NCBI GenBank assembly: GCA_021234155.1 | Contig: JAJEKV010000056.1 | Coordinates: forward strand, 9,406,988-9,470,987 | Source of the DNA: Isoetes taiwanensis | Lineage: Eukaryota; Streptophyta; Lycopodiopsida; Isoetales; Isoetaceae | DNA length: 64,000 nt | Direction: 5' to 3' | Shown here: positions 1-64,000 of the stretch, piece after piece | How the letters are laid out: every line of letters starts with the position of its first letter | How positions within the stretch are numbered: position 1 is the first letter of the stretch | Made by a program: the position numbers and the translations under genes | The notes under the pieces: generated by a model | What the model was told of the DNA's origin: nothing | The model's database searches: none | The model's input: only the letters and a program-made list of their open reading frames with translations

Positions 1-118
1 AAATGGGAAATTTTTTTTCTCATTTTTGTAGTAGATGCTAAGCTAGTAACAGTTAAAAATGAATAAAAACATAAAAAGACTAAAAATTAGTAAGCCAAAC
101 CTTGAAAAAGTAGGATGG

Positions 119-183
119 TCTCACACGTCACGCCCGGACAGATAATGAGAATCTCATTTTCGGGCTGGGCGCAACGTGTGAGA
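119..183. repeat. 65-bp hairpin, copy 1, upstream of the H3-variant gene
   Basis: The arms TCTCACACGT and ACGTGTGAGA are exact reverse complements, with a second paired block inside (GCCCG/CGGGC) and a third near the centre (AATGAGA/TCTCATT). Two more copies of the same hairpin with the same length lie at 13059 and 13259, upstream of another gene. The arms contain ACGT cores and a CGCGCC-like block. It may be a regulatory site or the mark of a repeat family; the sequence cannot tell which. Confidence 0.85.
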
Positions 184-328
184 CATTCAGCTTGAAACTC
201 CCTAAAAAGTCATGAATTTCAGGAAAATAACTTGATAATTCTAATTGTAAGGTAGGAATTGAATTGGTACATTACATTTCTAAAAGCATGCTTAAAAAGT
301 ATAAAATTTAGCATCAGAAAATTCCATG

Positions 329-351
329 TCTCGCACGTCGCGCCAGGACAG
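329..351 (+). repeat. Left half of the 65-bp hairpin
   Basis: Positions 329-351 match the left arm of the hairpin (TCTCGCACGTCGCGCCAGG, one change) but the right arm is missing. It starts 210 bp after copy 1, close to the 200-bp spacing of the complete pair at 13059 and 13259, so an ancestral two-hairpin arrangement with partial loss here is likely. Confidence 0.7.
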
Positions 352-396
352 GTGACCCAAAAAGATAGTTTGAAATTTGACCTAAAATCGGCCGCC

Positions 397-405
397 TATA
401 AATAG
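397..405 (+). promoter_or_regulatory. TATA box of the H3-variant gene
   Basis: TATAAATAG lies 100 bp before the ATG at 505. The same box occurs at 13517 in front of the second hairpin-linked gene, both followed by a C-rich run (CCCCCCC or CCCCC) within 20 bp. This is the expected position for a core promoter with a short leader. Confidence 0.7.
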
Positions 406-504
406 ACCTAGGCCCCCCCATTTCCGCGTCCCTTCCTTAGAAATCGCTCTCCCTCTGCTAAGGCGATTTTCCGGCGCTGACATCGGATTGACGAGCCGTC
501 GAAT

Positions 505-1752
505 ATGGCGAGGACCAAACAGACTGTTAGGAAGCCCCGCCCAGGCGAATCCTTCAGCGCCCATGATCCTGCCCTCATAGAGAGGATACTGCAAGAACGC
601 CTTTTCAGGCAAGGCGAATCTTCATCGAGTGAGGAGGCAGACTCGGACCAAAGCGACGGGACAGAGGTCCTAGGCGACGAGCGCCCAGACATCATGCACC
701 AGATCCTCGAAGAAGTCGCCGAGGAGGAAAGGAGGAGGAAAGAGGAACGGGAACAGCAGAGACAGCCGACCATCGAGGAGCAACTCGAAGCTTGGGCTCG
801 TCTGAAGGAGGCTGAGGAGAGAGAGGAGCAGCGGCAGCCGAGGCTTGACCCTGCTGAAGAAGAAGACCTCGCGGCGTTCATCAGGAAGTACGAAGCCAAA
901 GAGCGCCGCCGAGAGAGGAAGAGAAAGAGGCAGGAGGAGGAGCCTAGCACAGCCGGCGAGCCGAAGAAGAAGAAGGCCAAGGGCATAAAGGCGGGCAAAA
1001 GAACAGTTGTGAAGGTCAAGCGAGTGAAGGGTCTCGTCATCAACGAACCATCAGGCGACCAGACCCCGCCCTCCACCGACGACTCGGACGAAGATTACGT
1101 CCCCAACACTGAGGGGGCAAGCTCTTCAAAACCCCCGGTCGTGGAGAAGGAAGTACCTGAGCAGGTGGCACCTGAGCAGGAGCAGCCCGGGCAGGCGCCG
1201 AAGCCCCCACGTTACCCGACGTGGGATAGGGTCAAAGCTCCGCGGCCACAACGGGAGGCGTACGTGATAGACCCCGTCAAGGTCTATCAAAAGAAGATGA
1301 GGGCGCACAACGCCTACATGGCGAAGTGGGAGGCATACAACGCGTACTATCAGGAGCACAGGGTGAGAACCATCGAAGGCGGACACCCAACAAAGAGCCG
1401 GACTCTAAAGCCGCCACCACCCAAGCCCAAGCCTCCCAGAGCACCAGGAAAGAAGCGGACCGGCAGGAAGGAGACGGAGAGGAGAGCCCTCAAGGAGATC
1501 CGGCACTTCCAGCGAAGTTACGGATTCTTGATTCCCCGAGCACCGTTCGCCCGCCTGGTCCGAGAGGTCATCCAGGAGTACAACACAGACATGAGGGTGA
1601 CCGATGAGATGTTGCTGGCCCTGCAAGAAGCAACAAAGCAGAAACTGGTGCAGCACTTCGAAGATTCGACGGCCTGCACAGTTCATGCGAAAAGGGTCAC
1701 GCTTATGAGGCAAGACATGCATCTTGCTAGTCACATCAAGAACAAAGTTTAA
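505..1752 (+). CDS. Histone H3 variant with a very long N-terminal tail, 3' end disrupted by a transposon
   Basis: An intronless ORF of 415 codons. Residues 1-10 read MARTKQTVRK, the histone H3 start including the K4 and K9 positions. Residues 328-412 align over their whole length with the H3 core: ALKEIR, LIPRAPFARLVREV, NTDMR, ALQEAT, FED, HAKRVT, DMHLASHIK. Loop 1 is not lengthened, which argues against a centromeric H3. Between them lie about 317 extra residues: an acidic Ser/Glu block (about 48-75), a Glu/Arg-rich probable coiled coil (about 77-150), a Lys/Arg cluster like a nuclear signal (about 150-185), and Pro-rich and Tyr-rich stretches. The last three codons (NKV) and the stop come from the left end of transposon A. 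Normal H3 ends in GERA; here GERP and a stop lie at 12898-12912 beyond the transposon. By family, it would be a chromatin protein pairing with H4; that is inference. Confidence 0.85.
   Translation: MARTKQTVRKPRPGESFSAHDPALIERILQERLFRQGESSSSEEADSDQSDGTEVLGDERPDIMHQILEEVAEEERRRKEEREQQRQPTIEEQLEAWARLKEAEEREEQRQPRLDPAEEEDLAAFIRKYEAKERRRERKRKRQEEEPSTAGEPKKKKAKGIKAGKRTVVKVKRVKGLVINEPSGDQTPPSTDDSDEDYVPNTEGASSSKPPVVEKEVPEQVAPEQEQPGQAPKPPRYPTWDRVKAPRPQREAYVIDPVKVYQKKMRAHNAYMAKWEAYNAYYQEHRVRTIEGGHPTKSRTLKPPPPKPKPPRAPGKKRTGRKETERRALKEIRHFQRSYGFLIPRAPFARLVREVIQEYNTDMRVTDEMLLALQEATKQKLVQHFEDSTACTVHAKRVTLMRQDMHLASHIKNKV
1737..1740. repeat. Target site duplication CAAG, left of transposon A
   Basis: CAAG immediately before the left end of transposon A is repeated at 12894-12897 immediately after the right end. 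Removing the element and one copy restores a continuous histone reading frame, which independently supports the 4-bp assignment. Confidence 0.8.
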
Positions 1753-1770
1753 AATGAAACGCACTTATTT
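1741..1770 (+). repeat. Left terminal inverted repeat of transposon A
   Basis: Starts AACAAAGTTTAAAATG and continues through ACGCACTTATTT. It matches the reverse complement of 12864-12893 at 29 of 30 bases. The block AAACGCACTT followed by GGAATCTTT at 1778-1801 is a second inverted copy of a motif that lies just inside the right end. Confidence 0.85.
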
Positions 1771-2166
1771 GCTGCAAACGCACTTCAAAAGGAATCTTTG
1801 AAAGATTCCCTAAAATTCCCTTAAAAAAGTCCATTTTTAAGATTTTTTTGTGACAGGTGTGACAATTTAAGTAATTTAAGTACCATTTTTGAGGGGTTGA
1901 TTGAACATAACTTTCATGCAAAAATTTTAAATAGCAATTTTCATCCTCCTAAACTAGAACAAAAAATAGTTACCTTTATAAAGTGCACCAAAAAAGGGGC
2001 AAAAAAAAAAATAGCAAGGGTAGTAGAGTGACAAAGAAGTGATATATTCAAGATTGTGAAAATTGTACAAAATTATGAACAAAATTGTCAAAAATATAGG
2101 ACATTTTGACAAACACTCATCACCGCACTTTTCGTTTCTTTACATGTTCGAAGTCATCGGACAAAC
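1771..2166. other. Left subterminal region of transposon A, no gene
   Basis: AT-rich and non-coding. It holds the subterminal motif AAACGCACTT, an imperfect palindrome around GGAATCTTTGAAAGATTCC (1791-1809), and otherwise nothing recognisable. It is conserved in transposon B at 52438-52870. Confidence 0.6.
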
Positions 2167-3330
2167 TTATATTTTGCAAACAAGATCAGGATGCATCTCA
2201 TCCTCCGACTCATTTAATCCCTGATCACTTGAGCCTTCATCCTCAGCTTCACTCTCAAAACTGGATGTACTCGAACGATCTTCTTCCTCACTGTCTACAA
2301 GTGAGTCTTCATCATCATCTTTTTTTGCCACCTTTCTAGGTTGTTTGTCTAATCCACATGCCGACCTTATTAAAGTTTGAGTGACCATACATTGCACTTA
2401 TTAGCGGCAATCGTAACAAAGTCATATGCAAGAACCTTTACTTCAGCTAGATCTCTCAAAGAAGTTGCTTGCTTTGGACTTTGCTCTCTTTCCCACTCCT
2501 GTTTTTACCATCTCCAAAGTATAACTCCCACTGAAAGCATTGGCAGCATTCGTTCTCATCCAGTGCACTTTTAGTTGAGTGGGAATTCCATCCTCTCTTG
2601 TTACCTCTAGTACTTTAGCTAGCCAGAATGGCTTCCCAGATTCATCATTATCAGCTGGGACAGCTATGAGCATTCCAAAGGTTGGTGCGTGGGGGGCGGT
2701 GTACATGACTGTCATCTTCATCCGAGCTAGCCAATATCTCTACTTGTTCCTCTTGATTCTCAACTTGCATGGGGAGAGTTTGCCTAGATGGCCAGTTGAA
2801 TGTAACTGTTCTTCGACCTTGTAATGAAGCTTGCAACATGTCACGTTGTCGAGAAAAAAAACTCGAGGCCACCATAAAGCATCCGCCTCCCCAAAGTGGT
2901 TAGAGCACGATGAATACTTGTCTCAATATAATCCAATGATTTGTTTGAGTCAAATGCTCTTCCCTCCTTTTTTACTCTTTGTGATTTCTTTCAAGCTTTT
3001 AGAGGCATTTTTGCGCTGCAGAGAGCATGGAACTAGTATTGGGGATGGTGCTAATGAATTGAATACACTGGCCGCTGGCCGCCAATCGCAAGGATGTGGC
3101 ATATTTCTTTTCCTTGTAAGATGGCCTTGCCATCTACAAGTGAAATTTTGATCTCGATCTTTGAAATGTAATGTTTCTCAAGGGCTCAATAGCACAGTGA
3201 CCCAGTTGATCTCTCCGAAAAATCCATTCTTTGAAATCATAAGTTTCTTCCAATAACTCGATGTCTGGACGAGGATTGTAGGAATCTTGGATAACCTCAA
3301 TCATTGCTGGTAGGCTGAGAGCTTTTTTTC
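2167..3330 (-). pseudogene. C-terminal part of the DUF7869-type transposase gene of transposon A
   Basis: Reading down the minus strand after the catalytic-like core: a block reading MIEVIQDSYNP (about 3300), then WIFRRDQLGHCAIEPLRNITF; further on a globular segment with GMLIAVPADNDESGKPFWLA and QLKVHW (2721-2443) that resembles the reader-like domain at the end of such proteins; finally a highly acidic tail rich in Ser, Glu and Asp (2397-2167). The pieces are in different frames, so introns or frameshifts separate them. The same pieces occur in the same order in transposon B (53932 to 52876), which supports their being one gene. Confidence 0.55.
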
Positions 3331-3342
3331 CAAAGAAGACGT

Positions 3343-4735
3343 TTAGAGAACCCCCATGAACATCTGATCAATTTGATCGTGTGTATGACCAACAAGCAGG
3401 AAACCAATCTTCACCTTCTTGAAGATTTGTTTCTCTACTAGCATAGCACAATAAGCAAACAACGCCTGATTCTTATTTTCCCTTGTCGTGTTGTCTAGTT
3501 GAAGATACAGAACCGGTGGTATATGTTCTAGATTGGAAAGAAGCTTATTCAATATTGTGATAGTGAGATTTGGATCAGCATGAATATTTGGATAATTCAA
3601 AAATGCCTTGCAAGATAGTTTTCCATTAAATACCATAACACCAACAACATGCAGATGTATGAAATCTTCTTCAGCAACATCCTTAGGCACATTGACAAAA
3701 TGTGGTAGGGTGGTCTTCTTCTGGTCCATTTCATCAATAACAACCGATATGTAGTTGAGTAGTTGTTCCAGTGCTTTCTTCCTATGTTTTGTCAATTTTC
3801 TCCTTTCCAAAGATTGTTGTTCTCTGTGCTTGTTCAGTTTCTCCTTCAATGCATCTGAAATGAAAATATGTTTAGGAAAGAACCTACTTTTAAGTAGAAC
3901 TAGGCAAGAACACGTTCTGGAAGCTTACTTTTAGTGTGAAATGTCCTTGCATTTTGTCTCTGAGCTTTTAATTCAGAGCATGTAGCACAAACAGACATCC
4001 GGTGCTTTCTAGGAATGGACACGCGAGAAAACTCTTTTTTTCCAGAGCACAGTGAAGTAAGAGTAGCAGACATGGCGTTCTCCAGCCTCAACACACATGT
4101 CCTTATAATTATCGTAGACTTCACGTTTCGTGAAGTTGTCACTCAAGTGGTACATGGGGTCAGGGGAGTTTCTCGCAAGACTCCTTAAAGAAACCTTCCA
4201 TCCAGGAAACACATTGAAGGGCATGAATTCTGGATATACCTCCTGAATGGCAGTAGTCATTAATGCCTGGATTCTTGTCAAGCCTTTTCTTCAGGCGGTC
4301 AAGTCGTCTGCTGCCTAAAGCATGAATCAATTTGAAGGCCGTTTCACAGACGGTGTGGCCACCAGCTGTGTAAGTAAACTTCTCACCACAATCTGGCCTA
4401 ATATTGAAGGCTAAGTAGCCCCTTTGGTCTAGCAGAGTCATTGAACTATAACTATCACGAATCAACCTCAATTCCTTTAGTCCAATCTTAAGCAAACAAT
4501 GTTGAGAACAACAATGCACAGGGTATTTTTTAACCTCCCTATATATTTGATGGGGCGTAATATATTGGCCACTACTTACCTTGGATAATTTGCTAAGTGT
4601 AGTTTGGCCTGGCCCTTTTTCGCATTGTTGCACCAAGAGGTTATAACTTAAATGGCGAAATCGAGGAACTATTTTTCTCTTTAGAAATTTGAATTGGCCA
4701 CATCCATACATCTGACACATAAAGATGCTAGCCAC
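3343..4735 (-). pseudogene. Core of the DUF7869-type transposase gene of transposon A
   Basis: Three minus-strand pieces in different frames. The first (4735-4160) has Cys/His-rich sequence and the block GGHTVCETAFKLIHALG. The second (about 4281-3929) has FTKREVYDNY, then YFTVLWKK and RMSVCATCSELKAQ, a CxxC region usual before the catalytic core of this family. A clean intron follows (3855-3928, GTAAGC to TTTCAG). The third (3854-3343) has VVIDEMDQKK, a candidate first acidic residue, then LYLQLDNTTRENKNQ and LVGHTHDQIDQMF, the hallmark blocks of DUF7869 proteins. Frameshifts near 4270 and 4030 break the gene. The role as transposase is inferred from the element's structure; the family has no function I can name with certainty. 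Confidence 0.7.
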
Positions 4736-5210
4736 GTCAGTAAGACAATCTCTAGTTCCTATGATGCTCTATGCAGTTCATTAACAAATACATGCTACTA
4801 TGCTTCTCCAACTAAGATATCTATAAGATCTGTATTAAACATGCAGAATGTAGGCAGAAGCACACATGGATTTGGTAGATGGATCTCATCGAAATCCATA
4901 TTGCAAGTACTTGGTAAATGGAAACTAACCTTGATTTTAATTGGGAAGATGAAGTGGAGATTTAGGCTAGATGATGAAGAACAAATTTGGGATGCAAAAT
5001 GCAAATCGAATGAAGACAAACTTGAACATAAGAAAAAAATCCTATATCATTAGAAATGCCTTTAGAATTTTATGGCTAAACTCAAAAAGACTTTACCTCC
5101 CTACAAGTGGCGAAATTCTGTCCCTACAACTGGCCAATATAGAGTCTGGCCATAATCCTAGAATTATAAAATTATTTCGTGGTTTAAATGGCCACCACAA
5201 CAAGTCGCTA

Positions 5211-7007
5211 TCTTATATTATAAAGTTTTAGCGTATGTCTTGCATCAAACCCTAATTTAGATAGTTGAGATCGTCTGATTGCATTTGAAGGCCGAGATTT
5301 ATCGCACAACTTCCCACCACCATGATTGGCCATGCTCTGATCTCTTAAGAGGAAAGGGAAAATGGCAGAGAAAAGGGCAAAGTGAGAGGCAAAAAGGCAC
5401 GGGTAAAAGGGAAAGACGGAGAAGGAAAAAGGAAAGGGAAAAGAGCATGAAAAAGGGAAAGAAAAAGAAAGGGAGAAAAAGGAAGGAAAAAAAGACACTA
5501 TGAAAAGGAAAAGGGGGAAAGGGTGAGGACAGAATAAGGGAAAAGAAAAGGGGAAGGGAGGAAAAGGAAGAAAAAAGGGGCAGCGGAAAAAATGTGAAGA
5601 CGAAAAGGGTGACGGAAGGGAAAAAGGGGAAGATAAGAATGGTGGAGAGGGAAAAAAGGGCATGGAAAAATAGAAAGGGAAGGAAAAAGGAGGCGAAAAA
5701 GGGAAAAGGGCATGAGGAAAAGGGAGAGGGAAATGAGAGAGGAAGGAGAAAGTGGCACGAGAAGAGGAAAAGGGTGAGAAAAGGAAAAAAAGAAAGGGAA
5801 AAAGAGATGGAAAAAGGGAAAAGGGAAAAGCGAAAAGCAAAAAGAGAACAGAAAACATGGAATAGGAAAAGAGGAAAAGGGAAAAGGGGAAGAGGGTGGG
5901 AAAAGGAGGAAAAAGGGCATGTGAAAAAGGTGGAAAAAATGGAATGGAAAAAGGTGTGGGAAAATGGAAAGGAAAAGAGAGAAGGAAAAAAAGGATGGAA
6001 AGGAAAGCGGAAAAGGGCATGGAAAAGGATGAAAAAAAGAAGGAAAAGGAAAAAGGAAATGGAAGGCGAAAAGGGAAAGGGGAAAGAAAAAAGAACACGA
6101 GGAATAAGGAGGGAAAATGGAAAAGAGGAAGGGAAAAAGGGCACGGAAAAAACTGGAAGAGGGAAAGGGTGAGGAAAGGGTAAAAATAAAGGGAAAAAGA
6201 ACATGGGGAAAGGGAAAAGAAAAAGAAAAAAGGGGAATAGGGACGGGGAAAAGGGGAAGAGGGTAAGGAAAGGCGGAAGAAAGGGAAAGGGAAAGGGAAA
6301 GGGAAAGGGAAAAGGAAAGGGGGAAGGAAAGAGGAAAAAGGCACGGGAAAAATAGAAAGGGTGGGGAAATGATGAAAAAAGAAGGAAAGGGAAAAGGAAA
6401 AAGGGAGGCGGAAAGGGGGGAAGGAAAGGAAAAAAGGCATGAGAAAAAAGAAAGAAGAAAATGGGAAAAAAGAGACATGAGATAAAGAAGAAGAGGGTGA
6501 GGAGAGGAAGAAAAACATAAAAAAAAAAAGGTGGGGAAAAGGGAATGCAGGGCATGAGAAACGGGAAGGGAAAAGAGAAAAGCAAAAGGAATGGGAAAAG
6601 GAAAGGGAAAAAAGATCATGAGAAAAATGGGAAGGGTGGAGAAAGGTGAAAAGGGAAGGAAAAAAGCCGTCAAAAAAAGGGAAAGGGAAAGGGAAAAATG
6701 AGAAGGAGAAAAGGAAGAAAAAGAGGACGGAGAAGAGGGTAAAAAAAAGAGAGAGAGCAGGAGAAAAGTAAATGTGCAGGGAAAATAAGAAAAGGGAAAA
6801 AAGAAAGTGTGTAAGAAAATAGGGAAAAAAGGATATGCAGGATAGAGCAAAGGGAAGGTTATCAAATGCACAAAAACCTCTTATAGCCTAGCAATGATGG
6901 ACTTGGTTTCTATTATATTAGATGTATAAAAATGAGTCTGAGCTGAATAGGTTTCCATCCACAAATGTTCCCAACATTTGCCCAGCAACGCTGGGCACCA
7001 TTACTAG
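5211..7007 (+). mobile_element. Non-autonomous Helitron, copy 1, with a purine tract
   Basis: Starts TCTTATATTATAAAG after an A and ends CTAG before a T, the A/T insertion rule of Helitrons. The 3' end carries a stem-loop GCCCAGC-AAC-GCTGGGC (6980-6996) 7 bases before CTAG (7004-7007), preceded directly by a second stem-loop (6962-6980). Two further copies (17137-19023 and 46992-48879) have identical ends at unrelated sites. From about 5340 to 6860 the plus strand is almost only A and G. No Rep/helicase gene is present, so it depends on another element. It interrupts the transposase gene of transposon A. Confidence 0.92.
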
Positions 7008-7198
7008 TCGTGTATAATATTTTGGAATGGCCACGCCCTAGGGGTTCGGAGATTTGGCAAATATCAAATTGGCCACTTATGGAGTGAATTTAATAAGTTG
7101 GTGTTTTGAACTGGCCACCACCCTTTGGTCATGGTGAGAATGCATCCTACTCTGGCGTGGCCGACAATTTTACGAAATATGTGAATGTGCCGGGGCCA

Positions 7199-7921
7199 CT
7201 AAAAAATACCCTGATGCTTTGTATGTGTTGCCCTCAAGTGAGCCTCGTCCATGAGTTTCTTTCTTCTAACGGTTGTACATGCTTTCTTGTGTAAGTTACG
7301 CTTAAGATTCTTACTTGCAGGGGCTTTGAATTTGAACATGGAGTCTTGTGGCTTTGGTAGGTCCTCGTCTGAGATATCAACATGAGGTGTTTCTTCGTCT
7401 GAGAGATCAACTTGAGGTGTTTCTTCGTCTGAGAGATCAACATGAGGTGTACTTGTAGATGCTGAGAGGTTTGATGTGGGCAAGTCCTGGGGGGAGGTGC
7501 TTTCCCTCTCTCTGGGAAAAAGTAATCGAGGTTGGTGACGTAGTTGACCAGCTCCCTGAAGTGTCGAGAACACGAGGGAGTTGCGTGGTCATTGATCGCT
7601 CCCACTTGTTGTAGTACCATTTAGCGAAATGGATGGAGTTGGGGTGATTTGCCTCCGGGGAGGGAGCCTACGGTGGACTATGGGCGACGTACTAAAATGA
7701 ACTGGAGGAGGTAGTCTGAGCTCTCTAGCCTGTGGTGGAGTAAAATGCATTGATGGGGGCAAACGACGTTCAGGAGCAGGGTGTGGTGGAGTAAATTGAA
7801 CTGGTGGTGGAAGCCGAGGTGGTCGTGCTGGAGTAAGCTCAACAGAGCTGGGGGTTGGAATGTCGGAGCTAGAATATTCGTGGCTACTTCCTGGTGTCTG
7901 TTGAGGAGGTGTGAAAGTCAT
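7199..7921 (-). pseudogene. N-terminal exon of the DUF7869-type transposase gene of transposon A
   Basis: The minus-strand ATG at 7921 opens a frame that runs to 7199 with one in-frame TGA at 7589-7591. The first 110 residues are Pro-rich with three imperfect repeats around RLPPPVQFTPP. After the TGA come three tandem repeats TPHVDLSDEE, TPQVDLSDEE and TPHVDISDED, which look like SUMO-interaction motifs (hydrophobic core followed by acidic residues), then a basic region RRKKLMDEAHLRA. The start is conserved in transposon B (ATG at 55810). It faces the methyltransferase gene across 444 bp. The TGA may be a mutation or lie in a small intron. Confidence 0.6.
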
Positions 7922-8365
7922 TGCAGGGGAGGAAGCCCGCTTGAACAGAGTTGAGGCTCATAGTTTTTTTCTCTCGAGCCATACTCGAAAGTTAGCCATT
8001 AATCGTATAAATTTATACGACAGAAGAACAGACAGTATGTTTTTACACAGAGATGGTATAAATTTATACAGGGAAGAAAAACTTATATGACAGATCAGAT
8101 AAATTTATACAGATGGTATAAATTTATACAGAGGAGGGCAACATAGAACGTAAACGTATAAATTTATACCCTAAAAACTTACGGATACTTGTATTGAAAA
8201 CTTTGTGGAGAAGCTTATACTAAACCGGCACTTAGCAGAGGTACTTAAGCCCTGCGCCGCCACCCTATTTTCTATATAACGCATTTCTGAGTCGAAGGCG
8301 CAAGGTGCGGCTTATATACCCCCTTATTTGCTCTCCGGAACTTCTATACGCGAGTCCATACTGTC
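7922..8365. promoter_or_regulatory. Divergent promoter region of transposon A with spaced palindromes
   Basis: This 444-bp stretch separates the two divergent start codons. It holds palindromes of the TATAAATTTATA type at 8005, 8055, 8095 (partial), 8115 and 8155, and two plus-strand TATA-like boxes at 8273 (TATATAAC) and 8313 (TATATACC). The second TATA box and the flanking bases are kept in transposon B at 56210, so it is the better candidate for the methyltransferase gene. Each palindrome itself contains TATAAA on both strands. Confidence 0.6.
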
Positions 8366-9359
8366 ATGGCCACGTAAGTCTACTATCCGCATCGTTCTAG
8401 TTTCTCTTTTGTTTTAATCGTTAGAGTGTAAGCGCACCACGGTATAAATTTATACCTGGATGGCTCCGATCGGTATAAATTTATATCGCCCAGTACTGGC
8501 GGTATAAATTTATACCGCTTGAGAACATGATCGGTATAAATTTATACCGCTAGTGTACTCGAGCGTATAAATTTATATTGGATTGAAGACGAAGCCGGTA
8601 TAAATTTATACCGCTTCGCAACACTTATGCATAAATTTATACCGAATGTCTTCTGGAACGGTATAAATTTATACCGCTCGTGCTCGGGGCATATAAATTT
8701 ATACCGACTGTGTTCTGGAACGGTACAAATTTATACCGCTCGTGCTCGGGGCGTATAAATTTATACCGTTCCAAAACCATTTCGGAATCTTAATGTTTAA
8801 TGCTTAAAGAATGGTCCCGAACCTTAATATTTTAGTAATATTGTTGTGTTTTAAGCTTAAATGTCACAAATAAAGTGTAAATTTAGTGTGGATTTTATGC
8901 CCTTTCAGCCTCTGTTTTTACTGTTTTTGTGTTTCAAAAAGTCAAAAAAGGTTCTGTTTCTTATGTAAAAATGGTTTTTTTAACGCTTTTTCCAGCCCCA
9001 AGTTAAAGTTTGTACACAGAGGCCAATCGTCAAAGGCTGCACCAGTAGAGCCACAGACATACGAACTAAAAGACCAGACGTGGTACGTCCACAGGGGCGC
9101 AAGAGAGAGCAAACCAACTGAGGCGTACCTGTACTTGTGCCATCAATCAGGGAAGGGCAAGTACAAGTCTGATGATTATTACCCTGCCGGCGAAATTGTA
9201 AACCTTGTTCCTACAGAGACCGAAGATGAAATTTTAATGAAGTGCATGCATGACAAAGGGGAAGTCTTCTATGTTCTTAATAGTAAAATGCTTAGATTAA
9301 GCATGTGCAAGCCCAAAGACGTGCATGACTACATATCTGAAAATTACAAGGGCGGCTAT
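8366..9359 (+). CDS. Methyltransferase gene exons 1 and 2: unknown N-terminal domain
   Basis: Exon 1 is only 8 coding bases (ATGGCCAC) before GTAAGT; joined to exon 2 at 8996 it gives an intact 124-codon stretch. The tiny first exon with its donor is conserved in transposon B at 56263. The domain contains DQTWYVHRG, EAYLYLCHQSG, YYPAGEIVNLVP and EVFYVLNSKMLRLS, a beta-rich pattern that could be a small reader domain (Tudor- or BAH-like), but I do not recognise it. Intron 1 holds the palindrome array. Confidence 0.65.
8441..8767. repeat. Array of 11 palindromes GGTATAAATTTATACC, period about 31 bp
   Basis: Copies start at 8441, 8472, 8501, 8533, 8564, 8597, 8628, 8660, 8690, 8722 and 8752. 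Spacings are 29-33 bp, mean about 31, near three helical turns. Each copy is a perfect or near-perfect 16-bp palindrome; the 13-17 bp between them differ, apart from two related pairs (TTCTGGAAC and CTCGTGCTCGGGG). The array lies in intron 1 of the methyltransferase gene. It looks like an iteron array for a dimeric DNA-binding protein. Confidence 0.9.
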
Positions 9360-9471
9360 GTAAGTTATTCTTAGTGGCTTTACGTATAAATTTATACCGT
9401 CATTCTCCTAACTTAACCCTGGATTACAAGATATAGTAGACATTTTGATGTCAGTAGTGCTTTGTGAACAG

Positions 9472-10371
9472 AAAGTGTTGGTCAAGGGTCTATGGTACCC
9501 CATTCCTAACGAAGAGGAAGAGAAGGACGAGGAAGTAGAAGAAGAAGAGGAAGAGGAGGAACCAGTGGTACCAAAGGGAAAGGGTAGGAAGCATTCCCTG
9601 GTAGTAGATACACAGGCTCCCACAAAAAAAAAAAAGTCTAGAACCACAAAGTCCTTGACTATAGAGGAGTCAGCAGAAGCTCTTCAGAAGGCTCCTGGAG
9701 CAGATATTGTTGTGAAGCCCGCAGATAAATCAAGTGTTATTCTTAAGCGGGTGAATGACACTAAACTGCTCAAGCAAACTATTTCTTTGACATTGAGCAC
9801 TATTAAGAGGCCACCTAAAAATGAAGATGGGGTCAGAGTGCTACAGGTCCGGAAGTTGTATGCGGCACATGTGGCTATACTGAAACAAAGAATGAGAAGG
9901 AATCCTCATGCCCATGTGTCGCCACTAGTTGTTATGGTGGACAGTAGTCAGTGCAACCAACTAAAAGATTACAAGAAGGCTGACTTCGAAGATTACACAT
10001 ACTACGTTCTTGGAGGCACACATAGTTACAAGGCAAGGAAAGAACTAGCAAAGGAAGAAAGCCGTAACGAAGTGTGGAAGAGCGTGGAAGCGCATATATA
10101 CGTGGGTGTAACAGTGCCGTGAGTCATAATCTCGACAATGACTTCAGATTGAAAATGAGTTTAATAGACAAGAATCCGTTTCATGCACCGTGAGTACGTG
10201 GAATTTAAACAAGTGCATGGAGAGGATTTTAAAAAGCAAAAGAACAAGCTGTAGGAGCTTCGAGAAGCCTGCGTGACAGAGTGCTGCCTCAGTTATGACT
10301 CTGATAAGAAGCCCATTATGGCAGTAAAACAATACGATAACTACTTTCAGCTCGCATTCAGAGATGGTCAA
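9472..10371 (+). CDS. Methyltransferase gene exon 3: acidic linker and ParB-like segment
   Basis: Begins after an AG at 9470-9471, in phase with exon 2, and ends at GTGAGT (10372). An early Glu-rich run and a Lys/Ser basic cluster (PTKKKKSRTTK) are followed by a segment with NPHAHVSPLVVMVDSS and YYVLGGTHSYKARKEL; the GGxHxxxA pattern is that of ParB/sulfiredoxin-like domains often found with DNA methylases. Frame is lost near 10118 and again near 10170, where transposon B lacks one A, and an in-frame TAG stands at 10252. The last codons (QYDNYFQLAFRDGQ) are in frame with the donor. Confidence 0.6.
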
Positions 10372-10423
10372 GTGAGTAAATGCTTTCTTTCTGTCTTTTG
10401 TAGTATGTTTAGCGTGGTTACAA

Positions 10424-10463
10424 GTGACTAGTCACGGTATAAATTTATACCGTGACTAGTCAC
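10424..10463. repeat. Perfect 40-bp palindrome in intron 3 of the methyltransferase gene
   Basis: Two copies of GTGACTAGTCAC (itself a palindrome) flank the 16-bp palindrome GGTATAAATTTATACC, so all 40 bases are self-complementary. It is the only place where the common palindrome is extended in this way. Confidence 0.95.
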
Positions 10464-10483
10464 CGTGCGCATTTAGACAGTAG

Positions 10484-11482
10484 ACTGTGCAACATATTCT
10501 CTTGCGCCATGCAACACTAAACTAATGGCGTTTGTCCATTTACATGTATGGGATCTTCAAGAAAGAATTTTTTGTATGTTCGAAGATGGTGAGCTTAAAG
10601 AACAAGCCAGCTCCGCAGGAAAAAAACCAAAAAAAGGTGGGGAACCAAAACAAAAAAATATAAGCATTTTACCCTGGACGCAGTTACAGGGTCTAAAAAG
10701 CAAAGAAATTTTTGTTCGCCTTTTGGAAAAAGTCGTGGCCAAGGAATTACATTGGACGAAATGGCCAAGGAAGCTAAGACGTAAGCCTCATTTGCAATGC
10801 CGTGTTTTTTCTACATTTTTTGGTCTTACAACATGTTTCTCTTTGCAGTCAGAAAGACATAGTCACCTGCCAGGCCGAGTTAATGAAGCAGCTAAACCTA
10901 GAGGACTGGGAGGAGTGCAAGCTTCTATACCCAAGTTGTACCACTGATAGTATCATCAGAGAGCACGCTGTTAACTTCAGTGGCTGGGTAAGTTTTGTTA
11001 AAAATATGTTCTGTGTATGTGCCTTTTTCTCACAGTATTCTTACAGAACAAGAAAAAGGGGCTACCCGCTGGATTTTTAAACCTGGTTCGTAGGGCCAAG
11101 GAAGAGAGGCAGAGACTTAAGGCAATCGACGGGGAAGAGAGGTCGCCACTAGCGCCTTTGACACTTCTTATGAAAGATTTACAACGTTTGGTCGGGACTG
11201 CCAGGCCAGAGTTGTTCGTGGATCGACGAGGCGGGGACACTTCTAGACAAGCAGAATTTTACATTATGCATTGCAGATATTCCCTATGGTTTCAAAATTA
11301 AGGACAGCGCTTTTGACGAGGAGGCTTTCACGCACCTGCAAGTCCGCTCTTTTTTGGATGGCCTGAAGGAAATCACCTTATCTGCTAACTGGAGGGTCAT
11401 CATTTTCCATTCCGACCCTGCATGCATGTCGGTGCTTAAACCCTCGGGGCCTCATGCAGAATGCCGCCAAAAATCGCGTTTG
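10484..11482 (+). CDS. Methyltransferase gene exons 4-6, with motif IV
   Basis: Exon 4 (start uncertain, to 10780) ends in GITLDEMAKEAKT after a frame change in an A-run near 10720. Exon 5 (10849-10987) reads cleanly in phase (QKDIVTCQAELMKQLNLEDW to HAVNFSGW). Exon 6 (11047-11482) begins NKKKGLPAGFLNLVRRAKEE; after a frameshift near 11240 it gives the catalytic motif region ADIPYGFKIKDSAF, where D-I-P-Y stands for the D-P-P-Y of this enzyme class, and WRVIIFHSDP. Donors are GTAAGC, GTAAGT and GTAAGC. A further frame change near 11445 precedes the donor. Confidence 0.6.
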
Positions 11483-11522
11483 GTAAGCTTTACATTCAAC
11501 GCTTTTCGTTTTAGTAACTCCA

Positions 11523-11655
11523 CGGTATGAATTTATACCACAACTGCCCTAAGGTTTAAATTTAAATGGCAAGGCAATGTTTGTATAAATTTATACGGCT
11601 TGCCGCCGTGGTATAAATTTATACAGCAAGGCAACCCTGGTATAAATTTATACCG
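11523..11655. repeat. Four palindromes in intron 6 of the methyltransferase gene
   Basis: Copies of the TATAAATTTATA palindrome lie near 11523 (one change), 11582, 11609 and 11640, with one further AT palindrome TTTAAATTTAAA near 11553. Spacings are again near 30 bp. The intron is bounded by GTAAGC (11483) and GGCAG (11726). Confidence 0.8.
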
Positions 11656-11726
11656 CCACACTGCTGGGCTAACTTATTTTCCTTGTTTTCATTTTACTAA
11701 TATTTAATTGTTGTATTGTTTGGCAG

Positions 11727-12414
11727 GCTTAAAACAAACGTCAAGGGTCATGGTGGTGGTCCGCGCTTAGTGAGTTGTTTCGAGTATTTTCATATAGGTT
11801 TTTACAGCGCGGATGCCAAAAAAACCATGGTCCATTTCAACACGCAGAATGAGAAGACTCCTCCTTGCAATGCTTTTCAGTTCCCAGCTGTTATGTAGAA
11901 ATTAAGAGACCCACAGCGACAAGGCGCTGTGGTGTCCCATTATCAGAAACCACAGCGGCTTATTAATAATTTGATACAGTGGTTTTCTCACCCTGGAGAC
12001 TGGATCTTAGATGCCTTTTCTGGATCAGGCACCACAACAGTTTGCGCCCTTAAGCAGGGGCGCAATGTCGTCTCCGTCGACATAGACCCAGATAAAGTAA
12101 GTTTCATCAGGACCAGGATAAGCTCTTGTGAATCCTTTCCTGATGAAAATGAGGAACTGGGAGCAAAGAACGGTGCCAGCGATGTTAAAGGCACTTATAC
12201 AGAAATATAGCCTCCACTTACAGGAAGAAAAGATGAGGAGGTGGAGTTTGTCGACTTGGAGCCTGTGGTGCCTGAGCCAGAGAAACCGCCTGTGCCGGTA
12301 GGACTCGAATCAGAAGGAGGTGTCTCTGCTGTTGTAAGCTCGCAAGAGCCAGATCCTAAGGGGTATGAGAGTCCTGTGGACTGGGAAGAGCCACCTCCCC
12401 CACCTCTCGTATAA
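11727..12414 (+). CDS. Methyltransferase gene exon 7: motif I, AdoMet-binding part and acidic C-terminal tail
   Basis: One frame from the acceptor to TAA at 12412, interrupted only by TAG at 11896 and 12208. It contains HYQKPQRLINNLI, the usual motif X-like lead-in of beta-class methylases, then PGDWILDAFSGSGTTT (AdoMet-binding motif I) and GRNVVSVDID. After 12210 comes a low-complexity acidic, Pro-rich tail (FVDLEPVVPEPEKPPVP, DWEEPPPPPLV). Both TAG codons are one C-to-T change away from CAG. Confidence 0.75.
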
Positions 12415-12863
12415 ATTTATACAGACAGAGTTCTTAACTACTTCCATTGTAAACTATGTGCTAAGTATTATTATAATTTATTTTGATGAAGATTTTTAAA
12501 TTGAAAGCTTTGTCTCTTCAACAATACTTAATTAAACCAACTCTTTCTTGCTCCAAGATTTCACACTCTTTGTCTTTCCAATGTTTGATTTTCTTCGTAC
12601 TTATATTAAGCTTGCAAAAAGACAAACTATATTTCCTTCTGTTATTAACAATAAATACTTACTGAGTTATCAAAAGTATTGTCTCTCTCCTCAAAACAAG
12701 CATTTTTTTTTTGCCCTCTTTTAAAAATGAAAAGGCTTCAAAAATGTTGCTTTTTTGGGGGGATTCCGAATGCTAATTGCTCAACAATCTATTTTGCTCC
12801 CTATTTTGTGTGTTTTTTTCAAGTTTTCCATTTTTATAAAGGAATCTTTCAAACGCACTTCTT
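12415..12863. other. Right subterminal region of transposon A, no gene
   Basis: AT-rich, non-coding, with a few T-runs. It contains the motif GGAATCTTTCAAACGCACTT (12841-12860), the inverted partner of a motif just inside the left end. The counterpart in transposon B (60850-61295) is well conserved, in contrast to the damaged region before it. Confidence 0.6.
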
Positions 12864-12893
12864 AAATAAGTGCGTTTCATTTTAAACCTTGTT
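12864..12893 (-). repeat. Right terminal inverted repeat of transposon A
   Basis: Reverse complement starts AACAAGGTTTAAAATG and matches the left end at 29 of 30 bases. It is followed by CAAG, the target duplication. Confidence 0.85.
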
Positions 12894-12912
12894 CAAGGGA
12901 GAACGCCCCTGA
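12894..12912 (+). other. Displaced 3' end of the histone H3-variant gene
   Basis: After the second CAAG the sequence codes GERP and TGA in the frame of the H3 variant (GGA GAA CGC CCC TGA). Canonical H3 ends in GERA, so this short piece is the lost C-terminus, now 11.15 kb from the rest of the gene. Confidence 0.8.
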
Positions 12913-13058
12913 ACATTTTGTAAATAATAGAAAATTTTGTTAATACAAAGATTTTTTTGGTTAAATAATGTATTTAATCTTGCTTAATTAGGTTAAGGTA
13001 TGGAATTCTGGCTTTTGTTTTGGTAAAATTGGACTTTTTGAGCAAAATTGAGACGATG
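12913..13058. other. 3' flank of the H3-variant gene, no further gene seen
   Basis: AT-rich. It begins AACATTTTGTA, similar to GACATTTTGTA just after the second hairpin-linked gene at 15169, a possible shared 3' end signal. Nothing else is recognisable before the hairpin at 13059. Confidence 0.4.
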
Positions 13059-13123
13059 TCTCACACGTCGCGCCAGGACAGAAAATGAACTTTTCATTTT
13101 CGGGCTGGGCGCAACGTGTGAGA
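13059..13123. repeat. 65-bp hairpin, copy 2
   Basis: Arms TCTCACACGT and ACGTGTGAGA with inner pairing CGCGCC/GGGCGC and AAAATGA/TCATTTT. Same length as the copies at 119 and 13259. Confidence 0.9.
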
Positions 13124-13258
13124 CCATGCTCCAAAAATGCCCAAAACAGCTCCAAATTGACCAAATAAGGGGTCAATTCTGCCTAACTCGACGAGTTCAG
13201 TAGAATTAGACCCTTAGATCACCCAAATTGATCGAGTTTAGCCCATTTGGAGCCCATG

Positions 13259-13323
13259 TCTCACACGTCGCGCCAGGGCAGAAAATGAACTTTTCATTAT
13301 CGGTCTGGGCGCAACGTGTGAGA
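13259..13323. repeat. 65-bp hairpin, copy 3
   Basis: Nearly identical to copy 2, from which it is exactly 200 bp away, while the sequence between them is unrelated. It stands about 260 bp before the TATA box at 13517. Confidence 0.9.
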
Positions 13324-13516
13324 CCTCTCAGCATTTTCTTCACCATGACATATCCAAATGATCTCTAGTTTCTTGCAATAGGTTCATTAGTTGATCTTAG
13401 CATGCTCAAACCCTAAAAGTAGTCTTCAAATTCTCATTTGCACCTCTTAATAGGTCAGAATCGCCCAATCCCAGTAAAATTCTAGGTCATCCAAAAATTA
13501 GGGTTTTTCCCTTTTC

Positions 13517-13525
13517 TATAAATAG
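13517..13525 (+). promoter_or_regulatory. TATA box of the second hairpin-linked gene
   Basis: TATAAATAG followed by GTCCCCC, the same arrangement as at 397. The candidate ATG follows at 13639. Confidence 0.65.
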
Positions 13526-13638
13526 GTCCCCCATTTCTCATTTAGCACCCTACAAGTTTGCTCTTGACTGTTTAGGCGATCTTCCAGCTTCCTGAGGCGC
13601 TTCTGCATCTGTTTGCTAGTCTCTTCTTCACTAGATCA

Positions 13639-15149
13639 ATGGCCACTGCTGACTTCAGGCCAGTGCCCACGCTGCCGAAGCTGATGTCAATGACATCTTC
13701 CGAGTCTTTAGGAAAGAAATAGATGTCCAAGCCACTCTGAATGCAACCCCAGCATATAGACAAGTTTTAACAGAGTTCCAAGCCAGGGTAGGACCCTCCC
13801 TAGTGCAGCTCCCCCCTTGCACAGGCTATTTTGTCCCCCGTCCATCCCTTCAAGCAGCCTTGGGTGATGTCCCGAACATCGCCAAATACTTGACCAACAA
13901 GGCACATAGGCTGCCAGACTATATGGTCCTGACAGTTGACAGGACCAAGTATTTTTCCTATACCGCCGCCTTAGCCATTTTCCTCTCCCACCGTGCAGAA
14001 AACCCAATCGGGGGAACCTCTATTCCTCCCATGGAGGTGGACCCCATAGCATCCTCAGCAGAAGAACAGATGCTTTTGCAGTACGAGCAAGAGCAAGAAG
14101 GAAGAGCAGAAGAAGAGGAATCAGAGGACGAAGAGTACACGGAGCTCGACCCGGAGGAAGAACGGCGGCAAGCAGAAGAGGAGCTGACCAACTTCGAGCG
14201 GAGCCGGCAGACCCTCAGAGTCGCTCCCCCACTTGGGCTGGGCATCACAAGCCTAGCCCCTATCATCATCGACGGTGAGGAATATCTGCTCCTCAGCGAC
14301 ATCCAGAACCTCCCCGAATGCAGGGACAGGGAGCTCCGGCTTGATGAGTTGCTGCACCAACTACGGCAGTCCGACTTGGACGACTTCATCGTCCGGGGAG
14401 TCTCAGACTTCCCGCTTCAAGTCAGGGAAGCCGACACTTATGCAGGCGAGTCGACTTCCGACATCCAGGCCTACAGCAACATCAGGCAAATGATGGAAGC
14501 ACGAGAGCTGCCAACGGAGGAGGAGTTCCTCGCCCTCCAGGAACAGATGGGGATCCGTGGCAAGACCACGAGCATCTTAATGCCGAGCCCCTCGACACCA
14601 CCCCCAGCAAGAGGAGCAGGAATCGACCTCAGGCGAGTCGACTCGACAATTGCGGACTACCAAGAAATGACGGAAATAGAGGTCGACGAATACGCCGGGC
14701 GGCATAGAGCAGGAGGCCAAGCAAGCGGAGAATCGTCAGCGACACACAATGACAGGTCGCTGAGGTACTACCTCCCCCTGCTGCTGGATGGGAGAATAGC
14801 GGTGATACACCGCAAATTCAGTCCTCGGGGCGAGGAAGGAGTGTTCATGCTCATTGCACTCTCTGGCTTCGGCAGGCATGTTCGAATAGCTGCAAATGTC
14901 GACTATGCTGTCTTAGTCAAGAGAGCGATGGCACTCGACCTCTTCGACCTCGCCGTGGCCTACCGACGGCAGGGAAGATTGGCAGTGACCGCGGCTTACA
15001 CCTCCGACCGCAGGGTAGAGGAATTGGTGACCGCCTTGCAGGGCGGCACGTCAAACAGTGTCCTCAGAAACTTGGGACGCTCGGTAGGAACGGCCCAAGT
15101 TAAGAAGTTTCTTGAAGACAACCCATCTTACCGGCGATTTCAAGATTAG
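13639..15149 (+). CDS. Orphan acidic protein sharing the promoter type of the H3 variant
   Basis: The main frame is open from 13654 to 15149 (about 498 codons) but has no ATG near its start; the well-placed ATG at 13639 is in another frame, so a single-base change after it probably broke the start. The protein has an N-terminal globular part (FRVFRKEIDVQ, YFVPRPSLQAALGDVP), a Glu/Asp-rich stretch (14080-14200), and a C-terminal globular part (RYYLPLLLDGRIAVIHRKFS, VFMLIALSGFGRHVRIAANV, FLEDNPSYRRFQD). I do not recognise any domain and see no histone fold in it. Codon use looks coding (C/G-rich third positions) throughout. The shared hairpins and TATA box suggest joint control with the H3-variant gene. 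Confidence 0.55.
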
Positions 15150-15194
15150 TTAAACTCTTGATCCCGGACATTTTGTACTAAAATATTATATATA

Positions 15195-16273
15195 AATATA
15201 TACACTATCTTTCACTAGGATCTAATCTAGCTAAGATTCTACTACTAACTTGGTCCTTGACCGAAGCTAGAGAGGGTCTGTCCTGGAACTACCCAGGCTC
15301 TAATCCACGAGAGTACCACATGACTGTTCTAACAGATATTTCAATATTTTCGTATCATCAGTATTTCTTTCAATACAAAGAAAGTAGAAAGCAAAGACTT
15401 AACAAGTGAAAAGGGTACAGGGTACAGTAACTTCCCTTTATATTCATAGCAATATTTACATCTTGGTTGATCGTGATCACCGTGTAAATGTTTCATATTT
15501 GTGATGAAATTCCAACTTCTTTCATGTAAACGACAACCTAGGAAGCAAACTGGAGACAATTGGAGGAGAGAACCCGTACCTGCAGCCAATCATGCAAACG
15601 TTAGCAGTAATCCCGGTAACGATGCAAGGGCCAAAAGGTACATTAGGTCTCTCAGTTTATCACTGATCACCAATTGTATCCTTTTGCCCTGGGAAAACAT
15701 TAACAAGAAAGAGAAGGAATCTAGAAATCTTAAGTATCACAATGGAATAAACTCAAATCGAGTTTAAACAAATGTAGTCAGTCAAATGCACAAAAAGAGC
15801 ATTATAGATGAACAATACTATAGCATATGGTCCAAATTAGTTCCTATCCCAATATAAACTGATATAAGTGTTTACAGGACACAATCTGTGTATCATGTCA
15901 AAGCTGTCATTTCTAGCAAAGGACACAATCTGTGTATCATGTCAAAGCTGTCATTTCTAGCAAAGGATAAGTATAACCCTATCTCAGTAGGCAATCACCC
16001 TTTAGGCAAAATGTTTAATTCGAATTATTATCTCTTAGCAAAATCTCAGTTTTGCCAAAGAACATTTCATAGTCTCAACCTTTGGCATTTTAAGCCTCAA
16101 AACTGGCATAAAGAATTATGTTCACCATATGCTAACAATTAAGCATACAATAGCATAAAGAGTGTAGACGAAATTCGAAAAGAGACAAATTTCAAAAATA
16201 TGAGATGATTTTGATTTTCAAAGTAGACGAATCAATAAACAATTTAAAAATAAGATAGAACCTGAATAGTATC
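15195..16273. repeat. 1.08-kb direct repeat, copy 1
   Basis: Nearly identical to 20784-21860, in the same orientation (from TATACACTATCTTTCACTAG to CCTGAATAGTATC). Differences are a few point changes and single-base indels, so the duplication is recent. It contains an internal tandem duplication of about 55 bp (CACAATCTGTGTATCATGTC, 15879 and 15923). No coding content is recognisable, and the ends are not TG/CA, so these do not look like an LTR pair. Confidence 0.85.
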
Positions 16274-17136
16274 GCCTCCAGAATTCTATGGTCATTTTTG
16301 TTGAAAATCATTTGAACCTCCGCTTGTACGCTAAAGATCCAATACCAAATCCTTATATACGGCCAGCAACAGCCATTTGGCATACTATCCATAATCTTTA
16401 TCCTTTTTAATTGGAAAAAAGATTTTTTAAGCTAGGCAAACACATTTTCTGCCAAGTGCAGGAAAACTCGTCTAAGAAAGCCCTCCCTTAATTCAAATAG
16501 ATCTGATTCAACAACACTTTTGCATCTGAATATGCTGGATTCGAGTTCCAAAAGCAGATTCGATATGCTTTGACCAATAAGATTGGATATGGCAACAAGG
16601 CTGTTTACAGCAAAACTCAAATAGATAGTGCCATATTCGGCATTCAAACAGGTGTTATGCATCTGTATCATTCCAGAAATAACTAACAGCAATAAATTCG
16701 ACATAAGACAGGTTCGGAACTGTATTTTGAGCCCTAAAAATAAAGCCAGAAGAGCCCATCTAGGCCTTGGCATTTATGATGCATCCCTGATATCAAAGCA
16801 TGCAACAGGCTTCACCGAATTTTTGTGTTATCAGATCTTAAACAACCCAATGCATATCCGGAACTCTGCCATATTCGGCTGTAACCAATAGATCCAGAAA
16901 TCATATTTTTTTGTACTCGGTGCTAACAGATAGTATGCCAATCCTGATGCTAGTTGCCAGTTTCGGCCTCCTGAACTTGGATTCATGTCTCCAGTAGCCA
17001 TGTCTCCAGTAGCCATGCATGCGGCCATGTAGCCGCTTGTCCTCATGCCAAGCCCTAAATCGATTTCTGATCCATGCCCTATGCCCTAGATCAAAATACT
17101 TAGAATTGATTATCAAAAATACCCATTTAAAAGGTA
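16274..17136. other. Non-coding region between direct repeat and Helitron copy 2
   Basis: No gene recognised. It carries a short tandem duplication CCAGTAGCCATG near 16990-17017 and is cut by the Helitron at 17137. Confidence 0.5.
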
Positions 17137-19023
17137 TCTTATATTATAAAGTTTTAGCGTATGTCTTGCATCAAACCCTAATTTAGATAGTTGAGATCGT
17201 CTGATTGCATTTGAAGGCCGAGATTTATCGCACAACTTCCCACCACCATGATTGGCCATGCTCTGATCTCTTAAGAGGAAAGGGAAAATGGCAGAGAAAA
17301 GGGCAAAGTGAGAGGCAAAAAGGCACGGGTAAAAGGGAAAGACGGAGAAGGAAAAAGGAAAGGGAAAAGAGCACGAAAAAGGGAAAGAAAAAGAAAGGGA
17401 GAAAAAGGAAGGAAAACAAGACACTATGAAAAGGAAAAGGGGGAAACGGTGAGGATAGAATAAGGGAAAAGAAAAGGGGAAGGGAGGAAAATGAAGAAAA
17501 AAGGGGCAACGGAAAAAATGTGAAGACGAAAAGGGTGACGGAAGGGAAAAAGGGGAAGATAAGAATGGTGGAGAGGGAAAAAAGGGCATGGAAAAATAGA
17601 AAGGAAAGGAAAAAGGAAAAAGGAGGCGAAAAAGGGAAAAGGGCATGAGGAAAAGGGAGAGGGAAATGAGAGAGGAAGGAGAAAGTGGCACGAGAAGAGG
17701 AAAAGGGTGAGGAAAGGAAAAAAAGAAAGGGAAAAAGAGATGGAAAAGGGAAAAGGGAAAAGCGAAAAGCAAAAAGAGAACAGAAAACATGGAATAGGAA
17801 AAGAGGAAAAGGGAAAAGGGGAAGAGGGTGGGAAAAGGAGGAAAAAGGGCATGTGAAAAAGTTGGAAAAAATGGAATGGAAAAAGGTGTGGGAAAATGGA
17901 AAGGAAAAGAGAGAAGGAAAAAAAAGGGTGGAAAGGAAAGCAGAAAAGGGCATGGAAAAAGAGAAAAGAATGAAAAAAAGAAGGAAAAGGAAAAAGGAAA
18001 TGGGAGGCGAAAAGGGAAAGGGGAAAGAAAAAAGAACACGAGGAATAAGGAGGGAAAATGGAAAAGAGGAAGGGAAAAAGGGCACAGAAAAAACTGGAAG
18101 AGGGAAAGGGTGAGGAAAGGGATAAAGGGAAAAAGAGCATGGGGAAAGGGAAAAGAAAAAGAAAAAAGGGGAATAGGGACGGGAAAAAGGGGAAGAGGGT
18201 AAGGAAAGGCGGAAGAAAAGGCAAGTAAAAAAAAGTGGAAAAAAGGGAATGGAAAAATACATGGGAAAAAGGGAAAAGGAAAAAGGAAAGAGAAAGGGAA
18301 AGGGAAAGGGAAAGGGAAAGAGAAAAGGAAAGGGGGAAGGAAAGAGGAAAAGGGCACGGGAAAAATGGAAAGGGTGGGGAAATGATGAAAAAAGAAGGAA
18401 AGGGAAAAGGAAAAAGGGAGGCGGAAAGGGGGGAAGGAAAGGAAAAAAGGCATGAGAAAAAAGAAAGAAGAAAATGGGAAAAAAGAGACATGAGATAAAG
18501 AAGAAGAGGGTGAGGAGAGGAAGAAAAACATAAAAAAAAAAGGTGGGGAAAAGGGAATGCAAAAAGGGCATGAGAAAAGGGAAGGGAAAAGAGAAAAGCA
18601 AAAGGAATGGGAAAAGGAAAGGGAAAAAAGATCATGAGAAAACTGGGAAGGGTGGAGAAAGGTGAAAAGGGAAGGAAAAAAGCCGTCAAAAAAAGGGAAA
18701 GGAAAAGGGAAAAATGAGAAGGAGAAAAGGAAGAAAAAGAGGAGGGAGAAGAGGGTAAAAAAAAAAGAGAGAGAAGGAGAAAAGTAAATGTGCGGGGAAA
18801 ATAAGAAAAGGGAAAAAAGAAAGTGTGTAAGAAAATGAGGAAAAAAGGATATGCAGGATAGAGCAAAGGGAAGGTTATCAAATGCACAAAAACCTCTTAT
18901 AGCCTAGCAATAATGGACTTGGTTTCTATTATATTAGATGTATAAAAATGAGTCTGAGCTGAATAGGTTTCCATCCACAAATGTTCCCAACATTTGCCCA
19001 GCAACGCTGGGCACCATTACTAG
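17137..19023 (+). mobile_element. Non-autonomous Helitron, copy 2, with a purine tract
   Basis: Begins TCTTATATTATAAAG after A, ends CTAG before T, with the 3' stem-loop at 18996-19012. It is 1887 bp long and differs from copy 3 by little more than point changes. Purine-only sequence covers about 17270-18870 on the plus strand. Confidence 0.92.
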
Positions 19024-20783
19024 TTTTTTAATTAAACTTTTACCATATTTAATTTTTGTGTTACAGTAGCTTCACATGACTCAAATACCGTAAAGGTCAA
19101 ATATAAGCCCTGGAATCCAACAAGGCGTTAGAGTAAATATCTTGCAATATGTTGTTTTTTGCCCTTGACATCTAAGTTCCAATTATCTTAGAGGAAAAAT
19201 AACCTTCATGAAAATCCTTAAGGGAAAAACCTTCAACAAAGTCCATTCCCCAATAGTGACCTTACACATCTTTTGTGTAAAGTACACCATTGTTATTTCC
19301 AAATAGTATACAATGTCGTCTTTTCCATAGTCTAGGTACCTTGTCAAGGTTCGACCTTGTGGTTTCCATTAAATCCATGGGCCACCACCTAATTTGGCAA
19401 ATGTGAACCATATGAAAAAACTATTTGCAAGGTTTACACCCTCAAATTTCATTTGCCATGTCATAGAGCCGAACATAACTAAATAAGAACATGTAACTAC
19501 CCATTTGCATACCTTGGGTAGTTTTCATAGATTATTTCATTTTCCACAATGGAACAATGGCCTAAATACGTTGTCTCGAGCTATGTGTAGCTTAGTGGCC
19601 ATGTGTAGCTCAGTAGCTTGTATACCCATAAAGGACACTGCATAATTCCAATTTATATAAAGTTGTAAATGCAGTGGGAGTTCTAGACCTCTCAAATCGG
19701 TCTGAGCTACCACATGTGTTGTATCTGGCATTAGTGTTTCAGCCAGCAAGGGGCTCCAGACTTTGCACAACTCTAGTAATTTGAGCTTATGCTGTGGGAG
19801 TTACAGACCTGTTAAATTGGTCTAAGCTTCCACAAATGCTGTATCTAGCTCTTGTGTTTCAGCCAGCCACAGCCTATTATATATATTTATATTTATATAT
19901 ATATATATATAGCACCTACCTCCTACCGCAGGAAGTAGAGTCCTGAATAACAAATTTAGCATGTGTAATGCTAGGTAACATAGGGTACCTAGCATTTATG
20001 CTAGGACCCTACATTACCTGTAAGCAAATAGAATTTTAAAGATAAAGTACATAACTGATATTCATACCTTAGTGGTCTTCACAGAGTTTCAAGAAGCCCA
20101 ATATTTTTATTTTCTTGAACCATAGAATTTTGTCATCATTCTGTGGCCCCAACTGAGTCATCTACAAAAAGTGCAAGTTAAAGAGTAGGAAACGATTGAT
20201 GTCAAAAGTAAAAGTAGAGAAGCAATCATGAGAAGAGTAGGTTCTCGGGTCATCTCTTTCATACACTTGTACATGAGGACTAGTTTCCTAAGCCCCAAAG
20301 TACACATGCAATCATGAGAAAAACATTCAATAAAATAGTTCAAGAAATATACATTAATAAATCAATTCAAGAGTGGTGTCACAAGGGTATTATCGTAAAG
20401 GTTATCTCATTTCATGTCCCTGTACAAGAGGACCTGGCTAAGTATATGCTCGGGTTATCTCTTTCGTACACCGGTACAAGGGGGTTAGTTTCCTAAGCCC
20501 CAAAGTACTTAAGCACTCATGAGATAAACGTTCAGCATGTTAGTTCAAGAGCAATGTATTAGTAAATCAATTCAATAGCGCTGTCAAAAAGATATAATCT
20601 AAAATGTAATCTCATTTCATGTCTCTGTACAAGAAGACTAGTTTCCTAAGCCTCAAAGTACGGAAGCAAATTTGAGATGTATTATATTCAGTCAATCAAG
20701 GGAAGTGTATTAGGTTTAGTCATCTCATGTGGACTCGGGAGGAAAGAGTTTCAAGTCCTAGAACAAGAAAACAGATGTTTCAG
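19024..20783. other. Non-coding region with short tandem repeats
   Basis: No gene recognised. A block of about 80 bp (GTGGGAGTTCTAGACCTCTC at 19674) is repeated at 19795 with divergence. From about 20240 to 20690 a unit of roughly 150-205 bp recurs, marked by TAGTTTCCTAAGCC at 20280, 20488 and 20639. Between them an AT dinucleotide run lies at 19880-19912. Confidence 0.6.
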
Positions 20784-21860
20784 AATATATACACTATCTT
20801 TCACTAGGATCTAATCTAGCTAAGATTCTACTACTAACTTGGTCCTTGACCGAAGCTAGAGAGGGTCTGTCCTGGAACTACCCAGGCTCTAATCCACGAG
20901 AGTACCACATGACTGTTCTAACAGATATTTCAATATTTTCGTATCATCAGTATTTCTTTCAATACAAAGAAAGTAGAAAGCAAAGACTTAACAAGTGAAA
21001 AGGGTACAGGGTACAGTAACTTCCCTTTATATTCATAGCAATATTTACATCTTGGTTGATCGTGATCACCGTGTAAATGTTTCATATTTGTGATGAAATT
21101 CCAACTTCTTTCATGTAAACGACAACCTAGGAAGCAAATTGGAGACAATTGGAGGAGAGAACCCGTACCTGCAGCCAATCATGCAAACGTTAGCAGTAAT
21201 CCCGGTAACGATGCAAGGGCCAAAAGGTACATTAGGTCTCTCAGTTTATCACTGATCACCAATTGTATCCTTTTGCCCTGGGAAAACATTAACAAGAAAG
21301 AGAAGGAATCTAGAAATCTTAAGTATCACAATGGAATAAACTCAAATCGAGTTTAAACAATGTAGTCAGTCAAATGCACAAAAAGAGCATTATAGATGAA
21401 CAATACTATAGCATATGGTCCAAATTAGTTCCTATCCCAATATAAACTGATATAAGTGTTTACAGGACACAATCTGTGTATCATGTCAAAGCTGTCATTT
21501 CTAGCAAAGGACACAATCTGTGTATCGTGTCAAAGCTGTCATTTCTAGCAAAGGATAAGTATAACCCTATCTCAGTAGGCAATCACCCTTTAGGCAAAAT
21601 GTTTAATTCGAATTATTATCTCCTAGCAAAATCTCAGTTTTGCCAAAGAACATTCATAGTCTCAACCTTTGGCATTTTAAGCCTCAATACTGGCATAAAG
21701 AATTATGTTCACCATATGCTAACAATTAAGCATACAATAGCATAAAGAGTGTAGACGAAATTCGAAAAGAGACAAATTTCAAAAATATGAGATGATTTTG
21801 ATTTTCAAAGTAGACGAACCAATAAACAATTTAAAAATAAGATAGAACCTGAATAGTATC
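20784..21860. repeat. 1.08-kb direct repeat, copy 2
   Basis: Second copy of 15195-16273, directly upstream of the chromovirus gag region. The similarity stops sharply at GAATAGTATC (21860). Confidence 0.85.
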
Positions 21861-21967
21861 TTTTGCACTTTAAATGTTTTGTTGATGAATTTTGTTCCCC
21901 AACTATACCAACAAAGATATATAATGCAAGAGAACAAGTAAACTAACCATATAGCCATGAATTACTT

Positions 21968-22516
21968 GTGCATGCAGCTAGAAGCACAGGATCAGCAGAG
22001 CAACAACGGCGAAACCTTAGGGAAGAGCAGAGTCCGCCAAGGCCACACCCGGCAAGGAGCCTGTATGAGGCATTTGGACCCATGACCCCAGAGGACGAAA
22101 TATCACAGATGAGGACGGACCTTGAGCAGATAAAGGCTTTCCTGACCGCACAAGCAGGAGTTGGTTCGGAGGGCAACGCTCAGCCGCCACAAGCATCAGC
22201 TCGAAAAGCAGAAAAGGACAAGAAGAGGAGCAAGAGGAGGAGGTCCCCCAGCTCGGAATCCTCCGACTCAAGCTCGGACTCAGACTCTGGCTCCGAGGAA
22301 TAGGCCGAACAAGTGCAGAACCGAAGGGAAGACAGAAGCAGGGAGACTAAAACCTCGGACTACCAGAAGAAGGTAGACTCTGCGTTGGGAAATGTATGGA
22401 AAGCCAGGAAGCTCGAGCAATTCTCAGGGGAGAACAGATCAGGTATGGAAGCAGAGGCTTGGCTCGATGAAATGAGCGAATACGGTGAACGCCTATGGCA
22501 TGAAGGACAAAGATAA
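21968..22516 (+). pseudogene. gag: Chromovirus gag, N-terminal part
   Basis: One frame carries an RS/KR-rich N-terminal region (KRSKRRRSPSSESSDSSS), an in-frame TAG at 22301, then NVWKARKLEQFSGE and [13 protein letters not shown] one-base change near 22480 moves the frame into the main gag-pol ORF. The TAG is one change from CAG. Confidence 0.7.
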
Positions 22517-25436
22517 AGGCAGGGTGGCAACAGCCAACCTGAAGGGTGCAGCACGCATTTGGTGGAAGGGTTATGCCAAGGCCCATGGCTTAAGCAGGGA
22601 TGCTTGCAGGTTCAGAAAGTTTGCTAAAGCTTTCAAGCGCCATTACGTCCCAAGAGAGCATAAGTCCAACATGATGCAGCAGTTTTATAGGTTGCAGCAA
22701 GGCAATAAATCAGTCCAGAAATATACAGAGGAATTCATGAGACTAAGGCTTTATGTGCCAAAGTTGAGTGAAAAGCATGCAGTGGAGAGCTATATTGAAG
22801 GGCTGAATGAGGATATCCGCAAGCTTGTAAGGGCAATAAATCCTAAGACAGTATCAGAAGCAGAATCCAAGGCAGTAAGCTTGCAAGGGACGGGACCTCA
22901 GAATAGCGGGCAGAGGCAGCAGTATTACCAGGACAAGGGCAAGGCAACAGGGAGCTATAGCCCTAGAGCGGCAAGCCCAGGTCCAGCTAGAGCCCCATAT
23001 GGGGGCAACCAGGGGAAGCAGCAGGAGAAGAAGCAGGTGTCCTTCAAGGACAAGCAGGATGGGTCAAACTATTCCAAGGCAGTGCGGTCCTTTTTGCAGG
23101 CAATGCCCAAGGAAAAGAGGCAGGAGTGCATAGAAAAGCAGCTTTGCTTCAGGTGTTTCCAGCCAGGCCATAGGACAGCGAACTGCCCCTATGTCATGAG
23201 TGCAGCGCTAGCGGAATTGGGAGATTGGGACACTCCATCTGACGACGACGACGAAGCAGCCCGCGACTACATTCAGGGTGAGTGTCATATCTTTGCCGCA
23301 ATAGATACAGAACAAGCGGAGAGCCAGTATCAGGTAATATCCATAATAGGGAAGGCCAAAGCCAAGTCATTCACAGTCCTGATAGATTCGGGAAGTAGCC
23401 ACAACTTTGCATCCCCAAGGATGGTCCAGATGTTGAAGCTCAAGCCGTTGAAGTCCAAGCCTAGACCCGTAGTGCTAGCAAACGGGGGAGTAAGGCAGAC
23501 AGCAGGCAAAAGGATAAACTTCGACATTGAATTGCCAGGAGTCAATGTCCAGATGGGGGCAGAGGTAATGAATATTGGAAAGTATGACCTAATCATTGGA
23601 ATGGAGTATCTTGGCCCAGCAGGAGCCCTCATTGATTGTGGAAAGCGGAAGGTGATCCTCCCAGCACCAAACGGCAAAATCATAGAGATCACAGGTAAAG
23701 AAGTTGTTCCCATTATGCAGTGCATGTCTAGTAAGCAGCTGTTCAGATGCATAAAGAGTGAACAGGTAGCATATATATTCAAGCTTGAGATTCAAGAGCC
23801 CGAATCAGAAGAAGGTAGCGAAGATAAGGGGCTCAGCAAGTTGCCCAAGCAAGTAGCGCAGTTGATCACGGAGTTCCACGATCTCTTTCCAGATGAGATC
23901 AAGCAGCTCCCTCCTTATAGGGGAGTCGAGTGTGAGATAGCACTCGTACCAGGGACGAAGCCGACAAGCAAAGCCCCATACAGAATGACGACGCAAGTGC
24001 TGACGGAGCTAAAGAAGCAATTGCAGGAGTTGCTCGACCTAGGTTTCATTAGACCTAGCGTCTCGCCGTTTGGAGCACCCATTCTTTTTGTAAAGAAGAA
24101 GGATGGTAGCTTGAGGATGTGCATAGACTACAGGCAGTTGAATAAGCACACCATCAAGAATAAATATCCGCTCCCCAGATCAGATGACTCGATGGATCAG
24201 CTCCAAGGGGCAAAGGTCTTCTCCAAAATTGACCTAAGGTCAGGCTATCACCAGATCAGAATAAAGGAGGAAGACATTCACAAGACGGCTTTCAGGACCA
24301 TATATGGGCACTATGAATTCACGGTAATGCCTTTCGGCTTATCGAATGCCCCAGCAACATTCATGAGGCTCATGAATGACATCTTCAGGGAGTTCTTGGA
24401 CACCTTTGTGATAGTGTTCTTTGATGACATTTTGGTGTACAGCAGATCCCTGGAGGAACACGTACAACATCTAAGGAGAGTGCTTGAGAAATTAAAGAGG
24501 CACCAGTTGTACGCCAAGTTGTCGAAGTGCCACTTCGCAACGGAGAGGGTGGAATACCTGGGTCATGTGATCTCAGCGGAAGGAATTTCGATGGATCCTG
24601 CCAAGATTGAAGCCGTCATTCAGTGGCCGGCACCGAGGAATGTGCATGAGGTCAGAAGTTTCCTTGGCCTAGCAGGGTACTACAGAAAGTTCGTGAAGAA
24701 CTTTGCTAAGATAGCGGCCCCGCTAACAGACTTGACGAGGGCAGAAAAGGTGAAAGATTGGGCAGACCATTGGCACAAGAAAGCTCAAGCAGGGTTTGAA
24801 TTGTTGAAGGAAGCTTTGACGACCGCCCCCGTCTTAACCCTGCCAGATCCAGAGAAAGACAAGTTGGTTGCGACAGACGCAAGTAAGATAGCCACAGGTG
24901 CAGTGCTCATGCAGGAAGACCGTGTGGTAGCGTATGATTCCAGGAAGATGAACGACGCCGAAACGCGCTACCCGACCCATGATCAGGAATTGCTTGCGAT
25001 TGTCAGGGCATTAAGAATTTGGAGGCACTACCTCTTAGGGAGGAAGTTCCAATTGGACACAGATCATCAGAGCCTCCAGTATGTATTCACGCAACCACAC
25101 CTTAACCTGAGGCAGAGAAGGTGGATGGAGTTCCTCGAAGAGTATGACTTTGATATAGTCTACAAGCCGGGGAAGCTCAACGTGGTAGCGGATGCGCTTT
25201 CAAGGCATCCCCTGACAACTAGAGTGCATTGCAATGCAGTTTCAACGCTCTCCAGCGACTTCGGGAAGAAGATTGAAGAATCCCTGCCAACGGATGCGGA
25301 ATTCAAGGAGGTATGGGAAAGCCTCTCTAGGGAGGCTAGAACAGATAAAGAACAAGAAGCCTTCAAGCATTATAAGAAGGAAGGCAACCTGTTGTATCAT
25401 AAGCATAAGTTGTGCTGCCCGAATCATCAGGGGTAA
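22485..25436 (+). CDS. pol: Chromovirus gag-pol: gag, zinc knuckle, protease, reverse transcriptase, RNase H
   Basis: A 983-codon ORF. Gag domain at its start ([29 protein letters not shown]); zinc knuckle [14 protein letters not shown]; aspartic protease [13 protein letters not shown]; reverse transcriptase with [38 protein letters not shown] and the catalytic FFDDILVYS; RNase H with [14 protein letters not shown] and TDHQSLQYV, ending VADALSRHP. All key residues of protease and polymerase are present, so the element is fairly young. The frame ends at TAA 25434 through a shift near 25415 just before integrase. Confidence 0.93.
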
Positions 25437-26764
25437 GGAAGCTAATTCTTCATGACACGCACAACAGCCCAATAGCCGGGCATGCGGGTTTTATGAAGAC
25501 CTATTTCAAGATTCGAAGTAGTTATTTCTGGCCAGGAATGAAGAAGCAGATAGCTAGATACATTCAGGAATGCCAGTTGTGTCAGCAGACCAAAGCGGAG
25601 CAGCTTCGAATCCCAGGAGCCTTGGAGCCATTAGCGGTGCCAAACGCTAAGTGGGAGATCATCAGCATGGATTTTATAACAGGGCTCCCAAGGACAGTAA
25701 GAGGGAAGGACGCCTTGATGGTAGTGGTGGACAAGTTGTCCAAGATGGCACATTTTGTGCCTTGCAGGTCCACGGATACGGCTATGGATACAGCGAAGCT
25801 CTTCACCAAATAAATCTTTAGGCTCCATGGCATGCCAAGGGAGATCATTTCCGATAGAGATCCGAAGTTCATGAGCGCCTTTTGGCAAGATCTCTTTGCG
25901 ACAATTCAGACGAAGTTATCCTTGAGTACAGCTTATCATCCTCAGACGGATGGCCAAACGGAGCGGACCAACAGAATTTTGGAGGACATGCTACGAAACT
26001 ATGTCTGGAATAAGCAAAGTATGTGGGAAGAATTTATTCACTTGGTGGAGTTTGCATATAATAGCACCAAGCAGGAATCGTCCCAAATGTCGCCGTTTAT
26101 GATCAATTACGGCTATCAATGCCTAACTCCAGACACTTGGCACAATCCCGTGTCAAAAGTAGAAGTTTCGCAGCAGATGTTGGCCGATATGCAGCAGCTG
26201 GTGGAAGAAGTTCGAGGATATCTCCTAGCGGCAAGGAGTCGACAAAAGAGCATCGCCGACAAGCATCGAACAGTTAGGGAGTTCCAAGTTGGCGACGATG
26301 TTTGGCTGAAGATCAAGGTGAAGCAGGCGAAGCTCAGGATCGGGAATTGCAAGAAGCTTGCTCCAAGGTGGGCTGGACCTTTCAGAGTAGTCCAGAGAAT
26401 AGGTAATCAATCCTACAAGCTAGATTTGCCAGCACACCTAAAGATTCATAAGGTCTTCTACGTGAGTTTGTTGAAGAAGCATACTCCAAATCCAGACGAA
26501 GTCTTGGACACTCCAACGTTGTTGAAAATGACGGAGGAGCAGCTGGAAATAGTTCCAGAATTGATTCTTGATAAAGCTTTCAAGAAAACAAGGAGGTCGG
26601 AGTTCCTCCAATACTTGGTTAAGTGGAAACACTTACCGGTGGAAGACGCGACGTGGGTACTTAAGAAGGATCTATTAAAGCAGTACCCACAGTTTATGGA
26701 GCAATGGGACGGCAAGGTCATCTCCGAAGAAATCGGCTCAGGCATGTCGATTTGTGTAGATTAA
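25412..26764 (+). pseudogene. pol: Chromovirus integrase with C-terminal chromodomain
   Basis: One frame from 25412 to 26764 with an in-frame TAA at 25811. Order: H-H-C-C zinc domain (LHDTHNSPIAGHAGF, CQLCQQTK), catalytic core with ISMDFITGLP, IISDRDPKF and DGQTERTNRILEDML supplying D, D and E, a GPF-type tail (RWAGPFRVVQRIGNQSYKL), and a chromodomain (FLQYLVKWKHLPVEDATWV). Chromodomains guide integration toward marked heterochromatin in this group. The stop at 25811 falls between the two catalytic Asp residues. Confidence 0.9.
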
Positions 26765-27620
26765 TCCCTGTGTAGTTAAGATTAATCTTCGCATGCAACC
26801 TATGCTAGGTATGGGTTGCATGCGTTGTTACCGATGATGAGACCACTACGGTGATCTCTAGGGCGTGGTGTAATGTCAATGTAGGCATGACCGCATTTCC
26901 GCTTGGATGAGTGGAAGGTAGACTAGAAAGTTTACTTCTGTCCCACGGAAGTAGACGACCTCGAGAGAAAGGAGGTCATTCGGGAATGCATTTATAGGAA
27001 AAGCACCTCTAGCCCCATATATGCATTGATAGGAGGAATCTGGCCTTCACGCCCCATATACGGGAAGGACCTATCCTCCACGCTGGGCAACTAAAGGTGT
27101 AGGCATGAGTGGCATATAGGCATTATAGGCGCTGTCTCCTCGGCCACGATGGAAGAAGCATCCTCTTCCTATGTCGGGAGATTAGCCACGCATTCATGTA
27201 GATAGGTGGGGTGGTCACCATATAACCAAAATTTTATTAATAATTAAATGATACTAACGTAGTGTCGACCTGCAGGCCAATAGAGCGCTCCGGAGGGCAA
27301 GGAGGTCGAGCTACGAAGACTTGCAACACAAATTTTGTTGGAATGTGTTGCAACGAATGAAGAATACCTCGAACGATAATTTAAAATTCGAATAAACTAG
27401 ATTGTCGTGACAAGTGAATGATTGAATAACTTGTTTTAATGATGTTATGAATTGATAAGTTATTTCATAAGTTAATGACGTAATAATGTTCTAAAAATAT
27501 TACCTTAGGGTAATCTTAATAAATGTGTACGTATTATAGTAGTATATTGTATGTATCAGGTTGATTGCAGGTTAGGAAGATTCCAAGGTGGGGAGACCCA
27601 CGATGCTGCGGACAGCATCA
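26765..27620. other. 3' non-coding stretch of the chromovirus
   Basis: No ORF or recognised domain. Short motifs recur (CCTCTAGCCCCATATATGCA and CCTTCACGCCCCATATACGG, 27005-27062). It leads into the polypurine tract. Confidence 0.5.
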
Positions 27621-27637
27621 TTTCAAGGTGGGGAGAA
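27621..27637 (+). promoter_or_regulatory. Polypurine tract of the chromovirus
   Basis: TTCAAGGTGGGGAGAA directly before TGTGACG. The sequence AAGGTGGGGAGA also occurs 40 bp upstream (27582), so the tract is partly duplicated. Its place immediately 5' of an LTR starting with TG is the expected site of plus-strand priming. Confidence 0.8.
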
Positions 27638-29581
27638 TGTGACGTTCCAGCACAGTATACGGTCCCAGGACGTATATTGTACTACCCCGTCACGCGTACA
27701 CGCCACCCCGACTGACGTGTACGCCGACGTGTAGCCAGGTGGGTAGCCCCTAGGGGGCAACGTATAAGGTATGTGCATTTATTAATGTGCACATTTTCCA
27801 ATGTGCACATTTATTAAGGTGCACACCTTTCCATGTAGATGCATTTATGCCACCTAGCCCTTAAAGACAAGTGGGCCATTCCCAATTATCCCACATGCCT
27901 AGAGGGATAATTGGAAACCCTAGCCCTAACCCCTTGTCTATTTAGGTAGGAGAAATCCTAACTTGCCATTTTCATCCATAGGGTTCTAGAGCTCTGTTTT
28001 GGCTGCCCCAGGGGTCAAAACCGCCTCCCAGACTCTGTCTGAGCGAATTGCACCATTAGTTTCCCTTGATTCGAGCAGTTTAGCAGGATGGTCGAGTTCA
28101 GAGCAGGAGGAGCAACCCAAGGATCAGGTATTTCGTCAATTTAATAGCCTAAACCATCTTCTAGTCATTGAATCAGTAGGTTTAGGGTGAGATTCCACTG
28201 GCGTCAATTGATGCCTGGAAGTTAGAGGCTGACCAATCCAGTTGAACGATTTAAAACTTCCGTTGTTTTCTCTGATTCCACTAACAGCGGCAATTAAGCA
28301 TCGGGTTTTGCTTTGGAAGATGATGTGTACGCTAAAAAAATTCGATTAACTGTCAGGGGAATCCTCCCGGCCTTTTGCACCAGAAACAACTCTCCAGATC
28401 TTGCCACGAATCAGACTAACGGAAGAGATTTTTTGTGGAACAACTGCCTTTGCCGTAGTGGAATCATATGCATCTGGCTATGGTAGTTCAGGTTTATGGC
28501 ATTTGATGCCACGGAGTTAATTACCGCTTCCGGCAGTGGAATCTCAGCCTTAGCCTATTAAATTGCCCATAGCAGCCATCTAGATCTCTAGATACCAGAC
28601 TCTAACTAAAGAACCTAACTCTATGATATAGATTAGATCTAGTTCTTTAGTTCTTCTGTGATGTATATGGATGATGTATCTCTGTGAACTCCTTGTATTG
28701 GGAAGGGGGGTAGAGACCTCAAGCTTGGTAGTAGATGCTCCTAGATTAGCCTCTCTAGCACACTATAGATGCGGCCTGTGCACAAGAGCCACACCTGGTT
28801 GTGGGTGAAGGGGCCAGACTGGCTTACAAAGAGGTTCGTGTTCTGACTCTTGAACGATCCCTCTGGTGTGTAACGTCTGCCGGGGATCATTGGGACTAGG
28901 TCTAATGGCTTGCCACTGCGTGTGGGCAAGGCATGGGCTCGACACCCGTGGGGTGATGCATCACTCTCCAGTGGGTTCAAGTCGAATAAGGGCAGTGGCC
29001 CTCTAGTCTCCTTGAGTCAGCATGTAGATCTCTGGAGGGAGAGATCCCTACCTGCCCCATCGGAACTGGGGAGATGCAACCCAGGAGTAGCCCCTTTGGC
29101 TATGCATCCGGCGGGCTACAGTCAAGTCCCAACACTTTTCAGCCTACTCTGCAAAGTGTGCACAGGAGGGGCGGATGGAGTGGACAACCCTAAGCCATGT
29201 TCTTATGCCAGCCAAATCCATTGCCATGAATTCTGTCTGCAATGAACTCTGGAGACCCGAGCCGTCAGTCATCCCCTCGAGTCTGAGCCTTGGGTAGGAT
29301 CTCCCATATGTATTGTGCTGATCTTTGTCTATGCAGATGTTGATGGGCCACCCTTCGAGGTGGAGATGTGATGTTATTGTATACTGACATGTATGTTTAC
29401 GCTTCCGCAGCTAGGTAGGCCCTGAGGGAGACGGGGTAAATGACCCCTTCACTCTTCCCACTGGAACCCGTCACGGTTGCAGTGTCATGTGGAGGGCCCT
29501 GTATCGGCATGGAGCTGGTATGGGGGATGAACTCCTGTTTGTATACGGTGAGTGCACCGTATACGAGTAGGGGACGTCACA
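27638..29581 (+). repeat. 3' LTR of the chromovirus (1.94 kb)
   Basis: Begins TGTGACGTTCC after the polypurine tract and ends GGGGACGTCACA, so the ends form the inverted TGTGACG/CGTCACA usual for LTRs. The inner motif GTATACGGT near the start (27655) reappears as ACCGTATAC near the end. The length is in the upper range for plant Ty3 elements. With no second LTR the borders cannot be confirmed. Confidence 0.7.
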
Positions 29582-31740
29582 ATATGCCCCAGGGTCACCA
29601 AGTTAAGGGGAACAGGACTGTGCACTTGCTTGGAGCAGCGGATGAAGAGAAAATTTTGGAAAAATTTGTTTAAATTGTTTTCAAAATTTGCGTATGCACA
29701 AAGCATTATTGTATTTCTAGAATTTGATCAAGGCCATGACAGCTATAATAGGATCTCATGTTCTGCTGTAATATGTATCAAGTCTACGCTGCTAAGATGC
29801 ACATGACCTATCTTTTGTACATTGGGGCGACTTATGCTTTAAACTAGAGGTGTGGATTACGTGCGTGAGTACTTGCTGGATGGCGAGTAGTTTATGATAT
29901 AAATGACTCATGACATGCCTCACATGCTTTGAATTTTGATAATTTTGGTTTCCTTTCAATGACCATTTTTTTTCTGTGGTTCATCATGAACATTATGATT
30001 GACTTGCAGTACTGATAGAAAGATGGCAGCACAAGTTACAACAACACAAGTTACAGGGTTGTATTTGTGTTTTTGGTGCATTTTATTGGTTACAACATTC
30101 CAATAACCTGCAATAACATCATTATTTTTGCTGCTGTCTAGGTGGAACCAAAGTGTTGAAGGTAGAGGATTCAACCACTCTGCTTATAGGCCAGGATAGG
30201 TTGAAGCTAGCGAACTGCTTGCCATGGCCATTGGCACTCACCTCGCACTAATTGTGCAAAAGTAAGGTTCTCTGTCTTAATCGTCATATACCTGGTTTGA
30301 CAACGTTACATAGTAGCTTGTTTGAGAAAAATCACTTAACCTTTGCGATATAACCATTAGGTCATGAAGGTTGCAATTGTTGATGGAGTCTGAGATGGGT
30401 CTTTCACCAGGATGGTTGGTCACAACGGTTGATGGCGTATGACATGAGTCTTTCACCCGGATGGCTGGACCATGACAAATGCAAGGTATGCATATAACAC
30501 ATTGCATTTTGCAACTACATTGAGCAGTTTGATATATCTAGAAGCATTTGCTATAGGTTGCAAAAGGTGACTTGGATGGAAATATACATCAAATATTGCT
30601 TACAAATATGTTTGGAACTTTTGCAGTCATTTACACACAATATTGAAGAGGAAGTTGCAGTCTCGTGGAGGAAAGAGGACGATTTAGCATTCTTCTAAGG
30701 TGGAAGGAAATGAGGCTTCTAAGCTTGGGAGCTATAGTAAGAGACCTACTGTTATGACTCAAGAGATTCAAACTGCTATTACATCCAATTTAAAATGGCA
30801 TTTTCAAATGCCACCACTTGTACATGAATTTGGAGCTCTTTTCTTCTTTGCAGGTTGCAAAATGCAAGCCTGATGCAATAGGCATGGGAATATAGATTGC
30901 ACCTAGCAGCACTCCAGGATTATTCAGAAATATCAAAGCTGAGTGTAAAGTTGTTGGAATATTATGTTGGAATGAAGTTGTTGTAAAGTTGTTGGAATAT
31001 TATGAGTGTTGAAGGATGCCAAGAATGGTACGAACTGGATTGACGCATATAACAACAAACGCACTTCATGAATTTTAGTTCAAAAAAGTAACAAGCACAA
31101 TCCCATCTGAAAGGCCAATGCTGGATCACAATGACATAAACAAGCTATAAGGTACACTTCCAATATGATCGAAATGGTATTTGGATAAGAATTTGTTTAG
31201 AATGAGTTATTCGGTCGAATTACAAAAGTCCATTTGAGTTTATTATATTTGCAGAAATGATATTCACACAATTACAATCTTCGTTAAAGCTTTTACATAC
31301 AATGGTTTATTCAAGAGATTACTGTTCATAAGGCATTGACCGATTCATAATTTACTGTTCACACATTGACCAATAAATACGAATTCATATATTGTTCTAA
31401 ATTGGAGGAGATGCTGTGTCTGTATTTATTCATGACTTAATGATTAACTTTTCCAGAATATACCTGTGTCTGACTCAACGTTGATAGCTTATATAAATTC
31501 AAGACAGGTAACTATTTAAGATTGTTTACATGAAAGAGGCGTTGCTCTTTCCAGTTACCTTTGCCCAGAAGTGTCTCTGACATTGTGAAGGTACATGCAG
31601 AAGGTATAAATGAATACGAACATTGTTCAAGGGGAGCTAGATGATATGAGTTCCTTTGTCAGCCATAAAACCACTCATCCCAATCCAAAGGTCATCACAT
31701 GTGCTCAAGTAAATCAAACTCTTTCCAATCATGATGTTGA
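29582..31740. other. No recognisable gene
   Basis: About 2.2 kb of moderately AT-rich sequence without an ORF over about 80 codons that looks coding. A short tandem repeat (GGTTGATGGCGTATGACATG, related unit at 30377) lies at 30376-30475. Some GT/AG-flanked stretches could be exons of a decayed gene, but I cannot assign them. Confidence 0.5.
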
Positions 31741-32574
31741 AGTAATTTGACCTTGACCATTCAGGCCATTCCGGACGATTTGGCAGGGTCGATTTGCCAT
31801 TCCGGAGCCTCCCCGGTGCCCGAACGACAAAACACTACGGTTTCTACAAGGGCCTCGGGGCGCCCATGGTTTGACAAGTTCTCCGGACCCGATCTGGAAT
31901 CTTTTGGGCCTTCCGAAGAGGGGCCCCTCGAGCGGAAGATCCAACGGTCGGATAGGGGAACGGGCTCGGGGAGGGTGGTCATTAGCGTCTGACCCCAGGG
32001 GGAGCGCCGCCAGAAGGGCTGCCTCGGGGAACTTTTTGGATCCGCCTCACGGGGTCCGGACTCTCCCCTCTTGTGAGGGATCCCCCGCAAGGTCCGGCCT
32101 CGTTTGACTTGGGGAAGGGTGCCAGCTCGGTTGCCCTGCAACGGGCTGCCCCGACCGTTCTAATGCTAACCCTTTGATCTAGACCTTCTCCGAAAATTCC
32201 GAAAATTGGGCCGTGTGCGGGAGATGAATTAGGGATCCAGCTGGCAAAAAATCAGAATTTATTTTCGTACAATGCATTAATTGCGAATTTATGAATGTCT
32301 TGCCACTGCAAAAGCGCCCCCCGACTTCTACTTGCCACATCGGGAGGAAGACAGGATCAAACTCCGCTCCGTCAGTTCCCCTTGCTCTGTATTCTCGACT
32401 GCAGCTTCTCGGCCAGGTCCCAAGTGCAACAGACCAAGTCTCAGCCCCCAAAACGCAAACCCTTCTAGAACCTGGCAATCCACAGGGTTTACGTTTTGGA
32501 GGTGCTCTCCTTGTAAGATTCGGCCGGGACCTTGCGTCGTGACTTGACGTGGAGTGGGGGTGTTGACGCCAGAG

Positions 32575-32816
32575 CACGGACCAAATTGCTAGGGACCAAT
32601 GAGCTGCCTAGCATGATGAGGGTGCTTCTTGAAGAGATGGTCAGGGTTTGGAAGCACCACAGGAAAAACAACATTAACATGATACTAGCGTCGACATGGC
32701 TGACGCCAGACATACTTGACATGGAGCTATGGTTCAAAGGGGATGGACAAGTGGAGGACTTCACGATGGAAACCATAAACCAAGCTCGTGAGGAGTATGC
32801 TGAATTGTTCAAGTGA
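32575..32816 (+). pseudogene. Captured coding fragment of an unidentified gene
   Basis: A coding-looking stretch ending in a natural stop at 32814: MMRVLLEEMVRVWKHHRKNN, INMILASTWLTPDILDMELW, FKGDGQVEDFTMETINQARE and EYAELFK. It begins abruptly where the array sequence ends. Composition and residue pattern are those of a conserved globular protein, but I do not recognise the family. It is followed by about 370 bp of non-array, 3'-UTR-like sequence. Confidence 0.5.
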
Positions 32817-34153
32817 TCTTTTGTTCAATAAACCTCTGTTTTGTACATTGTTATATTTTCTCTTGGGTACAATCTAGCATTGATACATGCATGAACATGA
32901 TCTGAAGGATTCTTGAAGATATTTTGCATTCTTCTGTTGGATCCCGCCTTCTTCAGTTCGATTTGCCATTTCGGAGCCTGCGGTTTCTGCGACATTTCGA
33001 CTTGGACTGGTAGAACCAGCTTCTGAGATTATTTGTGGTTTGGACTCTCCTGTAGCTCTTACAAATGGGACACTTCCATGTTCTAAATTTAGCTCTTACA
33101 AATGGGACACCTGACTGATAGAAGCAGCTACTAAATTTATGTTTCTTTGTGGATTGAAGTCAACTGCATCTTCCAAATCTTCAAAATCAGCTCGGTTGCC
33201 TCGCAACGGGTTGCTCCGACGGTTCTAATGCTAACCCTTTGACCTAGACCTTCTTCGAAAATTCCGAAAATTGGGCCGTGTGCTGAAGATGAATTAGGGA
33301 AAATCAGAATTTATTTTCGTGCAATGCATTAATTACGAATTTATGAGTGTCTTGCCACTACAAAAGCGCCCCCGACTTCTAATTGCCACATCGGGAGGAG
33401 GACAGGCCCAAACTCCGTTCCGTCAGTTCCCCTTGCTCCGCGCTCTCGGCCGCAGCTTCTCGGCCACGTCCCAACTGCAACAGACCAGGACTTGGCCCCC
33501 AAAACGTAAACCCTTCTAGAGCCTGGCAACCCACAGGGTTTACGTTTCGGAGGCCCTCTCCTTGTCAACGGCCGGGACCTTGCGCCGTGTCTTGAAGTGG
33601 AGTTGGGGTGTTGACACCAGAGCGCGGACCCTAAAATCCCTCCGGAAGCTGCTTGCCCCGAATTTCCTCTCCCCAAGGCCTTGGGGAAGGACGGGCAACC
33701 TCCCCTCTCCGGAACCACGATTTGGCTCTGCCAATGGACTCAGAACGTCGACATTGCCCTGGGGACCAAGTTCCGTGGCCAGAAGACCACCCGACCTCCA
33801 AGAAGCGCCAAAGTAGCTCACTTCCATCACACTCGTAGTCAATTGGCCTAGGATGTGGATGCGGGATACTATCGTGGAGGGCGTGAGTGTTTCTTTCTTT
33901 TGCAAAACCGACCTTGTAACTTGCTCCCTAGGGTAATTTCGCCATTTTGGACGATTTGGCAGGGTCGATTTGCCATTCCGGAGCCTCCCCGGTGCCCGAA
34001 CGACAAAACACTGCGGTTTCTACAAGGCCGACCTCAGGACGCCCCGCGGTTTGACAAGTTCTCCCGGGCCGATCTGGAATCTTTTGGGCCTTCCCGAAGA
34101 GGAGCCCCTGAACGGAGGATCCAACGGTCGGATAGGGGAACCGGGCTCCGGGA

Positions 34154-34505
34154 GAATCCTGAGAAAACCAATTGGGTCATGCATCAATATCATCTGGGGA
34201 CTCTGGAGGAGGAGAAAGAGGGAGAGCTTGTTGTTTCAAAAGTTTTTTACCAAACACAACCTCGGAGCTCCACAACAAGAAAGAGCAATGCTTTTGATGA
34301 AGAAGAGGTTCATGATGAAGTTGTTGAAGAACAAGTGCATGAAGACCCAGGTCATAGTAATGTGGAGGAGGTCACTACAAGCACGTTAACAAAGGTTTTG
34401 CCTATAACGCCTCAAGCATATACACCATTCAGGCCTTGGTCAAGTAGAACAAGGCTGCCCATAATACCTCATTCTCGACTTGATATACAAGAGCAGGTAT
34501 TATAA
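34154..34505 (+). pseudogene. Captured exon of a NAC transcription factor (SOG1-like), copy 1
   Basis: Reads [37 protein letters not shown] and on to QEQVL. WVMH(E/Q)Y and the VVSKVFYQ block are conserved C-terminal parts of the NAC DNA-binding domain; the HQYHLG and KEGELVVSK form is that of the SOG1/NAC8 group as I recall it. Only this part of a NAC gene is present, fused in frame to array sequence, so it cannot bind DNA as a NAC factor. An identical copy lies at 36292. Confidence 0.7.
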
Positions 34506-35200
34506 CATGCGTCGGGATTGGGCCCAGCCCACTCCCCGATGCTCCCCCGTCTTGTTGGTCCTGCTGGTCTTACCGATCCCTCTCCTCCTGTTCGAGCTTC
34601 TCCCGTTCCTCCCGGACTCTCCTCAGATCTTCTTGAATCTGAGCAAAAAGCTGGGCTGCATCACGGCGACTTAGTTCAGCTTGGTACCGCTGTGGTCGCA
34701 AACCCATGTCTATCTGAATGGTTGACAGATAGTCTATGCTGATATCGGGGATTTCTCCCCATATGAAACTGCTGGAACCCTCATGCTAGCGGTATGGGGG
34801 AACCTCAATGGCTCTGCCATCAATGACGGCAAAGCCGTCCCCGAGGTACCTGTATTCCCTTCCCCGGGTCACCGTATCTGCCCGCTCGATCTCCCGATGA
34901 TCATCCTCTCTAGCCAAACCCCTGATACGGTCGGCCTCTGTCCTGATGTCTTCCTCCTCAGTATGGCCTTCCTGCTCGGGAGGATAGAATTTAATGAGCA
35001 TCATGACCATGTCAGGTTGCTCAACAATGGTATAAGAGAGCTGTCGAAGGTTCAGCCGGATCAAGAATGGCTCTGAGAAGTGATAGATAGGATAGGGAAT
35101 CCTATCGTTGTTCTCAAACCTATTTACCAGCTGGCCGGGTCTGTAGCCATGTGCTTGGCGATCATGGCGTAAATCTCCACGATGCTCAAAGTAGCTGGGA
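34506..35200 (-). pseudogene. Second captured coding fragment, minus strand, copy 1
   Basis: On the minus strand the block codes LVNRFENNDRIPYPIYHFSE, FLIRLNLRQLSYTIVEQPDM, then DRIRGLAREDDHREIERADT, YLGDGFAVIDGRAIEVPPYR, a TAG, and a predicted coiled coil (RRDAAQLFAQIQEDLRRVRE). It has the look of a real protein fragment but I do not recognise it. It is joined directly to the NAC fragment of the opposite strand, so at least two sources were combined before the block was duplicated. Confidence 0.4.
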
Positions 35201-36291
35201 AGGGCTGCCTCGGGAACTTTTTTGGATCCCGCCTCCTGGGGTCCGGACTCTCCCCTCTTGTGAGGGATCCCTGCAAGGTCCTGGCCTCGTTTGACTTGGG
35301 GAAGGATGCCAGCTCGGTTGCCCTGCAACGGGCTGCCCCGACCGTTCTAATGCTAACCCTTTGACCTAGACCTTCTCCGAAAATTCCGAAAATTGGGCCG
35401 TGTGCTGGAGATGAATTAGGGATCCAGCTGGCAAAAAATCAGAATTTATTTTCGTACAATGCATTAATTGCGAATTTATGAATGTCTTGCCACTGCAAAA
35501 GCGCCCCCCGACTTCTACTTGCCACATCGGGAGGAGGACAGGCCCAAACTCCGCTCCGTCAGTTCCCCTTGCTCCGTATTCTCGGCTGCTGCTTCTCGGC
35601 CAGGTCCCAAGTGCAACAGACCAAGTCTCGGCCCCCAAAACGCAAACCCTTCTAGAACCTGGCAACCCACAGGGTTTACGTTTTGGAGGCCCTCTCCTTG
35701 TCAGATTCGGCCGGGACCTTGCGTCGTGACTTGGTGTGGAGTGGGGGTGTTGAAGCCAGAGCACGGACCCTAAAATCCCCCCGGAAGCTGCTTGCCCCGA
35801 ATTTCCTCTCCCCAAGGCCCTGGGGACGGACGGGCGACCTCCCCTCTCCGGAATCGCGATTTGGCTCTGCCAATGGACTCAGAACGTCGACATTGCCCTG
35901 GGGACCAAGTTCCGTGGCCAGAAGACCACCCGACCTCCAAGAAGCGCCAAAGTAGCTCACTTCCATCACACTCGTAGTCAATTGGCCTAGGATGTGGATG
36001 CGGGATACTGTCGTGGAGGGCGTGAGTGTTTCTTTCTTTTGCAAAACCGACCTTGTAACTTGCTCCCTAGGGTAATTTCGCCATTTCGGACGATTTGGCA
36101 GGGTCGATTTGCCATTCCGGAGCCTCCCCGGTGCCCGAACGACAAAACACTGCGGTTTCTACAAGGCCGACCTCAGGACGCCCGCGGTTTGACAAGTTCT
36201 CCCGGACCGATCTGGAATCTTTTGGGCCTTCCCGAAGAGGGGCCCCTGAACGGAGGATCCAACGGTCGGATAGGGGAACCGGGCTCCGGGA

Positions 36292-36643
36292 GAATCCTGA
36301 GAAAACCAATTGGGTCATGCATCAATATCATCTGGGGACTCTGGAGGAGGAGAAAGAGGGAGAGCTTGTTGTTTCAAAAGTTTTTTACCAAACACAACCT
36401 CGGAGCTCCACAACAAGAAAGAGCAATGCTTTTGATGAAGAAGAGGTTCATGATGAAGTTGTTGAAGAACAAGTGCATGAAGACCCAGGTCATAGTAATG
36501 TGGAGGAGGTCACTACAAGCACGTTAACAAAGGTTTTGCCTATAACGCCTCAAGCATATACACCATTCAGGCCTTGGTCAAGTAGAACAAGGCTGCCCAT
36601 AATACCTCATTCTCGACTTGATATACAAGAGCAGGTATTATAA
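36292..36643 (+). pseudogene. Captured exon of a NAC transcription factor (SOG1-like), copy 2
   Basis: Identical in protein sequence to 34154-34505 and 2138 bp away, so it was copied with the array unit and not captured a second time. Confidence 0.7.
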
Positions 36644-37338
36644 CATGCGTCGGGATTGGGCCCAGCCCACTCCCCGATGCTCCCCCGTCTTGTTGGTCCT
36701 GCTGGTCTTACCGATCCCTCTCCTCCTGTTCGAGCTTCTCCCGTTCCTCCCGGACTCTCCTCAGATCTTCTTGAATCTGAGCAAAAAGCTGGGCTGCATC
36801 ACGGCGACTTAGTTCAGCTTGGTACCGCTGTGGTCGCAAACCCATGTCTATCTGAATGGTTGACAGATAGTCTATGCTGATATCGGGGATTTCTCCCCAT
36901 ATGAAACTGCTGGAACCCTCATGCTAGCGGTATGGGGGAACCTCAATGGCTCTGCCATCAATGACGGCAAAGCCGTCCCCGAGGTACCTGTATTCCCTTC
37001 CCCGGGTCACCGTATCTGCCCGCTCGATCTCCCGATGATCATCCTCTCTAGCCAAACCCCTGATACGGTCGGCCTCTGTCCTGATGTCTTCCTCCTCAGT
37101 ATGGCCTTCCTGCTCGGGAGGATAGAATTTAATGAGCATCATGACCATGTCAGGTTGCTCAACAATGGTATAAGAGAGCTGTCGAAGGTTCAGCCGGATC
37201 AAGAATGGCTCTGAGAAGTGATAGATAGGATAGGGAATCCTATCGTTGTTCTCAAACCTATTTACCAGCTGGCCGGGTCTGTAGCCATGTGCTTGGCGAT
37301 CATGGCGTAAATCTCCACGATGCTCAAAGTAGCTGGGA
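36644..37338 (-). pseudogene. Second captured coding fragment, minus strand, copy 2
   Basis: Same sequence as 34506-35200, including the TAG and coiled-coil part. Confidence 0.4.
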
Positions 37339-40300
37339 AGGGCTGCCTCGGGAACTTTTTTGGATCCCGCCTCCTGGGGTCCGGACTCTCCCCTCTTGTG
37401 AGGGATCCCTGCAAGGTCCTGGCCTCGTTTGACTTGGGGAAGGATGCCAGCTCGGTTGCCCTGCAACGGGCTGCCCCGACCGTTCTAATGCTAACCTTTG
37501 ACCTAGACCTTCTCCGAAAATTCCGAAATTTGGGCCGTGTGCTGGAGATGAATTAGGGATCCAGCTGGCAAAAAATCAGAATTTATTTTCGTACAATGCA
37601 TTAATTGTGAATTTATGAATGTCTTGCCACTGCAAAAGTGCCCCCCCCGACTTCTACTTGCCACATCGGGAGGAGGACAGGCCCAAACTCCGCTCCGTCA
37701 GTTCCCCTTGCTCCGTATTCTCGGCTGCTGCTTCTCGGCCAGGTCCCAAGTGCAACAGACCAAGTCTCGGCCCCCAAAACGCAAACCCTTCTAGAACCTG
37801 GCAACCCACAGGGTTTACGTTTTGGAGGCCCTCTCCTTGTCAGATTCGGCCGGGACCTTGCGTCGTGACTTGGTGTGGAGTGGGGGTGTTGAAGCCAGAG
37901 CACGGACCCTAAAATCCCCCCGGAAGCTGCTTGCCCCGAATTTCCTCTCCCCAAGGCCCTGGGGACGGACGGGCGACCTCCCCTCTCCGGAATCGCGATT
38001 TGGCTCTGCCAATGGACTCAGAACGTCGACATTGCCCTGGGGACCAAGTTCCGTGGCCAGAAGACCACCCGACCTCCAAGAAGCGCCAAAGTAGCTCACT
38101 TCCATCACACTCGTAGTCAATTGGCCTAGGATGTGGATGTGGGATACTGTCGTGGAGGGCGTGAGTGTTTCTTTCTTTTGCAAAACCGACCTTGTAACTT
38201 GCTCCCTAGGGTAATTTCGCCATTCCGGACGATTTGGCATGGTCGATTTGCCATTCCGGAGCCTCCCCGGTGCCCGAACGACAAAACACTGCGGTTTCCA
38301 CAAGGCCGGCCTCAGGACGCCCGCGGTTTGACAAGTTCTCCCGGACCGATCTGGAATCTTTTGGGCCCTCCCGAAGAGGGGCCCCTGAACGGAGGATCCA
38401 ACGGTCGGATAGGGGAACCGGGCTCCGGGAGGGTGGTCATTAGCGTGGAGCCCCCCGGGGGAGCGCTGCCAGGAAGGGCTGCCTCGGGAACGTTTTTGGA
38501 TCCCGCTTCCTGGGGTCCGGACTCTCCCCTCTTGTGAGGGATCCCTGCAAGGTCCTGGCCTCGTTTGACTTGGGGAAGGGTGCCAGCTCGGTTGCCCTGC
38601 AACGGGCTGCCCCGACCGTTCTAATGCTAACCCTTTGACCTAGACCTTCTCCAAAAATTCCGAAAATTGGGCCGTGTGCTAGAGATGAATTAGGGATCCA
38701 GCTGGCAAAAAATCAGAATTTATTTTCGTACAATCCATTAATTGCGAATTTATAAATGTCTTGCCACTGCAAAAGCGCCCCCCGACTTCTACTTGCCACA
38801 TCGGGAGGAGGACAGGCCCAAACTCCGCTCCGTCAGTTCCCCTTGCTCCGTATTCTCATTTCTTGCTTCTTGGCCGGGTCCCAAGTGCATTGAGACCAAG
38901 TCTCGCCCCCAAAACGCAAACCCTTCTAGAACACGGCAACCCACGGGGTTTACGTTTTGGAGGCTCTCTCCTTGTCGGTCGGCCGGGACCCTTGCAGTGA
39001 CTTAACATGGAGTGGGGGTGTTGGCCAGAGCACGGACCCTAAAATCCCGGGAAGCTGCTTGCCCGAATTTCCTCTCCCCAAGGCCACGGGGCCGGGACCA
39101 GGCGATCTCCCCTCTCTCGGAATCGCGATTTGGCTCTGTCAATGGACTCGAGCAGCGACATTGCCACAGGGACCAAGTTCCGTGGCGAAGACCACCGACC
39201 TCCAAGAAGCGCCAAAGTAGCTCACTTCCATCACACGTAGTCAATTGGCCTAGGATGTGGATGCGGGATCTTGTCGTGGGGCGTGAGTGTTTCTTTCTTT
39301 TGCAAAACCAACCTTGTAACTTGCTCCTTAGGGTAATTTCGCCATTCAGGACGATTTGGCGGTCGATTTGCCATTAGGGAGCCTCCCTTGCGGAGCGACA
39401 AAACACCTGCGGTTTCTACAAGGCCGACCTCGGGGCGCCCAGCGGTTTGACAAGTTCTCGAACCGATCTGGAATCTTTTGGGCCTTCGAAGAGGGACCCA
39501 CGAGCGGAGGATCCAACGGTCGGATAGGGGAACCGGGCTCGGGAGGGTGGTCATTAGCGTCTGCCCCCGGGGAAATTGGCGCCGAGGGAAGGGCTGCCTC
39601 GGGAACTTTTTGGATCCGCCTCACGGGTCCGGACTCTCCCCTCTTGTGAGGGATCCATGCAAGGTCCTGGCCTCGTTTGACTTGGGGAAGGGTGCCAGCT
39701 CAGTTGCCCTGCAACGGGCTGCCCCGACCGTTCTAATGCTAACCCGTTCTAATGCTAACCCTTTGACCTAGACCTTCTCCGAAAATTCCGAAAATTGGGC
39801 CGTGTGCTGGAGATGAATTAGGGATCCAGCTGGCAAAAAATCAGAATTTATTTTCGTACAATGCATTAATTGCGAATTTATGAATGTCTTGCCACTGCAA
39901 AAGCGCCCCCCGACTTCTACTTGCCACATCGGGAGGAGGACAGGCCCAAACTCCGCTCCGTCAGTTCCCCTTGCTCCGTATTCTCGGCTGCTGCTTCTAG
40001 GCCAGGTCCCAAGTGCAACAGACCAAGTCTCGGCCCCCAAAATGCAAACCCTTCTAGAACCTGGCAACCCACAGGGTTTACGTTTTGGAGGCCCTCTCCT
40101 TGTCAGATTCGGCCGGGACCTTGCGCCGTGACTTGACGTGGAGTGGGGGTGTTGACGCCAGAGCACGGACCCTAAAATCCCCCCGGAAGCTGCTTGCCCC
40201 GAATTTCCTCTCCCCAAGGCCACAGGGGCCGGGACAGGCGACCTCCCCTCTCGAAATCGCGATTTGGCTACGCCAATGGTTTCGAACGTCGACATTGCCC

Positions 40301-40402
40301 TAGGGACCAAGTTCCGTGGCCAGAAGACCACCCGACCTCCAAGAGGCGCCAAAGTAGCTCACTTCCATCACACTCGTAGTCAATTGGCCTAGGATGTGGA
40401 TG

Positions 40403-40920
40403 TGTGTTAGTCCTGTGCCTCCTGGTACAGGACTATTCATGCATACGACGGACCAAGTCAAGCCAAGGATCCACAGACAGGCACGGGTCAGCCGTCAAAA
40501 GCCCAGCAAAAGACCAAGCAGCAGACCACGCAGTCAAAGCCTGCGTCTGGTACCAAGAGGCGGCGCTCAGACAAGTGACGGCTCGTCACTTGCCCAGCGT
40601 TAAGCGTCAAGCGTGATTCAGGCACTTCAAGAGGCACGCCCGGCCATTTCCTGCAAATCAGGCCTCCTTCCGGTCGGCACGAAATCGGTCGAGTGTCTAT
40701 ATTGGGCCAAAGGCCATTGTACTATATATATGAGTAGAGCTAGCACATGAGTTTTTAGATGAGTTTTGAGTCTTGTCTCAGTTCAGTTTTCTCTCCATTG
40801 TGAGAGCTCATGTATCTTCATTGACATCAAGGAAGCTTATTATTGTGATCTCATTGTTCTTGTTGTTTTCTTTTCTCTTTTCCTCGTTTTCTCTTGCAAA
40901 TCCCGCGTGACATAGCTCCC
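40403..40920 (+). repeat. Probable 5' LTR and leader of the Ogre/Tat/Athila-type element
   Basis: Begins with TG at the array junction and holds a TATA run (TATATATA, 40723-40730) followed by a pyrimidine-rich leader (40840-40895). The 3' border may be at GTGACA (40911), but no second LTR is available for comparison. Confidence 0.5.
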
Positions 40921-41041
40921 GGATTCTCCTGTTTGATCCAAGGGTCCTCACAGAGGGCTGTCTTGCAGGAGTTCGAACCGGACCCCAAACACCATGTCGT
41001 TCTGCTGCGGGTGCGATTCGATTTTCCTTTCTTCTGTCGCC

Positions 41042-42390
41042 ATGTCTGCCCGAAACTTCACGCCAGAAGAACTTCTTTCCCAGACGGCGTCTCGCTTGGA
41101 GCGCCATCATCGCCGGGAAGTTGTTCGCGACATGTATGGATCTGCTTATGACATTGAGGGAGGCCACATTCGGTCTAGGGCTCAGTCGGCGCCACCCACC
41201 CCTCGTGTCCTGTCTCGTCCCAGTTCCCCGCCTCAAGCGTGCAAACATTGCTCACAGCCTCAGTCACCTCATCACTATCAGGAGCCCTATCAGGCTCAAC
41301 CTTCTCAACCTTACTTTCATACCCCCGAACAAGCCTACATCCATCATTCTTCTGGCCATACACCGCTGCCTTCACAACCATCATCTCCTACGGGCGGACA
41401 GGGGTATCCACATGTCTCTTTTGCTCCTCCCCAGGAATTTCCCTTCCCTACATTTCCCACCGCTCTTCCTGTTTACAACCTTACCGACCTCAAAACCAAT
41501 GATCAGGCACCTCCCGTACCTCCCCCTCAGTTACCCCTTCATCAGGGTCTTTCAGGCACCATGCCACCTCCAACTCCACCTCACTATAATCCCTATCCAG
41601 TTCCGGTCCAGCCAAGCACTTTCACCTCTACCTTTCAGACCCTTAAGCTGACGTATCCAACCTTTGGCAACACGAAAGGCAAACCATTAGACCAAAGTGC
41701 TCAGGCCCACATGGAAGAATTTGAGGCTCTGGCTGCCCTAAATGGTCATGCACAACCTCAACTGAAATTCCACATCTTTTCCACCACACTGCGTGGCTCT
41801 CCTCACCAATGGCTTATGTCCAACAAAAGCCACTGGAAACAAGATTGGTCAGAAATGAAAACTGCCTTTCTTTCTCACTATGGAACCACGGATGATGATC
41901 AACTTCATCTCAAGCAACTCAATGACCTTCAACAAGAGCCCACGGAGTCCGCCAGGGATTTTGCAGATCGACTTCACATCCTGCTTAGCAAACTCAAGGA
42001 GTACCCGACACAGAGCCAGATTTTGGTCTGGTTTCTCCAAGGACTTCCTCCAGCTATCCGACTCATGACTGAATACCTGCGCCCGAAGACTTTGGAGCAG
42101 GCTATCGACCTTGTCAATCACTCAGTCAATGTTTCCTCCCGTGGCGTGGTTCTTCAGGAGCTCCCTTTCATTCCACCAGTCATGGTTCCACAGACTGCTG
42201 TCCAACCTCAACACGCCAATCAGCAGCGCAGTCAGATCTAGTGCCATATCTGCAAATACCAAGGCCACTTGGCAAATGAATGCAACTCCACCAATGGCCC
42301 GCCTCATTGTAAAAGATGCAACATGTGCAATCATGTCACGGAAGAGTGCACTCCCACTCATCCTACCCCTTTCCGCAACAAGATGGTTTA
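41042..42390 (+). pseudogene. gag: Gag of the Ogre/Tat/Athila-type element
   Basis: ATG at 41042 (MSARNFTPEELLSQTASRLE) within a frame open from 40994. A Pro/Gln/His-rich region precedes the gag core (HMEEFEALAALNGHAQPQLK, FAQRLH-like QEPTESARDFADRLHILLSK). A TAG at 42239 stands directly before the first zinc knuckle (CHICKYQGHLANEC); the rest of the frame with a second Cys/His block (CKRCNMCNHVTEEC) runs on to 42391. The TAG is one change from CAG. Confidence 0.75.
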
Positions 42391-43822
42391 ATCAAGTGCA
42401 AACAACACCTCAGCAACAATTGCAATATCAGCCGCAACCACTGCAGGCTCAACCCAATCAACTCTATCAGCAACCGGAGCAACAACGGGGACCCAACACA
42501 CGCCCCCCTTTTGATCCTTCTAAAGCTCAGTGTTATCACTGTCACGAATGGGGTCATACCACCACGGCATGTCCTCAACTCCCACAAGTTCAGGTGCAGC
42601 TTCCTGGCACCAATCAGACCACCTCGGTTCGCCTCATGGCTTACCAACTCTGGATTGCCAATGGCAAACAAGGCCCGCGTCCCGTTCTACGGAAGCCACC
42701 TCGCGCGCCTCAGCAATCACGCTATCAACCAGCTCCTGCCAATCAACCTCAGATGGATCAACAGGCACAGGAAGAAATTTTCCAGGCTCTTAATCCTCCA
42801 GTCCAGCCGTCAAATTGGGTTGGTTTGGTTTCACGCCAGACCAGGGCGTCGCGTCCCTTAACCGTTATTCCTCATGGCACGCAACCTGCCTTTGCAGTCG
42901 ACACAATCCCTCATGATGAGGAAAAAAAGGTTCACTTTGCACCTGACTTGGAAAAACTCATGCCGCATGTCATGCCTAAAGTCCGCCAAAGCATTCTGAA
43001 CCTCATGCAAGCTGCTGAAGGACGAACGTTGGCTAATGTTCATGCCACCACCAGAGCTCAACAAAGACAAGATACACCTTCCACATCTCAACCTTCACGC
43101 TCTCAGACATATCCCAATATTGCTGCTGAGGTTGACCTACTTAAAGAAGTTGCTGCTTCATTACCACGCACTCCAGCACCCGTGGATCCAGCAGATCCTT
43201 TTTCTCATGTGTCTCTGGAACTCCAAGAAGAGCTGGCAAAAATCAAAATTCCCTTAAGTCTGGCAACAATTTTGAAACTATGTCCTGCTCTAAAGGACCA
43301 GTTACCACTCCCAACAGTTTTGGTTGGGGCTGTGGCTACCTCTACACCCACGGTCCATGCCACGGTGGGCAATCAACAAGTCAATCATGTTCAAATTGAC
43401 GGAGGTAGCGCATTTACATCAATCTCATCACGGATAAACTCCGCAAGCAAATGGGCATCAAACAACTCTATCGTGCCCCGTATGACATCAAATTGGCTAA
43501 TGGCCATATCACGAGACCTCAAGGCGTCACACCTCTTCTTCACATCAACATTGGTGATCTCCGATTCCCCTTAGAATTTGGTGTTTGGAAGGCTGGAGAA
43601 GATCCAGGTGATTATGAAATATTGGTCGGCAGACCTTTTCTCCGCCAAGCCAAGAGTATCCATTATTGGGCCACGGATCAGTTGGTCATCACAGATGGTC
43701 ACCTCAATGCCACTATGGACTTGGAAACCGGTAAGATCATTTTGGTCGACAATGCTGAACCCTCTCTCTCGACACCAAGGGGGCCTTGGAATATCTATCG
43801 GGTTCAGGGGCTCCACCCGTGA
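42380..43822 (+). pseudogene. pol: Zinc knuckle and protease region of the Ogre/Tat/Athila-type element
   Basis: After a frame change near 42385 the sequence is Gln/Pro-rich, then has another knuckle CYHCHEWGHTTTACP and a long linker. The protease site reads VQIDGGSAF, the D-G-G-S form common in this lineage, at about 43395; a further frame change near 43435 leads to MGIKQLYRAPYDIKLANGHI and ILVGRPFLRQAKSIHY. Confidence 0.7.
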
Positions 43823-44000
43823 GTCACGCCTCTGTCATCCTACCCAGAATATGCTGATCCTTGGGGAGAAATGACTCTTGATCGAGGACCCGGGCTGTGG
43901 CTGCCTTGCTTGACCCCCTACGGCTCCTTGCAATCGCATCCAGCGTGTTGATCACCTTTCGGATGCGAACTTCCTCCGATCTGTTGATGTATCTGTTGTC

Positions 44001-45000
44001 ATGAAGCAACCTCTGCTTGATGAAAATCAGCAACCTCTCTTCTTCACCACGCAGAGCGCCACTCCTCCTGTCATGCTTCAACCTCCTGCTCATATTGTCC
44101 AAGACACGGAAGTTATCCCACACATTCAGACTCCTGAAGTCGAGATCGTGGACGTGGGTAACAATCAGCCTGTCCGCATTGCTGCCAATCTTCCGCCACC
44201 CTATCGTAACAGGGCAGTCACGCTTTTCAAAAAGTTCAAACACATTTTCGCCTGGAGCTACAGAGACCTTCGGGGGATCAACAAAACCTTGGGGGAACTC
44301 ACCATTCCTACCAAATCCGATGCACGTCCCGTGTAGCAACGACAGTACCGGCTCAACCCCAATTACCGTGATCGCGTCAAGGCAGAAATTGACAAACTCC
44401 TTGCTGCAAGTTTGATCTATGAGGTCAAACATTCTGAATGGGTGAGCCCCATTGTCATTGCACTCAAACACAATGGAAAGATCCGCGTTTGCGTGGACTA
44501 CCGGAAACTAAATCAGGCCACGGAGCGTGATCATTTTCCACTTCCCTTCACAGACCAGGTTCTGGAAGAGGTCGCTGGACATGAGATGTACTCCTTCATG
44601 GATGGTTTTTCTGGCTACAATCAGATCTCAATCAAAGAATCTGATCAACTCAAGACAACTTTCACCACCCGGTAAGCACTTTTTGCCTACAAGATGGTTC
44701 CTTTTAGATTATCAAACTCTCCATCAAGCGTTTCAGCGCGCATAATGCTCTCGATTTTTTCATGATTTTATGAAGGAAAATCCCTTCTTGCAAAATTTTT
44801 CAAGATGACTTCTCGCCCTCTGAGTTCCATGGTGACCATTTGGATAAATTGGAACTTCGTCTTTCAGAAATGCGATGAGTCCAGGCATTAGTCTCAATCC
44901 CAGAAATGCACCTTTTGCGTCACCGGTGTTACGTTAGGACACGTTGTCGACCAAAGCGGTATCACCACGGATCTGCCAAAATCGGTTTGTGCTCAAGGCT
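44001..45000 (+). pseudogene. pol: Reverse transcriptase remains of the Ogre/Tat/Athila-type element
   Basis: One frame to 44675 with a TAG at 44334: QYRLNPNYRDRVKAEIDKLL, KIRVCVDYRKLNQATERDHF, PLPFTDQVLEEVAGHEMYSF, DGFSGYNQI. After 44675 the frame is broken repeatedly and the catalytic Y/F-x-D-D motif is not recognisable, so the polymerase is dead. Confidence 0.75.
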
Positions 45001-45075
45001 CAAGCACCAGCCAATATCAAGGAGACACGCTCTTTCTGGGTAAGGTAAATTATTACTCCACCTTCATTCACGGAC

Positions 45076-45620
45076 TTGCAGCCATTGCAGATCCCATTCA
45101 TAAACTCACGGGTGATGAATCCACGGGCTTGGAATTCCCGGCGGATCTTTGCTTTCCAACGATTGAAGCTTTTGCTTACTCGGGCACCGGTTCTTGTTCC
45201 TCCTCAATGGGACAAGCCCTTTCATGTCCATGTAGATGTCTCGGCGTGCTCGCTATTGGACTGTTCTTTCTCAAGAATATGATCGCATAACCGACAAACC
45301 AAGCGGATATGCGGTGAGAAAACTCAATCTGGCGGCGCAACTCTTTGTGCCCGCAGGCGTGAAGCCTTGGGTTTAATTTTTACGTGTCCAACGCTTTCCG
45401 TCACTACCTTTTAGGCGGTCGGATCAAATTCTTTGTTGACCACCAAGCACTCCTTTATTTGATCAACAAGTCCCGCCCACGGGCGCATTGCTCGTTGGGT
45501 CCTCCTTCGCAAGAATTTGCACCTTTTGAAATTGTTCACAAGGCGGGCAAATCTCATGTTGTCCCGGATTATCTTTCACGCATCCACACGGATGATCCCT
45601 CCACGGAGTCTCGGGCGCCT
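45076..45620 (+). pseudogene. pol: RNase H remains of the Ogre/Tat/Athila-type element
   Basis: Pieces in several frames: LLLTRAPVLVPPQWDKPFHV with the start of the RNase H fold, then FRHYLLGGRIKFFVDHQALL, LINKSRPRAH and KAGKSHVVPDYLSRI. Order and spacing match RNase H of Ty3 elements. Confidence 0.65.
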
Positions 45621-45829
45621 TTCACGACGCTCAACTCTTTACGGTCACGGCAGCGCCACATTGGTTCCACAACTTTCAAGGGTACTCTTCCACCGAGAGG
45701 ACACCACGCTCTCTCCAGCCATAGCGTCAATCCGTCGCCACCAATTTCTCAGAGGTGCAGTGACTACACCATGGTTGCAGGCCATCTTTACAAAAGGGCA
45801 AGGATACGAGATCCTTCGACGATCGTACT

Positions 45830-46969
45830 CCCTCATGAGGTCCCGGATATTGTCAGAAGCCCATGAAGGGCTCGGTGGTGGTCATTTCCATGGTGACACC
45901 CGCACGCCAAAATCCTTCTTGCAGGTTATTTTTGGCCCGCTCTTCAAAGGCGCTCCATGCGCCCGCCGCGTGTGATGCTTGTCGATGTGGGAAGGCCACG
46001 GCCCGTGGCGGCTCTTCCATTGATGCCGGTCGCCACGCCACTTCCCTTTCAGCAAATGGGGATGGATTTTGTGGGACCCATTAATCCTCTGCGCGGCACA
46101 CCCGTGCAGCTACATTCCCAGTTCTCGCGATTCGCTACCAAGTGGGTGGAAGCTTGCACTTCGGACAACAACTGCGCCCGGCACAACCAAGGTCATTTAT
46201 CAGCAAATCATCAGCGTTTTGCTGCTGCCCCGCGGAGCTGGTCGGTGATCGAGGTGTCCATTTTGTCAATCATACCATAAAGGAGCTGGCCGGATTACCC
46301 CTTGATCCATCATCACAAGAGCACACCTTACTATCCTCAAGGGAGCGGTTTGGCTGAAAGCACCAACAAAACTACGGTCACAATTCTTAAGAAAATTTGT
46401 GATGCTTCTCGTCTTGTTGGCAAAACAAGCTTCCCTCTTGTTCTTTGGGCTTACAATACTTGTTTCAAACTAGCTCTTTGGTCACACTCCTTTCAAATTG
46501 GTTTATGGTCAAAGCTCTCATGCCTTTTTGAATACATTCTTCCAACTCTCCGTTTTCAAGCTGGCTCTGACCCATAATCCGCTTCTTTGCACTCAAAGAA
46601 AGGGTTTATCAATTGGAACAGTTGGATGAACTTAGGCGTGATGCTTATATTCGTGTTCTTCATGGACAACAGTTGCAAAAATCTTTACATGACAAACGTA
46701 TTAAGACAAAAACATTCAAAGAAGGAGATTTGGTTCTTCTTTATGATTCTCGTTACAAAAACTTTCCGGGCAAGTTAAAGTTTCGATGGCTTGGCCCTTA
46801 TCAAATTGTTCAAGTGGTGCAACCCAGTGTTTTCAAGCTGGCTGAATTAGATGGAACTCCATTACCTACACTAGTTAATGGCTTTCGCCTCAAACAATTT
46901 CATACAACAGAAAGTGACAATCATATAACAGATGCTGTTCCAGACAAAGACACAACAGATAGTGACTAA
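45830..46969 (+). pseudogene. pol: Integrase remains of the Ogre/Tat/Athila-type element
   Basis: Fragments in changing frames: a Cys-rich piece (PAACDACRCGKAT), MGMDFVGPINPLRGTP with the first catalytic Asp region, HHKSTPYYPQGSGLAESTNK with the catalytic Glu region, and the C-terminal tail LYDSRYKNFPGKLKFRWLGP and FRLKQFH. There is no chromodomain, in keeping with the lineage. Confidence 0.65.
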
Positions 46970-46991
46970 TTGGCGGCATATTTATATTATA

Positions 46992-48879
46992 CTAGTAATG
47001 GTGCCCAGCGTTGCTGGGCAAATGTTGGGAACATTTGTGGATGGAAACCTATTCAGCTCAGACTCATTTTTATACATCTAATATAATAGAAACCAAGTCC
47101 ATTATTGCTAGGCTATAAGAGGTTTTTGTGCATTTGATAACCTTCCCTTTGCTCTATCCTGCATATCCTTTTTTCCTCATTTTCTTACACACTTTCTTTT
47201 TTCCCTTTTCTTATTTTCCCCGCACATTTACTTTTCTCCTTCTCTCTCTTTTTTTTTTACCCTCTTCTCCCTCCTCTTTTTCTTCCTTTTCTCCTTCTCA
47301 TTTTTCCCTTTTCCTTTCCCTTTTTTTGACGGCTTTTTTCCTTCCCTTTTCACCTTTCTCCACCCTTCCCAGTTTTCTCATGATCTTTTTTCCCTTTCCT
47401 TTTCCCATTCCTTTTGCTTTTCTCTTTTCCCTTCCCTTTTCTCATGCCCTTTTTGCATTCCCTTTTCCCCACCTTTTTTTTTATGTTTTTCTTCCTCTCC
47501 TCACCCTCTTCTTCTTTATCTCATGTCTCTTTTTTCCCATTTTCTTCTTTCTTTTTTCTCATGCCTTTTTTCCTTTCCTTCCCCCTTTCGCCTCCCTTTT
47601 CCTTTTCCCTTTCCTTCTTTTTTCATCATTTCCCCACCCTTTCCATTTTTCCCGTGCCCTTTTCCTCTTTCCTTCCCCCTTTCCTTTTCTCTTTCCCTTT
47701 CCCTTTCCCTTTCCCTTTCTCTTTCCTTTTTCCTTTTCCCTTTTTCCCACGTATTTTTCCATTCCCTTTTTTCCACTTTTTTTTACTTGCCTCTTCTTCC
47801 GCCTTTCCTTACCCTCTTCCCCTTTTCCCCGTCCCTATTCCCCTTTTTTCTTTTTCTTTTCCCTTTCCCCATGCTCTTTTTCCCTTTATTTTTACCCTTT
47901 CCTCACCCTTTCCCTCTTCCAGTTTTTTCCGTGCCCTTTTTCCCCTCCTCTTTTCCATTTTCCCTCCTTATTCCTCGTGTTCTTTTTTCTTTCCCCTTTC
48001 CCTTTTCGCCTCCCATTTCCTTTTTCCTTTTCCTTCTTTTTTTCATCCTTTTCTCTTTTTCCATGCCCTTTTCCGCTTTCCTTTCCACCCTTTTTTTTCC
48101 TTCTCTCTTTTCCTTTCCATTTCCCACACCTTTTTTCCATTCCATTTTTCCAACTTTTTCACATGCCCTTTTTCCTCCTTTTCCCACCCTCTTCCCCTTT
48201 TCCCTTTTCCTCTTTTCCTATTCCATGTTTTCTGTTCTCTTTTTGCTTTTCGCTTTTCCCTTTTCCCTTTTTCCATCTCTTTTTCCCTTTCTTTTTTTCC
48301 TTTCCTCACCCTTTTCCTCTTCTCGTGCCACTTTCTCCTTCCTCTCTCATTTCCCTCTCCCTTTTCCTCATGCCCTTTTCCCTTTTTCGCCTCCTTTTTC
48401 CTTTTTCCTTTCCTTTCTATTTTTCCATGCCCTTTTTTCCCTCTCCACCATTCTTATCTTCCCCTTTTTCCCTTCCGTCACCCTTTTCGTCTTCACATTT
48501 TTTCCGTTGCCCCTTTTTTCTTCATTTTCCTCCCTTCCCCTTTTCTTTTCCCTTATTCTATCCTCACCGTTTCCCCCTTTTCCTTTTCATAGTGTCTTTT
48601 TTTCCTTCCTTTTTCTCCCTTTCTTTTTCTTTCCCTTTTTCGTGCTCTTTTCCCTTTCCTTTTTCCTTCTCCGTCTTTCCCTTTTACCCGTGCCTTTTTG
48701 CCTCTCACTTTGCCCTTTTCTCTGCCATTTTCCCTTTCCTCTTAAGAGATCAGAGCATGGCCAATCATGGTGGTGGGAAGTTGTGCGATAAATCTCGGCC
48801 TTCAAATGCAATCAGACGATCTCAACTATCTAAATTAGGGTTTGATGCAAGACATACGCTAAAACTTTATAATATAAGA
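46992..48879 (-). mobile_element. Non-autonomous Helitron, copy 3, with a purine tract on the minus strand
   Basis: On the minus strand it begins TCTTATATTATAAAG after A (48879) and ends CTAG before T (46992-46995); the stem-loop is at 47003-47019. Length 1888 bp, almost identical to copy 2. The plus strand here is nearly pure C and T from about 47140 to 48740. Confidence 0.92.
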
Positions 48880-49794
48880 TAGGTGGAATTTTTACAAAAT
48901 GAGGGCAAAGCCCATCTATTTTCGCTATGGGCAGAGCCCTATTTACAAAAACGGGCTCAGAGCCCTATCTACTAAGTCCTAAGAAGAAAAACCCTCTACT
49001 CGGGTTGGGCGGAGGTGATCTGTGAGATGTGGTACCGGTTGTTCTCGGGGTCAGTAGCGGTGCAGAATCACCTCCATCCCGTTGGTATGGGGATCGGCAT
49101 GCTCAGCCATGCCGGCACACCACCTGTCCATGGCAATGCCACGATTGTGGCACCGCCAGAGGTCCAAGCAATCCATCTTGCACGTAATCCATTCAAGGCA
49201 GTTAGAAGGCATAGTGCACTTGTCGTGCGATCCGGGCCGGACATCGCGGCGCCATCGGTGTCTCGGCTTCCACCATTTGTTCGTCTTTATATAGCCAGCA
49301 GGGGACCTCTTTGTCGGCGTGGACCAATCAGAAATTTTGCCAGCGTGTTTGCAATGCAAAAATTTGTTTCTAAATGGGAATCTTCTCTCATAGCATATCT
49401 AGCCATGGTACCGACGACACGACGCCGTTTTAATGATATCCCGCTTGAGTTGCCGGCATTAAATGCCATTTCTTCTTTTCACGCCCGTCGAACATTAATG
49501 TGCGTCCTTTCGCCAGCTGTCACATCTGATCATTCTCTTACGTCTCATCTCCATCGTTCATTGCTTCTCCCTTTACCTTTTGGGGACTTAGCCGAAATTT
49601 TGCCTCTCAAACGCCTCCTTCGCATCTGTTGCCACCTGGCCTCATCAACGGTTGCCGGTTCATCCTCCTCATGCCCCTTCGCGAACACTTGTGAGCCCTA
49701 AATCCTTTTCGTCTATCTGTGTTTTCGTCTTCCGCTCTCCGCTCTCCGCCTTCTCAAAGATCATCCTTCCGGTTCCTGTCCGACGCTCTTCACC
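48880..49794. other. Leader between pol and the extra ORF
   Basis: Contains a short direct repeat around GGGCAGAGCCCTATTTAC and GGCTCAGAGCCCTATCTAC (48931-48980) and a TATA-like TATATAG at 49288. ORFs here overlap on both strands and do not look like genes. It may hold the promoter or splice acceptor used for the extra ORF. Confidence 0.4.
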
Positions 49795-52407
49795 ATGGTT
49801 CCTGCACCCAAATTTCCAACCCTACAAGCTTCTACTCCCAGGGATCTGGCTCTTTTCGAGTCGGTGTCTTTCTTGACGCCCACCTTTCGGGAAGCCCTCG
49901 TTGGCCTCAATCGGGATGTTGCGGAACGCCACAAGCTTTATGAATTCTCACAAATGGACCTTCCGGCCCCAAATCCAGACCAATTGAAGCAGTTTGTGGC
50001 TAATATCGTCAACCGCCCAGAAGGATATGCTACTGTGGTCGATGGCACCACGATCTTGCTTACTCAGCCCCTGATTTCTGAGGTATTCCATATTCCTTTG
50101 CAAACACCTTGTTTATCTTGGGCTGCTTTACAAGATATCGATGTCACTGAGTTTGGCGCTGTTCAATATCAAGCAAACATGCATCGCCTCACCAATATCG
50201 CAAGGCCTCATGACACTTTTGTCAAATTTCTATGGCGCAAATTCCTTGGGTATTCTATCAAGAACACCCATATCAATAAACCATTCTACAATGTGGTTAT
50301 CACGGCCGTCTGCTCCACTCACTTTCTTGATTGGCCACAAATGTTGTTTTACAGACTCCTCCAAGAAGTAGATCGCCTTCGGGCTAACCCCTCCTCTGTC
50401 TCGGAAATTTCGGTGGGTGGCCATCTTCAATCTCTTATTCGTCATTATCTTCTGTTCTGTGTCCTTAAAGCTTCTCATGCCACCACTCGGTGGTCTCTGC
50501 ATTCCCGGCCAAACCAACAGTGCGCACCTTCACGCCCGGACTTCTCTGGTCATGTTCAACAAAACCATACCCATGTCATTGTTTCCTCTTCCTCCTCTGA
50601 AGCCACGCCCTCCACTTCTCATCATGTCTCTCAGACGTCCCAAACACGACCACCACAGGGCCCTCCACCTCCACATCCTCGCCCGACTCTGTATCAATAT
50701 CGGCGGGGATGTTCAAGGCTGCTTTGCCCTCAAGTTACAAGAATCACAGGAAGCTCTCATGCAAGGGGTTCAAGCATCCCTGGAGGCCTCAGATACGGTT
50801 CACCAAGATCTTCAAGCTGCTACCAAGCAAGTGCACACTCTGGAGACACAGCTTCAAGAAAAGCACGAGGCCTTTTTACGGGTCCGTGAGGATCTCAAGA
50901 CTGCTGAAGATCGGACCAGCACCTGCCACGATTAGCGGGGCTTCGGTTACAAACCACCATTCAGGAATTGTTGGAGCAGAACAAGACAAAGGACACCCTC
51001 CTGAGTGACAAGGAGAAAGACATTGCTAAGCTCGACACCTTGTATGCAGAGCTTTCTCGGACTTACCGCACTCAAGTTCATGTTCTGACCGAGCGTGATG
51101 CTCGCCTCACCTCCTTAGAAGCTCAGCTTTCCACGCTGACCACTCAATTGACATCTCTCCAGGTTCAGCTTACGGAGGCCCAGAAGCAGAAAATTGTTGA
51201 TGACGCTGAGAATGCCACGCTGCGCCTCCAGACTCATGCCACGCTACCTCCGAAACGGGTCCGTGATCAGTCACGTCTTCTGTTAGAAAAGGACAACCGG
51301 ATCCGTGACCTGGAACATCAGCTCCAGCAAGCAGTTCAATCTGCTAAAGAAGCCCAAACCAAACAGGAAGGCTATTTTAGTCGGTATCCACACGTCTGTG
51401 GATTTTCCTATTCCTTCCAGTTACCTGGATTATGTGGTTGCCCGACGCCACTACTTTCTTTTCAAGTGGTACGCCGCCGATGGTAAGGTTGATGTTCCCC
51501 TGCGCAGTGCGGATTTTTTCTGGATCTGGCCGGACCTCTCAATAGCAGATAAAGGTTTGCTCTGTGCCCTTTTGGTCTTCGACCTCCTTCACTGTGAGGA
51601 CCCTGATTTAATCACTTTCCGAGTTGTCCAGCCGATGGTGTACATCTTCCATGACTTCTATCTAGCTGATACCCAGGACAAATTTCGTGACGGGCCACAT
51701 CAGAACTTTCAGGGTGACTCACAGGTTCAATGGTTGCTCTTGGATAGCAACCCCTATCTGGCAGATCATGATCAGACTCACACTCTTCATCAGGAGTACA
51801 TGCCAGAGCTTGCTCATCATTTACCTCTCTGGCAAGCCGAAGCGCTGGAACAGGTGCAAAAGAATCTTGGGCATCCTGAGGATCTTCCGTTTGCCCAAGT
51901 TTATATGCAGCATTTGGCAGGCTACAATCAATTGCGTGCCCTTCTGGATAGCAAGACAGTACCCACGGGATGGGATAGTCCTCCTGTCTATACTCAGCTC
52001 TCTACTTCTGAATGGGATAGATGGTGCAACGCTCTTGATCCCGACCTTGTACGTGAATTCCGGGAGCAGGCTTAGCAGCCCACGCCCACGGGCATGGCTC
52101 CTTCTCCATATGCTTCACTGGGAGCCCCTCCACGCCCCCGGTTTCTTACCTCTGACTGGCGTCTTCCCTTTTGGACGAAGGTCATGGATGGCCACGCTGG
52201 GTGGACTCCTCCACAGATCTCGACGGATCTGCGGTGGGATCCCCGTTTTGTCCGACGCTCTGAGTGGGAAGCTGATGCCACCTTGGACCAAAATACCAAT
52301 TGGATCTACATTGCTAATGAGCGTGGTTGGCAACGGCCTACTGATGCTCTGCATGGCCTTGATACCTTCTTACAGAATGCAGCCACCTCACCAGATCCTT
52401 CGGTTCA
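49795..52407 (+). pseudogene. Extra ORF downstream of pol: unknown N-terminal domain, coiled coil, globular C-terminus
   Basis: ATG at 49795 in a strong context (CACCATGG). The first 230 residues are globular (FPTLQASTPRDLALFESVSF, TVVDGTTILLTQPLISEVFH, FLWRKFLGYSIKNTHINKPF), with some likeness to the plant-transposon proteins encoded next to pol in this lineage. A Ser/Pro-rich hinge follows, then a coiled coil of about 200 residues (50720-51400) and a globular part (VARRHYFLFKWYAADG, DFFWIWPDLSIADKGLLCAL). Frame changes lie near 50690, 50940 and 51390, and a TAG at 52073. Transposon B cuts the frame at 52408. Function unknown. Confidence 0.6.
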
Positions 52408-52875
52408 AACAAAGTTTAAAATGAAACGCACTTATTTGCTGCAAACGCACTTCAAAAGGAATCTTTGAAAGATTCCCTAAAATTCCCTTAAAAAAGTCAA
52501 TTTTTAAGATTTTTTTGTGACAGGTGTGACAATTTAAGTAATTTAGGTACCATTTTTTAGAGGTTGATTGAACATAACTTTCATGCAAAAATTTTAAATA
52601 GCAATTTTCATCCTCCTAAACTAGAACAAAAAATAATTACTTTTATAAAGTATAGCAAAAAAGGGGCAATAAAAAAAATAGCAAGGGTAGTAGAGTGACA
52701 AAGAAGTGATATATTCATGGTTGTGAAAATTGTACAAAATTATGAACAAAATTGTCAAAAATATAGGACATTTTGATGGACAATCATCACTGCACTTTAC
52801 ATTTCTTTACATGTTCGAGTCATCGGACAAACTTACATTTTGCAGACAAGATCGGGATGCATCTCATCCCTCGAC

Positions 52876-55810
52876 TCATTTAATCCCCACGATCACTTGA
52901 GCCTTCATCCTCGGCTTCACTCTCAAACTGGATGTATTTTCGAGCGATCTTCTTCCTCCTTTGTCTACAAGTGAGTCCTCATCATCATCTTTTTTGGCCA
53001 CCTTTCTAGGTTGTTTGTCTAATCCACATGCCGACCTTATTAAAGTTTGAGTGACCATCGTAACTTATTAGCGGCGGTCGAACAAAGTCATATGCAAGAA
53101 CCTTTACTTCGGCTAGATCTATGCCAGCGGTGCTTGCTTTGGACTTTGCTCTCTTTCCCCTCTGTTTTTACCGATTGGGAATTCCATCCTCTCTTGTTAC
53201 CTCGATTGCTTCAGCTAGCGAGCGGCTTCCCAGATTCATCATTATCATTTGGGACAGCTATGAGCATTCCTTTTGAATCTCGAGGTGAACCCGGATACTC
53301 GAGCAACTTGTTGTCTTTGTGCGTCACGGGGCGGTGTACATGACTCTGTCATCTTCATCCGAGCTAGCCAATATCTCTACATGTTCCTCTTGATTCTCAA
53401 CTTGCAGGGGAGAGTTTGCCTAGATGGCCGGTTGAATGGCGGTCTTCGACCTTGTAATGAAGCTTGCAACATGTCACGTTGCCGAGAAAAAAAGCTGAGG
53501 CCACCATAAAGCATCTGCCTCCCCAAAGTGGTTAGAAACACGGTTGAATACTTGTCTCAATAAAATCCAATGATTTGTTTGAGTCAAATGCTCTTCTCTC
53601 CTTTTTACTCTTTGTGATTTCTTTCAAGCTTTTTAGAGGCATTTGCTCTGCGAGAGCATGGAACTAGTATTGGGGATGGTGCGAATGAATTGAATACCTG
53701 CTGCTGGCTGCCTTTGCAAGGATGTGGCATATTTCTTTCCTTGTAAGATGGCCTTGCCATCTACAAGTGAAATTTTGATCGATCTTTGAAATGTAATGTT
53801 TCTCAAGGGCTCAATAGCACAGTGACCCAGTTGATCTCTCAGAAAAATCCATTCTTTGAAATCATAAGTTTCTTCCAATAACTTCGATGTCACGGGACGA
53901 GGATTGTAGGAATCTTGGATAACCTCAATCATTCTTTGGTAAGAATTTTGAGAGCTTTTCGAGCAAGGCGTTTAGAGAACCCTCTTGAACATCGATCAAT
54001 TTGATCGTGTGTATGACCAACAAGCGAGGAAACCAATCTTCACCTTCTTGAAGATTTGTTTCTCTACTAGCATAGCACAGTAAGCAAACAACGCCTGATT
54101 CTTATTTTCCCTTGTCGTGTTGTCTAGCTGAAGATACAGAACCGGTGGTATATGTTCTAGATTGGAAAGAAGCTTATTCAATATTGTGATAGTGAGATTT
54201 GGATCAGCATGAATATTTGGATAATTCAAAAATGCCTTGCAAGATAGTTTTCCATTAAATACCATAGCACCAACAACATGCGGATGTATGAAATCTTCTT
54301 CAATGAACATCCTTAGGCACATTGACAAAATGTGGTAGGGTGGTCTTCTTCTGGTCCATTCCATCAATAACAACTGATATGTAGTTGAGTGGTTGTTCCA
54401 GTGCTTTCTTCCTATGTTTTGTCAATTTTCTCCTTTCCAAAGATTGTTGTTCTCTGTGCTTGTTCAGTTTCTCCTTCAATGCATCTAAAATGAAAATATG
54501 TTTAGGAAAGAACCTACTTTTAAGTAGAACTAGGCAAGAACACGTCACGGAAGCTTACTTTTAGTGTGAAGTGTCCTTGCATTTTGTCTCGAGCTTTTAA
54601 TTGAGCATGTAGCACAAAACGGACATCCTATGCTTTCTAGGAATGGACACGCGAGAAAACTCTTTTTCGAACCACGATAAAGTAAGAGTAGCGAGACAAA
54701 GCGTTCTCTAGCCTCAACACACATCTCCTTATAATTATCGTAGACTTCTTGTTTCGTGAAATTGTCACTCAAGTGGTACATAGGACTGTTTGGGGAGTTT
54801 CTCACAAGACTCCTTAAAGAAACCTTCCATCCGGAAACACATTGAAGGGCATGAATTCGGTTATGCCTCCGAATGGCGGTAGTCATTGATGCACGGATTC
54901 TTGTCAAGCCTTTTCTTCAAAGCGGTCAAAGTCGTCACGCTTGCCTAGAGCATGAATCAATTTGAAGGTCGTTTTGCCGGTGATTGTGGCCACCAGGCTG
55001 TGTAAGTAAACTTCTCACCATCATCGGCCTAATATTGAAGGCTAAGTAGCCCCTTTGGTCTAGCGAGTCATTGAGCTGTAACTATCACGAATCAACCTCA
55101 ATTCCTTTAGTCCAATCTTAAGCAAACAACGTTGAGAACAACGATTGCTTTGTATGTGTTGCCCATAAGTGAGCCTCGTCCATGAGTTTCTTTCTTCTAA
55201 CGGTTGTACATGCTTTCTTGTGTAAGTTACGCTTAAGATTCTTACTTGCGTGGTCTTTGAATTGAACATGGAGTCTTGTGGCTTTGGTAGGTCCTCGTCA
55301 CGAGACATCAACATGAGGTGTTTCTTCGATGCGAGAGATCAACATGAGGTGTACTTGTAGATCTTTGAGAGGTTTGATGTGGGCAAGTCGGGGGGAGGTG
55401 CTTTCCCTCTCTCGGGAAAAAGTGTCGAGGTTGGTGGCGTAGTTGACCAGCCCCGAAGTGTCGTAGAACCACGGGGAGTTGCGTGTCATTGACTGCTCCC
55501 ACTTGTTGTAGTACCATTTAGCGAAATGGATGGAGTTGGCGTGATTTTCCTCAGGGATTTAGCCCACGATGGACTATGGGCGACGATACTAAAATGAAGT
55601 GGAGGAGGTAGTCGACCTCTCTTTGTGGTGGGGGTAAAACGCATTGGTGGGGGCAAGCGGCGTTCGGGGCGGGGTGTGGTGGAGTAAATTGAGCGGTGGT
55701 GGAAGCCGAGGTGAGTCGTCTTTGGAGTAAACTCAGCAGAGGGGGTTTGAATATGGGATGGAATTTTTCGAGGCTACTTCAGTGTGTCGATTGAGGGGTG
55801 TGAATGTCAT
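52876..55810 (-). pseudogene. DUF7869-type transposase gene of transposon B
   Basis: Collinear with the gene in transposon A: start region at 55810, SIM-like HVDLS repeats (55330-55300), LLKIGLKELRLIRDSYSSM, FTKQEVYDNYKEMCVEARER, the intron at about 54487-54560, SVVIDGMDQKKTTLPHFVN, LYLQLDNTTRENKNQ, MIEVIQDSYNP and the acidic tail. Here E of VIDEMD is G, the HTHDQID block is frameshifted, and the Cys/His-rich exon is partly deleted. It cannot make an active protein. Confidence 0.7.
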
Positions 55811-55894
55811 TGCGGGGGAGGAAGCCCCGAGCAGGGGAGTTGGAGGCTCTGATTCTTTTTTCTCGAGCCATAATCGAGAAAGTTAATCGTCCTT

Positions 55895-56065
55895 TGTATA
55901 AATTTATCTGAGGAAAAGCGGGCGCCGGTAAAAGTTTACTGAGGATGGTATAAATTTATCTGAGAGAAGGCAAACTTGAAGTGGCGGTTGTATAAATTTA
56001 TACGAAGATGGTATAAATTTATCGCGGAGGAGGGCAACATAGAAAAGAAAGCGGTATAAATTTAT
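55895..56065. repeat. Degenerate palindromes in the divergent promoter of transposon B
   Basis: Several GTATAAATTTAT copies remain (for example near 55896, 55949, 55991, 56008 and 56053), but the second half (ATAC) is mostly altered to ATC, so the palindrome is lost in most. They match the group at 8005-8170 in transposon A. Confidence 0.7.
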
Positions 56066-56369
56066 CGAAAACTCATGAGGTTGTATTGAAAACTTTATGG
56101 AGAAGCTATCTGAAGCGGCACTTAGCGAGGAGGTAACTTAAGCCCGGTAGGCCACCAATTTATTTTCTACATACTGGCTGCTAGGAGTCCAAGCCGGCTC
56201 ATTGCGCCTTATATACCCCTCCAAATTGCTTCTGGAACGATGTAAAAGCGAATCCATCGACCATGGCCCGTAAGTCTACTATCCCGTCTTGTTTTAGTTT
56301 CTCTTTTGTTTTAATCTGTTAGAATGTAAGCGCCCACGGTATAAATTTATACCCGATACTGGTTACGGC

Positions 56370-58165
56370 CCGGCGGGCCGGACCTTTTCTTTGCAGCCCT
56401 TTCCTCATTTCGGCCCCTCAGGGGGCCTCGCCTCGGTTTGGGCCCATCCCGTGCCCTTTTTGGTTGCACCCTTCCTCGGCTCGGCCCCTCAGGAACCTTT
56501 GCCTAAATTTGGACATCCCTGGGACTATTCCTCGGCTCGGCTTCGGCCGAGGCCTCGCCTCGGTTTGGGCCCACCCGTGTGTCACCCATAGGGAGCTTAA
56601 TCAACCTCGGTTCAACATTGCCTCAGATACATACGTACTACCAATTCCAAACCATCACACATTGAGGAGCTTAGTCACATTTACTACCAATTTCAAAGTA
56701 TCATCCATTGGGAGTTTACTCACAACTACTATAAACTCCAAAGCCTCACCCATTAAAAGCTTACTTACATCTACTACTACTTTTAAAGTATCACCCGTTA
56801 GGAGCTTACTACATCTACTATGAATTCCAAAGTACAACTCCTATATATTCAAGAAACTTTCCATGTAACTAAGCATCCATTGCTTAACCACCCATGAAGA
56901 GCATACTCACACATACAACTACGAGGACCTATACCACATCTAACTCACGCTTATTACCTCTATATGTCCCCTCCCCCCTTCTTTCCCCTCTCTCTCTCTC
57001 CCCTCTCTCTTCCCTCTCTCTCTTCTCTCTCCTATCTCTTCTCTCTCTTCTCCCTTTTCTCTCATCTCTCTCTCTCTCCTCTCTCTTCCCTCATCTGTCT
57101 CTCTCTCTCCCCCCTTTCTCTCTCCTCTTTCTCTCCTCTCTTCCCTCTCTCCTCTCTCTCCTCTCTCTCTCTCTCCCCTATTTCTCTCCTCTCCGTCTAT
57201 GTCTCCCCTCTCTCTCTCTCTTTTTCTCTCTTCTTTCTTTCTTCCTTTCTCTTCCCCTCCTTTCTCTCTTCTCTCTCTCTCCCCTCTCTCTCTTCTCTCT
57301 CCTCTCTCTTCTTCCCTCCTCTCTCTTCCCTCTCTCTTCTTCTCTCTCTCTCTCTCTCCCCCCCCCTCTCTCTCTTCTATCTCCTCTCCCTCTCTCTCCT
57401 CTCTCTCCTCTCTCCTCTCTCCTGTCTCTCTACCATCTCTGTCCCCCTCTGTCTTTCCCTCTTCTCTCTCTAGCTTTATTCTAGAACATTCTAGCCCTTT
57501 TTTCCTTCTCTCTCTTCTATTTCTCTCCTCTCCCTCTATTTCTCCCCTCTCTATCTTTCTCTCTCTTCTTTCTTTCTTTCTTTCTCTCCTCTCTCTTCCC
57601 TCTCCCCTTTCTTTCTTCTTTCTCCTCTCTCTCTCCCCTCTCTCTCTTCTTTCCCTCTCTCTCTCTCCCCCTCTCTCTTCTCTCTCTCTCTCTTGCTCTC
57701 CTCTCTCTCTCCTCCCTCCTCTCTTTCTCTCTCCCCTCTCTTTGTCTCTCTCTCTCTTCTTTCTCTCTCCTCTCTCCTCTCTTTGTCTCTCCTCTCTCTT
57801 CTCTTCTCTTTGTCTTTAACCCTCTCTCTCTCCCCCCTTTCTCTCTTCTCTCTCTCCCCTTTTTCCTTCTCTCTCTCCTGTCTCTCTTCTCTCTCTCTAT
57901 TTCTCCCCTCTCTCTATCTTTCTCTCTCTTTTCTATTCCTCTCTCTTTCTCTTCTCCCTCCTCTCTCTTCTCTCTCTAGCTTTATTCTAGAACATTCTAG
58001 AAGGTGCTTGCAAGGCCTTTGATAGGCATGGGAGACATGCACATGGCCTAACCTTAACTATGTGTGGAAAGGCTTATTTTTTGAAGAAGAAATGCTTGGC
58101 TTAGTGGGCAGGATTGGGGGTATGGGTCATTGGACTTGGGTTGAATCCACCATGCAACATAAAAT
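56370..58165. repeat. Inserted repeat block with CT microsatellite and tRNA-like boxes
   Basis: It breaks the collinearity of transposon B with A. It begins with a GC-rich part (CTCGCCTCGGTTTGGGCCCA, 56409-56570), has repeats of the AGTATCACCCATT type (56640-56830), then CT microsatellite (56950-57980) with TTCTAGAACATTCTAG at 57479 and 57974, and ends with a tRNA-like promoter part. The same components in other order occur at 61326-63360, so both belong to one repeat family. Confidence 0.6.
58097..58148 (+). promoter_or_regulatory. tRNA-like pol III promoter (A and B boxes), SINE-type, copy 1
   Basis: TGGCTTAGTGGG (58097-58108) fits the A box; GGTTGAATCC (58139-58148) fits the B box with one change; 30 bases separate them. 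There is no tRNA acceptor stem or cloverleaf, which points to a tRNA-derived short interspersed element and not a tRNA gene. Confidence 0.55.
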
Positions 58166-58499
58166 TTTAGATAGTGGTTAAGAAGACAAGATCCGTTTCA
58201 TGCGCCGTGCGTGGCGCGTCAAATTTAAACAAATGTATGCCAAGGATTTTAAAAGCAAAAGGTGGATGGGGGGGTGGAGTTACATTACAGCAGTTACTTG
58301 ATATTTTTATTATGACTATGATAAAAGGGCATTATGGCGGTAAAACAATACGATAACTACTTTTCGGTGGCCTCGAGATGGTCAAGTAAGATCTGGACCC
58401 ACCTATGCCCTTCCTTTTTGTAGTATTCCTCAAGTTCGGCAGGCCTCGCGGTATAAATTTGGACCCCATTATATACGTTAAATTAGGCCCTTCCTTTTG

Positions 58500-60835
58500 T
58501 AGCATCTCTCTCTCCTCTCTCTTCTTTCTCTCTCTCTCCCTCTCTCTCTACTATCTATTCTCTTTCCTCTCTTCTCTCTCTTCTCTCTCCTTCCTCTCTC
58601 CTCTCTCTCCTCCATCCTCTCTTTATAAATTTCTCTCTTTCTCTTTCTCTCTCTCTTCTTTATAAATTTCTCTCTCTCTCTCCTCTCTCTCCTCTCTCTC
58701 CCTCTATCTTTCTCTCTCTAAATTTCCTCTCTCCCCTCTCTCTCCTCTAAATTCTCTCCTCTCTCCTCTCCTCTCTCTCTCTAAATTTCTCTCCTCTCTC
58801 TCTTCCTAAATTTATCCTCCTTCCCTTTCTCTCCTATCACTTTAGAATTTCTCTCTCCTCTCTCTTCTTCTCTCTCTCTTTTTCCCTCTCCTCTCTCTAA
58901 ACTAATGGCGTTTCTCCTTCTTTTCGGGTTCTCTCTCTCCCAAAAGAATGCCTCTATCTTCTCTTTCTCTCTCTCTCCCTTCTCTCTCTCTCTTCTCTCT
59001 CCTCCCTCTCTCTCTCTCTTCTCTTTCCTTTCTCTCATTGTACTCTCTCTCCCATGTCTCTCCTCTGAGGATTCTCTTTCCCCCCTCTCTCTCTCTCTTT
59101 TCTCTTTTTGGTATCTTTGTGGGGGTGGTGCTCATTGAAGCCGAAATGGCCAAGGGATCTAAGGCGTAAGCCACATTTGCTCTCTCTCTCTCTCTCTCTC
59201 TCTTTCTCGGTCTTACAACATGTTTCTCTCTCTCTCTCCTCTCCATTGTTCTCTCTCTCCCTTAATCTTTCGGCTAAACCTTGAGGGATCTCTCTCTCTC
59301 TCCTCTCTCCCTCTCTCCCCTCTCCCCTCCTCTAGTCTCTCTCCTCTCTCTCTCTCTCTCTCTCTTCCCTTCTCTGGGCGGGTCTTTCTCTCTTTCTATC
59401 TTTCTCTCTCCTCTCTCTTTCTCTCAATCTCTCTTCTTCCTCTCTCTCCCTCTCTCCCCTCTCCTCTCTCTCTCTCCTCTCTCCTCCTCTAGGGCTCTCT
59501 CTCCTCTCTCTTCCTCCTCCCCTCTCTCTCTCTCTCTCCTCTCTCCCCTTTTTTCTCTTCTCTCTCTTCCCCCTCTCTCTATTTCTCCCTCTTCTCTCTT
59601 TCTTTCCTCTCTTTGGTCTTTCTGTCTCCCTCTGTTCCCTCTCTTTCCTCTCTCACTCTCTCCCTCCTCTCTCTTCTCATTATTCATTCCCCCCTCTTCC
59701 CCTATGGTCTCAAAATTAAGGTCTCTTTGGCCCCTTTCTCTCTTCTCTCTCTCCTCTCTTTCTCTCTTCCCCTCTCTTCTCACCTTATCTCTCTCTCCTT
59801 CCTGGAGGTCATTATTTTCCATCTCTCTCCTATTCTCTCTCAATGTCTCTGCCTTAAACCTCTGGGTTCTCTCTCTTCTCTCTCCTTTCTCTCTCTCTTC
59901 TCTTTCTCTTTCCTCTCTCTTTTTCTCTTTCTCCTAACTCCCTCTCTATAAATTTATACCTCAATCTCCCCTAAAGGTTTAAATTTCTCTCTTCTCTCAA
60001 TGTCTCCTATAAATTTCTCTCTCTCCTCTCTCTCTATAATTTCTCTCCTCTCTCTCTCCTTGGTCCTAAATTTCTCTCTCTCTCCTCTCTTCTGGTATAA
60101 ATTTATACCGCCTCCTCCTTCTCTCTCTCTCTATTTTCCTTGTTTTTATTTTACTAATATTTCATTGTTGTCTTTCTTTCCTCCTAAAACAAGCGTCCCC
60201 TCTCTCATGGTGGTGGTCTCTCTCTCCCCTCCCTTTCCTCACTTTCTCTAGGGTTTTCCTCTCTCTCTATTTCTCCTCTCTCCATCTTCTCTTTCTCTCT
60301 CTCAGAATACTCTTCTCTCTCCTCCTCTCTGTTTTCTCCCCTCTCTCTTCCTCTTTCCTCAAAATTATCTCTCTCCTCTCTCCCTATCTCTCTCCTCCTC
60401 TCTTCTCCTTATCTCTCTCCTCTCTCTGTTTCTCTATCTCTCCCTATCTTGGATCTCTCTCCTCTCTATCTCCTCGAGGCACCTCTATCTCTCTTTTCTC
60501 CTCTCTCTCTCTCTCTTCTCCCTCTCTCTCGACTTTTCTCTCTCAAATTTCTCCTCCCTCTTCTCTCTTCTCTTCTCTCTCTTCTCTCCCTCTCGATCTC
60601 CTCCTCTCCTCTTTTCAAAAAATTCTAGAAGGGTTCTAAATCATTCATCTCTCTCTAACAAATCTCTCTCCCCTCTCTCTCTCCTCTTCTCTATCTCCCC
60701 TCTCCTTTCTGTCTATCTCTCTTTCTCTGCTAGGATCTCTCTCTTTCCTCTACCATTCTCTCTCTCCTCTGGGGCTCTCTCCTCTCTCTCTCCTCTCTCT
60801 CTCCTCTCTTTCTATCTCTCCACCTATAGTATAAA
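58500..60835. repeat. CT-rich simple repeat replacing transposon sequence
   Basis: Mostly TCTC runs with embedded islands of transposon A sequence and scattered TAAATTT remnants of the palindrome (58625, 58665, 58725, 58805, 59945, 60095). See the methyltransferase gene of transposon B. Confidence 0.8.
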
Positions 60836-61325
60836 TTTTTCTCTATCTCCATTTTAAACTATCTTTCATTGTAATCTATGTGTTCACAATTTTTAATATA
60901 TTTTGATGAAGATTTCTCATCCTGAAAACTTTGTCTCTTCAACAATGCTTAATTAGAACAATTCTTTTTTGATTCATGATTTGGACTCTTTTTCTCTTTT
61001 CTATGTTTTGATTTTCTTAGTACTTATATTAAGCTTGCAAAAACACAAAACTATATTTCCTTCTATTTTCAACAACAAATACTTAATGAGTTTTTAAATG
61101 TAATGTCTTTCTCCTCAAAACAAGCTCCTATTTTTTTTTTTTTTGCCCTTCTTAAAAATGAAAAGGCTTCAAAAATGTTAACTTTTTGGGGTATTTTGAA
61201 TGCTATTTGCTCAACAATCTATTTTGCTCCCTATTTTGTCCATTTTTTCAAGTTTCCAATTTTTATAAAGGAATCTTTCAAGCTCACTTCTTAAATAAGT
61301 CGTTTCATTTGATAAACAACTTGTT

Positions 61326-63060
61326 CCAATTCTAAAAGTATGTCAATTCTAAAAGTATCACCCATGTGAAGCTTACACACACCCATCATACCCATCCACA
61401 CTTACTACAAATTCAAAGTATCATCTCGAGGAATATTCTATTTTGAGGCATTTTCAAGGTTTCAAAAGAAACTTTCTACTTTGGTCCAGAGAGGTGCTTC
61501 TAGAGCATAGATGGTTTGCCCTATAGCATCTAGAACACTCTAGAACATTCTATTTTGAGTTTTGCAAAGTTTTAGCAAACTTTTACGTTTTTTAGACTAC
61601 CGTACTTTCTATTTTTTTAGGTGAGATGCTTACCCTAGAGCATCTGAAATATTCTAGGACATTCTATTTAAGTTTTTACAAAGTTTAAGCAAACTTTCTA
61701 TTTTTAGACTAAAACTTTCTATTTTTAGATTGAGGTGCTTACCCTTGAACGTCTGTAACATTCCAGAAAATTCTATTTTGAGCATTTGCAAAGTTTAAAA
61801 AACTTTCTATTTTTGGATTGAGGTGTTTTACCCATGAGCATTCGAACATTCTATTTTTGAGCATTTGCAAAGTCTTAAAAACTTTCTATTTTTTAGATTT
61901 GAAACTTTTTATTTTACATAGGTGCTTACCCATGAGCATTTACAAAGTATTATTCATGAGTAACATACTCATACATGCCCATGCCACATCCTCTGCCAGG
62001 CCAATTCTAAAAGTATGTCAATTTTAAAGTATCACCCATGTGAAGCTTACACACACCCATCATACCCATCACAGTTACTACCAATTCCAAAGTATCACCT
62101 CCAGAATATTCTATTTTGAGCATTTGCAAGATTCAAGAAACTTTCTATTTTTAGACTGAGGTGCTTCTAAAGCATAGGTGGTTGCCCTATAGCATTTGGA
62201 ACATTCTAGAACATTCTATTTTGAGTTTTTGCAAAGTTTTAGCAAACTTTTTTGTTTTTAGACTACCATACTTTCTATTTTTAGACTGAGATGCTTACCT
62301 TAGAGCATCTGAAACATTCTAGGACATTCTATTTGAGTTTTTACAAAGTTTAAGCAAACTTTCTATTTTTAGACTAAAACTTTCTATTTTTAGACTGAGG
62401 TGCTTACTTTGAGCATCTACAACATTCCAGAACATTCTATTTTGAGCATTTGCAAAGTTTCAAAAAACTTTCTATTTTTTGGATTGAGGTGTTTACCCAT
62501 GAGCATCTGCAACATTCCAGAACATTCTATTTTGAGCATTTGCAAAGTCTTAAAAAACTTTCTATTTTTAGACTGAAACTTTCTATTTTTAGACTGAGGT
62601 GCTTACCCATGAGCACCTGGAACATTCCACAATATTCTATTTTGAGTATTTGCAAAGTTTCAAAAAACTTTCTATTTTTTTTAAACTTTCTATTTTGAGG
62701 TGCTTACCCATGAGCACACGGAACATTCAGGAACATTCTATTTTGAGCATTTGCAAAGTTTCAAAAACCTTTCTATTTTTGGACTGAAACTTTCTATTTT
62801 TACTAGGGTGCTTACCCATGAGCACCTGGAACGTTCTAGAACATTCTATATTTTTGAGCATCGCAAAGTTTCAAAAAAACTTCTATTTTTGATTTGAAAC
62901 TTTCTATTTTTAGGTTGAGGTGCTTACTCATGAGCATCTGAAACATTCTAGGACATTCCAAAAGATTCTAGAACATTCTAGAACATCCTAGAGTATCCTT
63001 GAATTAATTAGGCCCCAGCCTTAACTATGCATGGAGTTCTTATTCTTTCAAGAAAAGATT
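61326..63060. repeat. Degenerate tandem repeats with heat-shock-element-like motifs
   Basis: A unit of roughly 105-130 bp recurs, marked by GAGGTGCTTACCCATGAGCA, then AACATTCTAGAACATTCTAT and GAGCATTTGCAAAGTTT, and AAACTTTCTATTTTTAGACT, from about 61430 to 62990. A longer duplication links 61330-61850 with 61995-62470. The TTCnnGAAnnTTC pattern of heat shock elements occurs in many units. No coding content. Confidence 0.7.
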
Positions 63061-63063
63061 GGT

Positions 63064-63115
63064 TGGTCTAGTGGTAGGGGGGGGGTTTGGGGGGCAATGT
63101 CCAGGGGTTGAGTCC
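63064..63115 (+). promoter_or_regulatory. tRNA-like pol III promoter (A and B boxes), SINE-type, copy 2
   Basis: TGGTCTAGTGGT (63064-63075) and GGTTGAGTCC (63106-63115), again 30 bases apart, with the upstream words CTTAACTATG and TTCTTATTCTTTCAAG shared with copy 1. G-runs between the boxes differ. Confidence 0.5.
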
Positions 63116-63360
63116 AGTGGTAAACCAAAAATTTTGTCCACCAAACTTGGGAGCTTTTGAGAGGCCAAGGCCCATGGGCCGGCCGAGATCCTTATTCGTG
63201 GCGCATCCTCCCACCCGTCCGGATGGTGGTGGAATACTCCTGGAACTCCGCGGGCATCTATTTCTTTCTAGAAAGGGCGGGCATTTTTCTTTTGCTCCTT
63301 TCTCTTCGGCCGGCCTCCGGCCGCCTCGTTTGGACATCCTGGGTTTGGGCCCACCCATGT
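63116..63360. other. GC-rich end of the repeat block, no gene
   Basis: Contains GGGCCGGCCGAGATCC and GTTTGGGCCCACCCATGTG; the latter resembles 56570 (GTTTGGGCCCACCCGTGTG). No reliable ORF. Confidence 0.5.
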
Positions 63361-63905
63361 GCCTCTCTTCTCCTCTCTCTTTCTCCTTCTCTCTCTCTCT
63401 TTTTCTCCTCTCTCTCCCTCTCCCTGTCTCTCTTCTCTCTCTTCTCTCTTCTTTCTCTCTCCTCTCTTCTCTCTCTCTCTTCTCTTTCTCCCTCCTCTGT
63501 CTTCTCTTCTCTTTGTCTTTACCCTCTCTCTCTCTCTCTCTCCTCTCTCCTCTCTCTCCTTTCTCCCTCTCTCTATCTCCCTCTCTCTCTTTTCTCTCTC
63601 CTCTCTCCTCTCCTCTATCTCCTCTCTCCTCTTTCCTCTCTCTCTCTCTCTCTCCTATCTCTCTCTCTCCTCTCTCCTCTCCTCTCTCCTCTCTCTCTCT
63701 CTCTCTCCTATCTCTCTCCTCTCTCTCTATCTCCCCTCTCTCTGTCTCTATCTCTCTCTCTATCTCTTTCTCTCCTCTCTCCTCTCCTTTCTGTTTTTCT
63801 CTTCTCTCTCTCTTTTCTATTTCTCTCTCTCTCCTCTCTCTTTTTCTCTCTCCTCTCTCTCTCTCCTCTCTTCTCTCTCTCTCTCTCCTCCTCTCTCTCT
63901 CCCTA

Positions 63906-63937
<32 letters not shown>

Positions 63938-64000
63938 CTCTCTGTTCTCTATTATCTCTTTTTCTCCTTAGGTCTTTCCTCTTTCCTCTCTCTCTCCTCT
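63361..64000. repeat. CT microsatellite to the window end
   Basis: Almost only C and T in short CTCT and TCTC runs, continuing beyond the window. Confidence 0.9.

Follow-up and report, generated by a model that had tools for sequence, protein, structure and literature searches.

Dam-like adenine methylases are carried by DIRS retrotransposons, C5 enzymes have been reported in charophyte and dinoflagellate retrotransposons, and DNA transposons with DNMT in marine viruses are also cited (all three in the available part of PMC5890265). Fungal DNA transposons encode TET/JBP dioxygenases (available part of PMC12730594). The targets of VANC proteins are short motifs, often tandem repeats, in the introns and intergenic parts of the elements, the VANDAL21 motif being YAGTATTAY (available part of PMC5735166). 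N4CMT of bdelloid rotifers is reported to have no homologue in other sequenced eukaryotes (available text of PMC8885841), and Bce_0392 from Bacillus cereus is a ParB-methylase (available part of PMC5512222).

Here we analyze a DNA stretch of 64,000 nucleotides (hereafter, the window), in which a TIR-bounded DNA transposon carries a gene for a predicted beta-class N4/N6 methyltransferase adjoining its DUF7869 gene, an arrangement supported by profile matches and by the element ends. A first, sequence-only reading of this DNA had considered a methylase of this type in a plant DNA transposon to be new. The same arrangement of an N4/N6 methylase in a DNA transposon was indeed not found in our literature search, but the novelty is narrower than suggested, as DNA-modifying enzymes on mobile elements are already known.

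Boundaries and copies of the transposon

Two copies of the element, A and B, are seen within the window. Copy A is one bounded DNA transposon at positions 1741-12892, with TIRs of 29-30 bp and a 5-bp duplication, TCAAG (Table 1). The exact 24-bp core of the TIR is found at 1747 (+), 52414 (+) and 12887 (-), and an ungapped search of the window allowing up to five mismatches yielded no further places. When the flanks of copy A are joined with a single TCAAG, a histone H3 frame is restored to its end, ...HIKGERP*, corresponding to the empty site; its precision makes chance adjacency of the methylase gene and the transposon very unlikely. The region is best explained as a cut-and-paste DNA transposon of the DUF7869 type that was once autonomous and has since decayed. 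The TIR had 0 matches in the viral contigs searched.

Inside copy A there are two divergently transcribed (head-to-head) genes, the DUF7869 gene and the methylase gene. The DUF7869 domain, which we take to be that of the transposase, covers positions 1-111 of 192 of the Pfam profile (E=7e-38 and 1e-37); together with the TIRs, this match confirms for copy A the earlier suggestion that the methylase gene lies within the transposon ends, beside what is presumably a transposase gene. The DUF7869 gene of copy A is interrupted by a nested TC-rich repeat (5208-7008), and the whole of A 4516-7214 is missing from copy B according to self-comparison. The same TC-rich repeat also occurs at 17135-19024 and 46991-48882. 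No loci were found in the viral contigs with the DUF7869 query.

Remnants of both genes in copy B are collinear with copy A. Those of the methylase gene comprise, besides the gene start, three stretches (E=3e-28, 2e-14 and 5e-23), and copy B has no match to A 11762-12420, the region holding motif I. A clear target-site duplication of copy B was not found (TTCAA versus TCCAA). Thus, the claim that both copies share the arrangement holds for 2/2 copies of the window if remnants are counted: the gene in copy A and its remnants in copy B lie between the element ends.

The sequence of copy B has a peculiar pattern of base changes. In particular, 40/51 of the CAG and 37/47 of the CTG trinucleotides of copy A are changed in B, compared with 25.7% for all trinucleotides, and CCG (14/19) and CGC (15/21) are likewise often altered; in the reverse direction, from B to A, this concerns CGG (36/44), CCG (13/18) and GCG (30/42). 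CAG and CTG taken together are at 0.27-0.46 of the expectation in five 2-kb bins covering 54001-64000, and at 0.62-1.20 in the other 27. The last of the five depleted bins lies beyond the element. The changes in copy B resemble errors of basecalling at methylated CHG sites, and hence the differences between A and B were not used as evidence of decay. The CT-rich tracts of copy B, first considered as biology, were dropped, as the CAG/CTG loss pattern resembles such errors.

Table 1. Positions of the transposon features in the window
Feature	Position	Strand	Basis
Left target-site duplication, TCAAG	1736..1740	.	Sequence; flanks joined at one TCAAG
Left TIR of copy A, AACAAAGTTTAAAATGAAACGCACTTATTT	1741..1770	+	24-bp core match
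DUF7869 gene, approximate extent	2170..7957	- (exons)	Three-frame reading by eye and self-comparison
DUF7869 (PF25273) domain, presumed DDE-type transposase core, LQLDNTTRENKN ... GHTHDQIDQ	3343..3924	-	Pfam
Divergent promoter region between the two genes, 5 palindromes (4 exact, 1 with one mismatch)	8006..8168	.	Irregular spacing
Methyltransferase gene, decayed copy	8366..12411	+	GT-AG boundaries and open frames
Methylase exons, approximate	8366-8373, 8996-9359, 9431-10371, ~10525-10781, 10849-10987, 11047-11483, 11724-12209/12411		
Intron 1 array, 11 palindromes, spacing 29-33 bp	8443..8765	.	Mean spacing 31.1 bp
Possible ParB-like domain, SPLVVMV ... VLGGTHSYKARKEL ... VEAHIYVG	9736..10172	+	Weak: PHROG 1033, hhalign box match
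40-bp perfect palindrome centred on TATAAATTTATA, in an intron	10424..10463	.	
Methyltransferase motif IV, DIPY (ADIPYGF)	11276..11287	+	Alignment with phage enzymes
Second phased array, 5 palindromes (3 exact), 28-29 bp apart, intron before the last exon	11526..11652	.	
Methyltransferase motif I, DAFSGSGTT (S-adenosylmethionine site)	12010..12036	+	PF01555 and PDB matches
Palindrome over the candidate stop codon of the methylase gene	12410..12421	.	
Right TIR of copy A, reverse complement ACAAGGTTTAAAATGAAACGCACTTATTT	12864..12892	-	1 mismatch to left TIR
Right target-site duplication, TCAAG	12893..12897	.	Sequence; flank joining
Copy B of the element	52408..61325	+	Same left TIR, degraded right TIR, DUF7869 gene, promoter palindromes, methylase remnants

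The methyltransferase gene and its product

The plant-type introns proposed for the methylase gene were recovered as GT-AG introns read from the sequence. The spliced gene as a whole is retained as far as its introns and domain are concerned, but in copy A it is broken: by our own reading, there are four frame breaks, at about 10110-10122, 10172-10174, 10746-10749 and 11219-11220, the exon 2/3 join has a phase mismatch, and there are two or three TAG stops (10252, 11896 and 12208), of which the one at 12208 may be the true end of the gene. Copy A as sequenced is not functional, and copy B is worse.

The read-through protein matches PF01555 (N6_N4_Mtase) with E=2.2e-14 and 54.4 bits (cut-off 26.7), the match spanning only the motif I half of the profile, positions 133-215 of 221, which upholds the suggested assignment to beta-class amino-methyltransferases. 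The catalytic motif IV has the pattern [DNS]PP[YFW] and is N-terminal to the SAM motif I in the beta-class. This order, also noted in the first reading, is observed here, with the two motifs in different exons of the broken gene. Motif IV aligns with three phage PF01555 enzymes, the D, P and Y columns being invariant and DIPY replacing DPPY, and at motif I there are PDB matches to the MboIIA, RsrI and CcrM methylases. Moreover, the alignment of HRTV-28 gp71 with the element methylase extends between motifs IV and I, with E=4e-9 in a single comparison.

The protein database search, with 7990 candidates scored, gave 11 proteins at E<=0.001. PF01555 is listed for 11/11 of them, 7/11 scanned matched PF01555, and the sole organism named among these matches is a bacterium. 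Among phages, the 300-aa methylase query found 477 records with E<=0.01, with no match extending over 80% of the query, and in the viral contigs the methylase query yielded two loci (L001 and L002; 35% identity over query residues 24-100). We read the gene as encoding a beta-class DNA amino-methyltransferase of presumed bacterial or viral ancestry.

Dam-like enzymes form the D12 family. The MethyltransfD12 match at the SAM motif reaches 18 bits only, under the 22-bit cut-off, and the element has TIRs and DUF7869, so a DIRS-type methylase (D12 domain in a tyrosine-recombinase retrotransposon) was rejected.

The ParB-like segment claimed in the first reading fared less well. It weakly matches PHROG 1033 (ParB-like; E=0.099), but the Pfam search of the element protein gave no ParB match, and hhalign placed GGTHSYKA on the phage GEHRWRA box with a probability of 1.2%, 2/150 shuffles scoring equally high. 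In whole-profile comparisons there was no ParB match, the aligned part being either motif I or a stretch of chance similarity. The single-sequence fold of the segment is of low confidence (mean pLDDT 42), and there is no ParB among the best 50 of 510 PDB rows for this fold. In tblastn the segment hit one phage record (E=3) and one plasmid record (E=7); queried against the viral contigs, it gave no loci. Possibly, a ParB-like DNA-recognition part is attached to the methyltransferase, as the PHROG match weakly suggests.

An array of palindromes in the non-coding parts

The palindrome GTATAAATTTATAC occurs at 24 sites with at most two mismatches (19 exact, four with one mismatch and one with two) in 7922-12421, a region covering the methylase gene and the divergent promoter. 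All but one of them (23/24) are clear of exons, and the remaining one overlaps the candidate stop codon. Exons make up 2832 of the 4490 bases counted, and the naive chance of at most 1/24 sites in exons is ~2e-9 (computed by hand, with sites treated as independent; ending the exon at 12409 gives 0/24). The palindrome cores have 86-90% identity, compared with 26-34% in the flanks.

Exact copies of the 12-mer number 23 in the window, 19 in copy A and four in copy B, compared with a mean of 0.00 in 100 shuffles. At most two mismatches being allowed, the window has 52 sites; 13/52 are outside both copies, 0 of those exact. Two sites with two mismatches are at 5165 and 5219. In viral contigs, paired palindromes were found as five stretches in four contigs, and the pattern search of genome contigs gave 24 stretches, 0 of which were confirmed.

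The 11 sites in intron 1 are spaced by 31.1 +/- 1.1 bp. Their spacers have a similarity of 0.382 (the shuffle maximum is 0.338), and, being more alike than shuffled ones, indicate that a part of the array is a tandem duplication.

Possible function of the methylase and alternative explanations

The self-recognition or self-marking of the element, suggested in the first reading, is strengthened by the palindrome array, a feature absent from that reading; the function itself is our proposal. In this model, the methyltransferase or a partner protein would recognize the palindrome in the shared promoter and introns of the element, and the methyltransferase would methylate adenines at the palindromes or nearby, N6-adenine being preferred because motif IV reads DIPY. 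Such methylation could mark the element DNA or keep the element expressible despite host silencing. We consider the chances evenly balanced that an element protein, probably the methylase, recognizes the GTATAAATTTATAC array and that N6-adenine methylation marks the element; the palindrome-binding protein could instead be the transposase or a host factor.

More tentatively, this may be a eukaryotic, probably plant, transposon with its own modification system, in which a captured bacterial-type amino-methyltransferase would read the helically phased array of the A/T-rich palindrome and deposit N6-methyladenine (or N4-methylcytosine) as a self-mark, protecting the element from cytosine-methylation silencing or licensing the transposase. 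Functional 6mA or 4mC in plants is disputed. If true, a self-modifying transposon would parallel, in a eukaryote, the self-modification of phages, and a mobile element with an amino-methyltransferase and a candidate target array makes both enzyme and site definite and the prediction a clear one.

It is also conceivable, though we find it somewhat unlikely, that the methylase is captured cargo of one transposon lineage, without a role, and that the palindromes are an unrelated minisatellite or host-factor sites (TATAAAT resembles a TATA box). Both copies are decayed, the spacers keep the residual similarity of tandem duplication, and exact palindromes are absent near the termini, which leaves no direct link to transposition. 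However, in both copies the DUF7869 gene has the methylase gene or its remnants as its head-to-head neighbour, and an unrelated minisatellite agrees poorly with sites distributed over the promoter, four introns and the 3' end and having largely unrelated flanks, while the clearance of exons by 23/24 palindromes is not predicted by simple expansion.

The concentration of 16/24 sites in the divergent promoter and intron 1, the 31-bp spacing, which is near three helical turns and suits same-face cooperative binding, and the 40-bp perfect palindrome would also be expected of operators, through which the methylase protein or the transposase, binding cooperatively, would control its own divergent promoter, with methylation, if any, being an expression switch and not a self-mark. 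We regard this as rather improbable, as the downstream intron and 3'-end sites exceed the needs of simple promoter control, and the promoter sites are irregularly spaced. Nested repeats abound in the region, but a host or foreign gene between two unrelated repeats, with the transposon look being a nested-repeat artefact, is hardly credible, since it is already contradicted by the empty site, and the TIRs, the TCAAG duplication, the restored H3 C-terminus and the left end and gene order that copy B shares with copy A all speak against it.

Comparison with known systems

The model of a self-marking methylase is compared here with described systems, following the available parts of the papers cited. 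As in DIRS elements (PMC5890265), a eukaryotic mobile element has an adenine-type DNA methyltransferase, here a predicted one, but DIRS are retrotransposons with the Dam-like family, and here it is a TIR DNA transposon with DUF7869. The DNMTs of charophyte and dinoflagellate retrotransposons and of marine viruses are similar in that the methyltransferase may methylate the DNA of its own element (PMC5890265), but they are C5-cytosine enzymes, not PF01555, and reside in retrotransposons or viral elements. In fungal TET/JBP transposons a DNA-modifying enzyme is also located beside the transposase (PMC12730594), but these enzymes oxidize 5-methylcytosine and the transposon superfamilies named are others, whereas here the mark would be an amino-methyl one.

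N4CMT of bdelloid rotifers is, like the element methylase, a permuted bacterial-type PF01555 enzyme with introns in a eukaryote (PMC8885841), but it belongs to the host and carries a chromodomain, and the text available does not describe it as a part of a transposon. HRTV-28 gp71 also has motif IV before motif I, and its N-terminal ParB_N match is just under the cut-off, but it is a phage protein with ~26% identity in the methylase. Bce_0392 combines an N-terminal ParB-like part and a methylase (PMC5512222), but it is bacterial, and the relation of the element protein to ParB is tentative.

The VANC/VANDAL (MuDR) system of Arabidopsis resembles this transposon in pairing an element gene with a short motif that recurs many times within introns and between genes, in part as tandem repeats (PMC5735166); in copy A, the VANC-like trait is the short motif arrayed in the non-coding parts (23/24 sites clear of exons). 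The likeness is of arrangement only, as VANC causes loss of DNA methylation and YAGTATTAY is not palindromic, whereas here a mark would be added and the link to the motif is a putative one. The methylase would then be the mark-depositing counterpart of VANC and of transposon TET/JBP enzymes, which remove host marks, and, if this is true, the arms race around transposon silencing would extend from mark removers to a mark adder, whose mark is perhaps not read as silencing.

The element and its insertion site

Two copies of one element, A and B, are present in the window, neither being intact (see the table). The left ends of both copies contain the exact 24-bp core of the terminal inverted repeat (TIR), GTTTAAAATGAAACGCACTTATTT, and copy A also has it, in inverted orientation, at its right end; over 29 bp, the two ends of copy A differ by one base. 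No further ungapped match with up to 5 mismatches was found anywhere in the window. The right end of copy B is degraded, though still recognizable in the sequence. A nested purine/pyrimidine-biased (TC-rich) repeat of 1.8-1.9 kb, one of three in the window, adds to the length of copy A. The product of the DUF7869 gene is the presumed transposase, judging from its position in the element and a DDE-like pattern; the name DUF7869 did not turn up in the literature searched.

Upstream of copy A there is an intronless H3-variant frame, with the N-terminus MARTKQTVRKP, which resembles the H3 tail, about 280 extra residues, and then the H3 fold. Its residues 291-413 align with H3.1 (E=4e-23), the alignment stopping just before the C-terminal end, and its last codons are broken by the element. 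TCAAG is present on either side of copy A, and if the element and one TCAAG are skipped, the frame ends with HIKGERP and a stop codon, the C-terminal end of histone H3 being RIRGERA. Since TCAAG flanks both sides and the end of the histone frame is restored, copy A is a precise insertion; the methylase gene is inside it, as the sequence-only reading had proposed. At copy B no clear target-site duplication is seen (TTCAA against TCCAA).

Hairpin-like units GTCTCACACGTCGCGCC...GGGCGCAACGTGTGAGAC, noted by eye, lie near the H3-variant frame and a 448-residue open frame whose best Pfam match (E=0.047) falls short of the cut-off and is unconvincing; by eye, the TATA-like promoters of these frames are similar.

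Features of the window and matching segments of copies A and B (element segments are from the self-comparison of the window)
Feature	Position	Position in copy B	Identity or score
Hairpin-like unit	118-183, 13055-13135, 13260-13327
Inverted matches (self-comparison), hairpin-like unit region	13019-13327
H3-variant frame	505-1752 (+)		PF00125 (Pfam), E=4.4e-25
Element copies	1741-12892	52408 to about 61325
Element segment	1741-2509	52408-53172	92.6%
Element segment	2577-4515	53173-55145	90.2%
Element segment	7215-8456	55146-56353	80.4%
Element segment	10166-10376	58184-58390	71.8%
Element segment	12436-12894	60857-61326	83.6%
DUF7869 match	3343-3924 (-)		PF25273, E=7e-38 and 1e-37, profile positions 1-111 of 192
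Segment of copy A	4516-7214	entirely missing
TC-rich repeat	5208-7008 (nested), 17135-19024, 46991-48882		93-99%
Methylase remnant, collinear	8366-8456	56263-56353	90%
Methylase remnant, collinear	10132-10376	58146-58390	E=3e-28
Methylase remnant, collinear	10750-10842	59133-59229	E=2e-14
Methylase remnant with motif IV, collinear	11262-11761	59678-60218	60%, E=5e-23
Open frame	13803-15149 (+)
Two frames resembling Ty3/gypsy gag-pol and integrase (by eye)	22485-26764 (+)
Direct repeat array, units of roughly 1.1 and 2.1 kb	31765-40404		86-98%

The methylase gene

The methylase gene lies on the plus strand, with the ATG at 8366 and about seven exons separated by GT-AG introns (borders read by eye). 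The 926-residue read-through protein has a PF01555 match (E=2.2e-14) in the motif I half only, and around this motif the methylases MboIIA, RsrI and CcrM are matched in the PDB (E=5e-7 to 6e-6). Motif IV (ADIPYGF) comes before motif I (DAFSGSGTT), an order shared with three aligned phage enzymes; both this order and the introns had been claimed from the sequence, and both hold. Motif IV of the D-x-P-Y type favours N6-adenine over N4-cytosine. However, the specificity of PF01555-type domains is described as having switched repeatedly (PMC8885841).

Phage records matched at E<=1 number 1,937, and in 10 of these the match extends over 80% or more of the methylase query. One of them, gp71 of Halorubrum virus HRTV-28, matches PF01555 (E=9.4e-33) and scores 24.9 bits with ParB_N, slightly under the cut-off of 26.3; its alignment with the element methylase runs from motif IV through motif I, at 26% identity and a single-comparison E of 4e-9. 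Two viral contig loci (L001:5001-5207 and L002:5001-5207) show a 35% match to residues 24-100 of a methylase piece.

A ParB-like domain, also claimed earlier, is possible. The stretch PLVVMV...VLGGTHSYKARKEL...VEAHIYVG looks like a ParB/Srx box, with weak statistics (PHROG 1033, E=0.099); Pfam scans gave no ParB match, and the predicted fold of this part is uninformative. Alignment with a profile built from gp71 and six related phage proteins, of which gp71 alone was tested for ParB_N, places GGTHSYKA on the GEHRWRA box, but with 1.2% probability, equalled by 2 of 150 shuffles, and whole-profile hhalign aligned only the motif I region or a chance stretch.

The gene of copy A is disrupted: its frame is broken at four places, the splice phase does not match at one junction, and TAG stops are present at 10252, 11896 and 12208, all either real or sequencing errors. 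The claim that both copies carry the gene stands in part: copy B retains collinear pieces including motif IV, but no match to the motif I stretch (11762-12420 of copy A) was found in the A/B comparison. One extra match between the copies is non-collinear and consists of palindrome sequence; the remainder of the methylase region of copy B is mostly CT-rich. CAG+CTG are depleted at 54001-64000, to 0.27-0.46 of the expected number, and long CT-rich tracts are present beyond about 57000. The depletion resembles what consensus errors at methylated CHG positions would give, and therefore the CT repeats there may be artefacts. Together with the gene anatomy and the sequence-only reading, this CHG-type pattern is the basis for regarding the host as a plant.

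The palindrome array

The window contains 23 exact occurrences of the palindrome TATAAATTTATA (19 within copy A, four within copy B, none outside; mean of 100 shuffles 0.00). With up to two mismatches there are 52 sites: 24 at 7922-12421 (19 exact, four with one mismatch, one with two), two in the nested region of copy A (5165 and 5219), and 13 each within copy B and outside the two copies, the outside ones all being inexact. Of the 24, 23 are clear of exons, which comprise 2832 of the 4490 bases counted, while the site at 12410 overlaps the candidate stop codon and is exonic or not depending on the exon end (12409 in one count). A naive estimate puts the probability of no more than one exonic site at about 2e-9, with exon borders read by eye and array sites non-independent. 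As no exact site is present in the DUF7869 gene or beside the termini, counted across the window, the array is a feature of the methylase gene and of the shared divergent promoter.

Eleven sites in intron 1 are spaced by 29-33 bp (mean 31.1, SD 1.1), near three DNA turns, five in a later intron by 28-29 bp, and five in the promoter irregularly; a 40-bp perfect palindrome is centred on one intron site. Between sites, the 16-bp core is 86-90% identical and the flanks 26-34% (ungapped). With gaps allowed, the intron 1 spacers are more similar (0.382) than shuffles (mean 0.290, maximum 0.338), a 62-bp tandem duplication contributing to this likeness. Thus, tandem duplication accounts for at least part of the growth of the array, the motif being kept while the spacers diverged.

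Comparison with known systems

DNA-modifying enzymes on mobile elements are already known: TET/JBP enzymes are described in fungal DNA transposons (PMC12730594); among retrotransposons, DIRS elements are described with Dam-like adenine methylases and others with C5 enzymes, and DNA transposons with a DNMT are described in marine viruses (PMC5890265). No PF01555 enzyme within a TIR transposon turned up among the papers searched.

The most interesting part of the finding is the array as a possible means of self-recognition. Its anatomy, being similar to the VANC21 target arrays, suggests that the palindrome is recognized by an element protein; the best candidate is the methylase, since the array is located in the gene that encodes it. 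As both of its strands carry adenines, the palindrome would lend itself naturally to symmetric N6-adenine methylation. Such a mark might hold the promoter in an open state, identify element DNA to the transposase, or act in the regulation of the methylase gene. In this proposal the anatomy is observed, and the recognition, the chemistry and the consequence of the mark are inferences. VANC21, the anti-silencing protein of an Arabidopsis VANDAL element, is described as binding a short motif within the introns, between the genes and in the terminal non-coding parts of its element, such motifs building up through tandem repeat formation (PMC5735166). The likeness, one of anatomy, lies in a short motif arrayed in the introns and intergenic DNA of the element.
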